Source: Halomonas sp. A11-A (lineage in GTDB: Bacteria > Pseudomonadota > Gammaproteobacteria > Pseudomonadales > Halomonadaceae). From it: a stretch of DNA of 64,000 nt. The first letter of the stretch is position 1. Each line of letters opens with the position of its first letter. This document shows, in pieces, positions 1-64,000 of the stretch. The notes under the pieces were generated by a model. That model did no database searches. It was not told the DNA's origin and saw nothing but the letters and a program-made list of their open reading frames with translations. The stretch is taken from the NCBI RefSeq assembly GCF_003182195.1, contig NZ_QGTM01000001.1, positions 372,001-436,000 of the forward strand, in the 5' to 3' direction. Position numbers and translations under genes: made by a program.

Positions 1-632
1 AGATGGTCGCCAACCTGCGCGCCGGCAACATCGACGGTTTCCTCTCGCCGGACCCCTTCAACCAGCGGGCGGTGTTCGAGCGCATCGGTTTCATCCACCT
101 CCTGACCAAGGAGATCTGGGACGGCCACCCCTGCTGCGCCTTCGCCACCAGCGCCACCTTCGCCCGGGAGAACCCCAACACCTACGGCGCCCTGCTGCGG
201 GCCATCATCGATGCCACCCAGTACTCCTCCGACCCCGCCAACCGCTCGGAGATCGCCGAGGCCATCGCTCCCACCAACTACCTCAACCAGCCGGTCACGG
301 TGATCGAGCAGGTGCTCACCGGGCGCTTCGCCGACGGCCTGGGCAACGTGCAGAACGTGCCCGACCGCATCGATTTCGACCCCTTCCCCTGGCACTCCAT
401 GGCGGTGTGGATCCTCACCCAGATGAAGCGCTGGGGCTACATCGATGGCGACGTGGACTACCAGCGGGTCGCCCGGGACGTCTTCCTGGCCACCGAGGCC
501 GGCGAGGTGATGCGCGAACTGGGCTACGACGCCCCGGAGGAGACCTCGCGCAACTACCAGATCATGGGCAAGACCTTCGACTACACCGACCCAGAAGCCT
601 ATCTGCAGAGCTTCGACATCCGCAGGAGCTGA
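1..632 (+). CDS. ABC transporter substrate-binding protein, nitrate/cyanate (NrtA/CynA) family, 3' part
   Basis: This is the C-terminal 209 or so residues of a periplasmic binding protein of the NrtA/CynA family; the start lies upstream of the window. The open frame runs from base 3 without a clear start. The conserved family segment GHPCCAF and the closing segment with FDPFPWHSMAVWI are visible. The family binds nitrate, nitrite, bicarbonate or cyanate and hands the anion to an NrtB-type permease. The permease ATG follows 3 bases after the stop, and an ATPase and cyanase follow that. By analogy with cyanobacterial cynABDS I infer cyanate as the substrate, but nitrate or nitrite cannot be excluded from this fragment. 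Confidence 0.9.
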   Translation, partial: MVANLRAGNIDGFLSPDPFNQRAVFERIGFIHLLTKEIWDGHPCCAFATSATFARENPNTYGALLRAIIDATQYSSDPANRSEIAEAIAPTNYLNQPVTVIEQVLTGRFADGLGNVQNVPDRIDFDPFPWHSMAVWILTQMKRWGYIDGDVDYQRVARDVFLATEAGEVMRELGYDAPEETSRNYQIMGKTFDYTDPEAYLQSFDIRRS

Positions 633-635
633 ACC

Positions 636-1496
636 ATGGACCGCACGACCACCGAGTGGAAGTTCAGTCTCAATTTTCGCGCCGGCCTGCTCGCCGCGGT
701 GATCCTGGCGCTGCTTCTCGGCCTCTGGGAGGGGCTCAACCGCGCCCCGATCCTCGGCGGCGCCGGCGCCGAACTCAGCGAATACGAGCTGTTGATGGGT
801 GGCGCCGACGAGACCGCCCGGGTACCGCCCCCCTCGCAGATCATCGAGCGCGGCTGGCAGGAGCTGTCGAACCCCTTCTACGATGCGGGCCCTAACGACA
901 AGGGCATCGGTATCCAGCTCGGCTACTCGCTGTTCCGGGTGCTCACCGGCTACTTCGCCGCGGCCCTGGTGGCGATTCCCATCGGCTTTCTGATCGGCAT
1001 GTCGCCGCTCGCCTACAAGGCGCTCAACCCCTTCATCCAGGTGCTGCGACCCATCTCGCCGCTGGCCTGGATGCCGCTGGCGCTGTTCATCATCCGCGAT
1101 GCCCAGGCCTCGGCGATCTTCGTGATCTTCATCTGCTCGATCTGGCCGATGCTGCTCAACACCGCCTTCGGCGTGGCCGGCGTGAGGCAGGACTGGGTCA
1201 ACGTGGCCCGCACCCACGAGCTGTCGCCGATGAAGACCGCCTTCCAGGTGATCCTGCCCGCCGCGGCCCCGACCATCCTCACCGGCATGCGCATCTCCAT
1301 CGGCATCGCCTGGCTGGTCATCGTCGCCGCCGAGATGCTCGTGGGCGGCACCGGCATCGGCTACTACGTGTGGAACGAGTGGAACAACCTCGACCTGACC
1401 AGCGTGATCTTCTCGATCCTGCTTATCGGCGTGGTCGGCATGCTGCTCGACCTGGCCCTCGGCGCCGTCGCCAGGCTGGTCGCCTACCAGGAATGA
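636..1496 (+). CDS. ABC transporter permease, nitrate/cyanate (NrtB/CynB) family
   Basis: This inner-membrane permease of 286 aa is the usual size for NrtB/CynB. The N-terminus carries one hydrophobic segment (about residues 15-35), then a periplasmic stretch, then a five-helix BPD_transp_1 core. The EAA-like cytoplasmic loop is visible around [13 protein letters not shown] followed by [13 protein letters not shown], which is where the ATPase docks. The ATG at 636 follows the stop of the binding-protein gene almost directly, and the ATPase gene follows 32 bases downstream, so the three form one transcription unit ending in cyanase. Anion specificity is inferred from that context. Confidence 0.92.
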
Positions 1497-1528
1497 CCGA
1501 CCCCACGCATCCCCCACAGGAGAGAACC

Positions 1529-2476
1529 ATGAGTCATGCCTTTGTGGAAGTTCAGCAAGCCGCCAAGCGCTTTCCCGGCGCCAAGGGGGGCGAGGGCCTG
1601 ACGGTCTTCGAGAACGTCAGCTTCAGCCTCGAGAAGGGCGAGTTCGTCTGCATTATCGGCCACTCCGGCTGCGGCAAGTCCACCATCATGAACGCCCTGG
1701 CCGGGCTGGATCAGTTCAGCGATGGCGCCATGGTGATGGAGGGCAAGGAGATCAACGGCCCGGGCCTCGAGCGCGGCGTGGTGTTCCAGAACTACAGCCT
1801 GCTGCCGTGGCTGACCGCCCTGGAGAACGTGCGTTTCGGGGTTCGCGCCCGCTGGAAGGCGTGGGACGAGGCCCAGGTCACCGAGCACAGCCTGCGCTAT
1901 CTCGCGATGGTGGGACTGAAGGGCGTCGAGGATCGCAAGCCAGCCCAGCTCTCCGGGGGCATGCGCCAGCGGGTCAGCATTGCCCGGGCCTTCGCCACCA
2001 AGCCGGAGCTGCTGCTGCTCGACGAGCCCTTCGGGGCGCTCGACGCGCTGACCCGCGGCGTCATTCAGGACGAGCTGGTCAAGATCTGGAGCCAGGACCG
2101 CCAGACGGTGTTCATGATCACCCACGACGTGGACGAGGCGATCCTGCTGGCCGACCGCATCTTCCTGATGACCAACGGCCCCCAGGCGCGCATCGCCGAG
2201 GCGGTGGAAATCGACCTCCCGCGGCCGCGCTCCCGGGCCGAGATCGTCAAGCACCCGCACTTCTACACCATCCGCAACTACCTGGTCGATTTCCTGGTGA
2301 ACCGCTCGGGCGAGCTGCGCACCGCCGACCTCGACCGCCGCGGGCTACACTACCCGCGCCCGGTCAACCCGGTCGCCGAATCGGCGACCGAGTCCCACAG
2401 CGCGGATGCGCCGGCATCCGCTTCCCCCAACGAGAAACTGGTCAAGTTCACTCCCAAGGAGACTCACCATGGATAA
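1529..2476 (+). CDS. ABC transporter ATP-binding protein, nitrate/cyanate (NrtD/CynD) family
   Basis: This 315-aa ATPase energises the import of the anion bound by the upstream binding protein. Walker A (GHSGCGKST), the signature LSGGMRQRV and Walker [14 protein letters not shown] followed by the D-loop and H-loop (MITHDVDEA) are all present. The start at 1529 (MSHAFVEV) has an AGGAGAG ribosome-binding site; a longer open frame from 1370 overlaps the permease and looks non-coding. The C-terminal 70 or so residues are a low-complexity extension ending in KETHHG. The last codons overlap the cyanase start by 8 bases, so translational coupling is likely. Confidence 0.93.
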
Positions 2477-2909
2477 GCTCGAGATGCGCCACACCCTGCT
2501 CGCCGCCAAGGCCCGCAAGAAACTCAGCTGGGAGGAGATCGGCCAGGCCATCGGCATGTCGCCGGTGTGGACCGCCTCGGCCTGCTACGGCATGAACAGC
2601 GCCAAGGCCGAAGTGGCCCACAAGCTCTGCGAGGTGCTGGATGTCGACGGTAACGTCGCCGAGGCCCTGGTCGCCTTTCCCACCAAGACCTGGGACGAGG
2701 CGATCCCCCAGGATCCGCTGATCTACCGTCTCTACGAGGTCGTCGGCGTCTACGGCGAGACCCTCAAGGACGTGGTCCAGGAGCGGTTCGGCGACGGCAT
2801 CATGAGCGCCATCGACTTCACCATGGAGGTGGACAAGGTCAAGGACCCGAAGGGCGACCGGGTGGTGCTGACACTGAACGGCAAATTTCTCCCCTACCGC
2901 TCCTGGTAA
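2469..2909 (+). CDS. cynS: Cyanate hydratase (cyanase)
   Basis: Cyanase converts cyanate plus bicarbonate to ammonia and CO2 (through carbamate), detoxifying cyanate and freeing nitrogen. The 146-aa product has the N-terminal helix-turn-helix-like domain and the C-terminal catalytic domain. The three known catalytic residues are present as Arg87, Glu90 (in IYRLYEVV) and Ser113 (in IMSAIDF), matching Arg96, Glu99 and Ser122 of the E. coli enzyme. The ATG at 2469 lies inside the end of the ATPase gene; a longer frame from 2406 is not needed to fill the family length. Its place as last gene of an NrtABD-like operon is the classic cynABD-cynS arrangement. Confidence 0.97.
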
Positions 2910-2911
2910 CG

Positions 2912-3117
2912 GGAACTGGCTGCGCTCGGCCATACGGTGTTGAAAGCCGGCTCGTGCGCGAGTCCGATCAAAATGCTCATTTACTCCGTGTAAACTCCGC
3001 GTTTTGACTCGTGACATCCCTGTCACTCGCGCTGCGAGCAGCAGGGCAGTCCAAATCGGCTATCCTACCGATTTGCCGCCGGCTTTCGCCTTGTCTGGCC
3101 TTCGCTCGCTCAGTTCC
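2912..3117. repeat. 206-bp imperfect palindromic intergenic element
   Basis: The space between the convergent ends of cynS and the LpxR-like gene is almost filled by one nested inverted repeat. The tips are GGAACTG (2912-2918) and CAGTTCC (3111-3117). Further in are GAAAGCCGGC (2942-2951) and its exact complement at 3078-3087. The interior holds three small hairpins: TTTAC/GTAAA at 2980-2994 flanked by TCAAAA/TTTTGA, GTGACA/TGTCAC at 3011-3026, and CAAATCGG/CCGATTTG at 3052-3075. I infer a REP- or MITE-like element that may also act as the terminator for both genes. No coding capacity is evident. Confidence 0.65.
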
Positions 3118-3130
3118 GCGAGGGCGTGGC

Positions 3131-4120
3131 TTACAGGTGATAAGAGAAAATCAATGCGCCATGCGGTGCGAAACTGTCCTGGCCGTGGAACTCCTCGCTG
3201 CGGGCGATATAGGCCGCGCCCAACTGCCACTCATCCCAGGTCAAGGCCAGCCCGAGCACGGCGTCGCCCACCCAATCCTTGGCATCCACGGAGTGGCTGT
3301 CCTTGGAGGTGTTGCCGTCGAGCAGCAGGTTGTGCGCCACGTAACGCCCCTCCAGCCCCGCATAGACATACCAGCCGAAGCCGCTGCCGTGGGACGCCTG
3401 ACGGTAGCCGCCCAGTCCCGGCCCCAGGGTCGGCATGCCGTGGCCGCGCTCCAGCCCCCGGCCGAAGCGCAGCGCATAGCCGCCGCCGGCATGGGTGGTG
3501 AGATTGCCGAGCCCCGCCGCGAGGGTAGGCCCGTGCTGCCACTCCAGCCCCTGGGAGGGAAGATCGAACCACCACTGACTGCGGTAACCGGCGTTGAGCA
3601 CGAACTCATCGCCGATCTGATGCCGCCAGCCGCGTGGAGTTTCGCTGTTGGTTACCCGATGGACTTCGCGCTGGAGGCTTTCGGCACGGGTGGACTGCCC
3701 CACCATGCCAGTGTCGACCTGCACGGTACTGGCGCGCATGCGTCCATCGCCGCGGCGAGTCTCGTGCAGCGCCAGCGTCGCCAGCGCCAACCCGGCGTAG
3801 GGGCGATCGTCGGCGACCAGATCGCGCCGCCAGATCGCCTCGGGGGTATACATGCGATGGCTGAGCTGCCAGGTGAGGGTATCGGCCTCGCCCAGCACCG
3901 CCGAGGGCAACCAGCGGACGAGCCCCTGCGACCAGTGGGTCTCGTCCAGCGCCTGGGTCCAGGAGGCCTCCAGGCCGGCGGTGTACTGATCATCGTCGCC
4001 GCTGACCATGCCATCGTTGTCGAACTGCAGCGACACCGCGTTCTGCGCCATGGCGCTGGCGGACAAGGCCAGCCCCCCGATTACCGCAACGATTCTCCAA
4101 GCCCTTCTATAGTGTGGCAT
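3131..4120 (-). CDS. LpxR-like outer-membrane lipid A deacylase (DUF2219 family)
   Basis: This 329-aa protein has a signal peptide (cut after about ALSASAMAQ) and looks like a beta-barrel. The family marks are a QFDNDG segment followed by DQYTAG near the N-terminus, DDRPYAG in the middle and EVH...TPRGW..QIGDE further on, which fit the calcium-dependent lipid A 3'-O-deacylase LpxR, including its N/D and H active-site region. LpxR removes the 3'-acyloxyacyl group of lipid A at the outer membrane. The gene stands alone, with an inverted repeat just upstream that may be an operator. The activity has not been shown for this homologue; a related porin-like role is possible. Confidence 0.8.
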   Translation of the reverse strand: MPHYRRAWRIVAVIGGLALSASAMAQNAVSLQFDNDGMVSGDDDQYTAGLEASWTQALDETHWSQGLVRWLPSAVLGEADTLTWQLSHRMYTPEAIWRRDLVADDRPYAGLALATLALHETRRGDGRMRASTVQVDTGMVGQSTRAESLQREVHRVTNSETPRGWRHQIGDEFVLNAGYRSQWWFDLPSQGLEWQHGPTLAAGLGNLTTHAGGGYALRFGRGLERGHGMPTLGPGLGGYRQASHGSGFGWYVYAGLEGRYVAHNLLLDGNTSKDSHSVDAKDWVGDAVLGLALTWDEWQLGAAYIARSEEFHGQDSFAPHGALIFSYHL

Positions 4121-4157
4121 TTTCCTTCCCTGAACATGAGCGGAACGGCATCGACAA

Positions 4158-4175
4158 ACATACTTGATTGTATGT
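4158..4175 (-). promoter_or_regulatory. Candidate operator upstream of the LpxR-like gene
   Basis: ACATAC and GTATGT form an exact 6-6-6 inverted repeat 37 bases upstream of the ATG, in an unusually AT-rich patch of this GC-rich window. On the minus strand the dyad overlaps a possible -10 hexamer TACAAT. This spacing suits a dimeric repressor (for example of the MarR, PadR or TetR type), but the regulator is not identified. Confidence 0.4.
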
Positions 4176-4227
4176 CATATATCATGATGCCACCATGCAC
4201 GGGGCTGAGAAAAGCCATGCTACCGAG

Positions 4228-5061
4228 TCAGCCGCGCTCCACTCGTGCCAGCGCCCCTTCGACCCCGGAGAGATAGCTCCTGCCGAACAGCAGCAGATGA
4301 TTGAGCAGGGGATAGAGCTGGAACAGCGCCTCCCGTCTCGGCCAGTCGCCGGGGCGAGGACCATTCCAATAGGCCTCGAAGAATGCCTCGCCAGGCGAGC
4401 CGAACAGCGTCAGCATCGCCAGGTCGACCTCCGGATAGTGGCGGTAAATGGCGGGATCGATGATCGCCGGACCGCGCGGCGTGTAGAGCACGTTGCCCGA
4501 CCATAGATCGCCATGCACCAGGCTTGCCGGCGCATCCGCGAGCCATGTCTCCAGATCGTACGCCGCGCGTTCGATGCGCCGATGGCGCGTGTCGTCCAGT
4601 AAGCCCCGCTCCCGGCAGCGCAGGGCCAGCGGCAGCAGGCGACGCTCACGCTGGAAGGCACGGCCATCGTCCAGCGGGGCATTGGGCTGGGGCGTACGCC
4701 CGCAGGCGTTGTCCCGCGGCCAACCATGCCCCCCTTCGACATGGGCATGCAGCTCGCGCAGCCCCTCGCCCAGCGCGACCTCGTCCCGTCGCCCGCCGGC
4801 ATCCAGCGCTTCCATCGCCAGCCAGCCGTCCTTCACGCCCAGCACCTCCGGTACCACCAGTCGGGTGGCTTGCGCACGCAGCGCACGCAAGCCATCCGCC
4901 TCGCCGGCAAGCCGTTGCGGATCGTCGCGCTTGAGCACCACCTCGCCCTGCTCGGTCTCCAGCCGGTAGACCGCCGCCATATCGCCGCCGGAAAGCCGCC
5001 ACGGCTCGCCTCGCGGCGTCAGCCCCAACGTTTCGAGCAGCGCTCCAATATCGGCCTGCAT
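4228..5061 (-). CDS. Fructosamine kinase family protein
   Basis: This 277-aa cytosolic protein belongs to the fructosamine-3-kinase/YniA family, which phosphorylates protein-bound or free ketosamines so that the glycation adduct falls off. The aminoglycoside-phosphotransferase-like fold is marked by the ATP-site lysine region EVVLKRDDP, the catalytic loop VHGDLWSGN and the metal-binding IIDPAIY about 16 residues on. Length is close to the usual 285-290. It is transcribed away from the NIF3-like gene, with a short divergent region between. The natural substrate in bacteria is uncertain. Confidence 0.88.
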   Translation of the reverse strand: MQADIGALLETLGLTPRGEPWRLSGGDMAAVYRLETEQGEVVLKRDDPQRLAGEADGLRALRAQATRLVVPEVLGVKDGWLAMEALDAGGRRDEVALGEGLRELHAHVEGGHGWPRDNACGRTPQPNAPLDDGRAFQRERRLLPLALRCRERGLLDDTRHRRIERAAYDLETWLADAPASLVHGDLWSGNVLYTPRGPAIIDPAIYRHYPEVDLAMLTLFGSPGEAFFEAYWNGPRPGDWPRREALFQLYPLLNHLLLFGRSYLSGVEGALARVERG

Positions 5062-5119
5062 CGCTCCCCTCTATACTCCAGACACACCGTTTCCAGTATG
5101 GCAAAGAAGGAGAAGGGGC

Positions 5120-5434
5120 ATGTACAAGTTGGCGTTTTTCGTTCCCGTGGAGGATGCCGAAGCGGTGAAGGAGGCGGTGTTCGAGACCGGCGCCGGACGC
5201 ATCGGCGACTACGAGGCCTGCTGCTTCCAGACTCGCGGCACCGGCCAGTTCCGCCCCCTGGACGGCGCCGATCCGCACATCGGCGAGGTCGGCGAGCTGG
5301 AACGCGTCGAGGAGCTCAAGGTCGAGCTGGTGTGCGAGGATAGGCTGATCCACGCCGCCGTGGCGGCGCTCAAGCTCGCCCACCCCTACGAGGAGCCGGC
5401 CTACGACGTCTGGAAGCTGGAGACCTTCGACTGA
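5120..5434 (+). CDS. YqfO/NIF3-like small protein
   Basis: This 104-aa protein matches the inserted domain of YqfO/NIF3 proteins (CutA-like alpha/beta fold) found on its own in many proteobacteria. The marks are the start MYKLAFFVP, the GRIGDYE segment, CCFQTRGTGQFRP, and the end HPYEEPAYDVW. Function is unknown; family members have been linked to metal binding. The start has a strong site (AGGAGAAGGGG). It is monocistronic, with a hairpin at its stop. Confidence 0.85.
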   Translation: MYKLAFFVPVEDAEAVKEAVFETGAGRIGDYEACCFQTRGTGQFRPLDGADPHIGEVGELERVEELKVELVCEDRLIHAAVAALKLAHPYEEPAYDVWKLETFD

Positions 5435-5457
5435 CGCTCAGCTAGAACCAGCGTCAG
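5431..5457. terminator. Hairpin between convergent genes (probable terminator)
   Basis: CTGACGCT and AGCGTCAG form an 8-bp stem with an 11-base loop, overlapping the stop codon of the YqfO-like gene and lying 26 bases past the stop of the Nudix gene on the other strand. No strong T-run follows on either side, so termination strength is uncertain. Confidence 0.45.
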
Positions 5458-5483
5458 GCAGAGCCAAAGTAGCGCTCGCGATC

Positions 5484-6011
5484 CTAGGGGGTGATGTCGC
5501 TGACGTGCAGCGGAAACCGCTGATCGCGGCGGTCGGCGTAGAAGTGGCGCAGGGTGCGTTCGATGGTGGGAAAGGCGAGCTCCTCCCAGGGGATCTCGTG
5601 CTCCTCGAACAGCGCCACCTCCAGGCTCTCGGGGCCGGGGCCGAAGCCGCCGGTGAGATCGGCCCGGAAGATCATGTAGACCTGGTTGATGTGGGGCAGA
5701 TTGATCAGGGTGTAGAGCCCGTGGATATCGACCTCGGCGCAGGCCTCCTCGCGGGTCTCCCGGGCGGCCGCCTCCACGGTGGTCTCGGCGTTCTCCATGT
5801 AGCCCGCCGGCAGGGTCCAGTACCCCTTGCGCGGGGCGATGGCGCGGCGGCAGAGCAGGACCCGGGTGCCGCTCACCGGCAGGGTGCCGGCCACGATGCG
5901 CGGGTTCTGGTAGTGGACGGTGCCGCACTCGTCGCACAGGTGGCGGGGGCGGTCATCCCCCTCGGGAATCGCGAAGCGCACGGTGTGGCCGCAGTGGCTG
6001 CAGAAGTTCAT
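5484..6011 (-). CDS. Nudix hydrolase with N-terminal zinc ribbon
   Basis: The 175-aa product begins with a zinc ribbon (CSHCGH then CDECG) followed by a Nudix domain. The Nudix box is GYMENAE-x7[11 protein letters not shown]: the catalytic REx2EE core is intact, but the usual Gly near the end is replaced by Cys. This is the NudC-like/ADP-ribose pyrophosphatase group that cleaves nucleoside diphosphates linked to another moiety; the exact substrate is unknown. It is divergent from a second Nudix gene, with starts only 78 bases apart. Confidence 0.88.
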
Positions 6012-6089
6012 GGGGCTCCCGGGCAGGCTGGCGGGCTTGACGCCGCGGAAGGCGGCCGGGTAGAAGGAATCAAACCCGATGGAAACCCC

Positions 6090-6725
6090 ATGTTAGAGAA
6101 TCTTCGCGAACGCCTGCAAGCGCACCGCCCCCGGCGGTCCCTGCTGCAGCTGCCGGAGGCGGCGGTGCTGATGCCCATCGTCGACCGCCCCGAGCCGACC
6201 CTGCTGCTCACCCGCCGCGCCGCCCACCTCAACACCCACAGTGGCCAGGTGGCCTTCCCCGGCGGCAAGCGCGAGGCGGGCGACCCTGACCTGCTGACCA
6301 CCGCCCTTCGGGAGTCCCATGAGGAGATCGCTCTGCCCCCCTACCGGGTGGAGCTGCTCGGCCGGCTGTCGGACGTGGTCTCGCTGCACGGCCTGCGCGT
6401 CACTCCCTACGTGGGGCTCATTCCACCGGACCTGCCCCTGATCCCCGATCCCACGGAGCTCGACGCCATCTTCGAGGTGCCCCTCGCCCACTTCCTGGAG
6501 GACCGTCGCCACCATACCGACGTCATCCCCGTGGACGGCCGGCCCCTCTATGTGCCCAACTACCACGTAGACGGCCAGGTGATCTGGGGGCTCTCGGCGA
6601 TGATGCTGGTGGAGCTGCTGGCCGAGGGGTTCGGCTGCCCGGTGAGTCTGGACAGGAAGCCCCCCGGCCGGCTCTGCTACTTTCCCGACCGCCTGCTGCG
6701 CATCCAGCAGCAGGCGAGCCGCTGA
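6090..6725 (+). CDS. CoA pyrophosphatase (NudL-type Nudix hydrolase)
   Basis: This 211-aa protein fits the NudL/YeaB family, which hydrolyses CoA to 3',5'-ADP and 4'-phosphopantetheine. The family signature [14 protein letters not shown] runs into the Nudix box with ALRESHEEI. The start at 6090 (MLENLRERL) matches the family; the long open frame upstream in the same phase is antisense to the other Nudix gene and rejected. It probably begins a transcription unit with the downstream oxygenase and two-component genes, which follow at small gaps or overlaps. Confidence 0.9.
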
Positions 6726-6751
6726 CCCGTTCGACCCAGGAGACCACGACA

Positions 6752-7423
6752 CTGAGCCTGCCCCTCCCCTCCGCCCTGCCCCCCGCGCTGGCCCCCGAGG
6801 CCCTGCCCCGCCTGATCGATGCCTTGGTGGAACAGGGCTGGTACCTGGGCGAGGGGGTGCTGGACGCCGACCTGTGCGCGGAGCTTCACGCCGAACTCAC
6901 CGCCCTGGCCGAACGCGACGCCCTGGAGGCCGCCGGCATCGGCCGCGGCCAGGAGCTTCAGCTGCGTCGCGATATCCGCGGCGACGCCATCCACTGGCTC
7001 GACCGCGAGAGCCTCGCCCAGCGCCGCTATCTGGAGGCCATGGGCGAGGTGCAGCAGGCACTGAACCGGGCACTGTTCCTGGGGCTCTTCGAGTACGAGG
7101 CCCACTTCGCCCACTACCCGCCCGGCGCCTTCTACCGCCGGCACCTGGACAGCTTCCGCGGCCGCGCCAACCGGGTGGTCTCCACCGTGGGCTACCTCAA
7201 CCCCGACTGGCCCGAGGACGGCGGCGGCGAGATGGTGCTCTACGCCCCCGACGAGCCCGAGCGCGAGGTGGCCCGGGTGCGGCCCAGCGCCGGCACCTTC
7301 GCCTGCTTCCTCGCCGAGAGCGTGCCCCACGAGGTGCTGCCGACCCGCCTGCCGCGGGCCAGCATCGCCGGCTGGTTCCGGCGCAACGCCTCCCTGGGCG
7401 GCCGGGTGGACCCGGCGCGCTGA
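6752..7423 (+). CDS. 2OG-Fe(II) oxygenase, SM-20/prolyl-hydroxylase-like
   Basis: This is a cytosolic dioxygenase of the SM-20-like family that uses 2-oxoglutarate, O2 and Fe(II) to hydroxylate a target. The Fe-binding triad is visible as HLD (in YRRHLDSF) and the distal His in VPHEVLP, followed by the 2OG-binding Arg in RASIAGWF. The start is unusual: no ATG or GTG fits. A CTG at 6752 lies 9 bases after an AGGAG site and gives 223 aa; the next candidate is a TTG at 6824 (199 aa), which lacks such a site. Its stop overlaps the histidine kinase start (TGATG). The target protein is unknown. Confidence 0.85.
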   Translation: MSLPLPSALPPALAPEALPRLIDALVEQGWYLGEGVLDADLCAELHAELTALAERDALEAAGIGRGQELQLRRDIRGDAIHWLDRESLAQRRYLEAMGEVQQALNRALFLGLFEYEAHFAHYPPGAFYRRHLDSFRGRANRVVSTVGYLNPDWPEDGGGEMVLYAPDEPEREVARVRPSAGTFACFLAESVPHEVLPTRLPRASIAGWFRRNASLGGRVDPAR

Positions 7424-9006
7424 TGACGGGGCAAAACGAAAGGACCGAAGGGCTGGCGGCGCGCTGCGCCGAGCTGGAGGCAGAGAACCGGCGGCTCAGG
7501 GACCAGCTGCAGCCGCTCCAGGACGAGCGCGACCACTACCAGTGGCTGGCCGAGAGCACCACCGACCTGATCAGCCGGCACGCCCGGGACGGCACCTTCC
7601 TCTACGCCTCCCGCGCCGCCCGGGACCTGCTCGGCTATGAGCCCGAGGAGCTGATCGGCGTCTCCGCCTACGACCTCTTCCACCCGGCGGACCTGGCCGA
7701 CCTGCTCAACAAGTCGCCGCGGGTCTACTACCACAAGGGGTTCTACCAGCAGACCTACCGCTTCCGCGCCAAGGACGGCCGCTACGTCTGGTTCGAGACC
7801 ACCAGCCGCACCCGCCGCGACCCCGCCACCGGCGAGCTGCTCGACATCCTCAGCGTCTCCCGCGACGTGGGCCGGCGCCTGCGCGCCGAGGCCAACCGCG
7901 AACGCCTCGCCCGGGTCGTGGAATCCACCACCGACCACGTGCTGTTCATGGATGAGCACGAGCGGCTCTTCTACGCCAACGAGGCCGCCCGGCGCCTGCT
8001 GCGCCTGCCTCGGGAGGGCGGCGAGGCCCGCCTGGCGGACGCCTACGGCGAAGAGTCGCTGGCCGAACTGCGCGATATCGTGCTCCCCGCGGTGGCCCGC
8101 TATGGCTCCTGGAGCGGCGAGCTGGCCATGCGCGGCCCCGACGGGCCGGTGCCGGTGCTCAGCGTGGTGATGGCCCATCGGGGCCTGGGCAGCGAGCCGG
8201 GCCACGTGTCGCTGCTCAACCGCGATATCGGGCTGCGCAAGGCCGCCGAGACCCAGGCCCGCCGCCACCAGGAGCAGATCGCCCACGCCAACCGCCTGGC
8301 CACCACCGGCGAGCTCGCCTCCAACATCGCCCACGAGCTCAACCAGCCCCTGGGGGCCATCGCCAACTACGCCAGCGGCGCCCTGCTCAAGCTCGACGCC
8401 GACCCCGACCTGCCGGCCGAGGCGCTGCGCCTGCCGCTCTCCCGGATCAGCGACCAGGTGACCCGCCTGGCCGAGCGCCTGCGGCATATCCGCGCCTTCG
8501 TGCGCAAGGGGCAGACCCGGCCGCGGCCGGCTGTCCTGCTGGAGGTGGTGGACGCCGCCTGCCGGCTCTGCGAGTGGCAGTTCCAGCAGGCCGGCATCGC
8601 GCTGGAGCACCACCTGCCCGAGACCCTGCCGCGGGTCATCGTCGACCCGGTGGCCCTGGAGCAGGTGCTGGTCAACCTGCTGCTCAACGCCCTGGAGGCG
8701 AGCCGCGACCACCCCGGCGCCGAACGGGTCAGTCTGCGCGCCCGCCAGAGCGGTCGCCGTGAGGTCACCCTCACGGTCAGCGACCAGGGGCCCGGAGTGC
8801 CGGCCAGCGACGCCGAGCGCATCTTCGCGCCCTTCCACTCCGGGCGACCGGAGGGGCTCGGCATGGGGCTCGCCATCAGCCACTCGCTGATGGAGGCGAT
8901 GGGGGGCGACCTGCGCCTCCTGCCCGCCAACGGTTCCGGCGGCGCCACCTTTGCCGCTACACTGCTGGCCGAACCCGCTCCCCTGGCTGCCGCGAGACAC
9001 CCGTGA
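7423..9006 (+). CDS. PAS-domain sensor histidine kinase
   Basis: The 527-aa product has no membrane segment, so it is a soluble sensor. Order: a short coiled coil (about residues 8-38), PAS1 (about 40-155, DLISRHARDGTFLYAS), a second PAS (about 160-275), HisKA with the phosphorylated His in IAHELNQPLGAI, and HATPase with N-box NLLLNALEAS and G-boxes DQGPGVP and GLGMGLAIS. The organisation resembles FixL and related kinases, but no heme-binding residues can be claimed. ATG overlaps the previous stop by one base and its own stop overlaps the GTG of the response regulator, so the three genes are translationally coupled. The signal is unknown. Confidence 0.93.
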   Translation: MTGQNERTEGLAARCAELEAENRRLRDQLQPLQDERDHYQWLAESTTDLISRHARDGTFLYASRAARDLLGYEPEELIGVSAYDLFHPADLADLLNKSPRVYYHKGFYQQTYRFRAKDGRYVWFETTSRTRRDPATGELLDILSVSRDVGRRLRAEANRERLARVVESTTDHVLFMDEHERLFYANEAARRLLRLPREGGEARLADAYGEESLAELRDIVLPAVARYGSWSGELAMRGPDGPVPVLSVVMAHRGLGSEPGHVSLLNRDIGLRKAAETQARRHQEQIAHANRLATTGELASNIAHELNQPLGAIANYASGALLKLDADPDLPAEALRLPLSRISDQVTRLAERLRHIRAFVRKGQTRPRPAVLLEVVDAACRLCEWQFQQAGIALEHHLPETLPRVIVDPVALEQVLVNLLLNALEASRDHPGAERVSLRARQSGRREVTLTVSDQGPGVPASDAERIFAPFHSGRPEGLGMGLAISHSLMEAMGGDLRLLPANGSGGATFAATLLAEPAPLAAARHP

Positions 9007-9653
9007 CCGACACACCCGACGCCTGCATCGCCGTCGTCGATGACGACCAGGACCTGCGCGAGTCGCTGGCCTGGCTGCTCGACTCCGTGGGCCTGGCCAG
9101 CCGCGCCTTCGCCGACGGCGAGGCCTTCCTGGCCGCCGACCCTGACACCTTCGACGTCGTACTGCTGGATGTGCGCATGCCGGGCCTCTCCGGCCTGCAG
9201 GTCCAGCAGCGCCTGAACGAGCGCGGCGACGCGCTCCCGGTGATCTTCATGACCGGCCACGGCGACGTCCCCATGGCGGTGGCGGCCCTCAAGGCCGGTG
9301 CCCTGGACTTCATCGAGAAGCCCTTCAACCACCAGCAGCTGATCGATACCGTGCAGCAGGCGCGGCAGGCCCACCAGCGGCAGCGCCGGGAGCGGGAGCG
9401 CCACGACGATCTGCAGGCGAGCTACGCGGCGCTGCGCCCCAAGGAGCGGCAGATCCTGGTGCACGTGGCGGAAGGGATGACCAGCCGCGAGGTCGCCGAG
9501 CACCTGGGGATCAGCGCCAAGACCGTGGAGGTCTATCGGCTGCGCGCCATGAAGGCGCTGGGGGCGTCGAGCCTCGCCGAGCTGGTGCGGCTCTGCGTGG
9601 CGCTGGAGCTGGTGGAGGCGCTGCCTGACCGGGGTCAAGTCGACGCCGATTGA
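9003..9653 (+). CDS. Response regulator, FixJ/NarL type with LuxR helix-turn-helix
   Basis: The 216-aa regulator has a receiver domain (acidic pair in VVDDDQD, phospho-acceptor Asp in LLDVRMPG, Thr in FMTGHGD, Lys in IEKPF) and a C-terminal GerE/LuxR helix-turn-helix (TSREVAEHLGISAKTVEVYR). The GTG start overlaps the kinase TGA (GTGA), which makes the pair a clear cognate two-component system. It most likely activates transcription when phosphorylated; its regulon is not visible here, though the coupled oxygenase gene may share the pathway. A strong hairpin follows 125 bases downstream. Confidence 0.94.
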   Translation: MTDTPDACIAVVDDDQDLRESLAWLLDSVGLASRAFADGEAFLAADPDTFDVVLLDVRMPGLSGLQVQQRLNERGDALPVIFMTGHGDVPMAVAALKAGALDFIEKPFNHQQLIDTVQQARQAHQRQRRERERHDDLQASYAALRPKERQILVHVAEGMTSREVAEHLGISAKTVEVYRLRAMKALGASSLAELVRLCVALELVEALPDRGQVDAD

Positions 9654-9777
9654 TGCCCGCCGAGGCGTCCCGGCGCCTTGTCGCGGCCGCCGGCCACTGC
9701 CTGAGCGGCACCGCCGGCCGCTTCAGCCTGGCGAACGCCCCTGGCACGACCACGGCGACCACGGCCGCCACTGACGA

Positions 9778-9803
9778 GAACGGGCGCCCGAGGGCGCCCG
9801 TTC
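9778..9803. terminator. Bidirectional hairpin terminator
   Basis: GAACGGGCGCCC and its exact complement form a near-perfect 12-bp arm pair between the response-regulator gene and the convergent L,D-transpeptidase gene. T-runs are weak on both sides. Confidence 0.6.
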
Positions 9804-9820
9804 CGTGAGCCTGGCTCGCG

Positions 9821-10876
9821 TCAGTCGTCGCTGAGCGCCAGCTCCTCGAAGAGGCCGTTCAGCGCCGGCGCCTCGTCGGGCTCGGGCTCGGGGGGCGCCT
9901 GCAACGCCACCACCTGGCCGCTGGGCGCTTCGAGCAGGCCACGCAGCTGCTCGAAGTCGAAGGCAGCGCCGTTGGCATTGCCCGCGTTGAGGCGGGAGAT
10001 GGTGTCGATCAGCGCCGACATGCCGTGCTCCTGGGACGCCAGGGGCTCGAAGACCTGCACCAGGGCCTGGCCGTCCCGCCAGCCCACCTTGATCGGCTGG
10101 TCGATGATGTTGACCTGGGTGCCCACCGGCACGTTGTGGAATACCGACTCGATATCCTCGGGGAACATGCGGATGCAGCCGCGGCTGGCGCGCATGCCGA
10201 TGCCGTCGGGATCGTTGGTGCCGTGGATCAGGTAGCCGGGGATATCGAGCAGCACGGCATGGCGCCCCAGGGGGTTGTCGGGGCCGGGCGGCACCACGGC
10301 CGGGGCCGGCTCGCCGCGGGCGGCGGCTTCCTCGCGCATGGAGCGCGGCGGATACCAGGCCGGGTCCTGCAGCCGCATGGTGGTCTTGGTGATGCCCAGC
10401 GGGGTGTCATAGCCCTCGCGGCCGATGCCGATCGGATAACTCTCGACCCGCGGGATCTCGCCGTTGCGCACCTCGGGGAAGTAGTAGAGGCGCAGCTCGG
10501 CGACGTTGATCACCACCCCGGTGCGCTCGGCATCGGGCAGGATGAACTTGCCGGGAATGGTCACCTCGGTGCCCTCGCCGGGAATCCAGATGCTGACGTC
10601 CGGATTGGCGCGCACGATCTCCTCGTAGCCAACGTTATGGCGGCGCGCGATGTCGATCAGGGTGTCCTCGTGGTCGTCCACGGTCACGGTGTAGACCTCG
10701 CCGATCACGTTGCCCTCCTCGGGCAGCGGGTAGTGGCCACGGGGCCACTCGCGCTCCTCGTCGGCCTGAACGGCGCCGGTAAACGCCAGCAGACCGGCGA
10801 GAAGCCCGCTCTTGGCAAGGGCCAGCCACCTCAGGCCCTCCCTCGAGCTATCCGGCTTACAACTTGTCATTGCCAT
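9821..10876 (-). CDS. L,D-transpeptidase with LysM domain (ErfK/YbiS family)
   Basis: The 351-aa envelope enzyme links Lpp-like proteins or peptidoglycan stems through L,D-bonds. A signal peptide ends near residue 38 (TGAVQA), a LysM peptidoglycan-binding domain spans about 62-108, and the YkuD catalytic domain follows with His218 in LIHGTNDP and nucleophile Cys234 in SRGCIRM. The C-terminal 90 residues are a family-typical extension. The start at 10876 has a GAGGTG site 6 bases upstream. The gene is alone on its transcript, convergent with the response regulator. Confidence 0.94.
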   Translation of the reverse strand: MAMTSCKPDSSREGLRWLALAKSGLLAGLLAFTGAVQADEEREWPRGHYPLPEEGNVIGEVYTVTVDDHEDTLIDIARRHNVGYEEIVRANPDVSIWIPGEGTEVTIPGKFILPDAERTGVVINVAELRLYYFPEVRNGEIPRVESYPIGIGREGYDTPLGITKTTMRLQDPAWYPPRSMREEAAARGEPAPAVVPPGPDNPLGRHAVLLDIPGYLIHGTNDPDGIGMRASRGCIRMFPEDIESVFHNVPVGTQVNIIDQPIKVGWRDGQALVQVFEPLASQEHGMSALIDTISRLNAGNANGAAFDFEQLRGLLEAPSGQVVALQAPPEPEPDEAPALNGLFEELALSDD

Positions 10877-11038
10877 CTATATCACCTCGTCAAGGCAGCC
10901 TCGGCCGCAAGGCCTCGGGATCATTATCGTGTCCGTAGTGTAACGGGGAGCACCCCGTCCCGGAGCAGCAAGAGTGTTGAGATTTGTCACCGGGCTCCCT
11001 GACGCCCGGCATCTGGCGCGACGTCTCGGCACGTTGGC

Positions 11039-12121
11039 TCACAGCACCGGCGCCAGCAGGTACGAGGCACGAGCGGCGACCCGGTGCCAGAGCGGGTGGT
11101 GATCGATCTCATCGGCACGCATCCTTCTCGACTGGACAAAGTCACGCTCGAACATGGCTTCGACCTCGGCGGCGAAGCCGGGATCCATCACCAGCGCGGT
11201 GACCTCGAAGTTGAGACGGAAGGAGCGATTGTCGAGATTCACGGTGCCCACCGCCGCGCCGATATCGTCCACCAGGAAGGCCTTGCCATGCAGGAAGCCC
11301 CCCTCGTAGCGGTAGACCTTGACCCCCGCCTCGAGCAGCGAATCGAGGAAGGCGTAGGCGGCAAAGTAGGTCAGCGGGTTGTCCGGCCGCTCGGGAATCA
11401 GGATCCTCACGTCCACGCCGCTCAGGGCGGCCACCACGATCTTGCGATGGTTGCGGAAGTTGAGCTGGAAGCGGTTGCCCGTGCCGCGGGTGGAGTGGAA
11501 GCGGTGCACCTGGACCCCGGCCTCCTGCATCGCCCTGAGATAGCTCCCCGGCAGCGCATAGCTGCCGATCTCGTCATAGAGGAAGAAGACCTCCACCCCC
11601 TGCCGCGCCTTCTCGATCAGCCGCGCCTGCAGCGCCCTGCCCACCTCGTCGGCGCGCACGATGTAGAACTGCACCAGCAGATAGCGCTCGGCGAACTCGA
11701 TGCCGGCGAACAGGCTCTCGAAGGTCGCCTCGCCGTCGATCAGAAGCTCCACCCGGTTGCCGCCGAGAAACGGCAGCTTGGCCAGCTGCTCGACGCCTAC
11801 CAGGTGCTTGTCGCTGTGGGCGGCGGAGACGCCGTGGGCGCGCAGCTCCGCCAGCTTGTCGGCCAGCGCCTGGCCCAGCGCCGAGTCCTCGTCGCGCCGC
11901 GCCGAGACATAGCCCTGGAACCGCGCGCGGCCGAACACCCAGTAGGTGGGCACCGCCACATAGGGCACGGTGTTGAGGGAGACGATCCAGGCGATGGCCC
12001 CCTGGGAGGTCCGGCTCGACATCATCGCATCCAGCGATGAGGCCAGGCCCACCAGATGAGCGATGCCCATCACCAGCAGAATCCGGCGCCAGGGGCGGCG
12101 TCGCCTTGCCTGAAGCGTCAT
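11039..12121 (-). CDS. Cardiolipin synthase-like protein with large internal deletion
   Basis: This 360-aa reading frame starts like ClsA (two N-terminal membrane segments, PLDc nuclease N domain) and ends like ClsA (second HKD motif [10 protein letters not shown], then GTVNLDNRS and a final LLAPVL). ClsA of E. coli is 486 aa. Comparing from memory, the frame jumps at residues 229-234 from the start of HKD1 (NHRKIVV) straight to the [10 protein letters not shown] segment that normally precedes HKD2, so about 120-130 residues are missing. The Asp of HKD1 and the following GxN segment are gone. The family makes cardiolipin from two phosphatidylglycerols and needs both HKD motifs, so this copy is probably inactive. 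Its ATG overlaps the lgt stop by 4 bases. An assembly artefact is possible. Confidence 0.8.
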
Positions 12122-12912
12122 CGGGAAGCGGCTTCCACCGCCGGCTGTCGCCGCGACCAGCCGATCAGCGCCGCGCCTGCCACCATCATCGGCAGGGTCA
12201 GCGCCATGCCCATGGTCACCCAGCCGAAGGCGATGAAACCGATATGCGGATCGGGCAGGCGCACGAACTCAACGGCAAAGCGGAAGACGCCGTAGAGCAG
12301 CAGGAAGAGCCCGGAGATCAGCCCGGTGCGGCGCGGCTCTCGGGAGAGCCACCAGAGCACCGCGAACAGCACCACCCCCTCCAGGGCGAACTCGTAGAGC
12401 GCCGTGGGGTGGCGCGGCTCAGGCCCCATATGCGGGAAGGGCATCGCCCAGGGCAGCTCACTGACCCGGCCCGGCAGCTCGTGATTGATGAAGTTGCCGA
12501 TCCGCCCCGCCCCCAGTCCGATCGGCACCAGCGGGGCGATGAAGTCGGTCAGCGACAGGAAGCCGAGCCGCTTCCTGCGCGCGAACAGCCAGGCCGCCAC
12601 CAGCACCCCGATCAGGCCGCCGTGGAAGCTCATGCCCCCCTCCCAGAGTCGCAGCAGCCACAGCGGGTCGGCGAGCCACTGCTCGCTGCCGTAGAAGAGC
12701 GCATAGCCCAGGCGGCCGCCGAGCACCACGCCAACGGCGCTGTAGAAGATCAGGTCGCCGATGTCGTCATGGGTCAGGCCCAGGCGATGCGCGCGAAGAC
12801 GCCCCAGCCACCAGGCGGCGACGAAGCCGACCACGTACATCAGGCCGTACCAGTGAATCGCGAACGGCCCGAGGCTGATGGCCACCGGGTCAATCTGTGG
12901 ATATTGCAGCAT
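12118..12912 (-). CDS. lgt: Prolipoprotein diacylglyceryl transferase
   Basis: Lgt transfers a diacylglyceryl group from phosphatidylglycerol to the lipobox Cys of prolipoproteins in the inner membrane. The 264-aa polytopic protein has the family signature [16 protein letters not shown], the HGGLIG loop containing the essential His, and about seven hydrophobic helices. It lies 15 bases downstream of a lipoprotein gene and overlaps the following cardiolipin synthase-like gene (ATGA). It may be a second, copper-island-associated copy in addition to a housekeeping lgt elsewhere; that cannot be judged from this window. Confidence 0.95.
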
Positions 12913-12927
12913 GGGGTACCTCCCGGT

Positions 12928-13791
12928 TCACTCGAGACGCGACCAGTCGCGCCCACCGTTCTCGCTGATCAGCAGCTGATTCAGGTCATCGGCCGCCACC
13001 AGTCGCTGGGGATTGTCGGGATCCACCGCCAGGTGCATCAGATAGCGCTCTCCCCAGCCACGCTTCACCATCTCCCAGTCACGGCTGGCTTCCTCGGCTC
13101 GCAGCAGGCCGACGTCCAGCATGAAGGCGTAGAGCGTCCCCTGGCTGGCCACGACCAGGCTGACGGGGCGGCGCTCGGCATGGATCTGGCGCCAGCGCTC
13201 ACCGCCGTCCGGGCTCATCAGGAGCCCGGTCTGAGTGGCAGCATAGAGCTGCTCGGAATCACGACTCGAGGCAGCCAGGGCAATCAGCCCGGCCGGCGCC
13301 TTTGTGAGAATCCGCCAGCTGGTACCGCCATCCTGGCTGACCTGGAGCTGGCCGGCATAGGCCCCGTAGAGCACGTTGGGGCTGGCCGCGCTGACGGTCA
13401 GCTGATGGAAGTCCACCGGGCCATCGACGCCCGCCGCAAGCCGTGACCAGCTGCGACCTCCATCACCGGAGATCACCACCCCGAGGTTGCCGCCAGCCGC
13501 CGGATGGCCGCTGGCGAAGAAGGTCTCGGCCTCCTCGGGATGAGGCGCGAAGCCCATGAAATCATGGGTCTCCTCCGAGACCCTCCGGGCCTTGCCATCT
13601 CGCTCCACGGCATAGAAGCCATGGTGGGTCGCCAGCCACAATCGTTCACTGTCGGATCGATCGAAGGCCAGGCCGTGAATGTGGGTCTGCTGACGCAGCT
13701 GCTCGAGACTGATGCTGCTCGGCTCTCGGGAACAGCCCACCAGCAGGGTCAGCAGCACGGCCATCAAGAGTGGCCATCGATAATGGGTCAT
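12928..13791 (-). CDS. BNR-repeat lipoprotein (F510_1955-type, sortilin/sialidase-like propeller)
   Basis: The 287-aa product has a type II signal peptide with lipobox LLVGC (Cys about residue 20) and then four or more Asp-box/BNR-like repeats such as SGDGGRSW, SQDGGTSW, SPDGGERW and SENGGRDW, which predict a beta-propeller exposed in the periplasm. Proteins of this type are often found in copper and silver resistance clusters; their biochemical role is not established. It sits between the multicopper oxidase gene and lgt, the enzyme that would lipidate it, all on one strand. Confidence 0.85.
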   Translation of the reverse strand: MTHYRWPLLMAVLLTLLVGCSREPSSISLEQLRQQTHIHGLAFDRSDSERLWLATHHGFYAVERDGKARRVSEETHDFMGFAPHPEEAETFFASGHPAAGGNLGVVISGDGGRSWSRLAAGVDGPVDFHQLTVSAASPNVLYGAYAGQLQVSQDGGTSWRILTKAPAGLIALAASSRDSEQLYAATQTGLLMSPDGGERWRQIHAERRPVSLVVASQGTLYAFMLDVGLLRAEEASRDWEMVKRGWGERYLMHLAVDPDNPQRLVAADDLNQLLISENGGRDWSRLE

Positions 13792-13874
13792 GATGTCACT
13801 TCCTTATCATTCGGCAGGTGTCGCCGGCGCCATACGAAGCCGCCGCATGGTGCCGAAGCACGGTACGTGCAGTA

Positions 13875-15518
13875 TCAGCTCACGCGGATCGTCGCCATCA
13901 TGCCCAGCTCCTCGTGCTCGATGATGTGGCAGTGGAACAGCCAGTCACCGGGCTCGCGGAACACCATGCGGAGTGTCAGGCGCTGGTAGGGCGCCAGGTT
14001 GACGGTGTCCTTCCAGGCCAGCCAGGGGGCTTCGCGCCTCTCGCCGTCGGCATCGCGGGTGGCGATCACCTGGAAGTGGGTGCCGTGCACATGGAAGGGA
14101 TGGTCCATGTGGGAGTTGTTGAAGACCTCCCACTCCTCCACCTCGCCGACCCTGCCCTCGAAGAGGGTCTCGTCCATGGCGAAGGCGCGCCCGTTGATCA
14201 GGAAGTCCACCTCCGGGCGAGCATCGCCGCCCTGGCCGGCTCCGTGGGCCGCATGGCCGGCGCCCGGTCCATGGGTACCATGGTGGCTGTCGCTGCCGCC
14301 GCCGTGCGCGGCATGGGGGTCAGCATGTCCTGCCCCATGGCCGGCATGGGGGGCACCGTGGCCAGCGCCGTGGTCGTCATGGCCCGGCATCACCTCGGTG
14401 AGCTCCACCTGGCGACGCACGTCCGGCTCGCCCAGGGGCTCGACGCGCCCCAGCCGCTCCGGCAGCGCCACCGGAGGCTGCACGCCGGCATTCAGGGTAT
14501 GGAGCGTCAGCAGCGGCGCGACCCGATTCAGGTGGGAGGGCCGTTCGCCCATCCAGCCCCGCTCGTAGGGATGGCTGGCCAGCTGGAACCGCCCCTCGGC
14601 CTGCTCGCTCACCCGCACCAGCAGGTCGGCGCGCTCGCCCGGGGTGAGCAGCAGCTCGTCGAGGGGCTGCGGGCGCTCGATCAGCCCGCCGTCGGTACCG
14701 ATCAGGGTGAGTTCGTGCTGGTCCAGGCGCAGACGCAGGTAGCGCCCGGCGCAGGCATTGATCAGCCGCAGGCGCAGGGTGGTGCCCGGCGCCACGTCCA
14801 GGCGCGGCTCGCGCTGGCCGTTGACCAGCAGCAGCTCCCCCTCGCGGCCGTTCATCCAGTCCTCGGCGGTATGCGGCGCCACCTCACCGTTCGCCATCAG
14901 GCGCAGGTCGCTGACCACCAGCAGGTGCTCCTCCACCTCCAGGGGCAGCAGATCCTGGGGCGGGCGCACCAGCAGCGCCCCCGCCAGGCCGTGGGCCACC
15001 TGACGGGCGGTGCCCTCGTGGGGATGGGGATGGAACCAGTGCAGGCCCGCGCTGCCGGCGGGGAAGGTATAGCGGTACTGGCGGGACTCGCCCGGCGCCA
15101 CCGCGTCCCAGGGGGCACCATCCTGGGCCTGGGGCACCGGCACGCCGTGCCAGTGCAGGGTGGTCTCCTGCTCCAGCTCGTTGATCAGGGTGATGTCCAG
15201 CTCATCCCCCTCGCGCACCTCGATCAGCGGCGCCACCTTGCCGTTGTAGAGCCACAGTCGGGCCTCGAGCTCATCGCCGAGCGGCACCGCATGGGGGGCC
15301 GGGGTCAGCGCGCTGCGAAAGCGGCCGGCCGTCTCGCTCAGGTTGGCGATGCGCGGCAGCGGCTGGAGGGGCTCTCCGCCCAGCGGCGTCGGGGCGAGCC
15401 CGACGGGCGGCGTCGAATGGGGAAGCTGGCGAGAGAGGGCATAGCCCATGGTGCCGGCCGTGGACAGCACCAGGGCGCCCAGCGCCGAGTAGCCCAGAAA
15501 TTCGCGACGTTTCATCAA
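13875..15518 (-). CDS. Multicopper oxidase (CueO/CopA-like), Tat-exported
   Basis: This 547-aa periplasmic oxidase likely converts toxic Cu(I) to Cu(II) with O2. The N-terminus KRREFLG is a twin-arginine signal. The copper ligands are present: HWHG and HWFHPHPH in domain 1, HMDHPFHVHG near the end, and HCHIIEHEELGMM at the C-terminus, giving type 1, 2 and 3 copper sites with an axial Met. An insertion rich in His and Gly (about residues 376-434, with runs such as HGAGHGAPHAGHGAGHA) replaces the Met-rich region of CueO and may bind copper. The gene follows a small Cys-rich secreted protein on the minus arm of the copper island. Confidence 0.93.
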   Translation of the reverse strand: MMKRREFLGYSALGALVLSTAGTMGYALSRQLPHSTPPVGLAPTPLGGEPLQPLPRIANLSETAGRFRSALTPAPHAVPLGDELEARLWLYNGKVAPLIEVREGDELDITLINELEQETTLHWHGVPVPQAQDGAPWDAVAPGESRQYRYTFPAGSAGLHWFHPHPHEGTARQVAHGLAGALLVRPPQDLLPLEVEEHLLVVSDLRLMANGEVAPHTAEDWMNGREGELLLVNGQREPRLDVAPGTTLRLRLINACAGRYLRLRLDQHELTLIGTDGGLIERPQPLDELLLTPGERADLLVRVSEQAEGRFQLASHPYERGWMGERPSHLNRVAPLLTLHTLNAGVQPPVALPERLGRVEPLGEPDVRRQVELTEVMPGHDDHGAGHGAPHAGHGAGHADPHAAHGGGSDSHHGTHGPGAGHAAHGAGQGGDARPEVDFLINGRAFAMDETLFEGRVGEVEEWEVFNNSHMDHPFHVHGTHFQVIATRDADGERREAPWLAWKDTVNLAPYQRLTLRMVFREPGDWLFHCHIIEHEELGMMATIRVS

Positions 15519-15587
15519 GTGATCCTCGTGACATGAACACTCTCACCGCGGTTCGATCACCCGCGGCGCCATCAGGGGAAGAGAGGT

Positions 15588-15941
15588 TCAGGCGCGAGGA
15601 GGCCGCTCGAAGGGAGCGGGAGGCCCCGCAGGATGGCCCAGGCCGGGCCCGGACAGGGGATGCGGGGATGCTACCGCCTCGATGGTCAGCCGGGCCATGC
15701 TGGCACCGCACTGGGCACAGGGGATGCAGCAGGGAGAGGCCAGGGAGGCATCCGGCTCGCTGGGGTCGGCGATTGCCGAGAGGTCCCAGGCCGCCGCCCC
15801 CTGCATGGCCGAATGCTCCATGAGCTGACTCTCCAGGCAGGCGGCATCCCCATGGTGCCCGCCCGCGGCAACGGGCGGCGCCATGACCAGCACCAGGGCC
15901 ATCAGCAGGCTGAGAAGCCAGTGGGAGGAGAGTCGACGCAT
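15588..15941 (-). CDS. Small secreted Cys/His-containing protein of the copper island
   Basis: The 117-aa product starts MRRLSSHWLLSLLMALVL, a clear signal peptide, followed by HHGDAACLESQ and a CCIPCAQC cluster. I do not recognise a named family; small proteins of this design are common beside copper-resistance genes and the Cys cluster suggests metal binding. The start at 15941 is chosen because it gives a signal peptide; the frame stays open upstream to 16058. It lies 69 bases upstream of the multicopper oxidase and probably leads that transcript. Its end is low complexity and Pro-rich. Confidence 0.6.
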   Translation of the reverse strand: MRRLSSHWLLSLLMALVLVMAPPVAAGGHHGDAACLESQLMEHSAMQGAAAWDLSAIADPSEPDASLASPCCIPCAQCGASMARLTIEAVASPHPLSGPGLGHPAGPPAPFERPPRA

Positions 15942-16003
15942 GTAGGGATAAACGGCCTTGTGAGCCAATGGAGGCGCGAGTATTTCACGGCCTCGAGGCC
16001 CCC

Positions 16004-16034
16004 GCAACCTGGGCCCTGCCCACAGGTTTACCAT
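16004..16034 (+). promoter_or_regulatory. CueR-type (MerR family) promoter, 19-bp spacer
   Basis: A 21-base dyad ACCTGGG-N7-CACAGGT (16007-16027) matches the 7-7-7 layout of CueR operators such as ACCTTCC-N7-GGAAGGT at E. coli copA. It sits in a plus-strand promoter with -35 GCAACC (16004-16009), a spacer of exactly 19 bases and -10 TACCAT (16029-16034), which is the long spacing MerR-type activators correct. The predicted transcript begins near 16041 and runs into the plus arm that contains copA. No CueR gene is in the window. Confidence 0.6.
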
Positions 16035-16044
16035 CGGAGATTCT

Positions 16045-16058
16045 TTGACGTGAATCAA
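16045..16058 (+). promoter_or_regulatory. FNR/Anr-like box
   Basis: TTGAC-GTGA-ATCAA matches the FNR/Anr consensus TTGAT-N4-ATCAA at nine of ten positions. For a class II site the start point would be near 16093, and a weak -10 (TAGGGT, 16081-16086) lies exactly where that predicts. It is immediately downstream of the CueR-type promoter. Confidence 0.45.
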
Positions 16059-16121
16059 TGGACAGCTGGCGCTGCTGGACTAGGGTAAGGGCTACACGAC
16101 ACCGACAAGCGAGACACCGTC

Positions 16122-16553
16122 ATGCAGCCTCAGGCGCCCGGGCAGAGCGCAGCACCCCGCCAGGGAGGACTCCCCCTCTGGCTCGGTGCCGTGCTCATCC
16201 TGGCGCTGCTGCTGGTCGCCCTGATGGCCAGGGCCCAGACGGCGGAGCCTGCCCATCAGGGCGACCCACCGGTGCCGGGCCTCGAGCTCGCCTTCGGCGA
16301 GGCCGCGTCGGAGGCCTGGCTCAGCACAGCGCCCGACTTGCCCCACTGCCACCATGACCACGCCTGGCGCCCCGCCTCGGGCGTGCTGCCCCGCAGCGAG
16401 TCGCCGGATGCCACTCCCGACCCGTCGGCCCTGATCGCCTCCGTCGCCGGGCCATCCGTGCACCTCACCTCGGCACTTGGCCACCCCCTTCCTGGGCCCG
16501 CCTCTCCCCACACCGTTCCCCTCTACCTGCTGACACAGCGCTTCCGGTCCTGA
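16122..16553 (+). CDS. Hypothetical membrane-anchored protein, first gene of the copA arm
   Basis: The 143-aa product has one strong hydrophobic segment (about residues 19-36, LPLWLGAVLILALLLVALM) and then a periplasmic part with an HCHHDH cluster near residue 75 that could bind metal, and a Pro/Ser-rich tail ending LYLLTQRFRS. I do not recognise the family. It is the first reading frame after the CueR-type promoter, 124 bases before the Met-rich protein. The start site has only a weak ribosome-binding sequence. Confidence 0.6.
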   Translation: MQPQAPGQSAAPRQGGLPLWLGAVLILALLLVALMARAQTAEPAHQGDPPVPGLELAFGEAASEAWLSTAPDLPHCHHDHAWRPASGVLPRSESPDATPDPSALIASVAGPSVHLTSALGHPLPGPASPHTVPLYLLTQRFRS

Positions 16554-16676
16554 GTCCTGGCTGGTTTCCCAGACACCCAGTCGTAGTCGCACGGCATTGA
16601 CCTCTGTGCCGCACATAGCCGGAATACTGTGAGCATTGGCCCTCGACGGGACCAATCAGCAGCAAGGAGAACGATC

Positions 16677-17315
16677 ATGAAACTTCGCAAGCAGACTCTC
16701 GCCCTCGGACTCGCCCTGGCACTCGGTGCCGGTAGTGCCGGCGCCGCCCTCGCCCAGGGCATGCCGGACTCTCGACCCGGTCAGGGAAGCGGCATGATGG
16801 GAGGAATGATGGGCGGTGGCGGCCAGGGCGGTATGGGCCCCGGCATGATGGGGGGCATGATGGGCGGCGGCGGCCAGGGCGGCATGGGCCCCGGCATGAT
16901 GGGGGGCATGATGGGCGGCGGCGGCCAGGGCGGCATGGGCCCCGGCATGATGGGCGGCATGATGCCCTGCCCGATGATGGGCGAGGGCATGGGCATGATG
17001 TCGATGCTCGACGCCGAGCAGCGCAGCCAGATGCGCGAACTGATGCAGGATCACCGCCCGGCCCAGTTCGAGCGCAAGGGCCGTCTGATGAACCTGCGCG
17101 ACGACCTGATGGCCGAGATGCACGGCGAGAGTCCGGATCCGGAAGCCGTGCAGGAACTCCACGGCCGCCTGGCCGAGCTGCACGGCGAGATGATGGCCGA
17201 GATGGTGCGCATGCGTAACGCCATGCACGACCTCATGACCGATGAGCAGCGCGAGCGGCTCCGCCAGGCGGCGCCCGCCGACGTGGATCCCGAGGACCAC
17301 GATGCCCATCACTGA
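16677..17315 (+). CDS. Met-rich Spy/CpxP/ZraP-like periplasmic metal-binding protein
   Basis: The 212-aa product has a signal peptide (cut near ALAQG), a Met/Gly-rich repeat (residues 39-97) and a C-terminal helical part with LDAEQRSQMRELMQ and LHGEMMAEM, typical of the LTXXQ/Spy-CpxP-ZraP group of periplasmic chaperone or metal-responsive proteins. The repeat supplies about 20 Met residues, a classic soft ligand for Cu(I). The ATG at 16677 has an AAGGAGA site 6 bases upstream. It lies directly upstream of copA, with a hairpin between. I infer periplasmic copper buffering. Confidence 0.8.
   Translation: MKLRKQTLALGLALALGAGSAGAALAQGMPDSRPGQGSGMMGGMMGGGGQGGMGPGMMGGMMGGGGQGGMGPGMMGGMMGGGGQGGMGPGMMGGMMPCPMMGEGMGMMSMLDAEQRSQMRELMQDHRPAQFERKGRLMNLRDDLMAEMHGESPDPEAVQELHGRLAELHGEMMAEMVRMRNAMHDLMTDEQRERLRQAAPADVDPEDHDAHH
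16791..16964 (+). repeat. Coding tandem repeat, 51-bp unit
   Basis: Three nearly identical 51-base units encode GMMGGMMGGGGQGGMGP and are followed by a partial fourth unit. The copies differ at only a few third positions, which suggests recent expansion; copy number may vary between strains. Confidence 0.9.
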
Positions 17316-17345
17316 TCGGCGGAGTCACTGAGTACGCAACATCAA

Positions 17346-17367
17346 GGACGGCCAACCCTGGCCGTCC
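17346..17367 (+). terminator. Intercistronic hairpin upstream of copA
   Basis: GGACGGCCA-ACCC-TGGCCGTCC is a perfect 9-bp stem with a 4-base loop, 29 bases before the copA ATG. It has no T-run, so it may be an mRNA-stabilising or partial-termination structure that sets the ratio of the Met-rich protein to CopA. Confidence 0.45.
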
Positions 17368-17396
17368 ATGTCGGCGACAGCTGCAGGAGGCACGTG

Positions 17397-19901
17397 ATGA
17401 GTGACACCAGGTCCAGAACGATCACCCTGACGGTACCCGGCATGGGCAGCGACCACTGCGCCGGCATCGTGCGCAAGACCCTCGAGCGCCTCGATGGCGT
17501 GAGCGAGATCCAGACCAATATCGCCAACCATCATGTCAGCGTGACGGTCGAGGAAGGCGGACCCGACGGCAACACCCTGAAGGGAGCCGTCGAGGGTGCC
17601 GGCTATGACGTGGCCGCCGTCAGCGGTGGTGGCCAGCAGCAGATTCGCCTGACGGTGCCCGGCATGGGCTCGGACCACTGCGCCGGCATCGTGCGCAAGA
17701 CGCTCGAACGCCTCGATGGCGTGGGCGAGATCCAGACCAATATCGCCAGCCACCGCGTCAGTGTGACCATCGAGGCCGGTGGCCCCGATGGTGAGGCGCT
17801 GAAGCGCGCCGTCGAGGGGGCCGGCTATGACGTGGCCGCCGTGCAGACCGAGGAGCAGGAGGCGGGCGACGGCGACGCCGAGATCGAGGAGGCCTACCTC
17901 GCCCAGGCGCGCAAGCGGCTGATCATCGCCGGGATACCTACCACCCTGATCATGCTGCTGATGATACCGCACATGTTCTGGCAGCCGATTCCAGGGTACC
18001 TGGCCATCGTCGCCCTGCTCGCCTTTCCCGTGGTCTTCCTCTACGGCGGTGCCGCCACGCACCGCTCGAGCTGGCGTTCGCTGAAAAACGGCACCTTCAA
18101 CATGGACGTGCTGATCTCCATGGGCAGCCTGCCCCCCTATCTGATCGGCCTGGTCGGCTTCATCACCCCCATGACCTCGTTCATCGAGATGGGCGCCACC
18201 ATCATGACCTTCCACCTGCTGGGGCGCTATCTGGAAGCGCTGGCCAAGGGGCGCGCCTCCCAGGCCATCCGCCGGCTGCTGACCCTGGGCGCCAAGACGG
18301 CGCGCGTGGAGCGCAACGGCGAGGAGGTCGAGGTGCCGGTCAAGGAGCTGGCGCCCGGCGACATCATGGTGGTGCGCCCCGGCGACAAGGTGCCCACCGA
18401 CGGCGAGGTGGTCGAGGGCGAGAGCCACCTCGACGAGTCCATCGCCACCGGCGAATCGATCCCGGTCTACAAGAGCCCCGGCGACAGCGTGATCGGCGCC
18501 ACCATCAACAAGGAGGGGCGCCTGCGGGTCAAGGCGACCCGGGTCGGCGGCGACACCTTCCTCGCCCAGGTGGTGCGCCTGATCGACCAGGCCCAGGGCT
18601 CCCGGGTGCCGATCCAGGAGTTCGCCGACCGCATGACCGGTCGCTTCGTGCCGGCGGTGATCCTGATCGCCCTGGCCAGCCTGGTGGTGTGGCTGCTCAT
18701 TCCGGACGCCCTGCGCCCGATCCTCGACTGGGGCGCGACCTTCCTGCCCTGGGTCAACCCCGAGGCCGCCACCCCGGTGCTGGCGATCCTGGCCGCCGTG
18801 GCGGTGCTGGTCATCGCCTGCCCCTGCGCGCTGGGCCTGGCAACGCCCACGGCGCTGATGGTGGGCTCCGGCATCGGTGCCGAGCGCGGCATCCTGATCC
18901 GCTCCGGCGAGGCGATCCAGACCTTCAAGGACGTCAAGGTGATGGTGCTGGACAAGACCGGCACCATCACCCGCGGCGAACCGACGCTGACCGAGGTGGT
19001 GGCCGCCGAGGGCGTCGAGGAGACGCGCCTGCTGACCCTGGCGGCGAGCGTGGAGAACGCTTCGGAGCACCCCATCGCCCGGGCCATTGTCGACGGTGCC
19101 AAGGAACGCGATGTGACGCCCGGCGAGGTCAGCGAGTTCCGCTCCACCGGTGCCCGCGGCGTCTCGGGCCGGGTGGGCGACGCGAGCGTGCTGATCGGCA
19201 ATCGCCGGCTGCTCGAGGAGGAAGGCGTGGCCGGCCTCGAGGCCCTGGATGACGCCATGGGCAAGCTCGAAGCGAAGGGGCGCACCGTGGTGATCGTGGC
19301 CGCCGACGGCCAGGCCCTGGGCCTGGTGGCCGTGGCCGATACCCTCAAGGAGGAGTCGGTCGAGGCCATCCGCGGCATGCATGCGCTGGGCCTGCACGTG
19401 GTGATGATCACCGGCGACAACGAGCGTGCCGCCCGGGCCGTGGCCGAGGAGGTCGGCATCGATGAGGTCCAGGCCGGGGTGCTGCCGGAGGGCAAGGTCG
19501 ACGCCATTCGCGCCCTGCAGGCGAAGCACGGCAACCACGTGGCCATGGTGGGGGACGGCATCAACGACGCCGCGGCGCTGAAGCAGGCCAACGTGGGCAT
19601 CGCCATCGGCGCCGGGGCGGACGTGGCCATCGAGGCCGCCGACGTGACCCTGGTGCGCGGCGAGCTGACCGGGGTGGTGGAGGCCATGCACCTCTCGCGC
19701 GCCACCTTCGGCAAGATCGTTCAAAACCTGATCTGGGCCAGTGCCTACAACGTGGCCGCCATTCCCATCGCCGCCGTGGGCCTGCTGCACCCGATGATCG
19801 GCGTGATCGCCATGACCGCCAGCTCGCTCTCGGTGATCGGCAACTCGCTGCTGCTCAAGCGGGGCTTCACCCGCGCCAACCCGCAAGGAGATACCCGATG
19901 A
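17397..19901 (+). CDS. copA: Copper-translocating P1B-type ATPase CopA
   Basis: The 834-aa inner-membrane pump exports Cu(I) from the cytosol using ATP. Two N-terminal HMA domains (about residues 8-72 and 82-147) precede eight predicted helices. The translocation CPC motif is in IACPCALGLATP (about residue 474), the phosphorylation site is DKTGTIT (about 519), with TGES, SEHPIA and GDGINDAAAL also present. YN in helix 7 and MxxSS in helix 8 mark the P1B-1 (Cu+) class. Odd feature: both HMA motifs read GMGSDHC, so the first Cys of CxxC is replaced by Ser (18 and 92) and only Cys21 and Cys95 remain. Start is the ATG at 17397 after CAGGAGG; GTG at 17394 is too close. Confidence 0.96.
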   Translation: MSDTRSRTITLTVPGMGSDHCAGIVRKTLERLDGVSEIQTNIANHHVSVTVEEGGPDGNTLKGAVEGAGYDVAAVSGGGQQQIRLTVPGMGSDHCAGIVRKTLERLDGVGEIQTNIASHRVSVTIEAGGPDGEALKRAVEGAGYDVAAVQTEEQEAGDGDAEIEEAYLAQARKRLIIAGIPTTLIMLLMIPHMFWQPIPGYLAIVALLAFPVVFLYGGAATHRSSWRSLKNGTFNMDVLISMGSLPPYLIGLVGFITPMTSFIEMGATIMTFHLLGRYLEALAKGRASQAIRRLLTLGAKTARVERNGEEVEVPVKELAPGDIMVVRPGDKVPTDGEVVEGESHLDESIATGESIPVYKSPGDSVIGATINKEGRLRVKATRVGGDTFLAQVVRLIDQAQGSRVPIQEFADRMTGRFVPAVILIALASLVVWLLIPDALRPILDWGATFLPWVNPEAATPVLAILAAVAVLVIACPCALGLATPTALMVGSGIGAERGILIRSGEAIQTFKDVKVMVLDKTGTITRGEPTLTEVVAAEGVEETRLLTLAASVENASEHPIARAIVDGAKERDVTPGEVSEFRSTGARGVSGRVGDASVLIGNRRLLEEEGVAGLEALDDAMGKLEAKGRTVVIVAADGQALGLVAVADTLKEESVEAIRGMHALGLHVVMITGDNERAARAVAEEVGIDEVQAGVLPEGKVDAIRALQAKHGNHVAMVGDGINDAAALKQANVGIAIGAGADVAIEAADVTLVRGELTGVVEAMHLSRATFGKIVQNLIWASAYNVAAIPIAAVGLLHPMIGVIAMTASSLSVIGNSLLLKRGFTRANPQGDTR

Positions 19902-20077
19902 ACCGCCTGCACCACGCAATGATGACCGCCTGCCTGGTGCTGATGGGGGTGGCCATGCTGATCGTGCTGTGGCGCGGCAACCCCTTCGGCACCGGCACCT
20001 GGCTGCTGCTGCCGATGGGGCTCTGCCTGGGGCTGCACCTGTTCGTGCACCGCCACAGCCACCGAAACGATGAATGA
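19898..20077 (+). CDS. Small two-helix membrane protein following copA
   Basis: This 59-aa reading frame overlaps the copA stop by 4 bases (ATGA) and has an AAGGAG site just upstream. It encodes two hydrophobic helices (about residues 8-24 and 32-49) and a His-rich end, HLFVHRHSHRNDE. No family is recognised. The tight coupling suggests a CopA accessory or stabilising subunit. Confidence 0.7.
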   Translation: MNRLHHAMMTACLVLMGVAMLIVLWRGNPFGTGTWLLLPMGLCLGLHLFVHRHSHRNDE

Positions 20078-20184
20078 CCCGCGTCCTCGTTCCCGCTTCG
20101 CGATTCGCCCGGGAAGTTGCCTTGGATCAATGCAGCTCGAGCCACCAAGAGGCAAGCTGAAGGCCTGACTCAAGGGAGTTCCTC

Positions 20185-20502
20185 ATGCACCGGCTCATTC
20201 GGACATCAGCAACACAGCGCACAGGAGGCCGCCTGCTGGCCCTCCTGCTCGCGCTGCTGTTGGCGATGGTCACGCTGTCGAGCCATGGCGCCATGGAGAG
20301 CCACCAGGCCGACTGCGGCCTCGTCGCGCAGGTACAGCTGCTCGACGCTGATACCCCGGACGAGCACCGCTGCGCCAGCTGCGCCGCGCTGCCGCCCTCC
20401 ATCGACCTGGCCACGGCTGCCCCTCACTTCCCGGCCCTCGCCCCGGCGCTGGCCGTGATCGCCCACCGCCCCCTGCCCCCGCGGCGTCCTCCCAGAACCT
20501 GA
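20185..20502 (+). CDS. Small secreted protein with CxxC motif
   Basis: The 105-aa product has a signal peptide or N-terminal anchor (about residues 17-32), one Cys at ADCGL and a CASC pair in HRCASCAALP, then a Pro-rich tail. Its layout resembles the DUF2946-like secreted proteins often found beside copper genes, but the match is weak. An AGGGAG site precedes the ATG. It lies on the same strand as copA, 107 bases after the small membrane protein. Confidence 0.55.
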   Translation: MHRLIRTSATQRTGGRLLALLLALLLAMVTLSSHGAMESHQADCGLVAQVQLLDADTPDEHRCASCAALPPSIDLATAAPHFPALAPALAVIAHRPLPPRRPPRT

Positions 20503-20583
20503 CCGAACACCGGCGGAATCCTCCGCCAGAAAGGCCGCGCGCCTTCCCGATCCATTCGGACCCGTTCGTCAGGAGATACTCCC

Positions 20584-20745
20584 ATGCTCAACACCTGTCT
20601 TGCCCTGATGGGCAACCTGCCCTGGCTGGCCTGGGTCATGCCCATCGCCATGCTCACCCTGCTCGGCCTCGGCATCGCCGCCCTCGCCAAGTACCTGTTC
20701 ACGTCCCCCCGCACATCCCGTGATCTTCCGGAGGTCCGCTCATGA
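20584..20745 (+). CDS. Single-helix small membrane protein
   Basis: This 53-aa frame (MLNTCLALMGNLPWLAW...) holds one long hydrophobic stretch and a short charged tail. It has a good AGGAGA site 8 bases upstream and overlaps the ATG of the DUF411 gene by 4 bases (ATGA). No family is recognised; context suggests a role with the DUF411 protein in copper handling. Confidence 0.6.
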   Translation: MLNTCLALMGNLPWLAWVMPIAMLTLLGLGIAALAKYLFTSPRTSRDLPEVRS

Positions 20746-21182
20746 ACCGCTTCGGCTCTACTCTGATGCTCTCTGCTGCCCTACTGCTCGGCGCCGGCAC
20801 CGCCCAGGCTGCCCTGCCCGACAAGGCGACCATGTTCAAGAACCCGGAATGCGGCTGCTGCGACGAGTACGCCCGCCAGCTCGAGGCCCGCGGGGTCGAG
20901 GTGAAGATCGTCGACGATATCGAGGTAGGCAAGATCAAGCAGCGCGTCGGCCTGCCCTTCGGCCTCGGCTCCTGCCACACCCTCCAGATGGGCGGCTACG
21001 CCATCGAGGGGCACGTGCCGTTCGAAGCGGTGGAGAAGCTCTTCGAGGAGCGCCCCGACACCCGCGGCATCGGCCTGGCCGGGATGCCCATCGGCACCCC
21101 CGGCATGCCCGGGCCCAAGCAGGCCGACTGGGACGTCTACCAGTTCCGCGACGGCGAGGCCTCGCCCTTCATGACCCTCTGA
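20742..21182 (+). CDS. DUF411 periplasmic copper-binding protein
   Basis: The 146-aa product has a signal peptide (cut near GTAQA) and the DUF411 core: NPECGCCDEYARQLE, a thioredoxin-like metal-binding motif, LGSCHTLQMGGYAIEGHVP and GIGLAGMPIGTPGMPG. Family members occur in copper- and silver-resistance loci and are thought to bind metal in the periplasm. It is the last gene of the plus arm and is followed by a strong GC hairpin. Confidence 0.92.
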   Translation: MNRFGSTLMLSAALLLGAGTAQAALPDKATMFKNPECGCCDEYARQLEARGVEVKIVDDIEVGKIKQRVGLPFGLGSCHTLQMGGYAIEGHVPFEAVEKLFEERPDTRGIGLAGMPIGTPGMPGPKQADWDVYQFRDGEASPFMTL

Positions 21183-21198
21183 GCCAGCGGGCCATGCC

Positions 21199-21250
21199 GG
21201 CCCCTCGACGCCGCCCCGGCCAGCGCCGGGGCGGCGGCGTCTAGAGGGCC
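21199..21250. terminator. Terminator at end of the copper arm
   Basis: A long hairpin pairs GGCCCCTC with GAGGGCC at its base and GACGCCG/CCCCGGC with GCCGGGG plus a GGCGTC arm at its top, around a CAGC loop; one extra GGC bulges. It lies between the DUF411 stop and the convergent hydrolase stop. No T-run. Confidence 0.55.
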
Positions 21251-21264
21251 AGGCCGTTGGCGGC

Positions 21265-22731
21265 TCACTCCCAGGGCTCGATGCCCAGGTAGAGCCGCCC
21301 CTTGAACCCCTTGCGGCTGGTCAGCGGCACGTAGTGCCCCCGTCCATCCTCCTTGACCGGCCGCCCGCGCCCCTCGCCCCAGTCCTCGTCGCCGAGGATA
21401 TAGCGCAGCCGCCAGCCCCCGGCAGCGGCGGTGGCCAGGATCACCACCTTCTCGCGGAAGAGGTTCTCCTCCGGCACCCGGCGGCTGACGAACCAGCGTC
21501 CCCCCACCTTGAACTCGGTGCTGCGCACGGCGATGTCGGCCGTGAGCATGATGGTGCGCCCCTGGGTGACGGTGATCCTCGTGCTGTCCAGGTAGACGGA
21601 GAAGAGCACCGGGTGACGGGCATGGTCATGGCCGGCCCGCTCGGGATGGAACATCTCGTCATAGCGACGGAAGATCGCCGAGTCATGCTCCACCCGCCGC
21701 TCCGAGAGCGCCACCGGCGGAAAGAGCCTCGGCATCACCGTGCACTCGAAGTGGTAGCTGCCCTCGATGTCGTTCCCCTCGTCACGGGCCTGCTGCAGCG
21801 AAGGCGGCAGCGGCAGGTGGTCGACCACCAGATGCCCCACCATGCGGGCATCGCCGAACAGGAAGCGCGTCAGGTTGAGGTAGCCGGCCTCGGAGTTGAC
21901 CATGCCGAAGGGGCCGCTGTGGGCCAGGTAGAGGTGCACCCGAGGGGCGTCCTCGACCCAGGCGCAGTCGATCTTCACCAGGCCGTCGCTGCGCGCGCCC
22001 ACCACGTGGCGGGTGGCGTTGTAGTCGCGGTGGTTGGTGCCCACCAGGCAGAAGAAGCGCTCCGGCGGGAAGTGTCCCCCCAGGCGGTTGACCCGGCCCC
22101 CGCGCGGGGAGAGCTTGAGGTAGCCGGCGATGCTCTTGCGGTTGAAGTTGCTGATGTCCCAGAGGCCCAGGAAGCGCGGCACGTTGAACCCGGCCATCTC
22201 GATGCCATCGTGGGGGGTGCCGTAGGTGAAGACCTTGTCGACGCAGGCGCGCGCCTCGGCGCTGCCCGCCTCGGGGTTCTGCAGCAGGCAGCGGCAGACC
22301 AGCCCGCCCATGGAGTGGGCCACCAGGTAGACCTTGAAGGCTTCCCGCGCCTCCTCATCGTCGCCGCAGATCCGCTCGCGCAGCCAGAGGATCCGCTCGG
22401 AGAGCGCCCGGGCCGCCTCGGGGATCGAGGGGCGCTGCCCCTCACCGCCCTCCCCCTCGTAGTAGCGGTGGATCAGCAGGGTCCGGCGGGGCAGCCGGTC
22501 CTCGCGCTCCGCCCCCTCGGCGTAGACGTCCCGGTAGCCGTGATCCTTCATCAGGCGGATCACCGGCGACTCGAAGATCAGGGAGTCGAACGCCCCGCTG
22601 GGCCCCTGGCGTACCCGGGTCGCCCCCAGGTTGAAACCCATGTAGGGCGTGTTGATGGTCGCCTCGATCTCGCTGTCGCGCATGGCGAAACCGCGCACGT
22701 AGATGATCGGGTGGTAGCGCTCCCTGGTCAT
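21265..22731 (-). CDS. Alpha/beta hydrolase, PGAP1/lipase-like
   Basis: The 488-aa cytosolic protein starts with a typical lipase strand (PIIYVRGFAM) and has a nucleophile elbow VAHSMGGLVCR near residue 142, with a likely HDG or TYGTPHDG segment after it. This suggests an esterase or lipase acting on lipids or a polymer. The C-terminal 150 residues have no recognised domain. It is monocistronic. The natural substrate is unknown. Confidence 0.75.
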   Translation of the reverse strand: MTRERYHPIIYVRGFAMRDSEIEATINTPYMGFNLGATRVRQGPSGAFDSLIFESPVIRLMKDHGYRDVYAEGAEREDRLPRRTLLIHRYYEGEGGEGQRPSIPEAARALSERILWLRERICGDDEEAREAFKVYLVAHSMGGLVCRCLLQNPEAGSAEARACVDKVFTYGTPHDGIEMAGFNVPRFLGLWDISNFNRKSIAGYLKLSPRGGRVNRLGGHFPPERFFCLVGTNHRDYNATRHVVGARSDGLVKIDCAWVEDAPRVHLYLAHSGPFGMVNSEAGYLNLTRFLFGDARMVGHLVVDHLPLPPSLQQARDEGNDIEGSYHFECTVMPRLFPPVALSERRVEHDSAIFRRYDEMFHPERAGHDHARHPVLFSVYLDSTRITVTQGRTIMLTADIAVRSTEFKVGGRWFVSRRVPEENLFREKVVILATAAAGGWRLRYILGDEDWGEGRGRPVKEDGRGHYVPLTSRKGFKGRLYLGIEPWE

Positions 22732-22947
22732 GCTGACGCTCCTCTGCCGGCAGGACCCGCGCTGGGTGGGCCCAGTCGCCGCGGGAGTCGCCGGGCAAGC
22801 AGTAGGCGGACCCCATGCGCATCCCGCCCTGCCTGGAGCCCTCGATGGCTTCCCTGATCGGCGTAGTCCAGGAATGGCGATCGTTGGCCGGCACCTGCCG
22901 CGAGGAGAGTCCCGGCTGGACCAGTACCGACTGGAGCCTCGGGGGGG

Positions 22948-23388
22948 TCAGGCCTTGAGCACGTAGCGCAGGATCTCCACTACCTGGTCGGTGGTGGTGC
23001 ACCAGGCCTGGGCCGCGGCGTCGACCTCCTTGAGGGGGTGGACGATCTCTGCGGCGTGGAGCGTCACGTAGGGCTTGCCCAGGGCGGCGCAGTAGCCGGC
23101 ATCGAAGGCGGCGTTCCACTGCTTGTACTGGTCGCCGAAGCGCACCACCACCAGGTCGCTCTGCTCGATCAGGGTGCGGGTGCGGATGGCGTTGACCTTG
23201 GAGGACTGGTGGTCGCGCCAGAACTGGCTGGGCGTCTCGCCCAGGTGGTCGCCGGCGGCATCGCTGGCGGCGTGGTCGGTCACCGGGGCGGTGAAGACCA
23301 CATCCAGCCCGGCGGCCTCGGCGCCGCGCTGGATCTCCTCGCGCCAGTCGGTGTGGATCTCGCCGGACAGATAGACATGAAAGCTCAT
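22948..23388 (-). CDS. YtoQ family protein
   Basis: The 146-aa product matches the YtoQ family along its length: VYLSGEIHTDWRE at the start, VTDHAASD, FWRDHQSSKVNAIRT, and VVRFGDQYKQWNAAFDAGY. The fold resembles nucleoside 2-deoxyribosyltransferases, with a likely catalytic Glu, but function is unknown. A good sigma-70-like promoter lies 40 bases upstream. Confidence 0.9.
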   Translation of the reverse strand: MSFHVYLSGEIHTDWREEIQRGAEAAGLDVVFTAPVTDHAASDAAGDHLGETPSQFWRDHQSSKVNAIRTRTLIEQSDLVVVRFGDQYKQWNAAFDAGYCAALGKPYVTLHAAEIVHPLKEVDAAAQAWCTTTDQVVEILRYVLKA

Positions 23389-23427
23389 GGCAGGCTCCTG
23401 GTGGGGGATGGACGAATCGGACCCGCC

Positions 23428-23456
23428 ATCATAGCCCAGGGCGATTTTAATGAAAA
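23428..23456 (-). promoter_or_regulatory. Sigma-70-type promoter of the YtoQ gene
   Basis: On the minus strand TTTTCA and TATGAT are separated by 17 bases, a near-consensus promoter about 40 bases before the ATG. It overlaps an AT-rich inverted repeat (CGATTTT/AAAATCG, 23442-23460). Confidence 0.5.
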
Positions 23457-23481
23457 ATCGTTCCAGGAATGCAGGGGCCGG

Positions 23482-24327
23482 TCAGGCGGGGCTCGCCGCC
23501 ACTCCATCACCCACGCTGAGCGTCTCGCCCTCCCCCGCCAGCAAGATGGCGTTCTGGCCGAAGTAGCCGCCGGGGGCGAGGCGTGGGTTCATCTCCACCA
23601 GGGTACGCAGCGGCTCGCCGGGCACGGGGATCTCGCCGCTATGCTGATCCACGGTGGTGATCTTGCAGCGCTGGCAGGGCTTGCGCAGCCCCAGCCGCCA
23701 GCGGCCGTCGGTGGGGCCGAGCACTTGCCAGCCGTCCTCGGCGAAGGGCTCGGCACCCTCGATCACGATATTGGGGCGAAAGCGGCTCATGGGCACCGGC
23801 GACAGTCCCTTGGCGACAAGCCGACGGTTGAGCTCGGCGAGCGACGCCGTGGAGGCCACCAGCAGCGGATAGCCGTCGGCGAAGGCGGTGTGGGCCTGCT
23901 CGCCGGGCGTCAGGTAGTGGGGTTCCACCGGGCGACGGTGGTCGGGGGCGAAGCGCACCAGGCGCAGGCGGCTGCCGCGCAGATCCCCCAGCACCGCGGC
24001 CAGCCAGTCGCGGGCCTCAGCCCCTTCGTCCAGGGCGTCGCAGCGATCCTCCCAGACGTAGGCCGAGAGACGCTTCTGCTGGCGGGCGGCAAGCGCCACG
24101 CGCAGCGGCGCGACCCCGGGGTGGGCAAGCACCAGGGCATCGGGCTCCAGGGTGACGCGGATGGACGCCATGGCCGGCAGCTGGCGCTGGGTAACGAAGC
24201 GGTCGACATCGTCGACCACCATCCAGCGGCGATCCCAGGCCAGGCCCTCGGCGGTCAGGCGTGCGTCATCGAGGGCGATGCCGCCCAGCGACTTGACCGG
24301 ATAGATGGCAAGCTGGGTGATCCTCAC
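23482..24327 (-). CDS. MOSC domain protein (YcbX-like)
   Basis: The 281-aa product has an N-terminal MOSC_N beta-barrel domain (IYPVKSLGG at the start, WDRRWMVVD) and a C-terminal MOSC domain with the conserved Cys in KPCQRCKITTVD and FGQNAIL near the end. YcbX-type proteins carry a molybdenum cofactor and reduce N-hydroxylated compounds. The C-terminal ferredoxin domain of E. coli YcbX is missing, as in many shorter homologues, so a separate electron donor is needed. Confidence 0.88.
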   Translation of the reverse strand: MRITQLAIYPVKSLGGIALDDARLTAEGLAWDRRWMVVDDVDRFVTQRQLPAMASIRVTLEPDALVLAHPGVAPLRVALAARQQKRLSAYVWEDRCDALDEGAEARDWLAAVLGDLRGSRLRLVRFAPDHRRPVEPHYLTPGEQAHTAFADGYPLLVASTASLAELNRRLVAKGLSPVPMSRFRPNIVIEGAEPFAEDGWQVLGPTDGRWRLGLRKPCQRCKITTVDQHSGEIPVPGEPLRTLVEMNPRLAPGGYFGQNAILLAGEGETLSVGDGVAASPA

Positions 24328-24378
24328 GGGCGGCTCCTCGGTGGGGTCTGCCCGACGCCTGGCCCGGGCGGGAAAGCG

Positions 24379-24723
24379 TTACAGACGCTGGGTCTCGATC
24401 ACATGGCCGATGATCGGATAGCCGGCCTTGCGGGCAGCCTTCTCGGCCTCGAGCTGCGCCTCGATCTTGGAGATGCTGGAGGAGACATGCTCGAAGACGG
24501 TGTCCAGCTCGAGGGGCTTGGTACGCACCGCCAGCTTGACGCGGTGGCCGGTCTTCGGCGAACCGGCCGGCTTGCTACGCGGCGCCTTGGCCGCTTCGTC
24601 GGCCTCCTTGGGCCATTCGGGGGGTGACGTCACCGCCTTGCGCCGTGTTTCCTGCGCGTTGTCCATGAAGGCGTTGATCTCGCGACGCATCTGTCGCTCA
24701 AACTCACTCAGTTCCGTTTCCAT
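24379..24723 (-). CDS. Hypothetical charged protein
   Basis: The 114-aa product is soluble and highly charged, with a predicted N-terminal helix (METELSEFERQMRREI), a Lys/Pro-rich linker and a C-terminal helix, ending GYPIIGHVIETQRL. No family is recognised. The start at 24723 has a GGAGA site; a longer frame to 24804 would overlap the alcohol dehydrogenase. Confidence 0.6.
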   Translation of the reverse strand: METELSEFERQMRREINAFMDNAQETRRKAVTSPPEWPKEADEAAKAPRSKPAGSPKTGHRVKLAVRTKPLELDTVFEHVSSSISKIEAQLEAEKAARKAGYPIIGHVIETQRL

Positions 24724-24744
24724 CGTGTCTCCGTCTACCTCGAT

Positions 24745-24776
24745 GATGGCGGGAGTGTACCAGAACTCCCGCCATC
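24745..24776 (-). terminator. Terminator after the alcohol dehydrogenase gene
   Basis: GATGGCGGGAG and CTCCCGCCATC form a perfect 11-bp stem with a 10-base loop just past the dehydrogenase stop. No T-run is present; it also lies in the leader of the next gene. Confidence 0.5.
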
Positions 24777-24784
24777 GCAAGGAC

Positions 24785-25864
24785 TCAGGAGACCTCAAGG
24801 GCAATCTTCAGCACCCCGTCGCGCTGGTGGGAGAAGAGGTCATAGGCGTCGACGATCTTCTCCAGCGGGTAGCGGTGGGTGACCATGGGGCCGAGGTCCA
24901 GGCGGCCGCTGTCGATGATCTGCATCAGCCGGCGCATGCGCTCCTTGCCGCCGGGGCAGAGCGAGGTGACGATACGGTGGTCACCGAGGCCGGCGCAGAA
25001 GGCGTCCAGCGGAATGGTCAGGCTCTCGGAGTAGACCCCCAGGCTCGACAGAGTGCCGCCGGGCTTGATCACCCGCAGCGCCTGCTCGAAGGTCTGCTGC
25101 AGCCCCAGCGCCTCGATGGAGGCATCCACGCCGCGCCCGCCGGTGAGCTTGAGGATCTCGGCGACCACGTCCACCTGGCGGAAGTTGAGGGTCACGTCAG
25201 CGCCCATCTTCCTGGCCATCTCGAGGCGCTCGTCGACGCCGTCCACGGCGATGATCAGCCCCGCGCCGCGCAGCCGGGCACCGGCGGTGGCGCACAGGCC
25301 GATGGGGCCCTGGGCGAACACCGCGACGCTGTCGCCGATCTTGATATTGGCCGACTCGGCGCCGGCGAAGCCGGTGGACATGATGTCCGGGCACATCAGC
25401 ACCTGGTCGTCGGTGAGGCCGTCGGGCACCGGCGAGAGGTTGGCCTGGGCGTCGGGCACCCGCAGGTACTCGGCCTGGGCGCCGTCGATGGTGTTGCCGA
25501 AGCGCCAGCCGCCCATGGGCTTGTAGCCGTGGGCGTGGTGGCCACCATCCTGGGCGCTGCAGCCGTCCTGGCAGGCGTAGGAGGTGAAGCTCGGGCAGAT
25601 AGCCCCGGCGATCACCCGCTGGCCCTCGTGGTAGCCCTGAACGTTCGCGCCGAGCTTCTCGATCACCCCGACCGGCTCGTGGCCCACGATCAGCCCCTTC
25701 TCCACCGGGTACTCACCCTTGAGGATATGCACGTCGGTACCGCAGATGGTGGTGGTGGTGACCCGGATCAGGGCGTCATTGGGGCCGATGTCGGGGATCG
25801 GGCGGTCGTCGATCTCGATACGGCCGGGCTCGACGAAGACGGCGGCTTTCATCATGGTGGGCAT
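24785..25864 (-). CDS. Zinc-dependent alcohol dehydrogenase (secondary-alcohol/TbADH-like)
   Basis: The 359-aa cytosolic MDR enzyme oxidises alcohols or reduces ketones and aldehydes with NAD(P)H. The catalytic zinc site is marked by TICGTDVHI and GHEPVGV (GHE), the Rossmann fold by GPIGLCATAGARLRGA. Segments GGWRFGN, SANIKIGDSV and LCPGGKERM recall clostridial and thermoanaerobic secondary alcohol dehydrogenases. The start at 25864 has a GGAG site; an upstream in-frame ATG at 25888 does not. An FNR/Anr box with matching -10 lies upstream, so low-oxygen induction is likely. Confidence 0.9.
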   Translation of the reverse strand: MPTMMKAAVFVEPGRIEIDDRPIPDIGPNDALIRVTTTTICGTDVHILKGEYPVEKGLIVGHEPVGVIEKLGANVQGYHEGQRVIAGAICPSFTSYACQDGCSAQDGGHHAHGYKPMGGWRFGNTIDGAQAEYLRVPDAQANLSPVPDGLTDDQVLMCPDIMSTGFAGAESANIKIGDSVAVFAQGPIGLCATAGARLRGAGLIIAVDGVDERLEMARKMGADVTLNFRQVDVVAEILKLTGGRGVDASIEALGLQQTFEQALRVIKPGGTLSSLGVYSESLTIPLDAFCAGLGDHRIVTSLCPGGKERMRRLMQIIDSGRLDLGPMVTHRYPLEKIVDAYDLFSHQRDGVLKIALEVS

Positions 25865-25900
25865 GGTCAAGGCTCCAGGTTCAGACAAGGGTGCCCTACA

Positions 25901-25943
25901 GCTATAGCAGGGGTTTGCCGCCTCTGCCCTTGATCGACATCAA
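25901..25943 (-). promoter_or_regulatory. FNR/Anr-dependent promoter of the alcohol dehydrogenase
   Basis: TTGAT-CGAC-ATCAA (25930-25943) is a perfect FNR/Anr consensus. On the minus strand a -10 TATAGC (25906 to 25901) predicts a start near 25894-25895, placing the box centre at about -41.5 to -42.5, the class II activator position. Confidence 0.7.
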
Positions 25944-26134
25944 GATCATGCTGCATTACCGCGATACCCGAGATCGCTCCCCATCTTCCCATCGCCCCGC
26001 GGCCACCGTAATCTGATTGTTTTCCCGCAAACGATTTCGCCATCCAAGGAACCGGCATGTCACCCGCCGACACCCCGCTCGACAACAACCACTCTCGACA
26101 CTGACCATCCACGAGAGAACCCCAGGAGAACCCC

Positions 26135-26560
26135 ATGAGCCTTTCCCCTTTCCATCTGGCAATTCCCGTCCACGACCTGCCCGCGGCCCGCACCTTCTAC
26201 GGCGAGGTGTTCGGCCTGGCGGAGGGCCGCTCCAGCGAGCAGTGGGTCGACTTCGACTTCTTCGGCCACCAGCTGGTGATCCACGAGCACCCGAAGATGC
26301 CCTACCAGGAGCAGTCCAACACCAACGCGGTGGACGGCCACGACGTGCCGGTGCCCCACTTCGGGGTGGTGCTGGGCTGGGAGGAGTGGGAAACCCTGGC
26401 CGAACGGCTGCGCGCCCGGGGCACCGCGTTCGTGATCGAGCCTTACGTGCGCTTCAAGGGCCAGGTGGGCGAGCAGGCCACCATGTTCCTGCTCGATCCC
26501 TGCGGCAACGCCCTGGAGTTCAAGGCGTTCAAGGACATGAGCCAGCTGTTCGCCAAATAG
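26135..26560 (+). CDS. VOC family (glyoxalase-like) protein
   Basis: The 141-aa product has two beta-alpha-beta-beta-beta units of the vicinal oxygen chelate fold: [22 protein letters not shown] at the start and [15 protein letters not shown] at the end, with possible metal ligands His8, His56-region and Glu near the end. The family includes lyases and dioxygenases; the reaction is unknown. AGGAGA precedes the ATG. Confidence 0.85.
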
Positions 26561-26591
26561 CACCAGCGGCGCAAGACCGGCCAGACGCAGC

Positions 26592-26619
26592 GCGGCCGTG
26601 GCATCTCTGCCACGGCCGC
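26592..26619. terminator. Bidirectional terminator
   Basis: GCGGCCGTGGCA-TCTC-TGCCACGGCCGC is a perfect 12-bp stem with a 4-base loop between the convergent VOC and enoyl-CoA hydratase genes. Confidence 0.7.
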
Positions 26620-26645
26620 TTGCGATGTGAAAAGACGCCGCGGAA

Positions 26646-27419
26646 TCAGAAGTTCGGCTTGCGCTTCTCGACGAAGGCGCTCATGCCCTCTGTCTGCTCG
26701 TCGCCGGCGAAGCAGAAGGCGAACAGCGCGGTCTCCAGCGCCAGAGCGCTGTCGAGGTCCTGGTCCATGCCGTCGTGGATCGCCTGCTTGGCGGCGCGCA
26801 CCGACTGCGGGCCGTTGCCGCTCAGCTGCTTGGTGAGCTCCTCCACGTAGGCCTCGAGTTCCGCCTGGGGCATCACCCGGTTGACCAGACCGATGCGCAG
26901 CGCCTCGTTGGCGTCGATCTTGCGCCCGGTGGTGCAGAGGTCCAGGGCCATGGCCGGGCCCACGCGGCGCGGCAGGCGCTGGGTACCGCCGAAGCCGGGG
27001 ATCACACCCAGCAGCACCTCGGGCTGGCCGAAGATGGCGTTGTCGCTGGCCACCGCCCAGTCACAGGCCAGGGCCAGCTCACAGCCGCCGCCCAGGCAGA
27101 AGCCGTTGACCAGCGCCACGGTGGGCACCGGTAGGGTCTCCAGCCGCTTGAAGGTGGCCAGTGCCTGGCGGGCGAAGGCGCGGGCCTCCTCCGGGGTCTT
27201 GGTGCGCATCTCGGCGATGTCGGCACCGGCCACGAAGGACTTCTCGCCGGCGCCGGTGATCAGCACCGCGCGCAGGTCGTCGCGGGCCTCCAGCTCGGCC
27301 AGGACGCGCTCGAGCTCGTTCAGCACGGCGCTGTTCAGGGCGTTGAGCGCCTTGGGGCGATTGATGGTCAGGCGCACGATGCCGGCATTGTCGGCGACGT
27401 CGATCAGGTTCTCGCTCAT
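26646..27419 (-). CDS. Enoyl-CoA hydratase
   Basis: The 257-aa crotonase-fold enzyme hydrates trans-2-enoyl-CoA. The oxyanion-hole segment SFVAGADIAEM and NGFCLGGGCELALACD are typical, and the two catalytic glutamates fit the second of these and FGQPEVLLGVIPGFGGTQRL. It is the last gene of a four-gene acyl-CoA set on the minus strand, 89 bases after the 3-hydroxyacyl-CoA dehydrogenase. Together with its neighbours it supports beta-oxidation or a related acyl-CoA pathway. Confidence 0.93.
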   Translation of the reverse strand: MSENLIDVADNAGIVRLTINRPKALNALNSAVLNELERVLAELEARDDLRAVLITGAGEKSFVAGADIAEMRTKTPEEARAFARQALATFKRLETLPVPTVALVNGFCLGGGCELALACDWAVASDNAIFGQPEVLLGVIPGFGGTQRLPRRVGPAMALDLCTTGRKIDANEALRIGLVNRVMPQAELEAYVEELTKQLSGNGPQSVRAAKQAIHDGMDQDLDSALALETALFAFCFAGDEQTEGMSAFVEKRKPNF

Positions 27420-27454
27420 GGTGAGGCTCCTTGGCTTGTTGTTCGAAAGCAGGA

Positions 27455-27487
27455 CCGCCCAACCCTAGCTAACGCTTGGTTGGGCGG
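27455..27487 (-). promoter_or_regulatory. Hairpin/inverted repeat between the two acyl-CoA genes
   Basis: CCGCCCAACC and GGTTGGGCGG form a perfect 10-bp inverted repeat around a 13-base centre that contains CTAACGC. It may be a terminator or attenuator after the dehydrogenase gene, or an operator for the hydratase. Confidence 0.4.
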
Positions 27488-27508
27488 CAATCCCCTCTTT
27501 TGTCGAGC

Positions 27509-28357
27509 TCAGCTGTAAAGGTGAAAGCCCCGGCCGGTCTTACGGCCCAGGTAGCCTGCGGCCACCATGCGCTTGAGCAGCGGGCAGGGGCGATACTTCG
27601 GGTCGCCGAAGCCCTCCTGCAGCACCTCCATGATGGAGAGGCAGACGTCCAGGCCGATCAGGTCGGCCAGGGCCAGCGGGCCCATGGGGTGGGCGGCGCC
27701 CAGCTTCATGGATTCGTCGATGTCCGCGGCGCTGGCCACGCCCTCCTGGAGCAGGAAGGCCGCCTCGTTGATCATCGGCACCAGCAGGCGGTTGACCGCG
27801 AAACCGGGGGAGTCGGCGATGGCCACGGCGGTCTTGCCGAGCGATGCGGTCAGCGCCTCGATGCGCGCCACGGTGGCATCAGAGGTCTGCTCGGCGCGGA
27901 TCACCTCGACGAGCTTGAGCACCGGCACCGGGTTGAAGAAGTGCATCCCCACCACCCGCTCCGGGCGCTCGCACACCGCGGCGAGCCGGGTCAGCGACAG
28001 CGACGAGGTGTTGGAGGCCAGGATCGCGTCGTGGGTCAGGCGGCTCAGGTCGCGGAACAGCTTCTCCTTGAGGGCCGGCTGCTCGGGGGCGGCCTCGATG
28101 ATCACCTCGCAGTCGCGCAGGGCGTCCAGGGCGGTGGAGGTGGCCAGGCGCGCCAGGGCGGCGTCCTTGTCGGCCTCGGAGAGCTTCTCCTTGGCCACCA
28201 GCTTGCCCAGGCCCTTGTCGATGGCACCCCGGGCCCGCTCCAGCTGCTCGTCGGCCACGTCGTAGAGCTGCACGGCAAAGCCGCTCTGCACCAGCACCTG
28301 GGCGATGCCCTGGCCCATGGTGCCGGCGCCGACGACGCCGATCGCTTGCTCACTCAT
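27509..28357 (-). CDS. 3-hydroxybutyryl-CoA / 3-hydroxyacyl-CoA dehydrogenase
   Basis: The 282-aa NAD-dependent enzyme oxidises L-3-hydroxyacyl-CoA to 3-ketoacyl-CoA. The NAD-binding [10 protein letters not shown] is at the N-terminus, and the family signature [18 protein letters not shown] contains the catalytic His. The end with [13 protein letters not shown] and [11 protein letters not shown] is standard for the Hbd/PaaH group. It sits 36 bases downstream of the acyl-CoA ligase gene. Confidence 0.94.
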
Positions 28358-28393
28358 TGCACTCTCTCCTTGGTTGTTGTCGGGCTGGCTCGA

Positions 28394-30025
28394 TCACTGC
28401 TTGCGGGCTTCGTCGCGCAGCACGAACTTCTGGATCTTGCCGGTGGAGGTCTTGGGCAGCTCGGTGAAGATCACCGTCTTCGGCGCCTTGAAGTGGGCCA
28501 GGCGCGCACGGCAGTGGTCGATGATCTCCTGCTCGGTCACCTCGCCATAGCCCACCTTGAGCTTGACGAAGGCGCAGGGGGTCTCGCCCCACTTCTCGTC
28601 GGGCTTGGCCACCACCGCGGCCTCCTCCACCGCCGGGTGCGAGTAGATGGCATCCTCCACCTCGATGGTGGAGATGTTCTCGCCGCCGGAGATGATGATG
28701 TCCTTGGAGCGGTCCTTGATCTCGATGTAGCCGTCGGCATGCCACACGGCGAGGTCGCCGGTATGGTACCAGCCGCCCTCGAGTGCCTGCTCGGTGGCCG
28801 CCGCGTTCTTGAGGTAGCCCTTCATCACGTTGTTGCCGCGCATCAGGATCTCGCCGATGGTCGCACCATCCTTGGGCACCGGCTCCAGGGTGTTAGGGTC
28901 GGCCACGCAGAGCGCCTCGAGCATGGGGTAGCGCACCCCCTGGCGGGACTTCAGCTTCGCCCGCTCCTCGGCGGGCAGCTCGTCCCACGCCTCGCGCCAG
29001 GCGCAGGAGGTGACCGGGCCGTAGACCTCGGTGAGGCCATAGACGTGGGTCACGTCGATGCCGAGGCGCTCGACGCCGGCGATCACCGAGGCGGGGGGCG
29101 CGGCGCCGGCGGTGGTGACCTTCACCGGATGGTCGAAGTCGCGCTTCTGGTCGTCCGGCAGGTTGACCAGGCCGTTGAGCACGATGGGCGCGCCGCTGAA
29201 GTGGGTGACCCCCTCGTCGGCGATCAGGTCCATGACCCGCTTCGGCTCGACCTTGCGCAGGCAGACGTTGGTGCCGGCGGCGGCGGCGATGGTCCAGGGG
29301 AAGCACCAGCCGTTGCAGTGGAACATCGGCAGGGTCCACAGATAGACCGGGTGGTGGGGCATCGCCCACACTAGGATGTTGCTGGTGGCGTTCAGGTAGG
29401 CGCCGCGGTGGTGGTAGACCACCCCCTTGGGCTTGCCGGTGGTGCCGGAGGTGTAGTTGAGGGAGATCGCCTGCCACTCGTCCTCGGGCAGCTGGTAGGC
29501 GAAGTCGGGGTCGCCCTCGGCCAGCAGCGCCTCGTACTCCACCTCGCCGATGGCGCGCCCCTCGGGGACGAACTCGGGATCGGCTACGTCGATGATCAGC
29601 GGCTTGTGCTCGAGTTTCGCCACCGCCGCCTCGATGACGTCGGCAAACTCCGGGTCGACCAGGATCGCCTTCGCCTCGCCGTGCTCGAGCATGTAGGCGA
29701 TCGCCTCGGCATCCAGGCGGATGTTCAGGGTGTTGAGCACGAAGCCGGCCAGGGGCACGCCGAAATGGGCCTCGAACATGGCCGGCACGTTGGGCAGCAT
29801 GGCGGCCACCGTCTCGCCGGGCTTGACGCCGCGCTTCGACAGCGCCGAGGCGAGCCGCCGGCAGCGCTCCCAGGTGGTCGCCCAGTCGCGGCGGATCTCG
29901 CCGTAGACCACCGCCGGATAGTCCGGGTAGACCGAAGCGGTGCGCTCGATGAAGGTCAGCGGCGAGAGCGCCACGTGGTTGGCTGGGGTCTTCTCGAGGC
30001 CCTGTTCGAAGATGCTCTGGCTCAT
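28394..30025 (-). CDS. Acyl-CoA ligase (AMP-forming; DmdB/medium-chain type)
   Basis: The 543-aa adenylate-forming enzyme activates a carboxylic acid to its CoA thioester. The P-loop-like YTSGTTGKPKGV, the adenylate-binding YGLTEVYGP, the YHTGDLAVW segment and the C-terminal catalytic Lys in TSTGKIQK are all present. The MFHCNGWCFPW region matches the group that contains methylmercaptopropionyl-CoA ligase (DmdB) and medium-chain ligases. The start at 30025 has GGAG at the right distance; the frame stays open further upstream but that part overlaps spacer and the next gene's end. Confidence 0.9.
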   Translation of the reverse strand: MSQSIFEQGLEKTPANHVALSPLTFIERTASVYPDYPAVVYGEIRRDWATTWERCRRLASALSKRGVKPGETVAAMLPNVPAMFEAHFGVPLAGFVLNTLNIRLDAEAIAYMLEHGEAKAILVDPEFADVIEAAVAKLEHKPLIIDVADPEFVPEGRAIGEVEYEALLAEGDPDFAYQLPEDEWQAISLNYTSGTTGKPKGVVYHHRGAYLNATSNILVWAMPHHPVYLWTLPMFHCNGWCFPWTIAAAAGTNVCLRKVEPKRVMDLIADEGVTHFSGAPIVLNGLVNLPDDQKRDFDHPVKVTTAGAAPPASVIAGVERLGIDVTHVYGLTEVYGPVTSCAWREAWDELPAEERAKLKSRQGVRYPMLEALCVADPNTLEPVPKDGATIGEILMRGNNVMKGYLKNAAATEQALEGGWYHTGDLAVWHADGYIEIKDRSKDIIISGGENISTIEVEDAIYSHPAVEEAAVVAKPDEKWGETPCAFVKLKVGYGEVTEQEIIDHCRARLAHFKAPKTVIFTELPKTSTGKIQKFVLRDEARKQ

Positions 30026-30105
30026 GCTTGGCTCCATGGAATGTCGTGATGCGTTGTCATGAACGGCCGCCGCCGGCACGGGGCCGGCGGCGGATCGATG
30101 CGGGA

Positions 30106-31899
30106 TCAGTGGGCGGCGGCGTCGAAGGCGGCGAGGCTCGCCATGCCGGCCTCGATCACCGCGCGCTGGGCGCGGCCCACCGGCAGCCACTGGCGGATGG
30201 CGTAGTCGGCGCTCTGCTGCTTGGCCCGGTAGAAGGGTTCATCGCGGCCGGCGGCCACGGCCGCGCTGGCCTTGAGTGCCGCCTGGCCCATCTGCCAGGC
30301 GCAGAGCACGTGGCCGGCCAGGTTCAGGAAGGGGGTGGCGTAGGCCTGGACGGCATCGGCGCCCTGTTCCGGGTCGGCGCCCGCCTCGAGCACCGCGGCC
30401 ATGGCGGCGCGCAGGTCGGCGGCACCGCCGGCCAGGCTCTCGCCCAGGGCGGCTTGCTCGTCGCTGGCCTTGAGGGCGTCGGCGGTGGCCTCCACCTGGT
30501 CGATCAGGCCCTCGAGGGCCGCACCGCGGTCGCGCTGCAGCTTGCGCCCGGCCAGGTCCAGCGCCTGGATGCCATTGGTGCCCTCGTAGATGGGGGCAAT
30601 GCGGGCGTCGCGCAGCAGCTGGGCGGCGCCGGTCTCCTCGATGAAGCCCATGCCGCCGTGCACCTGCACGCCGAGGGAGGCGATCTCCACCGCCTGGTCG
30701 GTGGAGAAGCTCTTGACCACCGGGATCAGCACCTCGACCCGGGCCTGGGCGGCGGCGCGCTCGGCGTCATCCTCGGCGTGGCGGGCCAGGTCGAGCTGGG
30801 CGGCGCAGTAGAGGGCCAGCGAGCGCAGGGCATCGGTGCGCGCCCGCATGGAGAGCAGCATGCGGCGCACGTCGAGGTGGTCGCTGATGGTGCAGTCGTC
30901 ACGCCCGGAGCGCGGGCTGCGGCCCTGGGTGCGATCCAGGGCGTAGGCGAAGGCGTGCTGGCAGGCGCGCTCGGCCACGCCGATGCCCTGGATCCCCACC
31001 TTGTGGCGCGCCTCGTTCATCATGGTGAACATGTGGTTGAGGCCGCGGCCTTCCTCGCCCACCAGGTAGCCGATGGCGCCCTCCCCCTCGCCGAAGCTCA
31101 GGGTGCAGGTGGGGGAGCCGTGGATACCCAGCTTGTGCTCGATGGAGGCGCAGATGACGTCGTTGCGCTCGCCGAGCGAGCCGTCCGCATTGACCAGGAA
31201 CTTCGGCACCAGGAACAGCGAGATGCCCTTGTTGCCCTCCGGGGCATCGGGCTTGCGGGCCAGCACCAGGTGGATGATGTTCTCGGCGGCGTCGTGCTCG
31301 CCCCAGGTGATGAAGATCTTCTGGCCGAACAGCCGGTAGCTGCCGTCTTCCTGGGGCACGGCGCGGGTGCGCACCTTGGAGAGATCCGAGCCGGCCTGGG
31401 GCTCGGTGAGGTTCATGGTGCCGGTCCAGGTGCCCTCGACGAGCCTGGGCAGGTAGCGCTCCTTCAGCTCGTCGCTGCCGTGGTGGGCCAGGGCCTCGAT
31501 GGCGCCGGCGGTGAGCATGGGGCAGAGCCCGAGGGCCATGTTGGCGCCGTGCAGCATCTCCTGGACCGAGCTTGCCACCACCTCGGGCAGCCCCTGGCCG
31601 CCCAGCGCCTCGGCCACGCCGATGCCGTTCCAGCCGCCCTCGGCGTAGGCCTGGTAGGCCTCGGCAAAGCCGTCGGGCAGGGTCACCCCGCCGTCGTCGC
31701 GGCGGGTGCAGCCCTGGCGGTCGCCGCTGGCGTTGAGCGGCGCCCATACCTCGCCGGCAAGCCTGGCGGCCTCCTCCAGCACCGCCTCCACCAGGTCGGG
31801 GCTGGCCTCCTCGAAGCCGGGCAGCGAGAGCGAGCCATGCTCGAGCAGCTCCTCCAGGACGAAGCGGATGTCGCGAACGGGGGCGGCAAAGGGGATCAT
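30106..31899 (-). CDS. Acyl-CoA dehydrogenase (DmdC/AidB-like long form)
   Basis: The 597-aa FAD enzyme introduces the 2,3-double bond into acyl-CoA. Motifs: MNLTEPQAGSDLS (FAD and substrate binding), FITWGEHD, and the catalytic Glu region YEGTNGIQALDLAGRK. The C-terminal 130 residues are the extra acyl-CoA dehydrogenase C domain of the 590-600 aa subgroup that includes DmdC. The start at 31899 (MIPFAAPVRDIRF) follows a GAGGTG site. It heads the four-gene acyl-CoA set; no thiolase gene is present here. Confidence 0.92.
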   Translation of the reverse strand: MIPFAAPVRDIRFVLEELLEHGSLSLPGFEEASPDLVEAVLEEAARLAGEVWAPLNASGDRQGCTRRDDGGVTLPDGFAEAYQAYAEGGWNGIGVAEALGGQGLPEVVASSVQEMLHGANMALGLCPMLTAGAIEALAHHGSDELKERYLPRLVEGTWTGTMNLTEPQAGSDLSKVRTRAVPQEDGSYRLFGQKIFITWGEHDAAENIIHLVLARKPDAPEGNKGISLFLVPKFLVNADGSLGERNDVICASIEHKLGIHGSPTCTLSFGEGEGAIGYLVGEEGRGLNHMFTMMNEARHKVGIQGIGVAERACQHAFAYALDRTQGRSPRSGRDDCTISDHLDVRRMLLSMRARTDALRSLALYCAAQLDLARHAEDDAERAAAQARVEVLIPVVKSFSTDQAVEIASLGVQVHGGMGFIEETGAAQLLRDARIAPIYEGTNGIQALDLAGRKLQRDRGAALEGLIDQVEATADALKASDEQAALGESLAGGAADLRAAMAAVLEAGADPEQGADAVQAYATPFLNLAGHVLCAWQMGQAALKASAAVAAGRDEPFYRAKQQSADYAIRQWLPVGRAQRAVIEAGMASLAAFDAAAH

Positions 31900-31996
31900 C
31901 GAAGCACCTCGGGGAAAAATGATAACGGCGATAGTAGATTCCCTACTTTTCACCGACCATTATCCCAAGGTCTTACCCCGCCTCGCCCTCCGCGCC

Positions 31997-33418
31997 TCAG
32001 CTACGGGAGGGCAGCGGCTCGAGGCCGGGCAGCTCCTCCTGGGTGGGCTCGCTCTCCGGCCCGGCCTCGGCCTCGTCGAAGTAGGCCACATGGGACTCGT
32101 CGGCCGGCGGCGGGCCGACCAGGGGCTCGGCCACGTTCACCTCGGGCACGGCCGCGGAGAGGTCCTCCATGTGCTCGTGCTCGATGGCGCCCTGCACCAG
32201 TTCCTCGGTGACCACCAGCTCGGCCCCTGCGGCGGACATCGGCGTGGTCGCATGGAAGGGCGCCACCGGCACCGGCGCCGGGCGTACGCTGCGCCGCCAG
32301 CCGAAGAAGGCCACCAGGAACAGGCCCAGGGCGCCGAAGCTCCAGAACAGCCCGGCATCGCCCAGGGCGGCCATCACCGGCGAGATCAGCGGCGGGCTGA
32401 TCGCCGAGCCGATGGCGTTGATCAGCAGCAGACCCTGGCTCATGCGCACCAGGGCACCGGCGGGCGCCCGGTCGGCGGCGTGGCCCACCGCCACCGGATA
32501 GAGCGAGAAGACCCCGCCGCCGAGCAGGAACAGCAGCCCCGCCAGCAGCCAGGTGGACATCGGCAGCCACAGGATCGCCGCCGAGATCAGCGCACAGAAG
32601 CCACCGATGGCGATCAGCACGATCTGGCGATCATGGCGATCCGACCAGCGCCCCACCGGGTACTGCAGCAGCATGGCGCCCAGGATCACGACGGCCATCA
32701 TCTGGCCGATCCGATCCACCGAGAGGCCGATGCGCTGCAGGTAGAGGGGCAGCAGCGCATAGACCGCGGCCACCGCGATCCCCGAGCCGAAGCTGCCCAT
32801 CACCCCGGTGGGCGTGAGGGTGATCAGGCGGTGGGGCGGCAGCGGCTCGGCCTTCTCGATCAGCGGCGATACCCGCGGGATCATCGCCATGGGCAGCACC
32901 GAGAGCGAGGCCAGCATGGCGATCACCATGAAGGAGGCCGCCCCGCCCATGGCCTCGGTGACGCCCAGCAGCAGCTGGCCGAGCACCCCGGCGGCGTAGA
33001 GGGAGATCATGTAGAGCGCCAGCAGGCGCCCGCGCACCCTCTGGTCGCCGGCGGTGAGCAGCCAGCTCTCGATCACCAGGTAGACCCCCACCGTGGCCCA
33101 GCCGCCGATCAGGCGCAGCGCGAACCAGGCCCAGGGGTGATCCACCAGGCCCTGCAGCAGCACCGTGACCGCCACCAGCGAGGCGAAGCTGCCATAGGCG
33201 CGAATATGGCCGATGCGCAGCAGCAGGCGGTCGTTGAGCATGGCCCCCAGCGCCAGGCCGATGAAGTAGGCCGAGGAGACCCAGCCGATCACCACCGCCG
33301 ACTCGCCGGCGGCGTCCAGGCGCAGGGTGATCACGGTGGCCAGAAAGCCGTTGCCGACGCTGAGGATGAAGAGCCCGAGCAGAGGGGCCAGGGCCAGGGC
33401 CAACAGTTGCCGCGACAT
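31997..33418 (-). CDS. MFS transporter (YcaD-like) with acidic C-terminal tail
   Basis: The 473-aa inner-membrane protein has about twelve hydrophobic helices in the first 390 residues and a Major Facilitator loop motif (GAMLNDRLLLRIGHIR) between helices 2 and 3. It resembles the YcaD group of putative exporters or sugar-phosphate-like carriers; the substrate is unknown. The last 80 residues form an acidic, Pro/Glu-rich cytoplasmic tail unusual for the family. The start at 33418 (MSRQLLALALAP) is preferred over an open frame extending to 33538. Confidence 0.85.
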   Translation of the reverse strand: MSRQLLALALAPLLGLFILSVGNGFLATVITLRLDAAGESAVVIGWVSSAYFIGLALGAMLNDRLLLRIGHIRAYGSFASLVAVTVLLQGLVDHPWAWFALRLIGGWATVGVYLVIESWLLTAGDQRVRGRLLALYMISLYAAGVLGQLLLGVTEAMGGAASFMVIAMLASLSVLPMAMIPRVSPLIEKAEPLPPHRLITLTPTGVMGSFGSGIAVAAVYALLPLYLQRIGLSVDRIGQMMAVVILGAMLLQYPVGRWSDRHDRQIVLIAIGGFCALISAAILWLPMSTWLLAGLLFLLGGGVFSLYPVAVGHAADRAPAGALVRMSQGLLLINAIGSAISPPLISPVMAALGDAGLFWSFGALGLFLVAFFGWRRSVRPAPVPVAPFHATTPMSAAGAELVVTEELVQGAIEHEHMEDLSAAVPEVNVAEPLVGPPPADESHVAYFDEAEAGPESEPTQEELPGLEPLPSRS

Positions 33419-33661
33419 TGCATGCCTCACAGCGAAAGGGAAGACGGAAAGAGTGGCAGAAAACGGGACATCTCGCCTGTCCGGCGGGCCGGAAGCGGCG
33501 CCTGAAGCGCCGGCCGGGTATCGAAGCGCGCGAATCATACGCCCGATTGGCGGCGAGTCAATCGCTTTTCCGACTGGACATCAGGAAAGCGGAATTTTCT
33601 TCTGCCAGCTCCCCCCAGTTTGGCAATATCATCCGCCACACCCCCTCCCCCACCTCACGCC

Positions 33662-34297
33662 TCAGGGCTTCTGCAGCAACACCACGTCGGCGGCGGGAAA
33701 TTCCACGCTCATGCCGAGCTCATCGGCAAGCCACCGAAAGGTCGTCTCGCTGAAGAAGGCCACGTGGGTCGGGTCGAGGATGTAGTGCCAGCGGGCGAAC
33801 GCCTCGCGATCGGTGGCCCGCTTGGTCATCAGCCCCAGCCAGCCGCCGGGACGCAGGCGTTGTGCCAGGCGCGCAAGCTCCTCCCCCGGTGCGAAGAGGT
33901 GCTCGACCACCTCGGTGGCGGTAATAAAGTCGTAGGTCTGTTCGAACACCCGGGGGTCGGGGGCGTAGAAAGGGTCGTAGACCGCCATGGGATGACCCGC
34001 CTCCTCGAACATCACCGAGAGGGTCGGCCCGGGGCCGGCGCCGAAGTCGAGCCCCCGGGCGCCGGGGGCGAGGCGCTCGCGCAGCGGGTCGGCGAGGCGC
34101 GACAGGAAGCGCCGGTAGCCGGGGTCCTCCGGGGAATTCTCGTGCTGGTCGTAGACCGCCCGTTCCTCCTCGGGGCCTAGCCGGAAGGCCGGCGGCACGA
34201 ACACCAGCGCGCAGCGCCGGCACTGGTGGTACTCGCGCCGCGCATCGCGATGGTAGAAGGCCGCGTCGCCAGATGCGCATAGCGGGCAGGTCGGCAT
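33662..34297 (-). CDS. Class I SAM-dependent methyltransferase with zinc ribbon
   Basis: The 211-aa protein begins with CPLCAS and CRRCALVF, a zinc ribbon of the methyltransferase N-terminal type, and then has a Rossmann methyltransferase domain with GLDFGAGPGPTL (motif I) and EVVEHLFAPGEE. The group methylates small molecules or sugars; the acceptor is unknown. It is divergent from the VOC gene at 34358. Confidence 0.85.
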   Translation of the reverse strand: MPTCPLCASGDAAFYHRDARREYHQCRRCALVFVPPAFRLGPEEERAVYDQHENSPEDPGYRRFLSRLADPLRERLAPGARGLDFGAGPGPTLSVMFEEAGHPMAVYDPFYAPDPRVFEQTYDFITATEVVEHLFAPGEELARLAQRLRPGGWLGLMTKRATDREAFARWHYILDPTHVAFFSETTFRWLADELGMSVEFPAADVVLLQKP

Positions 34298-34357
34298 CGT
34301 CGTATCCTCTGTGCCAGAACGTTCTTGCCACTCCAGGACAAGACCAAGGAGATGTGA

Positions 34358-34765
34358 ATGCTGTCAGGTCTGGATCATCTGGTCATCACCGTGACCGACA
34401 TTTCCCGCGCCGTGGACTTCTACTCCCGGGTGCTGGGGCTGGAGGTGCGCTATCGCGACCGCGAGCGCGTCGACCTGATCCTCGGCGACCTGGCCCTGCG
34501 CCTGCACTGGACCGCCACCGATATCGAGCCCAGGGCAGCGACCCCCACCCCCGGCAGCATCGATATCTGCCTGCGCAGCCTGCTGCCTCTGGACGAGGTG
34601 GCCCGCCACCTGGAGGCGCTGGAGGTGGAGGTGGAGCTCGGCCCGGTCGAGCGCCAGGGCGCCACCGGCCTGCTGGAGTCGGTCTACCTGCGCGACCCGG
34701 ACGGCAACCTGATCGAGATCAGCCGCCCGCTGCGCCAGGCGGCCACCGAGGCCGCCGAGGGCTGA
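34358..34765 (+). CDS. VOC family protein (GLOD5/YwbC-like)
   Basis: The 135-aa product has one VOC module pair: GLDHLVITVTDISRAVDFY near the start and VYLRDPDGNLIEIS at the end, giving likely metal ligands His, His and Glu. Reaction unknown; members are often annotated as glyoxalase/bleomycin-resistance-like proteins. AAGGAG precedes the ATG. Confidence 0.85.
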   Translation: MLSGLDHLVITVTDISRAVDFYSRVLGLEVRYRDRERVDLILGDLALRLHWTATDIEPRAATPTPGSIDICLRSLLPLDEVARHLEALEVEVELGPVERQGATGLLESVYLRDPDGNLIEISRPLRQAATEAAEG

Positions 34766-34847
34766 GCTCCCCGGCCGGCGCTGGCAATGCGTCTGCCGGT
34801 CGGTATCATGACGCCCCGAGATTCGATTCCACGGCCAGGGACGCCCC

Positions 34848-35252
34848 ATGAGCGACAATTTCCAAAGTGACAGGCCCCGACAAGACCAAGTCCAGAACGA
34901 CAATGTGATCATCGAACGGCGCGAGCCCCCCGACACCACCATGCCCATGGTGGTCTATGCCCTCTACCTGGTCAGCTTCGTGGTGGGCTTCACCTCGGTG
35001 ATCGGCGTGGTGATCGCCTACGTCTACCGCGGCAAGGGACCGGGGTGGCTCGACGAGCACTACCGCTACCAGATCCGCACCTTCTGGATCGGCCTGCTCT
35101 ACGCCACCATCGCCTCCATTCTGGTGCTGGTGGCCATCGGCATCCCGCTGCTGATCGCCCTGGCGGTGTGGCTGATCGTACGCTGTGTGAAGGGCTTCCG
35201 CGGCCTGCAGGAGAAGCGCGCGCCGGACAACGTGGACACCTGGCTGTTCTAG
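34848..35252 (+). CDS. Small membrane protein, DUF4870-like
   Basis: The 134-aa product has a polar, charged N-terminus (about 35 residues) and three hydrophobic helices, with the conserved HYRYQIRTFW segment between helices 1 and 2 and IVRCVKGFRGLQ near the end, as in DUF4870 and related membrane proteins. Function is unknown. It precedes the acyltransferase gene by 11 bases, suggesting co-expression. Confidence 0.75.
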   Translation: MSDNFQSDRPRQDQVQNDNVIIERREPPDTTMPMVVYALYLVSFVVGFTSVIGVVIAYVYRGKGPGWLDEHYRYQIRTFWIGLLYATIASILVLVAIGIPLLIALAVWLIVRCVKGFRGLQEKRAPDNVDTWLF

Positions 35253-35263
35253 GCGACGCACCC

Positions 35264-36193
35264 ATGGCCGACTCCCGCTCCCAGTCCAGTCCCCGTCAGG
35301 CCCGCGCCATCGCCGGGCTGTGGAAGAGCCTGGCCGGCCGCAGGCTGGCCACCCTGTGGTGCCTGTCGCGCCTCGCAGGCCCCCTGGTGCACAGCTTCAG
35401 CCGCCGCGAGCGCGAGGTCACCGAGATCAACCTGGGCGAGGTCTACCCGGCGCGCAGCACCGCCGAGCGCCGCCGCCTGGCCCGGGAAAGCCTGACCCAC
35501 TCCACCGCCACCATGCTGGAGCTCGGCTTCGCCTGGATGGGCGACCCCGAGAGGGTCGAGGCCTCGATCCAGGCCGTGCACGGCCGCGAGCTGCTCGACG
35601 AGGCCCGCGCCGAGGGCCGCGGGGTGATCGTGCTGGCGCCGCACTTCGGCAACTGGGAGGTGCTCAACTTCTGGCTCTCCAGCCACTTCCCCTTCACCGC
35701 CATGTACGAGCCGCCGAAGATCGCCGAGCTAGACGCCGTGACCCGCGCCGGGCGCGAGCGCATGGGGGCGAGCCTGGTGCCCACCAACCCCAGGGGCGTC
35801 GCCGCCCTGCTCAAGGCGCTCAAGCGCTCCGAGGCGATCGGCATCCTGCCGGACCAGGAGCCCGACTGGGGCAGCGGCGTCTTCGCCCCCTTCTTCGGCC
35901 GTCCCGCCTACACCGCCACCCTGCTGCCCAAGCTGGTGGCGCGCACCGAGGCCCGGGTGGTGACCGGGGTCGCCCGGCGCATCCCCGGCCAGGGCTTCGA
36001 GCTCCACTTCCTCCCCGCCGACGCGCGGGTCACCTCCCCGGACGAGGCCGAATCCGCCACCGGCGTCAACGCCTGCGTGGAGGCCGCCATCGCCCTGGAC
36101 CCGGCCCAGTACCAGTGGGAGTACAAGCGCTACCGCAAGGTGATCGAGGAGCAGGAAGGCGTGCCGAACCACCAGGCGTTCCGGCTCTACTAG
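35264..36193 (+). CDS. Lysophospholipid acyltransferase family protein (LpxL/LpxM-like)
   Basis: The 309-aa membrane-associated enzyme has the HxxxxE catalytic motif in APHFGNWEVLNFW (about residue 126) and the downstream PDQEPDWGSGVF segment of the LpxL/HtrB acyltransferases, which add secondary acyl chains to lipid A. A late-acyl transfer role at the inner membrane is inferred. The ATG at 35264 is just after the previous gene's stop; a longer frame from 35045 is a shadow. Confidence 0.88.
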   Translation: MADSRSQSSPRQARAIAGLWKSLAGRRLATLWCLSRLAGPLVHSFSRREREVTEINLGEVYPARSTAERRRLARESLTHSTATMLELGFAWMGDPERVEASIQAVHGRELLDEARAEGRGVIVLAPHFGNWEVLNFWLSSHFPFTAMYEPPKIAELDAVTRAGRERMGASLVPTNPRGVAALLKALKRSEAIGILPDQEPDWGSGVFAPFFGRPAYTATLLPKLVARTEARVVTGVARRIPGQGFELHFLPADARVTSPDEAESATGVNACVEAAIALDPAQYQWEYKRYRKVIEEQEGVPNHQAFRLY

Positions 36194-36225
36194 CATCTTT
36201 TACCCACCCTGCTAGACTGGCCGTT

Positions 36226-36349
36226 CGCTTGACGGGGTGCCGGTGAAACCGGCTGAGATCGCCATACGACAGTGCGCCACACCGGCGCGGTCGTCACGGT
36301 GGGGCCCGTTGAACCTGATCCGGTTAGTACCGGCGTAGGAATCAAGCGG
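36226..36349 (+). ncRNA. TPP riboswitch (THI element) upstream of tenA
   Basis: The closing stem pairs CGCTTGA (36226-36232) with TCAAGCG (36342-36348). The two conserved cores, CTGAGA (36253-36258) and ACCTGATC (36313-36320), are in place, with GTAGGAA near the 3' end. The third stem carries a long, GC-rich insertion. Binding of thiamine pyrophosphate would reduce tenA expression. Confidence 0.95.
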
Positions 36350-36446
36350 CGGCCTCCCCCAGCTACCCCCGTGTAGCGCGTCACCCCCAGGCCCCACGCC
36401 CTCCCTCGCCCGCACTCCGGATCGCCACCCGACAATCGGAGGCAAG

Positions 36447-37115
36447 ATGGGCTACCGCTTCAGCGACCTCACCGCCGCCTGCCAGGACGACTGGCGCGCC
36501 TATATCGAACACGACTTCGTGCGCGGTCTCGCCGAGGGCACCCTCGAGGAGGGCGCCTTTCGCCACTACCTGAAGCAGGACTACCTGTTCCTGATCCACT
36601 TCGCCCGGGCCTACGCCCTGGCCGCCTACAAGAGCCGCACCCTCGACGACCTGCGTCAGGCCCATGAGGGGCTCAAGGCGATCGTCGACCTGGAGCTGGG
36701 GCTGCACGTGGGCTACTGCCGCGAGTGGGGCATCTCCGAGGAGTCGCTGGCCGAGCTGCCCGAGGCCCGCGCCACCATGGCCTATACCCGCTACGTGCTG
36801 GATACCGGCAACCGCGGCGACCTGCTCGACCTGCACGTGGCCCTGGCCCCCTGCCTGGTGGGCTACGGCGAAATCGCCGACTGGATCAACGCCCGCGCCG
36901 ACACGATCCGCGGCGATGCCAACCCCTATGACGCCTGGATCGCCATGTACGAGAGCGAGGCGTTCCAGGCCGCCCGCCGCGCCGAGGAGGCCTGGCTCGA
37001 CGCCCGCCTCGCCGACGTCACCCCGGCGCGCTTCGCCGAGCTCACTCAGGTGTTCCGCGACGCCACCCGGCTCGAGATCGACTTCTGGCAGATGGGGCTG
37101 GACCGCGCCGACTGA
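36447..37115 (+). CDS. tenA: TenA family thiaminase II / aminopyrimidine aminohydrolase
   Basis: TenA salvages thiamine degradation products by hydrolysing aminopyrimidines to HMP. The 222-aa all-helical protein has the nucleophile Cys136 in APCLVGYGEI, the Asp/Tyr pair in KQDYLFLI (about 45-46) and a catalytic Glu210 in LEIDFW, all at the expected spacing. The start at 36447 has GGAGG upstream. Together with the TPP riboswitch in front this places it firmly in thiamine metabolism. Confidence 0.95.
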   Translation: MGYRFSDLTAACQDDWRAYIEHDFVRGLAEGTLEEGAFRHYLKQDYLFLIHFARAYALAAYKSRTLDDLRQAHEGLKAIVDLELGLHVGYCREWGISEESLAELPEARATMAYTRYVLDTGNRGDLLDLHVALAPCLVGYGEIADWINARADTIRGDANPYDAWIAMYESEAFQAARRAEEAWLDARLADVTPARFAELTQVFRDATRLEIDFWQMGLDRAD

Positions 37116-39281
<2,166 letters not shown>

Positions 39282-39307
39282 TGCCTCCACCGCCCACCTG
39301 AACGGAT

Positions 39308-39331
39308 CTCGCCGGCCCCCGGGCCGGCGAG
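39308..39331 (+). terminator. Hairpin after thiC
   Basis: CTCGCCGGCCC and GGGCCGGCGAG form an 11-bp perfect palindrome 27 bases after the thiC stop. No T-run follows. Confidence 0.55.
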
Positions 39332-39408
39332 CTGCGTCAGCGGATGCCGCCAGGCTGGCACGCTCCCTGCATGGATCGGGTAATGCCCGATCCGACAGGT
39401 GTCCGACC

Positions 39409-41184
39409 ATGCCCGACCGTCCGACCTTCACCCCCTCCCTGGCCACGCCGCTGGACGCCGCGGCCTTTCAGCGCCGCGCCCGTGAGCACCTGGCGATGCT
39501 CTACGGCCCCCGCGCCGATGAGGTGCTGCGCCGGCTCACGGCGCTGCTGGCCCATCAGGCGCCGCCGGCCCCCTCCCAGGATAAGACCCGCGTGCCGCTG
39601 TGGAGCGAGCGCGACCAGTGGCTGATCAGCTACGGCGACAGCCTGCTCGACGGCGAGCGCCCGCCCCTCGCGGTGCTGGGGGACTTCCTCGATACCCGGC
39701 TGCCCGACACCTTCAGCGGCTTGCATGTGCTGCCCTTCTTCCCCTGGAGCAGCGACGACGGCTTCTCGGTGATCCACTATCGGGAGGTGGACCCGGCGCT
39801 GGGCGACTGGCCCCAGGTGCGAGCCCTGGCCGAGCGGCGCGACCTGGCGGTGGACCTGGTGCTCAACCACGTCTCCCGGGAGTCGCTGTGGTTCGTCGAC
39901 TACCTGACCGGCAGCCAGCCGGGCCGCGACTACTTCATCGAGATGGACCCGGAGACCGACCTCTCGGCGGTGGTACGCCCGCGCAGCTCGCCGCTGCTGG
40001 TGCCGGTACCCACCCGCCGCGGCACCCGCCACCTCTGGGCGACCTTCTCCGAGGACCAGATCGACCTGAACTTCGCCAACCCGGACGTGCTGCTGGAGTT
40101 CATCGGCATCCTGCTCTTCTACCTCGGCCAGGGCGCCCGCATCGTCCGCCTCGACGCCATCGCCTACCTGTGGAAGCGGGTGGGCACCCCCTGCATCCAC
40201 CTGCCCGAGACCCACGAGGTGGTGCGCCTGCTGCGCGCCGTGGTGGATCACGTGGCGCCGGGCACCCTGCTGCTCACCGAGACCAACGTGCCCCACCACG
40301 AGAACCTCAGCTACTTCGGTTTAGAACGCCTACCCGCTCCACCCGACGAGGCGCATCTGGTCTACCAGTTCCCGCTGCCGCCGCTGCTGCTGCACACCCT
40401 CACCGGCGGCGACGCCACCCTGCTGGCCAGCTGGCTCGACAGCCTGCCCGAGCTGCCGCCCGGCTGCAGCTACCTCAACTTCACCGCCAGCCACGACGGC
40501 ATCGGCGTGCGCCCCCTGGAGGGCTGGCTGCCCCCCCACGAGATCGAAGCGCTGCTGGAGTTGATGCATCGCTTCGGCGGCTTCGTCAGCATGCGCAAGC
40601 ACCCCGACGGCGAGGACGCGCCCTACGAGATCAACATCACCTGGTTCGATGCCATGCAGGGCACCCGGCGCGGCCGGGACCCCTGGCAGATCGAGCGGTT
40701 CCTGTGCAGCCAGCACCTGATGCTGGCCCTGCAGGGCATCCCGGCGCTCTACCTGCACTGCCTGACCGGCACCCTCAACGACCTGGAAGGCGTGGAGCGC
40801 AGCGGCCGGCTGCGCTCCATCAACCGCCGCCGCTGGCAGCTGGACGAGCTCGACGAGCTGCTCGACAGCCGCCACAGCCCCACCCGGGTGATTTTCCTGG
40901 CGCTGAAGCGACGCCTGGCCATCCGCCGCCGCGAGCCCTGCTTTCACCCCGACGCCCCCCAGCGGGTGCTGCCCGCACCGCCGGCGCTGCTGGTGGTGGA
41001 ACGCGGCCCGCTGGCCGACGGCAGACGCCTGCTGGCGATCCATAACGTCAGCGATCGGCGCCAGCCACTGGCGGTGGCGGCGCTGGCCGCGGGGGAGTGG
41101 TTCGATCTGCTGGAGAATCGGCCCTGGACGCCGGTGGAGAGCCTCGCCCCCTACCGCACCCTGTGGCTGGTCCAGACGCCCTGA
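39409..41184 (+). CDS. GH13_18 phosphorylase, probably glucosylglycerate phosphorylase
   Basis: The 591-aa protein belongs to the sucrose-phosphorylase-like subfamily of GH13. The nucleophile Asp249 (VRLDAIAYLW), acid/base Glu291 (LLTETNVPHHEN) and third Asp363 (TASHDGIGVRPL) are in order. The subfamily includes sucrose, glucosylglycerol and glucosylglycerate phosphorylases. Its convergent neighbours encode GpgS and a GPG-type phosphatase, so I infer that it releases glucose 1-phosphate from glucosylglycerate, allowing reuse of the compatible solute. Specificity must be tested. Confidence 0.85.
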   Translation: MPDRPTFTPSLATPLDAAAFQRRAREHLAMLYGPRADEVLRRLTALLAHQAPPAPSQDKTRVPLWSERDQWLISYGDSLLDGERPPLAVLGDFLDTRLPDTFSGLHVLPFFPWSSDDGFSVIHYREVDPALGDWPQVRALAERRDLAVDLVLNHVSRESLWFVDYLTGSQPGRDYFIEMDPETDLSAVVRPRSSPLLVPVPTRRGTRHLWATFSEDQIDLNFANPDVLLEFIGILLFYLGQGARIVRLDAIAYLWKRVGTPCIHLPETHEVVRLLRAVVDHVAPGTLLLTETNVPHHENLSYFGLERLPAPPDEAHLVYQFPLPPLLLHTLTGGDATLLASWLDSLPELPPGCSYLNFTASHDGIGVRPLEGWLPPHEIEALLELMHRFGGFVSMRKHPDGEDAPYEINITWFDAMQGTRRGRDPWQIERFLCSQHLMLALQGIPALYLHCLTGTLNDLEGVERSGRLRSINRRRWQLDELDELLDSRHSPTRVIFLALKRRLAIRRREPCFHPDAPQRVLPAPPALLVVERGPLADGRRLLAIHNVSDRRQPLAVAALAAGEWFDLLENRPWTPVESLAPYRTLWLVQTP

Positions 41185-41259
41185 GTGATCGCAAGATCGG
41201 CTCGAGGCTATTACGGCGACAGGCCTCTCGCTATCGTGTGCCGCCATGGACCAACCCGA

Positions 41260-42480
41260 CTACACCTCGCCACGATTGTCGGCCTCCACGGCCTCGTGGA
41301 GGCGGCTCAGGAGGTCGGGAATCGCCGAGCGCACCCGGTTCCAGCTGGGAATGAAGGGGCGCTCGCCGGGAGTGTCGAGGAAGACGTTGCCCGCCTCCAG
41401 CAGGTTGGCGGCGAACAGCTCCACGGCGCGCTCCTCGGCGTGGCGGTCCAGGGCGAGGCCGTTCATCACCGCGTCGTGGTGGTAGGCCTCGATCAGGTCC
41501 AGGGCGAGGCGGTAGTAGGTGGCCTTGAGGGTGCGGAACCCCTCGGCGCTGAAGGTCACCCCCTGGGTGGCCAGCTTGCGGTAGAGCGCCTTGGCGATGT
41601 CCAGGCTCATGCGGTTGAGCCCCGCCGAGGCGTCCGCCTCCGAGACCGGCTGGTGCTTGTGGTCGTAGGCGTCGGCCAGGTCCACCTGGCAGAGCCGCTT
41701 GGTCGAGTGGTTGCGGTGCACCTCCGAGAGCACGCCGATCTCAAGGCCCCAGTCGGCGGGGATGCGGATGCCGTCGAGCACCTCGGCGCGCATGGCGAAC
41801 TCACCGGAGAGCGGATAGCGGTAGCTGTCCAGGTACTGGAGGTAGGGCAGCGGCCCGTGCATCTGCTTGAGCGCCCGCAGCAGCGGCGTGACCATCAGCC
41901 GCGACACCCGCCCGTTGAGCTTGCCGTCGGCGATGCGCGGGTAGTAGCCCTTGCAGAACTCGTAGTTGAAGTGGGGGTGGGCCACCGGGTAGAAGAGCCG
42001 TGCCAGTAGGCCCCGGTCGTAGGTGAGGATATCGCAATCGTGGAGCCCGACCACCGCACCGCGGGCCGAGGCCTGCACGTAGCCCGCGCAGAACCAGACG
42101 TTGCGCCCCTTGCCGGGCTCCTGGGGCGAGAGGCCGTGCTCCTCCAGCTCGGCATCCAGGGCGCGCAGGCGTGGGCCATCGTTCCAGAGGATGCGATGGC
42201 GCTGGGGCAGGCGGGCGAAGAACTTGCGGGCGTGCAGGAACTGCTCGCGGTCGGCCCGGTCGAGCCCGATCACCACCTCGGCCAGGTAGGGCACCTCGGC
42301 CAGCGCCTCAACGATGCGCGACAGCGCCGGCCCCTCTAGCTCCGAGAAGAGCGACGGCAGGATCAGGCTCATGGGCCGACGACGGCCGAACTCGCAGAGC
42401 TCCGCCTCCAGCGCCGCCACCGGCCGCCGGGTCAGGTTGTGGAAGTCGGTGATGATGCCGTTCTGATGGAAGTCACTCAT
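41260..42480 (-). CDS. gpgS: Glucosyl-3-phosphoglycerate synthase (GT81)
   Basis: The 406-aa GT-A glycosyltransferase joins a nucleotide-activated glucose to 3-phosphoglycerate. The DxD-like metal site is LHDCDI (about residue 147), with the family segments FCKGYYPRIADGKLNGRVSR, GEFAMR and DWGLEIGVLSEV. These match proteobacterial GpgS. It overlaps the phosphatase gene (ATGA) and is transcribed after it. Product: glucosyl-3-phosphoglycerate, precursor of glucosylglycerate. Confidence 0.92.
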   Translation of the reverse strand: MSDFHQNGIITDFHNLTRRPVAALEAELCEFGRRRPMSLILPSLFSELEGPALSRIVEALAEVPYLAEVVIGLDRADREQFLHARKFFARLPQRHRILWNDGPRLRALDAELEEHGLSPQEPGKGRNVWFCAGYVQASARGAVVGLHDCDILTYDRGLLARLFYPVAHPHFNYEFCKGYYPRIADGKLNGRVSRLMVTPLLRALKQMHGPLPYLQYLDSYRYPLSGEFAMRAEVLDGIRIPADWGLEIGVLSEVHRNHSTKRLCQVDLADAYDHKHQPVSEADASAGLNRMSLDIAKALYRKLATQGVTFSAEGFRTLKATYYRLALDLIEAYHHDAVMNGLALDRHAEERAVELFAANLLEAGNVFLDTPGERPFIPSWNRVRSAIPDLLSRLHEAVEADNRGEV

Positions 42481-43412
42481 ACCGCTGCCTCCTCGGCCGC
42501 CTCGACGGTCTCACGCAGTGCCGCCGGAATCACCCGGCGGTCGGCTCGCCCCCACCAGTAGGCCACCCCCTCGGCCCAGCCGGCAGGTCCCGTCGCCTCG
42601 CTGCGGTAGAGCGATGGCTGGTCCGGCAATACCTCCAGGCCATGGCAGCCGCGGATCACCACCGCCTGGTCCACCGCCTCCAGCATGGGGATGTCGTTGG
42701 GGCCGTCGCCCAGGGCCAGGGTCAGCGGCCGCCGGCCGCGCAGCGCCTCGAAGCGGGAGATCAGCCAGCTCACCGCGTTGCCCTTGTGGGTCTCGCCGGT
42801 GGCGTGCCAGAAGCGCCCGCCCCGCACCAGCTGCAGGCCGTCGCCGGCAAGCCCCTCGCGGAAGCCCTCGAGGCGCGCCTCGTCCCCCTCCCAGATCAGC
42901 GGCTCGCTGCCCTCGCGCATCCGCGCCAGGCGGGCCTCGGGCTCGGGCAGGCCGGTGAAGGCGACGAGCTCGTCGAGGGCCATCTCGCTCATGGTGGTGA
43001 AGCGGACCCCGAGACGTTCGCGCCACACCGCCAGGCGCTTGCGGACGAAGCCGATGTCCACCCCCAGGGTGCGGATGCCGAGCCCATCGGGGCCGAGGCG
43101 GTCGACGCGCGCATGGCACCAGGCCGGCGGCAGCCCCACCACGGCGCCGTTCTCGGCGACGAAGGGGGTATCGGTCAGCCCCAGCTCCCGGCGCAGCGGC
43201 ACGATCTCGCTGCGGGTCTTGCTGGTCACCGGAATCACCGGCACGCCCAACTGCCTGAGCCGCGCAAGCCAGGGCCTGGCGGGTTGCCAGTCGTAGCTGT
43301 GGTGGTCGAGCAGCGAGCCGTCCAGGTCGGTAAACAGCAGCCGCGGCGTCAGGGCGGCATCGAGGCCGGCGGCCGGCGCCTTTCCAGAAAAGGTTCCAGA
43401 TGAATCGGTCAT
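42477..43412 (-). CDS. HAD-IIB phosphatase, mannosyl/glucosyl-3-phosphoglycerate phosphatase family
   Basis: The 311-aa enzyme has the HAD catalytic motif FTDLDGSLLDHHSYDW (nucleophile Asp about 29), motif II VIPVTSKTR and the GDGPNDIPML end motif. This exact layout is that of mannosyl-3-phosphoglycerate phosphatases. Adjacent gpgS, coupled by a 4-base overlap, points to dephosphorylation of glucosyl-3-phosphoglycerate to glucosylglycerate. It is the first gene of the pair. Confidence 0.9.
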   Translation of the reverse strand: MTDSSGTFSGKAPAAGLDAALTPRLLFTDLDGSLLDHHSYDWQPARPWLARLRQLGVPVIPVTSKTRSEIVPLRRELGLTDTPFVAENGAVVGLPPAWCHARVDRLGPDGLGIRTLGVDIGFVRKRLAVWRERLGVRFTTMSEMALDELVAFTGLPEPEARLARMREGSEPLIWEGDEARLEGFREGLAGDGLQLVRGGRFWHATGETHKGNAVSWLISRFEALRGRRPLTLALGDGPNDIPMLEAVDQAVVIRGCHGLEVLPDQPSLYRSEATGPAGWAEGVAYWWGRADRRVIPAALRETVEAAEEAAV

Positions 43413-43533
43413 GGCAGCTCCCAGGCAAGAGGGTCACTCAGTTCCTTGCACAGGACATGCCAGGTCGCATAAACGATGGGGATGGCAGCCCCAGCGCTCC
43501 TATCTCGCCCCCCTGTGGCGCAGGACCATGCAC

Positions 43534-43571
43534 CAAAAAAGAGCGCCCCGAGGCGATAAGCCTCGGGGCGC
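43534..43571 (-). terminator. Rho-independent terminator of the outer-membrane barrel gene
   Basis: On the minus strand a GCGCCCCGAGGC stem pairs with GCCTCGGGGCGC around a 5-base loop and is followed by a run of six T. It lies 22 bases past the stop of the barrel gene. This is the clearest intrinsic terminator in the window. Confidence 0.9.
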
Positions 43572-43593
43572 CGGGAACCGCCGTCGTCGCGGA

Positions 43594-44091
43594 TCAGAAG
43601 CGGTAGCGAAGACCCACGCTTGCCGCATCGAAGTTGTAGCGGGACTTGTCCAGGTAGCGCATGTAGTCCGCGCCCACCGACAGGTTGGGGGCCACGTCGA
43701 ACTCGGCGCCGGCCCCGTAGGAGAAGCCGCTCTCGCGGTCGATGTTGAAATCCACCTCGGTGAAGCCGGCCAGGCCGTAGAGACGGAACTCCGGCGCCAC
43801 CGGCAGGATACCCTTGGCGTAGGCGCCGATCAGGTAGTCCAGCTCGGCCCCGCCGTCGGAGCCGCCACCGCCCAGATGGCCCTCCACGGCGAAGTAGTCG
43901 TTGATCTGGGCGCCGCCACGCAAGCGCAGGCCGACGCTGTCGCGATCGGGCCCACGGTCGCGGTCGAGCTCCCAGAACATGGCGTCGCCACCGATGTAGG
44001 CCTGGGGATAGAAGGTCTGCTGGGCCTGGGCACCGGTGATGCCGGCGGCGAACAGGGCGGTCGTGATGGCAGCAAGCGTCAGGGTCTTCAT
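43594..44091 (-). CDS. Small outer-membrane beta-barrel protein (OmpA-like/YfaZ-like)
   Basis: The 165-aa product has a signal peptide (MKTLTLAAITTALFAAGITGAQA) and about eight alternating strands, ending with a terminal aromatic residue (VGLRYRF), as expected for insertion by the Bam machinery. The family is of the small OmpA-barrel kind; function unknown. The start at 44091 has AGGAGGA upstream; the frame stays open to 44169 but that part is not needed. Confidence 0.8.
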   Translation of the reverse strand: MKTLTLAAITTALFAAGITGAQAQQTFYPQAYIGGDAMFWELDRDRGPDRDSVGLRLRGGAQINDYFAVEGHLGGGGSDGGAELDYLIGAYAKGILPVAPEFRLYGLAGFTEVDFNIDRESGFSYGAGAEFDVAPNLSVGADYMRYLDKSRYNFDAASVGLRYRF

Positions 44092-44268
44092 GGCATCCTC
44101 CTGGTTAGTGAACACCGTTCTGCAACACCCCGAAGTGTGGTCCCGATTCGACCAAGGATCAAGGGACAAATGTGCAACCTTGCGCTATGTGCCGTCGCCG
44201 CCCGGCGACATGCCACCACCCTCTCCCGCCCGGCTATACTGGTGCCTCCACGCCACCGAGGACCCCGC

Positions 44269-45138
44269 ATGCGTCACTGGCTGATCGTCAACACCCGAGC
44301 CGGCAGCGGCGCCCGCGGCGCCGACTTCTGGCGGCCCCGCCTGGCACGCGCCGGCATCGCGGCGCCGGAAGTGCGCGATATCGCCGACCAGGGGTGGGAG
44401 GCGGAGCTCGCGCCCGGCGACACCGTGCTGGTGGCCGGCGGAGACGGCTCGGTGAACCGGGTGGCCAGGGTCTGCCTGGCACGGGACGCCATCCTCGGCG
44501 TGCTCCCCTCCGGCACTGCCAACGACTTCGCCCGCAACCTGGCGCTGCCCGAGGACCCCGACGCCCTCTGTGCGCTGGTGGCCCGCGGGCCGACGGCGCG
44601 GCTGGATGTCGGCTGGCTCAATGACCGGCTGTTCCTCAACGTGGTGCATGTGGGCCTCGGTACCCTGCCGGCCACCCAGGCATCGCCGCGCCTGAAGCGC
44701 TGGCTGGGGCGCTTCAGCTACGCCGCCGTGCTGCCCCAGCTGCGTCACCTCGGCCTGCTGCGTGGCTTCCTCGCGCGCCTGGAGGCCGACGACGCGCCCC
44801 TCGAGGAGCGCTGGCTGTCGCTGGCCATCGCCTCGGGGGCCTTTTTCGGCGGCGGCTTCAGGGTGCCCGGCGCCTCGCCCCGGGATGGCCGCCTGACCCT
44901 GGTGGCGGTGCGCCCGCGCCCCTGGTGGCAACTGCTGATGACCTTCGTGATCACCCGCCTGCGCGGCCATACACCGGAGGACAACGACAGCGTGCTGGTG
45001 CGCCAACCAACGACGTGCCGCATCGCCATGCCCCATGGGCACCGGGTGACCGCCGACGGCGAGTCCCTGGGCCACTTCCGCGAGATGACGCTGCGCGTCG
45101 AGCCCGCGGCGCTGCGGGTGATCGCCGGCCTCGGCTGA
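44269..45138 (+). CDS. Lipid kinase of the YegS/DAGK family
   Basis: The 289-aa product has the DAGK catalytic motif VAGGDGSVNRVA and GVLPSGTANDFARNL, characteristic of YegS/BmrU/DgkB-type lipid kinases, which phosphorylate diacylglycerol, phosphatidylglycerol or similar lipids. C-terminal segments ASGAFFGGGFRVPG and DGRLTLV fit the family. The start at 44269 matches the family N-terminus (MRHWLIVNTRAGSG); the much longer frame from 43411 is a shadow. Confidence 0.9.
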   Translation: MRHWLIVNTRAGSGARGADFWRPRLARAGIAAPEVRDIADQGWEAELAPGDTVLVAGGDGSVNRVARVCLARDAILGVLPSGTANDFARNLALPEDPDALCALVARGPTARLDVGWLNDRLFLNVVHVGLGTLPATQASPRLKRWLGRFSYAAVLPQLRHLGLLRGFLARLEADDAPLEERWLSLAIASGAFFGGGFRVPGASPRDGRLTLVAVRPRPWWQLLMTFVITRLRGHTPEDNDSVLVRQPTTCRIAMPHGHRVTADGESLGHFREMTLRVEPAALRVIAGLG

Positions 45139-45153
45139 GCCTCTTCGCCTCCT

Positions 45154-46086
45154 TCAGGCCCGCCGGGAGAGCCCCAGCGCCACGACGCCAGCCACCACGA
45201 TGCCGCCGCCGAGGAGCTGCACCGGAGTCAGCGCCTGACCCAGCACCAGGTAGCCGAGCACCAGAGCGGCCACCGGCTCCATGTTCATGGCCGGGGCGTT
45301 GCGCGCCATGTCGAGCCTGGGCACCGTGATGAAGAGCACCGAGAAGGCCAGCGCATAGCAGAGCGTCAGCAGCGCGAGCCCCGTCCAGCCGGCCAGCGAC
45401 TGGGGCGGCGCCATGCCGCCCGGCACGAGCCCCAGGCCCCCGGCGATGACCATGGCCGCCAGCACGGTGAGCATGGTCAGCAGGCTGCGCAGGGTGCTGC
45501 CGACGCCGGCCAGGCGGTGTTCGGTGATCCACAGGGCGCAGGAGAAGGCGGTGGCGGCGGCCAGGCCGAAGGCCACCCCGGCGAACCAGTCCGGTCCCAT
45601 GGCCCCGGGGTCGGCGAGCCAGGTCGGCACGTCCAGCACCACCACCAGGCCGATGAGGATCACACCCATGACCAGCGTCGCCCGCGCCGTCGGCCGCGGC
45701 CCCCCCAGCGCCCAGGAGAGCAGCGCCAGCTGGATCGGCAGGGTGTTCATCAAAAGCAGCGCCACCACCACCGGAATGCGCGCCACCGCCGAATAGAGGC
45801 AGAGGCTCTGCACCGCCACCAGCAGGCCCACCGCCAGCTGCCAGCGTCCGGAGCCTGCGGGCAGTCGCCACGACTTGCGCTGGAACACCACCAGCGCCGC
45901 CAGTGCCAGGGCGGCCACGCCGGAGCGCAGCACGATGGCCAGCAGCAGGCCGGCACCGGCATCGAAGGCGACCCGGGCGGCCACGTGGTTGGCGGCAAAC
46001 AGGGTGGCGAGGCCGCACATCAGGGCCAGGGCGAGGGGCCGCGGGAAAGGAGCGGGGGCCACCGAAGCGCCAGAGGGGGTCGACAT
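45154..46086 (-). CDS. EamA/RhaT-type drug/metabolite transporter
   Basis: The 310-aa protein has ten hydrophobic helices as two EamA repeats, with the repeat-1 LMNTLPIQLALLSWALGGP segment and repeat-2 MNMEPVAALVLGYLVLGQ. The family exports amino acids or other small metabolites; the substrate is unknown. It is convergent with the lipid kinase gene, 15 bases apart, and has a low start context. Confidence 0.88.
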   Translation of the reverse strand: MSTPSGASVAPAPFPRPLALALMCGLATLFAANHVAARVAFDAGAGLLLAIVLRSGVAALALAALVVFQRKSWRLPAGSGRWQLAVGLLVAVQSLCLYSAVARIPVVVALLLMNTLPIQLALLSWALGGPRPTARATLVMGVILIGLVVVLDVPTWLADPGAMGPDWFAGVAFGLAAATAFSCALWITEHRLAGVGSTLRSLLTMLTVLAAMVIAGGLGLVPGGMAPPQSLAGWTGLALLTLCYALAFSVLFITVPRLDMARNAPAMNMEPVAALVLGYLVLGQALTPVQLLGGGIVVAGVVALGLSRRA

Positions 46087-46227
46087 GTCACGGCTTCCAT
46101 GCAGAGTGTAGGGGACAAGGGCAGCACATCATGATGGGCGTCAAGCCGAGAGGCGACCACCGGCGGCGGCCTCATGTTAGACTAAAGTCCAAACCTTCTC
46201 TCACCCTCCATCCCACAAGAGGCGTCG

Positions 46228-47412
46228 ATGAACGAGCCGGTGCTGGTGATCAACTGCGGGTCCTCCTCCATCAAGTATGCGCTGGTGCCGGCGGCTGCCG
46301 ACCAGCCGCGCCTGACCGGCCTGGCCGAGCGGCTGGGCAGCGGCGATGCCCGCCTCAAGGGCGTCGACAGCCGCGGCGAGGCCTTCACCCGCGACCTGGG
46401 TGACGCCGGCCACGTCGAGGCTCTCGCCGCGATCCTCGAGGGACTGGAGGGGCGCCGGCCCGGCGCCGTGGGGCACCGCATCGTCCACGGCGGCGAGCAG
46501 TTCACCCGCGCCGCGCTGATCGACGATGAGGTGGTGGCCGCCATCGAGGCCACCAGCGCGCTCGCGCCGCTGCACAACCCGGCCAACCTCCAGGGGGTCG
46601 CCGCCACCCGCGCGCTGTTTGCCGAACTGCCCCAGGTGGCGGTCTTCGATACCGCCTTCCACCAGAGCCTGCCGCCCCGCGCCTACCGCTATGCCCTGCC
46701 CGAGGCGCTCTATCGCGAGCACGGCATCCGCCGCTACGGCTTCCACGGCACCAGCCATGCCTACGTGAGCGCGCGCGCCGATGCCCTCGCCGGCATCGAA
46801 GGCGGCTGGCTGACCGCCCACCTGGGCAACGGTTGCTCCACCGCCGCGGTGTGGCAGGGGCAGAGCCTCGACACCAGCATGGGCCTCACCCCGCTGGAGG
46901 GGCTCGTCATGGGCACCCGCAGCGGCGACGTCGACCCCGGGCTGCACGCCCACCTGGCCCGCGAGCTGGGCTGGTCCCTCGAGCGCATCAACGATGTCCT
47001 CAACCGAGGTAGCGGCCTGCTCGGGCTCTCCGGGCTCTCCAACGACATGCGCGAGCTGGAGGCCGCCGCCGAGGCGGGCCACGCCGGCGCGGCACTCGCC
47101 GTGGAGGTGTTCTGCTACCGCATCGCCAAGTCCCTGGCCGCCCTCTCCTGCGCCCTGCCCCGCCTGGACGGCATCGTCTTCACCGGCGGCATCGGCGAGA
47201 ATTCGCCACGGGTGCGCGAGCAGGTGGTGGCGCTGCTGCCCCACTTCGGCCTCGCCCTGGACCCCGAGGCCAACCGCGAGACGATTCGCGGCCACGAGGG
47301 CCGCATCGACGCGCCGGCCCCGAACCGCCCCGCCCTGTGGGTGATCCCCACCGACGAGGAGGGCCGCATCGCCGACGAGACCCGCCAGCTGCTGGGAGAG
47401 ACCGCCCGATGA
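46228..47412 (+). CDS. ackA: Acetate kinase
   Basis: AckA interconverts acetyl phosphate and acetate with ADP/ATP. The 394-aa product starts [15 protein letters not shown] and has the second signature [11 protein letters not shown] plus the LGNG and FTGGIGENS segments. It overlaps pta by 4 bases. A short sequence with GACT/AGTC arms (TTAGACTAAAGTCC) about 40 bases upstream may be part of a regulated promoter, but I cannot name the regulator. Confidence 0.97.
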
Positions 47413-49583
47413 CGCCCCGCCCCGCCCGCCCCGCTCCCCAGGCCATCCTGCTGGTGCCCACCGGCGAGGGCGCCGGCCTCACCTCGGCCTGCCTGGGCCT
47501 GATCCAGGCGCTGGACACCATCGGCCTCAAGGCCGGCTTCCTCAAGCCGCTGCGCCAGGACGAGCTCAACGGCTCGGGGCCGGACCGCTCCTGCGCCCTG
47601 GTCAACAGTACCCTGGGGCTGCGCCCGCCGGCGCCGATCCCCCAGTCCGAGATGGAGCGCCTGCTGCGCCAGGACCGCCTCGACGTGCTGATGGAGCAGG
47701 TGGTGGAGCTCCAGGAGGCCGCCCTCGAGGCCTTCCCGGACGGCGCCCCGGAGCTGCTGGTAATGGAGGGGCTGGTGCCGACGCGCCACGCCAGCTACGC
47801 CGCCCAGGTCAATGCCCAGCTGGCCCACGCGCTGAACGCCCGGATCATCCTAGTGGGCAGCGGCGACCTGGCCGATCCCCAGGCGCTGGCCGAGCAGCTC
47901 GACATGCACGCCCGGGCCTTCGGCGGGGTCGGCTCGGCCCGCACCCTGGGCTGCATCCTGATGCGCATGCACAACATGCCCGGGGGCGAGGACGCCAGTG
48001 GATTGGCCCCCGGTACCGCCGCGCCGGCCCTGGAGGAGGCCCTGCTCGCCGAGCTGCGCCGTCACTCCCCCGCGCTCGCCACCGAACGCTTCCACCTGAT
48101 CGGCATGGTGCCCTACGCCCCGGCGCTCTCCGCCCCGCGGGTGCTGGACGTGGCCCGCGCCCTGGGAGCCCGCTTCCTCAACGAGGGGGAACCCGAGCGG
48201 CGGGTGCTTTCCACCAGCCTCTGCGCGCGTAGCGCCTCCAACGCCCTGCACATCTTCAAGCCCGGCGGGCTGGTGGTGGCCTCCGGCGATCGCGACGACG
48301 TGGTGCTGGCCTCGGCCCTGGCCACCATGAACGGCGTGCCCCTGGCCGGCGTCCTGCTCACCAACGGCTTCATCCCCGGCGACAACATGATCGAGATGTG
48401 CCGCCCGGCGCTGAAGACCGGACTGCCGGTGATCAGCGTCGACACCGACAGCTTCACCACCGCCAAGAACCTCGGCCAGATGGGCAACGACATCCCCATC
48501 GACGACTTCGAGCGCGCCGAGCGGGTGGCCAACTTCGTGGCCGCCCATATCGATCTGCAGTGGCTCAAGGACCACCTGAGCCGCGGCTATACCCGCCGCC
48601 TCTCCCCCTCCGCCTTCCGCCACCAGCTGGTCAAGCTGGCCCAGCAGGCGGACCGGCGTATCATCCTGCCCGAGGGCAGCGAGCCGCGCACCGTGGAGGC
48701 CGCCGCCATCTGCCAGCGTCGCGGCATCGCCCGCTGTGTGCTGCTGGGCAAGCGCGAGGAGATCATGGAGGTGGCCCGCCAGCGCGGCATCGAGCTGCCC
48801 AAGGGGCTCGAGATCATCGACCCGGACAGCATCCGGGCGCGCTACGTGGCGCCCATGGTGGAGAGGCGCGCCGGCAAGGTGAACGCACTCACCGCCGAGG
48901 CCCAGCTCCAGGATAACGTGGTGCTCGGCACCATGATGCTGGCCCTGGACGAGGTGGATGGGCTGGTCTCCGGCGCCATCCACACCACCGCCAACACCGT
49001 GCGCCCGGCCTTCCAGCTGATCAAGACCGCCCCGGGCTACCGCCAGGTCTCCTCGATCTTCTTCATGCTGCTGCCCGAGCAGGTGGTGGTCTACGGCGAC
49101 TGCGCGGTGAATCCCGACCCGGATGCCGAGACCCTGGCGGAGATCGCCATCCAGAGCGCCCGCTCCGCCCAGGCCTTCGGCATCGAGCCGCGGGTGGCAA
49201 TGATCAGCTACTCCACCGGGGAGTCCGGCTCCGGCGCCGACGTGGAGAAGGTGCGTCAGGCCACCCGCCTGGCCCGGGAACGGGCACCCGAACTGCTGAT
49301 CGACGGCCCGCTGCAGTACGACGCCGCCGCCATCGAGAGCGTCGGCCGCCAGAAGGCGCCGGACTCCCCGGTGGCCGGGCGCGCCACGGTGTTCGTCTTC
49401 CCCGACCTCAACACCGGCAACACCACCTACAAGGCGGTGCAGCGCAGCGCCCGGGTGGTCAGCGTCGGCCCCATGCTGCAGGGCCTCAATAAGCCGGTGA
49501 ACGACCTCTCCCGCGGGGCGCTGGTCGATGACATCGTCTACACCATCGCCCTGACCGCCATCCAGGCCGCCCAGGGCGGCTGA
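47409..49583 (+). CDS. pta: Phosphate acetyltransferase (long form)
   Basis: Pta transfers acetyl between CoA and phosphate, working with AckA. The 724-aa product is the long class: an N-terminal AAA/BioD-like domain ([17 protein letters not shown]), a middle DRTGG domain (about residues 225-340) and the C-terminal catalytic domain with [20 protein letters not shown] and [13 protein letters not shown]. The ATG at 47409 overlaps ackA (ATGA). The longer frame from 47337 is in another phase of ackA and rejected. Confidence 0.97.
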
Positions 49584-49691
49584 GGCGGGCCCGGGGCGCG
49601 TCGCCACGGCTGGCCCCGGCCCGGCAATGGGAATATGCTTGAGGTACCCGCGGCCTTGCCGCGCAAGGCTGGAACCAACACGGAGAACGAG

Positions 49692-50846
49692 ATGCCCGGC
49701 CTGCTTCCCGACGTCGACCCCGATGGTCTGCTCGAATACTCGGTGGTCTATACCGACCGCGCCCTGAACCACATGTCCTCCCGCTTCCAGGAGGTGATGC
49801 GCGATATCTCCGGCCAGCTCAAGCGGGTCTACCACGCCCACAGTGCGGTGATCGTGCCCGGCAGCGGCACCTTCGGCATGGAGGCGGTGGCGCGCCAGTT
49901 CGCCAAGGAGCGGCGCTGCCTGGTGATCCGCAACGGCTGGTTCAGCTACCGCTGGAGCCAGATCCTCGAGATGGGCCGCATCCCGGCCGATATCAACGTG
50001 CTCAAGGCGCGCCGCCTCGACGAGAGCAGCCCCGCCTCGCCCTTCGCCCCGGCGCCCATCGAGGAGGTGATCGAGGCGATCCGCGACCAGCAGCCGGACA
50101 TCATCTTCATGCCCCACGTGGAGACCGCCGCGGGGATCATCCTGCCCGACGACTACATCCGCCAGGTGGCCGATGCCATCCATCAGGAGGGTGGCCTGCT
50201 GGTGCTCGACTGCATCGCCTCCGGCGCCATCTGGGTCGACATGCAGGACCTCGGCGTCGATGTGCTGGTCAGCGCCCCCCAGAAGGGCTGGAGCGCCTCG
50301 CCCTGCTGCGCCATGGTGATGCTCTCGCGCCAGGCCCGCGAGGTCATCGACGACACCACCAGCTCGAGCTTCGCCTGCGACCTCAAGAAGTGGCTCACCA
50401 TCATGGAAACCTACGAGGGCGGCGGCCACGCCTACCACGCCACCCTGCCCACCGACGGGCTGGTGACGCTTCGCGACGTGATGGTCGAGATAGAGGCCTA
50501 TGGCCTGGAGAAGGTGCGCGACGAGCAGCAGGCGCTGGGCGACGGCGTCCGCGAGCTGCTGGCAGAGTTCGGCTATCGGAGCGTGGCGGCCCCCGGCTTC
50601 GAGGCCCCCGGCGTGGTGGTCAGCTACACCGATGACGCCGGCCTGGTCGGCAAGTTTGCCGAGGCGGGCCTGCAGGTGGCCGGCGGCGTGCAGCTGATGT
50701 GCGACGAGGGCGAGGGCTTCCTGACCTTCCGCATCGGCCTGTTCGGCCTGGAGAAGCTCCACGACCGCGAGCGCAGCCTGGCCCACCTGCGCGGTGCCCT
50801 CGAGACCATCGCCCGGGCGCAACCGGTACCCCCCGGCGAGGCCTGA
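49692..50846 (+). CDS. Class V aminotransferase (alanine-glyoxylate/serine-glyoxylate type)
   Basis: The 384-aa PLP enzyme has the substrate-side SGTFGMEAV near residue 59, the PLP-contacting DCIASGAIWVD and the Schiff-base Lys in SAPQKGWSASPCC. The group transfers amino groups between alanine, serine or related donors and glyoxylate or pyruvate; the true pair is unknown. It follows pta by 108 bases. The start at 49692 has GGAG; an earlier in-frame ATG at 49635 lies in the leader. Confidence 0.85.
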   Translation: MPGLLPDVDPDGLLEYSVVYTDRALNHMSSRFQEVMRDISGQLKRVYHAHSAVIVPGSGTFGMEAVARQFAKERRCLVIRNGWFSYRWSQILEMGRIPADINVLKARRLDESSPASPFAPAPIEEVIEAIRDQQPDIIFMPHVETAAGIILPDDYIRQVADAIHQEGGLLVLDCIASGAIWVDMQDLGVDVLVSAPQKGWSASPCCAMVMLSRQAREVIDDTTSSSFACDLKKWLTIMETYEGGGHAYHATLPTDGLVTLRDVMVEIEAYGLEKVRDEQQALGDGVRELLAEFGYRSVAAPGFEAPGVVVSYTDDAGLVGKFAEAGLQVAGGVQLMCDEGEGFLTFRIGLFGLEKLHDRERSLAHLRGALETIARAQPVPPGEA

Positions 50847-50882
50847 TAGGGCCAGCCTGCAACGACAAAGCCCACCATAAGA

Positions 50883-50910
50883 AGAGGGGCGGCCAACTGG
50901 CCGCCCCTCT
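50883..50910. terminator. Bidirectional terminator
   Basis: AGAGGGGCGGCC-AACT-GGCCGCCCCTCT is a perfect 12-bp stem with a 4-base loop between the convergent aminotransferase and CBS-domain genes. Confidence 0.7.
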
Positions 50911-50970
50911 CGTGTTTGCGTAGCTCGTATTTGCGTAGTTCGTGCTTGTTTAGCTCGTGCTTGCGTTGCG
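50911..50970. repeat. Four tandem 15-bp repeats
   Basis: Four consecutive 15-base units close to CGTGCTTGCGTAGCT differ at two to five positions each. They lie between the terminator and the CBS gene stop, outside any supported gene. Likely a variable minisatellite. Confidence 0.8.
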
Positions 50971-50990
50971 CGCCGGAGCCGCGCCGAGCC

Positions 50991-51674
50991 TCAGAGGCTG
51001 CCGACGCCGCGCGGCACGAAGCCGAGGTTGTTGTCGACCTCCTTGACGCCCGCGGTATTCTCGGCGGCCACCTGCACGGCCATCTTCTCCTGCTGGTTCT
51101 CGACCAGGCCCCACAGCTGCACCTTGCCGTCGGAGACCATGACGTTGATCCGGTCGACCAGCACGCCGGTGTTGGCGTCGACCTCCTTGAGGATGGCCTC
51201 GCGGATCTCGCGGTCATCCGCGGTCACGCTGGCCTCGGTGGCCACCACGGAGAAGCCGCGCAGCAGGTTGGAGCGGCTGACGATGCCCACCAGCTTGCCC
51301 TCCTGAACCACCGGCACCCGCTTGATGTGATGCTTCTCGAGCAGCCGCGAGATCTTGTGCAGCGGCATGTCGCCTGCGATGGTGATCGGGTCCTTGGTCA
51401 TGATCTCGTGGGCACGGCGACCGTGGGACTTCACGTAATCGGCGGCGTCGTGGCCGGCGAACAGCTTCAGCCACCAGGACTTGCGGCGCGCGGTGTCGTT
51501 CTCCACCCGGCGCATCAGGTCACCCTCGCTGACGATGCCGAGCACCTTGCCACCATCATCCACGACGGGGACCGCGCTGATGCCGTGCTCCAGCAGCAGG
51601 CTGGCGATCTCGCGCACCTCGCTGTCCGGCGACACGGTGACGACGTTCTGGGTCATGACATCTGCAGCTTGCAT
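50991..51674 (-). CDS. CBS-domain pair with C-terminal BON domain
   Basis: The 227-aa cytosolic protein has two CBS domains (about residues 5-60, GIVSEGDLMRR, and 90-145, GIVSRSNLLRG) that form a nucleotide-sensing Bateman module, and a C-terminal BON domain (about 150-220) with LWGLVENQQEK. Such proteins may sense adenylates or bind membranes. Partner unknown. It is monocistronic. Confidence 0.9.
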   Translation of the reverse strand: MQAADVMTQNVVTVSPDSEVREIASLLLEHGISAVPVVDDGGKVLGIVSEGDLMRRVENDTARRKSWWLKLFAGHDAADYVKSHGRRAHEIMTKDPITIAGDMPLHKISRLLEKHHIKRVPVVQEGKLVGIVSRSNLLRGFSVVATEASVTADDREIREAILKEVDANTGVLVDRINVMVSDGKVQLWGLVENQQEKMAVQVAAENTAGVKEVDNNLGFVPRGVGSL

Positions 51675-51786
51675 CGGGCGTTCTCCACGGATTTATGGGA
51701 ATACACCCTGAAGATAGCAACTTGCCGGCGGCGACGCATTGACCGGGGCCGGGTTTGCTGGACGCCGTTTCAACCCTTGCCCCGGT

Positions 51787-53352
51787 TCAGTCTGCCTGGC
51801 CCGCCCCCTCGGCATGGACCCGCTCCACGTCGACGATCCGCGAACGGCTCATCACTACCTTCCAGCGCTGCAGGGTCGGCGGCCGGTCGCCCTGCACCTC
51901 GCGAATCACAAGGTTGATCAGATGGCGCTTCTCCACCTCCTCGCGCACCACCTGCCCCTCCTCCAGCCGGTAGACCCGGTGGCTGCCCTTGTCCATCAGC
52001 CGCGCCAGCGGCGAGAGGTCCAGGGTCAGGGTCTCGCGGGTGTGCTCGTAGCCGCTGAGGAAGCGCGTCGGTGACATCCGCGAGCGGGAGCGATAGTGCA
52101 GCACCACCTCCTCGCGCTGGGCCACGTTACGCTTGCGTACCCGCTGGATCTCCTCGTCCAGCTTGAGGAAACGCTGATAGTCGAACCACTCGAGCTGGTG
52201 GCCCACCGTCACGTTGCGGGTGGGGTCCAGGTACTGGCGCCGCCACTTGGGCCGTCCCCGGCGCAGGAGGCGCCACAGGGTGTTGCGCAGGTCGTCCTTG
52301 AACACCTCGCGCAGGGCATAGATCACCGCCATGGCCAGCACGAAGAGCGCTGTGATATCGGACAGGGCGTCACGCACCCGCAAGAGCCCCAGCGAGACGA
52401 ACACCATCACCACCGCGGTGGCCAGCGCCTTGACCGCCTTCTGCTCCCCCCCGCCGAGCTCCTGGGTCTTCTGCTTGAGGGTCACCGGGTACTCGATCAG
52501 CCGGCGCAGCAGGCGCATCTTGTTGGACATCCGCGTCGGGTCCCGGGTCACCCGCTCGGAGTTGTACTCCTGGGCCTCGCGGTACGCCCCCTCGTCCCGG
52601 CAGATCGTGATCAGGCGCTCGCGGATCTGCCGGAAGCGCGGGCCGCGCGGCAGGCTGGCCACCAGCGCCAGCAGGCGCTGCTCGGTGAACCAGGAGAGAT
52701 AGTTGTCGATGGTGACGTAGTAGCGGCTGAGGCTCTCCTCGGCGGGCTCCTGGCGACGCAGCCGCTTGAGGATCCCGGTGGCAAGCTCGGCGTGCTCCTC
52801 CAGCCGCGTCTCCAGGGAGGCCTCCTCCTTCTGCCCCTCGCGCTCCTTCGCCTGGCCGCCGGCGGGCTTGTGCGTGTCGTTGGCGGCCTGGGCGCTCGGC
52901 GTGCCGGGTGCGGGCCTCTCCCTGGCAGCCGGGGCGCTCTCCTTGCCGCTCGCCCCCTTCTCCTTGCCGACAGCACCCTTCTCCTTGCCGGCGGCGGCCT
53001 TCTCGGCCCGGCGCACCCGACGGGCGGCGTCCAGCAGCGGCTGGTTGGAGCCCTCGAGGGCCACCACGTACTGGTAGGCGTAGAGGCTCATCCCTAGGCG
53101 GTACTGCGCCGGGTCGAGGCGCCCCCGTTCAGCCAGCCGGCTGAGCACCAGCGGCAGCCGATAGCGGTCGCTGTAGTAGGTGCGCTTGACGTGGATCGCC
53201 GCGTGGTAGAAGGCCTCCTCGGCGAGCACCTGGGGACCGAGCCCCAGCTCCCCGGGCACGAACAGGTAGAGATCCAGCTGGTGGGAGGTCTCCTCCTGCA
53301 GCACCCGGGAGATGCGCAGGGAGAGCGCATCCGCGCGATCCACGCTGATCAT
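51787..53352 (-). CDS. Unrecognised two-helix membrane protein coupled to an MscS-family channel
   Basis: The 521-aa product has a long soluble N-terminal half, two hydrophobic helices near residues 310-350 (ALATAVVMVFVSLGLLR and SDITALFVLAMAVIYAL) and a soluble C-terminal part rich in Arg/Glu. Residues 117-178 are a low-complexity Lys/Ala/Gly/Glu insert with repeats of GKEKGA. No named family is recognised. Its ATG overlaps the stop of the upstream MscS-type channel gene by 4 bases, so the two are made together; a regulatory subunit of the channel is one possibility. Confidence 0.7.
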   Translation of the reverse strand: MISVDRADALSLRISRVLQEETSHQLDLYLFVPGELGLGPQVLAEEAFYHAAIHVKRTYYSDRYRLPLVLSRLAERGRLDPAQYRLGMSLYAYQYVVALEGSNQPLLDAARRVRRAEKAAAGKEKGAVGKEKGASGKESAPAARERPAPGTPSAQAANDTHKPAGGQAKEREGQKEEASLETRLEEHAELATGILKRLRRQEPAEESLSRYYVTIDNYLSWFTEQRLLALVASLPRGPRFRQIRERLITICRDEGAYREAQEYNSERVTRDPTRMSNKMRLLRRLIEYPVTLKQKTQELGGGEQKAVKALATAVVMVFVSLGLLRVRDALSDITALFVLAMAVIYALREVFKDDLRNTLWRLLRRGRPKWRRQYLDPTRNVTVGHQLEWFDYQRFLKLDEEIQRVRKRNVAQREEVVLHYRSRSRMSPTRFLSGYEHTRETLTLDLSPLARLMDKGSHRVYRLEEGQVVREEVEKRHLINLVIREVQGDRPPTLQRWKVVMSRSRIVDVERVHAEGAGQAD

Positions 53353-55691
53353 TGGCCGGGATCCGGTGAGGCACCGCGGGGGTTGGTATCGCCCTCGGGG
53401 TCAGCCACCAGGGCCTCACCGGGCTCGCGCCCGGCGGCGTCGCGAAGGGCACCGGCGGACTCGGTGGCCCGGGCGATGCCCTCGTCGCTGCCGTCCAGGC
53501 GGCCGCCGCCGCGGCCCTGCATGCTGATGTTGAGGCGCGGCATAGCCAGGTCGAGGCCCTGTTCCTCCATGCGCTGCTTGAGCAACAGATTGAAGGCGCG
53601 GGCCACGTCCCACTGCATCTCGGGGGCGGTGCGAAAGCGCATGCGCAGCACCGGGCAGCCCTCCTCGAAGGCCTGGATGCCCTGCATCTCCAGCGGCGAC
53701 CAGATGTAGTGGCGCATCATCGGATCCTGGCGCAGCGCCTGGGCGGTCTCCTGCATCAGGCTGATGGCATCGTCGATCTTCATCTCATGGGGGATGCGGA
53801 TGCGCATCAGGGCGATGCCAAACTGGCGCGACATGTTGTGGATCGAGGAGATGCGGCTGAAGGTGACGATATGGAGCACCCCGTCCAGATCGCGCAGGCG
53901 CACGGTGCGCAGGGCCAGCCCCTCCACCGTGCCCATGTGGCCGTTGATCTCGACGAAATCGTCCACCGCCAGCGCGTCCTCGATGATGATGAAGATGCCG
54001 GTGATCAGGTCCTGCACCAGGGTCTGGGCGCCGAAGCCGATGGCCAGGCCGATCACACCGGCACCGGCCAGCAGCGGGGTGACGTTCACGCCGAGGTTGG
54101 CCAGGCCGGCGATGGCGGCAATGATCACGATGGTGGTGAAGATGATGTTGCGGATCATCGGGGTGATGGTCTGGACCCGGGCCTGGTTGACCCGCCGCCC
54201 GCGGGTGCGCGCCGGACTGGTCATGGCGCGCTGGATGGCGGTATCGGCGAAGATCCACGCCAGCCAGGCCAGCAGCACGGTGAAGGCCATGGCCAGCAAC
54301 GCCTGGCCGATACGCGCACTGGCCACCCCCTGCTGGCCGATACCGATCAGCGACCCGCCCCACACCTGGGTGGAGAGCTCGGCGAAGGCCAGCCAGGTAG
54401 CGGCGTGGGCCAGCACATAGCCGAAGCGCTCCAGGCGCTGGCGATACTGGCTGATCCGGCGGCGCTGGTAGCGCTTGCTGCGCCGCTCCCCGTGGCGCCG
54501 CAGCAGCCCGGTGACCACCAGCGCCAGCACCAGCAGCGAGGCGGAGATGATCGAGCGGGCCAGCGCCGTGCCCACGTCGCCGCCGGTGACGATGATCGCC
54601 ACCAGCGAGCCGCCCACCAGCAGCAGCGCGGGCACGTGCCACAGGTTGCCGACCACGGCCACCACGCTGGCACTGCCGCTGTGGTCGCGGCGCTCGCGCC
54701 AGGGGCGGTTTCTGATGATGTGCTGGATGGGGCGCTGGAAGCGCAGGATGAAGCGAATGCTGAGCAGCGCGGCCAGCATGTTGGCCAGCACCGAGAGCAG
54801 GCCGGCCAGCTCGTCGCCGATCAGGTCGGTCAGGCGTCCGGAGTTGAAGGCATCGCCCAGCGCGATCAGCGCGCCGATCACGAACAGCGGCCGCAGCGCG
54901 CGCTGCTGCAGGATCTGCACCGCCACGAAGCGATGCCCGCGGGTAAACACCGAGACGAAGGTCTCCACCACCACCGAGAGGGTACGACCACACAGGGCGA
55001 TATAGGCCACCACCAGGGCCATGGTGCGACCGGAGCTCTCCGGGATCAGCTGCGCCATGCCCAGCACCAGGAAGAAGGCCAGCGCCCAGGGCAGCATGCG
55101 GCGCAGGAAATGCACGGTGAGCAGCCAGGCCCGCGGGTCCCGAGGCAGGTCCAGCGGCCAGCCGCGGCGGCGCGCCAGCAGGCGCCCCAGGGCGATCAGG
55201 ATCACCAGCAGGCCGACCCAGATGCCCAACAGCACGGCGCCCTCCACCAGGAAACGCATCAGCTCGGCATTGCCGGTGCCGGTCACCAGGCCGCTGAGAT
55301 CCTCCCAGCCCTGCTCCAGCTGCTCCTGCCACTGGTCGATGGGCGAGTGCCCCGCTTCGGCCTGGTCGCCCAGGTCGCTCAGGGTCTCGGCCAGGGCCCC
55401 GAGCAGCCCCTGACGCGGCGCCAGGGTCGCCTCCTCGACCGCCCCGCCGTGAACCACCTGCAGCTCGCGCAGCCCCTCCAGCAGCTGGCCGCGACGCTCG
55501 GCGTCCTCCAGGGTGGCGATCACCTGCTCGAGGGATTCCTGGAACGCCTGGGGGTCATGCTCGGCGGCGGCCTCCCCGCCGCCAACCAGCCCCGGCAGGC
55601 CGAGCTGCTGAGCCTGAACGGGCGGCGCCAGCAGGAGCAGCAGCAGCCAGGCCAGACAGGTGAAGAGGCTTCGGCGCAGTGGTAGGGACAT
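53349..55691 (-). CDS. Large MscS-family mechanosensitive channel
   Basis: The 780-aa protein has a signal peptide (cut near PPVQAQ), a periplasmic coiled region (about 40-150), around ten helices and the MscS core: pore helix segment AGAGVIGLAIGFGAQTLVQD, then DFVEINGHMGTVEGL and a beta/alpha C-terminal vestibule. It resembles YbiO/MscK-type channels that vent solutes under hypoosmotic shock. The start at 55691 gives the signal peptide; the frame upstream to 56300 is antisense to the amidoligase gene and rejected. The last 60 residues are a disordered Gly/Glu tail. Confidence 0.9.
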   Translation of the reverse strand: MSLPLRRSLFTCLAWLLLLLLAPPVQAQQLGLPGLVGGGEAAAEHDPQAFQESLEQVIATLEDAERRGQLLEGLRELQVVHGGAVEEATLAPRQGLLGALAETLSDLGDQAEAGHSPIDQWQEQLEQGWEDLSGLVTGTGNAELMRFLVEGAVLLGIWVGLLVILIALGRLLARRRGWPLDLPRDPRAWLLTVHFLRRMLPWALAFFLVLGMAQLIPESSGRTMALVVAYIALCGRTLSVVVETFVSVFTRGHRFVAVQILQQRALRPLFVIGALIALGDAFNSGRLTDLIGDELAGLLSVLANMLAALLSIRFILRFQRPIQHIIRNRPWRERRDHSGSASVVAVVGNLWHVPALLLVGGSLVAIIVTGGDVGTALARSIISASLLVLALVVTGLLRRHGERRSKRYQRRRISQYRQRLERFGYVLAHAATWLAFAELSTQVWGGSLIGIGQQGVASARIGQALLAMAFTVLLAWLAWIFADTAIQRAMTSPARTRGRRVNQARVQTITPMIRNIIFTTIVIIAAIAGLANLGVNVTPLLAGAGVIGLAIGFGAQTLVQDLITGIFIIIEDALAVDDFVEINGHMGTVEGLALRTVRLRDLDGVLHIVTFSRISSIHNMSRQFGIALMRIRIPHEMKIDDAISLMQETAQALRQDPMMRHYIWSPLEMQGIQAFEEGCPVLRMRFRTAPEMQWDVARAFNLLLKQRMEEQGLDLAMPRLNISMQGRGGGRLDGSDEGIARATESAGALRDAAGREPGEALVADPEGDTNPRGASPDPGQ

Positions 55692-55775
55692 CGTTTCTCC
55701 GTGTTCGGTCGGCGACGCTGGCCGCTGATATGTTAGGCTCCTCATGAGCCCATCGGTCACGCACAGGATGCCGCC

Positions 55776-56783
55776 ATGACGCCCCTCCCGCCACCCGAGC
55801 CCCGCAATCCCGATGGCGAGACCCGCCGCGTCGGGGTCGAGATCGAGTTCGCCGGGCTGCCGCCCCGCGACACCGCCGAGCTGGTGCGCGAGCTGTTCGG
55901 CGGCGAACTGACGGTCGTGAGCCCCCACCGTCTCAAGGTTCAGGGAACCCGCTGGGGCGATTTCGTCATCGAGCTCGATACCCAGTATGCCCATCCCGAC
56001 AGCGAGGTGCTCGACGCCCGGCCGAAGGACGACACCGAGTGGGAGCGCCAGCGCCACCAGATGCGCGTGGACTTCCACACCCGCACCCGGGAGCTGATCG
56101 GCGATGTGGTCACGGGCCTGGTGCCCACCGAGATCGTCTGCCCGCCAGTGCCCTGGGACGAGCTCGAGGAGCTCGATGCCCTCTTCGACGCCCTGCGCCA
56201 GCACGGCGCCAAGGGCACCGACGCAAGCCTCCTGTACGGCTTCGGCCTGCACCTCAACCCGGAGGTGGCGAGCCTCTCGGTAGAGAGCCTGCTGGACCAC
56301 CTACGCGCCTACCTGCTCACCGCCGAGTGGCTGCGCGAGCAGATCGACGTGGACATCACTCGCGAGGTGCTGCCCCACGCCAACCCCTTCCCCAAGCCCT
56401 ATGCGCTGAAGGTGCTCGACCCCCAGTATGCGCCGGATCTCGACACCCTGATCGGCGACTATCTCGAGGACAACCCGACCCGCAACCGCGAGCTCGACAT
56501 GACCCCGCTGTTCGCCCACCTGCGGCCGGACTTTCCCCACGAGCTGTTCCACAACAAGCTGGTCAAGGCCCGCCCGACCTTCCACTACCGGCTGCCCGAT
56601 GCGCGGCTCTCCGAGCCCGGCTGGGGCTCGGTGAAGGAGTGGAATCGCTGGCTCGAGGTGGAGAAGCTGGCCGCCGACAAGGCGCTGCTGGCCAAGCGCA
56701 GCGCCGGCTACGTGGCCAAGCACACCCGCTCGCTGCTGGCCAGGCTGTGGCTGCGCATGCGCGGCTGGGCGGGCACCTCGTGA
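55776..56783 (+). CDS. Amidoligase family protein (glutamine-synthetase-like fold)
   Basis: The 335-aa product matches the amidoligase group (COOH-NH2 ligases). Visible marks: GVEIEFAGL near the start (metal-binding Glu pair), GDFVIELDTQY, VPTEIVCPP and LYGFGLHLNPEV. Such enzymes use ATP to form an amide between a carboxyl and an amine, and are found with class I glutaminases in small operons predicted to modify peptides or cell-wall components. The next gene is exactly such a glutaminase, overlapping by 4 bases. Substrate unknown. Confidence 0.85.
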   Translation: MTPLPPPEPRNPDGETRRVGVEIEFAGLPPRDTAELVRELFGGELTVVSPHRLKVQGTRWGDFVIELDTQYAHPDSEVLDARPKDDTEWERQRHQMRVDFHTRTRELIGDVVTGLVPTEIVCPPVPWDELEELDALFDALRQHGAKGTDASLLYGFGLHLNPEVASLSVESLLDHLRAYLLTAEWLREQIDVDITREVLPHANPFPKPYALKVLDPQYAPDLDTLIGDYLEDNPTRNRELDMTPLFAHLRPDFPHELFHNKLVKARPTFHYRLPDARLSEPGWGSVKEWNRWLEVEKLAADKALLAKRSAGYVAKHTRSLLARLWLRMRGWAGTS

Positions 56784-57472
56784 GCGATCCCCGCCCCCTG
56801 ATCGGCATCACCACCTCTGACGACAAGAGCCAGATTGCCTGGCTCTTCGACTGGTTCGCGGTGTGGCGCCACGGCGGTCGCCCGCGACGCCTGTCGCCCT
56901 CGCGGCCCATGCCTGAGCACCTCGACGGCCTGATCATCGGCGGCGGCGATGACATCCAGGCCCACCTCTACAACGCCGAGGTGCAGCTCGACGTGCGGGT
57001 CGACCCCCAGCGCGACGAGCTGGAGCTGGAGCTGCTCGAGCGCTTCATCCCCGAGGGCACCCCGGTGCTCGGCATCTGCCGCGGCGCCCAGCTGATCAAC
57101 GTCTACCGTGGCGGCACCCTGGACCCGGACATCTACACCACCCACGAGGGCCTCAAGCGCCGGCGCACGGTGCTGCCGCGCAAGACGGTGGATATCGTCG
57201 GCGCCAGCAAGCTCCACCGCCTGCTGGGGGTGAGCTGGTGCCGCATCAACAGCCTGCACCATCAGGCGGTGCAGGAGACCGGCGAGGGGATCGAGATCGT
57301 CGCCCGCGACCGCGAGGGCCTGGTCCAGGGCATCGAATCCCGCGACCACGACTTCCTGATCGGCGTGCAGTGGCACCCGGAGTGGCTGATCTTCAACCGT
57401 CCCCAGCAGCGCCTGATCCGCGCCCTGGTCAACGCCGCCCGGCGCCAGCAGACGGCCCAGGCGGAGGCCTGA
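56780..57472 (+). CDS. Class I glutamine amidotransferase-like / gamma-glutamyl hydrolase (PuuD-like)
   Basis: The 230-aa product has the class I glutaminase triad: nucleophile Cys in LGICRGAQLINVYRGG and His/Glu in QWHPEW. It belongs to the peptidase C26/PuuD group that hydrolyses gamma-glutamyl bonds or supplies ammonia. The GTG start at 56780 overlaps the amidoligase stop (GTGA), so both are translated together. I infer that the pair attaches and removes, or edits, an amide-linked group on an unknown substrate. Confidence 0.88.
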   Translation: MSDPRPLIGITTSDDKSQIAWLFDWFAVWRHGGRPRRLSPSRPMPEHLDGLIIGGGDDIQAHLYNAEVQLDVRVDPQRDELELELLERFIPEGTPVLGICRGAQLINVYRGGTLDPDIYTTHEGLKRRRTVLPRKTVDIVGASKLHRLLGVSWCRINSLHHQAVQETGEGIEIVARDREGLVQGIESRDHDFLIGVQWHPEWLIFNRPQQRLIRALVNAARRQQTAQAEA

Positions 57473-57481
57473 ACGCGACGG

Positions 57482-57501
57482 CGGCCACCCGAGGGTGGCC
57501 G
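57482..57501. terminator. Bidirectional hairpin
   Basis: CGGCCACCC-GA-GGGTGGCCG lies between the convergent glutaminase and tpx genes. Short loop, no T-run. Confidence 0.5.
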
Positions 57502-57536
57502 TCTGCATGGATCGGGCGATCCGGTTCCCTCACCCG

Positions 57537-58037
57537 CTAGCCGAGGGACGCGAGCGCCGCCTCGTAGTCCGGCTCGTCCTTGATCTCGTCGACCAGCTGG
57601 CTGTGGATCACGCGATCGTTCTCGTCGAGCACCACCACGCCCCTCGCGCAGAGGCCGGCCAGCGGTCCGCTGCTGATATCGACGCCCCAGTCGCGCCGGA
57701 ATTCCGGATGGCGGAAGGTAGAAAGGGTCGCCACCTTCTCCAGCCCCTCGGCACCGCAGAAGCGCTGGGCGGCAAAGGGCAGGTCGGCGGACACCACCAG
57801 CACCACGGTGTTATCCAGCTGCGACGCCAGCTCGTTGAAGCGGCGGGTGGAGGTAGCGCAGGTCGGCGTATCGACGCTGGGAATAATATTGAGCACCTTG
57901 CGCTTACCGGCGTGGTCGGCAAGGGTCACATCCGCCAGCTCGGCATTGGTCAGGGTCAGCGCGGGCGCCGTATCGCCCACCGCGGGAAAGCTGCCCGCAA
58001 CGTCCACCGGCTCACCGCCGAGTTTCACCTGGCTCAT
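57537..58037 (-). CDS. tpx: Thiol peroxidase
   Basis: Tpx is a two-Cys peroxiredoxin that reduces alkyl and hydrogen peroxides in the periplasm or cytosol with thioredoxin. The 166-aa product has the peroxidatic Cys60 in [14 protein letters not shown] and the resolving Cys94 in [10 protein letters not shown], the normal spacing. Start at 58037 follows GGAG. It is a single-gene unit. Confidence 0.96.
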
Positions 58038-58107
58038 GGCACTACTCCTCTGTCGTCTGGGGAAGACTCGAGCCTAGCCTCTCCGGCCGCGAACGGCCAG
58101 CCACGAC

Positions 58108-58683
58108 TCAACGCTTGCCGTCACGCAGCCTGGCCAGGGCCGAGGCTAGCGCCGCGGTGCCCAGCTCGCGCATCGCCGCCACGTTGCGCTCGGGGATCGC
58201 CTCGGGGGCCGGATAGTGCTCAAGCGCCCGCTCGAGGCCCGCTTCGCGCAGCAGGTGCAGCATCGGGAAGGGCGAGCGGTTGGTGAAGTTGGCAGCGTCC
58301 TCCTCCTCGGCCCCTTCGAAGCAGTAGTCGGGGTGGAAGCTCGCCAGCTGGTAGGTGCCCTCATACCCCTGGTCGTCCAGCAGCGCCTCGGCCACGGCCA
58401 GGAAGTCGAGGTAGTCGTCGAACGCCTCGAGCCCTGGAGTGAGCACCAGCAGCGTGGTCTCGATGGCGGGCGTCTCGTCGAGGCGCTCGCACTCGGCCAC
58501 CAGGGTCAGCAGCGCGCGCTCCCAGTCGCCGGCCTCCACCGCCACGTAGCGGATGGTGTCGCGGGCCACCTCGCGGCCGGCGAAGGGGCAGACGTTGCGG
58601 GCGACCACGAAGGTCTCGACCCAGGCGCGGGTGGCGGCCAGGGCCTGTGACTGGTTCGGGGTGGGCTCGGTGGGTGCGGACAT
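58108..58683 (-). CDS. DUF1415 family protein
   Basis: The 191-aa soluble protein matches DUF1415: WVETFVVARNVCPFAGRE at the start, the YEGTYQLASFHPDYCFEG centre and NRSPFPMLHLLREAGLE. Conserved Cys and His residues suggest a metal or catalytic site, but function is unknown. The start at 58683 is chosen to match the family; the open frame extends to 59031 antisense to the next gene. It is divergent from the aldo/keto reductase. Confidence 0.88.
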   Translation of the reverse strand: MSAPTEPTPNQSQALAATRAWVETFVVARNVCPFAGREVARDTIRYVAVEAGDWERALLTLVAECERLDETPAIETTLLVLTPGLEAFDDYLDFLAVAEALLDDQGYEGTYQLASFHPDYCFEGAEEEDAANFTNRSPFPMLHLLREAGLERALEHYPAPEAIPERNVAAMRELGTAALASALARLRDGKR

Positions 58684-58768
58684 GGGGACTCTCGTGGCAG
58701 CAGGGAAGACGGTCTGGGGAAAGCGGTCTGCTATTGTGGCAGAAACCCGACCGCCGCGAGTAGCCACG

Positions 58769-59665
58769 ATGTCCGCCATCTCGTCACCCACTGTCACCCT
58801 GCCCGCCACCGCCCATGAGCCTGCGGTCGAGCTTCCCGCCATCGGCCAGGGCACCTGGCACATGGGCGAGGGGCTCGCCCCGCGCAGCGACGAGGTGCGC
58901 GCCCTGCAGCTCGGCCTGGAGCGTGGCCTCACCCTGATCGACACCGCCGAGATGTATGCCGACGGCGGCGCCGAGGAGGTGGTGGGCGAGGCGCTGCTGG
59001 GCCAGCGCGACGAGGCCTTCCTGGTCTCCAAGGTCTACCCCTGGAACGCCGGACGCGACTCGGCCATCGCCGCCTGCGAGGCGAGCCTGAAACGCCTGGG
59101 GACCGACCACCTGGACCTCTATCTGCTGCACTGGCCGGGTAGCGTACCGCTGGAGGAGACCCTGGAGGCCTTCGAGCGGCTGCGCCAGGCGGGCAAGATC
59201 CGCCGCTTCGGCGTCTCCAACTTCGACGTGGACGAGATGGCCGCGCTACATGCCCTGCCCGGCGGCAAGGCGTGCGCGGTCAACCAGGTGCTCTACCACC
59301 TCGGCTCCCGGGGCATCGAACACGCCCTGCTGCCCTGGCAGCGCGCCCGCGGCATCCCCACCATGGCCTACTGCCCGCTGGCCCAGGCCGGCGAGCTGCG
59401 CCGGGAGCTGCTCACCCACCCCGAGGTGCTCGAGATCGCCTCGTCGCTCGGCATCACCCCCACCCAGCTGCTGCTGGCCTGGGCGATCCGGCCACGGGGC
59501 GAGGGCGCGCCCCGCGACGTGCTCGCCATCCCCAAGGCCACCCGCCTCGAGCACGTGGAGCAGAACGCCAGGGCCCTCGAGATCTCGCTGACCGAGGAAG
59601 CGCTCGCCCGCCTCGACGCCGCCTTCCCCGCGCCGGGACGCAAGACGCCGTTGGATATCGTGTAG
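58769..59665 (+). CDS. Aldo/keto reductase
   Basis: The 298-aa cytosolic NAD(P)H enzyme has the AKR tetrad: Asp and Tyr in DTAEMYADGG, Lys in VSKVYPW and His in LYLLHWPGS, plus the NADP-binding IPKATRLEHVEQN. It belongs to the YeaE-like group and likely reduces methylglyoxal or related carbonyls. Start at 58769; the longer frame from 58553 overlaps the divergent gene. Confidence 0.92.
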   Translation: MSAISSPTVTLPATAHEPAVELPAIGQGTWHMGEGLAPRSDEVRALQLGLERGLTLIDTAEMYADGGAEEVVGEALLGQRDEAFLVSKVYPWNAGRDSAIAACEASLKRLGTDHLDLYLLHWPGSVPLEETLEAFERLRQAGKIRRFGVSNFDVDEMAALHALPGGKACAVNQVLYHLGSRGIEHALLPWQRARGIPTMAYCPLAQAGELRRELLTHPEVLEIASSLGITPTQLLLAWAIRPRGEGAPRDVLAIPKATRLEHVEQNARALEISLTEEALARLDAAFPAPGRKTPLDIV

Positions 59666-59669
59666 AGAA

Positions 59670-60362
59670 TCACCGGTTTCCTCGTCGAGAGGCCAGGCGA
59701 TCGGCCATCCTGGTCGGCTCCGGCAGCTTGGTGCGCCCGAGGCAGTGGATCACCCAGTCGAGCGCCGTGGCAAGAGAGAGACGATGCCCCGGCGAGACGA
59801 AGAGCGGCTTCACGCCCACCCGCGAGCGCAGCACCGCACCGATCACCTCGTCGTCGGGGCCGTCGATCAGCGGCGTCCAGTCACCCCGCGCGGGCCCCGG
59901 CTCGCCGTGGCGCCCGCAGAGCCGCGACTTGGCCACGCCGATGGTGGGCAGGTCGAGCCACAGCCCCAGGTGGGAGGCCACCCCGAGCCGGCGCGGATGG
60001 GCGATGCCCTGGCCGTCCACCATGACGAGATCGGGCATCACGCCGAGCCGCTCGAAGGCCGCCAGCGCCGCCGGCACCTCGCGAAAGGAGAGCAGCCCGG
60101 GGATATAGGGCATCCGCGTGGGCTCGCGGTGCACCACCTCCTCGACCACATCGAATACCCCCGGCCCCCGCGGCGGCCAGGCCAGCACCACCACTGCCGC
60201 CCGGGTGATCGCCCCGCCCTGCTCGAAGCCGATATCCACCCCGGCGATGCACCGCACCTCGCCCAGGCGATCCTCGCGCGCTACCCGCCCGGCCAGGCGC
60301 CGCTGCAGGGCGATGGCCTCGCGGGGCGAGAGATTCCAGTCGTGGAGGGGAGTGAGTGGCAT
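59670..60362 (-). CDS. nfi: Endonuclease V
   Basis: Endonuclease V nicks DNA one base 3' of deoxyinosine (or cleaves inosine-containing RNA). The 230-aa product has the catalytic AGVDIGF Asp, [31 protein letters not shown] and GVAKSRLCG motifs. Its stop is 4 bases from the stop of the aldo/keto reductase on the other strand, so no separate terminator is visible. Confidence 0.95.
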
Positions 60363-60394
60363 AAGGGCTCCTGTTTCACGGCGTAAGGAGCGCT

Positions 60395-60485
60395 GGGGAC
60401 AAGCCGTAGAGGAGGTCCTACGCCAGGGATGGCGTCGGTAGCGCCCAGGGAGGGGTTCACAGCGCCTCCTCAGAGGCTTGTCGCC
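60395..60485. repeat. Palindromic intergenic element upstream of sbcD
   Basis: A left arm GGGGACAAGCC...AGGAGG (60395-60415) and a right arm CCTCCTC...GGCTTGTCGCC (60465-60485) form an imperfect 21-base inverted repeat; between them CGCCA-GGGA-TGGCG (60421-60434) makes a smaller hairpin. The 91-base unit lies in the divergent nfi/sbcD gap. Probably a dispersed intergenic repeat; a regulatory RNA structure is the alternative. Confidence 0.55.
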
Positions 60486-60589
60486 AGATCAGCTCCGGAG
60501 GGATGTCTCAGCGGGCTCCTGAACCGCCGCTTCCAGTGGCGTAGACTATCGCCTTTCGATGCCCGCCAGGGAAGGGAGCCCCGCCGATC

Positions 60590-61885
60590 ATGTTGACGCT
60601 GATTCATACCGCCGACTGGCACCTTGGCCAGACGTTCCACGGCCAGGAGCGCCACGCCGAGCACCGCGCCTTTCTCGCCTGGCTGCTCGACACCCTGGCC
60701 GCGCGCCAGGCCGACGCCCTGCTGGTGGCCGGCGACATCTTCGACGTGGTCAACCCCTCGCTTGCCGCCCAGGAGCTGCTCTACGACTTCATCGTCTCCG
60801 CCCACGAGCGGCTGCCGCGGCTGGATATCGTACTGATCGCCGGCAACCACGACAGCGGCAACCGCATAGAGCTGCCCGCCCCGCTGATGCGCCGGCTGCG
60901 CACCCACGCCCTGGGGCGGGTGAGCTGGCTCGACGACGGCCGCCTCGATGCCGAGCGCCTGCTGGTGCCGCTCACCGACGCCGCCGGCGAGACCCTCGCC
61001 TGGTGCCTGGCGCTGCCCTTCCTGCGCCCCGCCGAAGTGACCGGCGCGGCGCTGGCAAGCCGCGACGACGACAGCGGGCCCGGCGACGCCGCCGACGCGA
61101 ATGACTACGTGGCCGGTATCACCCGGGTGCATCGCCAACTGATCGCCGCCGCCGAGGCGCGCCGCGAACCGGGCCAGGCACTGGTGGCCATGAGCCACGC
61201 ACACCTGCACGGTGCGGCGGTCTCCGAGGCCAGCGAGCGACCCATCGTGATCGGCGGCGAGGAATCGATCTCCGCCGCCCTCTTTCCCCCGGCCATCGCC
61301 TACGTGGCACTGGGCCACCTGCACCGCGCCCAGCAGGTGGGCGAGGCGCGCATCCGCTACAGCGGCAGCCCCCTGCCGCTGGACTTCAGCGAGGTGGCCT
61401 ACCCCCACCAGGTGGTGGAGGTGACCCTGGACGGCGAGTCGCTGGCCGAGGCCACGGCGATCCCGGTACCGCGCCCCGTGGCCATGCATCGTATTGGCCC
61501 CGGCCCCATCGATAGCGTGCTGGCCGAGCTCGAGGCCCTGGAGGACGACCCGGCGCTGCCGAAGGAGCGCTGGCCCTGGCTGGAGGTGCGGGTCGCGCTC
61601 GAGGCCCCCCTCCCCGACCTGCGCGCCCGGGTGGAGACCGCACTCAAGGACAAGGCGGTGCGCCTGCTGCGCCTGGAGCGCCGCCTGCCCACCGTCGAGG
61701 GAGACGCCGCCGCGGCCCGGGTCGACCTGGAGAGCCTGGGCCCGCGCAGGCTCTTCGAGCGCACCTGGGAGGCGCGCTGGGGCGAGCCGCCGGGCGACGA
61801 CGTGCTGGCCGACTTCGACCGCCTGCGCCAGGAGGTGCTGGACGCCGGCGACAGCGAGGCGAGTGGCCGGGAGGCGCAGCCATGA
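60590..61885 (+). CDS. sbcD: SbcCD nuclease subunit D (Mre11-type)
   Basis: SbcD is the phosphoesterase subunit of the SbcCD complex that cuts DNA hairpins and protein-blocked ends. The 431-aa product has the metallophosphoesterase motifs TADWHLGQ, VAGDIFD, IAGNHDS, MSHAHLHG and LGHLHRAQQ, and the C-terminal capping domain. Start at 60590 has GGGAG upstream. It overlaps sbcC by 4 bases (ATGA). Confidence 0.96.
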   Translation: MLTLIHTADWHLGQTFHGQERHAEHRAFLAWLLDTLAARQADALLVAGDIFDVVNPSLAAQELLYDFIVSAHERLPRLDIVLIAGNHDSGNRIELPAPLMRRLRTHALGRVSWLDDGRLDAERLLVPLTDAAGETLAWCLALPFLRPAEVTGAALASRDDDSGPGDAADANDYVAGITRVHRQLIAAAEARREPGQALVAMSHAHLHGAAVSEASERPIVIGGEESISAALFPPAIAYVALGHLHRAQQVGEARIRYSGSPLPLDFSEVAYPHQVVEVTLDGESLAEATAIPVPRPVAMHRIGPGPIDSVLAELEALEDDPALPKERWPWLEVRVALEAPLPDLRARVETALKDKAVRLLRLERRLPTVEGDAAAARVDLESLGPRRLFERTWEARWGEPPGDDVLADFDRLRQEVLDAGDSEASGREAQP

Positions 61886-64000
61886 AGATCCTTGCCCTGC
61901 GCCTGGAGAACCTGGCCTCGCTGCCGGGGCCCCTCGAGCTCGACTTCACCGCCTCGCCGCTCAGCGACGCCGGCCTGTTCGCCATCACCGGCCCCACCGG
62001 CGCCGGCAAGAGCACCCTTCTCGACGCCCTGTGCCTGGCGCTTTACGGCAGCACCCCGCGGCTGCGCCAGGCGCCGGCCCGTGACAGCCAGATCGATGAC
62101 ACCCCGGACTCCCGCCTCACCACCAGCGATGCCCGCACCCTGCTGCGCCGCGGCACCGCCAGCGGCTACGCCGAGGTGGATTTCCTGGGCCGCGACGGAC
62201 GCCGCTACCGCGCCCGCTGGGCGGTGCGCCGCGCCCGGGAGAAGGCCACCGGCCGCCTGCAGGCGGCGGAGCAATCGCTCACCGACCTCGACGACGAGCG
62301 CCTGCTGACCGCCCAGAAGCGCGAGTTCGAGCGCCTGCTGCCGGAGCGACTGGGGCTCACCTTCGACCAGTTCACCCGCGCCGTGCTGCTGGCCCAGAGC
62401 GAGTTCGCCGCCTTCCTCCAGGCCGACGACAACGCCCGAAGCGACCTGCTGGAGCGCCTCACCGGCACCGCCGAGTACTCCGAGATCTCCATGGCCGCCT
62501 ACCGCCGCGCCAGCGAGGCGCGAAAGACGGTGGAGGCCCTGGAGGCGAAGCTTGCCGACGATCTGCCCGCCGAGCCCGAAGCCCGTGCAGAGTTCGAGCG
62601 TGCCGCCGAGGCCACCCAGCAAGCCCTCACTCACCTGCAGACCCAGGCAGAGTCGCTCCAGGCGACGCGCCGCTGGCACGAGGAGGACGACCGGCGCCAC
62701 GCGGCCCATGCCGAGGGCCTGGCGCAACAGCAGGCCGCCGAGGCGACCTGGCAGGGGCTCGCCGAGGCCCGCCGCGACCGCGACTGGCGCCGGCTGATCG
62801 CCCCCCGGCGGCACGCCCTGGCCCGCCAGGCGGCCCTGCCCGCCGAGCTCGACGCCCTGGCGGCAACCCGGCGCGAGACCGACGCGGCACTGGCCACCGC
62901 CGAGGCCGAGCACAAGGCCGCCGGGCGCGCCCTGGCCGAGGCCGAGCAGGCCCTCACGCACGCCGGCGAGGCACGCCAGCGCGCCGAACCGGCCCTTCAT
63001 GAGGCCCGGGCGCACCAGCACGCCCTCAGCCAGCGCCAGCGCGAGCTGGCCGAGTGCGAGACCCAGCTCACCCAAGCCCGGGCGCAGGCCGCCAAGCTGA
63101 GTGACGACCACCAGCGCGAGCAGGCCGCCCAGCAGAAGCGCCATGAGCAGCAGCGTCAGTGGCAGGCGGCCCTGGCCGAGCTGGTGGGTGAGCACTCACA
63201 CCTGGCGGCCGCCCGCCAGGCCGGCCAGCAGGCCCACGATCGGGCCGCCGCTCGCACCCTCGCCCTGGAGGCGCTGGCCAGCCGCTGGCAGGAATACCAG
63301 CGTGCCGAAGAGGCGTGCCGCCACCAGGCTCACCAGCAAACGACCGACCGCGAGCGGCGCGAGCGCCTGCTGGCCGAGGGGCAGACGGCTCGCCAGGCCC
63401 TCGACCGGGCCCAGGGCCACCTGGAGAGCGTCACCGCCCTGATCGAGCGCAGCCGCGCCGTACGCAGCGAGAGCGTGGCCCGGCTGCGCGATGGCCTGCG
63501 GGAAGGCGAGCCCTGTCCCGTCTGCGGTGGGCAGGACCACCCCTGGCGCCATCAGCCACCGGCCACCCCCGAGGCGGCTCAGCTCGCCGCCCAGGAGGCC
63601 GAGGAGGGGCGCCAGCTCGAGGCCGCCCGGCAGGCCCGCGACGATGCCCAGGCCCGGCGCGACACCCTGCTGGGCGAGTACCGCGCCCTGGAGGCCGCCC
63701 TTGCCCAGGGCGAGCGGACGCTGGCAGGCGCCGAAGCGCGCCTGGCGGAGGCCCGCACGGGCCTGAGGGAGCACCCGCTCCACGACGAGCTCGACGCCGT
63801 GGAAGCGCCGGCCCGGGCGGCCTGGCTGCAGACCCGACGCCACGAGAGCGAGGCGAGCCGCCGGCAGGCCCAGCAGAACCTCGAAGCACTGGCCCGGGCC
63901 GAGGCCGAGCTCGCCCCCCTGGAGGAGTCGCTGCGCCAGGGTGAGCTGGCCCTCACTCGCCTGGAGGGCGATAAGGCCAGGGCCGACCGCGACCTGGCGG
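61882..64000 (+). CDS. sbcC: SbcCD ATPase subunit C (Rad50-type), 5' part
   Basis: The first 706 codons of an SMC-like ATPase; the end is beyond the window. Walker A is GPTGAGKSTLLDALCLALYG near residue 37, a Q-loop fits LLAQSEFAAFLQ, long Ala/Gln/Glu-rich coiled coils follow, and the zinc hook CPVCGGQDHPW is at about residue 545. The usual length is 1000-1200 aa, so the C-terminal coil, signature motif and Walker B are missing only because the window ends. It is co-translated with sbcD. Confidence 0.95.
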   Translation, partial: MKILALRLENLASLPGPLELDFTASPLSDAGLFAITGPTGAGKSTLLDALCLALYGSTPRLRQAPARDSQIDDTPDSRLTTSDARTLLRRGTASGYAEVDFLGRDGRRYRARWAVRRAREKATGRLQAAEQSLTDLDDERLLTAQKREFERLLPERLGLTFDQFTRAVLLAQSEFAAFLQADDNARSDLLERLTGTAEYSEISMAAYRRASEARKTVEALEAKLADDLPAEPEARAEFERAAEATQQALTHLQTQAESLQATRRWHEEDDRRHAAHAEGLAQQQAAEATWQGLAEARRDRDWRRLIAPRRHALARQAALPAELDALAATRRETDAALATAEAEHKAAGRALAEAEQALTHAGEARQRAEPALHEARAHQHALSQRQRELAECETQLTQARAQAAKLSDDHQREQAAQQKRHEQQRQWQAALAELVGEHSHLAAARQAGQQAHDRAAARTLALEALASRWQEYQRAEEACRHQAHQQTTDRERRERLLAEGQTARQALDRAQGHLESVTALIERSRAVRSESVARLRDGLREGEPCPVCGGQDHPWRHQPPATPEAAQLAAQEAEEGRQLEAARQARDDAQARRDTLLGEYRALEAALAQGERTLAGAEARLAEARTGLREHPLHDELDAVEAPARAAWLQTRRHESEASRRQAQQNLEALARAEAELAPLEESLRQGELALTRLEGDKARADRDLA

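Follow-up and report, generated by a model that had tools for sequence, protein, structure and literature searches.

The window, a stretch of 64,000 nucleotides from Halomonas sp. A11-A, holds a locus in which an amidoligase gene (ALI) is followed on the same strand by a gene for a protein with a PuuD-like class I glutamine amidotransferase fold (GAT) (Table 1). The initial annotation had placed two overlapping genes at 55776-57472; these coordinates are right, and the genes share 4 nt, an overlap through which their translation is probably coupled. The GTG start of GAT at 56780 was picked by homology and codon usage, and the mechanical ORF list gives a longer frame from 56039. ALI, the single PF12224 match in its own genome, starts 84 bp from a divergent MscS-type channel gene. 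The 521-aa protein encoded behind the channel gene has no Pfam, NCBIfam or PADLOC match; by eye it contains hydrophobic stretches, and it adjoins MscS in many Halomonas loci. Thirty loci resemble the window (L032-L061; 29 from Halomonas and one from Vreelandella), with 71-93% identity in the best segment.

Table 1. Features of the ALI-GAT locus and its neighbours (window coordinates)
Feature	Position	Strand	Remarks
521-aa protein gene	51787-53352	-	directly behind the MscS gene, with a 4-nt overlap
MscS-type channel gene, divergent	53349..55691	-	PF00924 and PF21088; neighbour, judged to lie outside the module
Amidoligase gene (ALI)	55776..56783	+	ATG start, 335 aa, Pfam PF12224
E22-x-E24 of ALI	55839..55847	+	putatively corresponds to E-x-E, the metal/ATP motif of GS
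H270-x-R272 of ALI	56583..56591	+	appears by eye to resemble GS 'RIExRxPD', with His replacing Glu
GAT gene, PuuD-like class I glutamine amidotransferase fold	56780..57472	+	GTG start, 230 aa, PF07722
ALI/GAT overlap GTGA, 4 nt	56780..56783	+	ALI stop with GAT start
Nucleophile Cys100 of GAT (GICRGAQ)	57077..57079	+	invariant in 52/52; role by homology
His199 and Glu201 of GAT (QWHPE), remaining triad	57374..57382	+	invariant in 52/52; role by homology
Redoxin-family gene	57537-58037	convergent	downstream of GAT

A scan of 55550-57650 returned no sigma-70 promoter site; within ALI it marked one terminator-like site, which lies on the minus strand, against an average of 0.4 in shuffled sequences. 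The GC-rich stem at 57480-57503, 3' of GAT, carries no terminator listing and its fold is not significant (z -1.39), and no RNA element reached the gathering score within 45000-64000. A defence system was also considered and rejected, as PADLOC gave no match.

ALI and GAT are a real, conserved two-gene module. PF12224 is found in 113 of 151 Halomonadaceae genomes, and the GAT profile, at 230 bits or more, picks out the same 113, this limit having been fixed after seeing a gap in the scores that extends down to 161 bits. Among the 38 family genomes lacking the ligase, two (G016 and G037) have C26 matches of 160-161 bits, which were kept out of the paired type. The two genes are adjacent on one strand in 112 of the 113 genomes, the window's own included, which argues that the pairing is not due to chance; in the remaining genome (G102) both lie at contig ends, at an assembly break. 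Across loci L001-L061, some of which may come from the same species, GAT is present in 60 of 61, the last contig stopping inside the ligase. Overlapping reading frames are found in 104 of 130 distinct pairs, 60 of them overlapping by exactly 4 nt, and the largest gap is 128 nt, with the starts, and hence the overlap lengths, chosen by script. These linkage counts derive from six-frame profile searches because, at several GC-rich loci, the gene caller had wrongly reported frames on the antisense strand. A natural ALI-GAT fusion was rejected in the five long frames inspected (L140-L144): three of the loci (L140, L143 and L144) hold two distinct genes, we took the long frame of L141 for an antisense artefact, and at L142 the gene caller had overlooked the pair. 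In L119 (G137), the ligase appears as two matches in a row, as from a frameshift or sequencing error.

The pair recurs well beyond the family, and the prospect of two genes unlinked in all relatives did not materialize. Within the window's class, 17 of 321 genomes sampled have PF12224 (the window's own included), as do 18 of 240 genomes of the class of G482, probably Alphaproteobacteria. Of the 67 PF12224 genomes outside Halomonadaceae, 59 carry the pair: 14 of 16 in the class sample, 12 of 16 newly seen in the phylum sample, 20 of 20 newly seen in the order of G352 and 13 of 15 newly seen in the class of G482. Three of the 67 (G547, G621 and G980) have solo ligases only, and five (G411, G349, G622, G683 and G999) have another PF12224 subfamily that the module profile misses at 60 bits. 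The loci of this other subfamily are L100 (G411), L116 (G349), L136 (G622), L191 (G999) and L096-L099 (G683), and BLAST found no GAT match in L100, L116 and L136. One genome, G397, has both a paired and a solo copy, and 11 plasmid records contain a ligase match, the seven inspected being three paired and four solo. In the ALI tree the eight solo ligases form one clade (support 0.998).

In this tree most Halomonadaceae ligases, including that of the window, cluster with ligases from the class of G482 (L087, L181, L182 and L184 compared), and most gammaproteobacterial ligases stand apart from them; L004 and L010, also of Halomonadaceae, fall in the VTT clade described below. An old lateral transfer is possible. 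A phage origin was rejected, since a tblastn search of 50,697 phage records with ALI (E 1e-3) gave no match. Among predicted viral proteins in BFVD, 11 match ALI in fold at E 0.001 or better (best E 4.8e-5) with 9-16% identity, and several of these are named amidoligases.

ALI matches PF12224 (Amidoligase_2) with 198.9 bits (cut-off 22; E 1.7e-58) over profile positions 1-244 of 245, and all 70 aligned relatives match this family at E 0.1 or better. It is the only Pfam family found in ALI; PF00120, the GS/PuuA family, gives no match at E 0.001. An AlphaFold2 model built with the 70 aligned relatives (mean pLDDT 92.4) superposes on human glutamine synthetase (GS; 9nlr) over 192 residues with an rmsd of 3.2 and a VIA-align Z of 12.2, and 160 of 810 chains reach Z 8 or more. 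The predicted fold is that of the GS catalytic domain, which bears out the GS-fold amidoligase of the initial annotation. In the matches listed, the GS ranges aligned to ALI begin at GS residue 98-139, facing model residue 1, and so the ALI model appears to have no counterpart of the N-terminal ~100 residues of GS, which we take to be the beta-grasp part. Foldseek gave no PDB match at E 0.001 or better, with a GS and YbdK ranking first, phmmer found no relative among PDB sequences at E up to 1, and 5h3w (ALI profile against PDB, E 0.0083) and weaker matches were taken as chance.

Seventeen residues are invariant in all 70 ALI sequences: R17, G20, E22, E24, D68, P117, E119, P124, A145, N161, R236, D241, P244, R266, H270, R272 and P274. 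We took E22, E24, D68, E119, N161, R236, D241, R266, H270 and R272 as the residues of metal/ATP type, and these acidic and basic residues, whose roles are presumed from their type and conservation, are intact throughout; the loss of metal or ATP-site residues, which the initial annotation had named as a refutation, was not seen. GS enzymes carry the motifs E-x-E, G-x-H-x-H and R-x-E-x-R-x-P-D. The invariant residues of ALI seem to suit these motifs in order and type, with H270 probably standing at the position of the GS Glu. A profile-profile alignment of ALI with GS is not significant (probability 0.5%, E 0.13), and its path, a hint at most, matches up, in order, the motifs E-x-E, G-x-H-x-N/H and R-N-R but leaves the H270-x-R272 columns unpaired with the last GS motif. 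The GS side of this alignment consisted of sequences from 19 of 30 GS loci, the 11 loci for which there was no sequence being left out.

GAT matches PF07722 (Peptidase_C26) with 149.1 bits (cut-off 20.5; E 2e-43) and PF00117 with 47 bits. Its AlphaFold2 model (pLDDT 95.0) superposes on PuuD (6vtv) over 223 residues with an rmsd of 1.9 and Z 30.5, and on SpuA and Lin1909, the latter a protein of unknown function, with Z 29.8 and 29.6, respectively. The amidotransferase domains of GMP, CTP, ADC and anthranilate synthases score Z 22.3 or less among the matches listed, and GatD is absent from the best 50 listed, an absence that excludes nothing. A Cys-His-Glu triad is present, its role assigned by homology, and C100, H199 and E201 together with R101 are invariant in the 52 paired GATs. 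The C-R-G nucleophile motif also occurs in five PuuD-like unpaired proteins, whereas three unpaired proteins of GATase type have C-L-G or C-Y-G. In a tree of C26 proteins the 52 paired GATs split from eight unpaired ones (support 0.71), the unpaired set comprising 8 of 11 sequences, with L232, L238 and L239 left out. Together, model and motif place GAT, as a predicted enzyme, with gamma-glutamyl hydrolases of the PuuD/SpuA type rather than with synthetase-coupled amidotransferases. The PuuD-like part of the original assignment thus stands, and 'glutaminase' has become uncertain.

Hydrolases of this type also keep similar company elsewhere. Nine C26 genes score above 100 bits in a 56-genome sample of the class, three adjoining an amidoligase and six of PuuD type. 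Of the five PuuD-type genes in genomes also searched for PF00120, four lie within ~3 kb of a GS paralogue and one is on another contig than the paralogue. A hydrolase of this type is thus a habitual partner of GS-fold ligases.

The closest known parallel is PuuA-PuuD (or SpuA), which likewise combines a GS-fold ligase with a Peptidase_C26 hydrolase. Given this same fold pairing and hydrolase family, the pair might be a second PuuA-PuuD, serving polyamine catabolism, a reading that we regard as highly improbable. The PuuA ligase belongs to PF00120, whereas that of the pair belongs to PF12224 and, from the matches listed, appears to lack the GS N-terminal part; and GAT scores 77.2 bits on the PuuD equivalog NF008471, far below its cut-off of 266. 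Furthermore, the same genome has a separate polyamine-type cluster at C1:232000-250303 (L199), ~180-190 kb from the pair, with a PuuD-like gene, an aminotransferase (presumably SpuC-like), a PuuC-like dehydrogenase, Pot-type transporter genes and two PF00120 GS paralogues. The PuuD-like protein of this cluster reaches 213 bits on the equivalog, also under 266, so the cut-off is strict when taken alone; it still lies well above GAT and falls in the other clade of the C26 tree. A scan of ten genes surrounding the pair found no Puu-pathway dehydrogenase, oxidase, transporter or PuuA, and polyamine-pathway genes do not flank it. Since the genome has a polyamine cluster with its own PuuD-like gene, the pair appears to be a paralogous system.

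The neighbourhood offers few further clues. No small conserved gene was seen beside the pair in the loci compared, in line with the initial annotation, which had noted no adjacent peptide precursor gene. The divergent MscS gene had been proposed as a possible partner. It is indeed present, and 57 of the 61 loci L001-L061 of the family have a homologous channel gene divergently adjoining the pair; in the other four it is missing within the DNA compared. No locus outside Halomonadaceae showed such a gene next to the pair, and a general partnership was therefore rejected; the gene's restriction to the family looks like lineage synteny. In six genomes of six families (L101, L106, L108, L109, L110 and L111) the pair is followed immediately, on its own strand, by a VTT gene detected with a VTT profile, one of the matches being weak and short. 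The ligases at these loci make up 6 of the 12 members of one clade (support 0.79), and the genomes 6 of the 59 paired ones outside the family; as the VTT linkage is confined to one ligase clade, it may reflect one event spread by transfer. VTT_dom is the commonest family (6) among 108 neighbour proteins from 30 loci, 26 of which lie outside the family, two of these being solo; GGDEF (5) and HATPase_c (4) follow, and CsbD, Ferritin and AI-2E_transport occur twice each. Apart from MscS and VTT the neighbourhood is variable. A CsbD gene adjoins the pair in L103 and L104. On Dinoroseobacter shibae pDSHI02 (L230) the pair lies within ~40 kb of stress-type genes (for HdeD, Dps, Pmp3, TrkG and a mechanosensitive channel) and of genes for Do protease and MgtC.

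These neighbours bear on a possible envelope module, in which the amide would be made and removed on a lipid-linked or cell-wall amine, with VTT (DedA-type) or MscS as membrane partner. The VTT genes of six families, the rank of VTT_dom among the neighbours and the channel gene of most family loci speak for such a module, yet VTT reaches only half of a single clade and a small part of the paired genomes, MscS does not follow the pair out of the family, and the other neighbours change from locus to locus; we consider this reading improbable. Of the envelope or osmotic role first suggested, the MscS partnership has fallen away and the downstream VTT gene is left as one independent hint. A membrane, envelope or stress role of the pair is thus only hinted at.

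We tentatively favour, at somewhat less than even confidence, a gamma-glutamyl-type ligase and its dedicated hydrolase acting as one two-enzyme module; both activities, the gamma-glutamyl chemistry and a common metabolite are presumed. ALI would activate a carboxylate with ATP to an acyl phosphate, as in glutamine synthetases, and join it to an amine, the most likely product being a gamma-glutamyl-type amide. GAT, with its Cys-His-Glu triad, would hydrolyse an amide of gamma-glutamyl type, either in that same metabolite or in a form of it that an unlinked enzyme has processed. Such a module would follow the PuuA-PuuD logic of ligating, processing and releasing, but its ligase family and hydrolase clade differ from those of PuuA-PuuD, and its substrate would differ too. 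The predicted folds, the invariant residues, the fixed gene order, the overlap and the co-inheritance of the two genes are all consistent with it. Against it, ligase and hydrolase acting alone, as the dearth of other widely conserved neighbours would have it, would run a futile cycle unless they are regulated or served by unlinked enzymes, and neither structure nor motif fixes glutamate as the acyl donor. The non-significant ALI-GS profile alignment, the Foldseek search without a PDB match at E 0.001 or better, the solo ligases and the C26 matches of G016 and G037 were also weighed against it.

Fixed order and overlap would equally fit a two-subunit glutamine-dependent amidotransferase, in which GAT would hydrolyse glutamine and pass ammonia to ALI for amidation of a carboxylate, on a metabolite or an envelope component, in the manner of MurT-GatD or CarAB. 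This is a serious possibility, to which we give a lesser share of our confidence. It accounts for the presence of both genes in the same 113 genomes out of 151, for the ligase-then-GAT order with 104 of 130 pairs overlapping and for the intact triad; a third gene is unnecessary, and the futile cycle is avoided. MurT-GatD, a peptidoglycan amidotransferase, resembles the pair in that its ligase gene adjoins a class I GAT gene, but in the available excerpts of its literature MurT resembles Mur ligases, whereas ALI resembles glutamine synthetase. In structure and nucleophile motif, however, GAT resembles gamma-glutamyl hydrolases more closely than it does GATases coupled to a synthetase, and the solo-ligase clade manages with no adjacent GAT, although free ammonia could serve there. 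To our knowledge, there is no GS-fold ligase with a GAT subunit, which also counts against an amidotransferase.

The ligase-hydrolase reading can be extended, doubtfully, to a proteobacterial writer-eraser cycle apart from Puu: ALI would attach a gamma-glutamyl-type group to an amine of the envelope or of a lipid carrier, or to a stress solute, GAT would detach it, VTT would move the modified molecule in one clade, and the ligases of another clade would act with no adjacent eraser.

Other systems share elements of this logic. The gamma-glutamyl-CDP-amidate hydrolase NF045546 is a relative that removes a gamma-glutamyl group, and GAT scores 43.5 bits against its cut-off of 250. That enzyme belongs to a capsule pathway with other partner genes. 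Amidoligase-GAT pairs were reportedly predicted by Iyer and colleagues in 2009, and PF13522, the family of the phage GATase mentioned below, is presumably of class II. In the available excerpts, six papers cite that work, four on phage or prophage amidoligase genes and two on other systems (PMC10580990, PMC11318856, PMC11253131, PMC10945688, PMC12096838, PMC12239564). OM43 phages carry both amidoligase and GATase genes, the same general pairing of a ligase with a GAT-type protein as in Halomonas, and in the excerpt available the phage GATase is assigned to PF13522 (PMC10580990). Phage amidoligases are at best distant from ALI, given the tblastn result and the low BFVD identities. The stress-linked RloA-RloB-RloC operon, as far as the available excerpt describes it, likewise joins a predicted ATP-dependent ligase-type protein to a hydrolase, but its products are an ATP-grasp protein, an aspartic peptidase and an inactive transglutaminase membrane protein, with folds unrelated to those of the pair (PMC12239564). 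In the titles and abstract openings of the open-access literature we found no experimentally characterised Amidoligase_2 enzyme, and in the open-access literature no expression or phenotype data for the pair.

The pair thus belongs to an already predicted, uncharacterised kind of system. Both genes are present or absent together, which makes the pair a clean system of two genes that can be tested in culturable halophiles; removing the catalytic cysteine of GAT may leave the product trapped and thereby identify the substrate.
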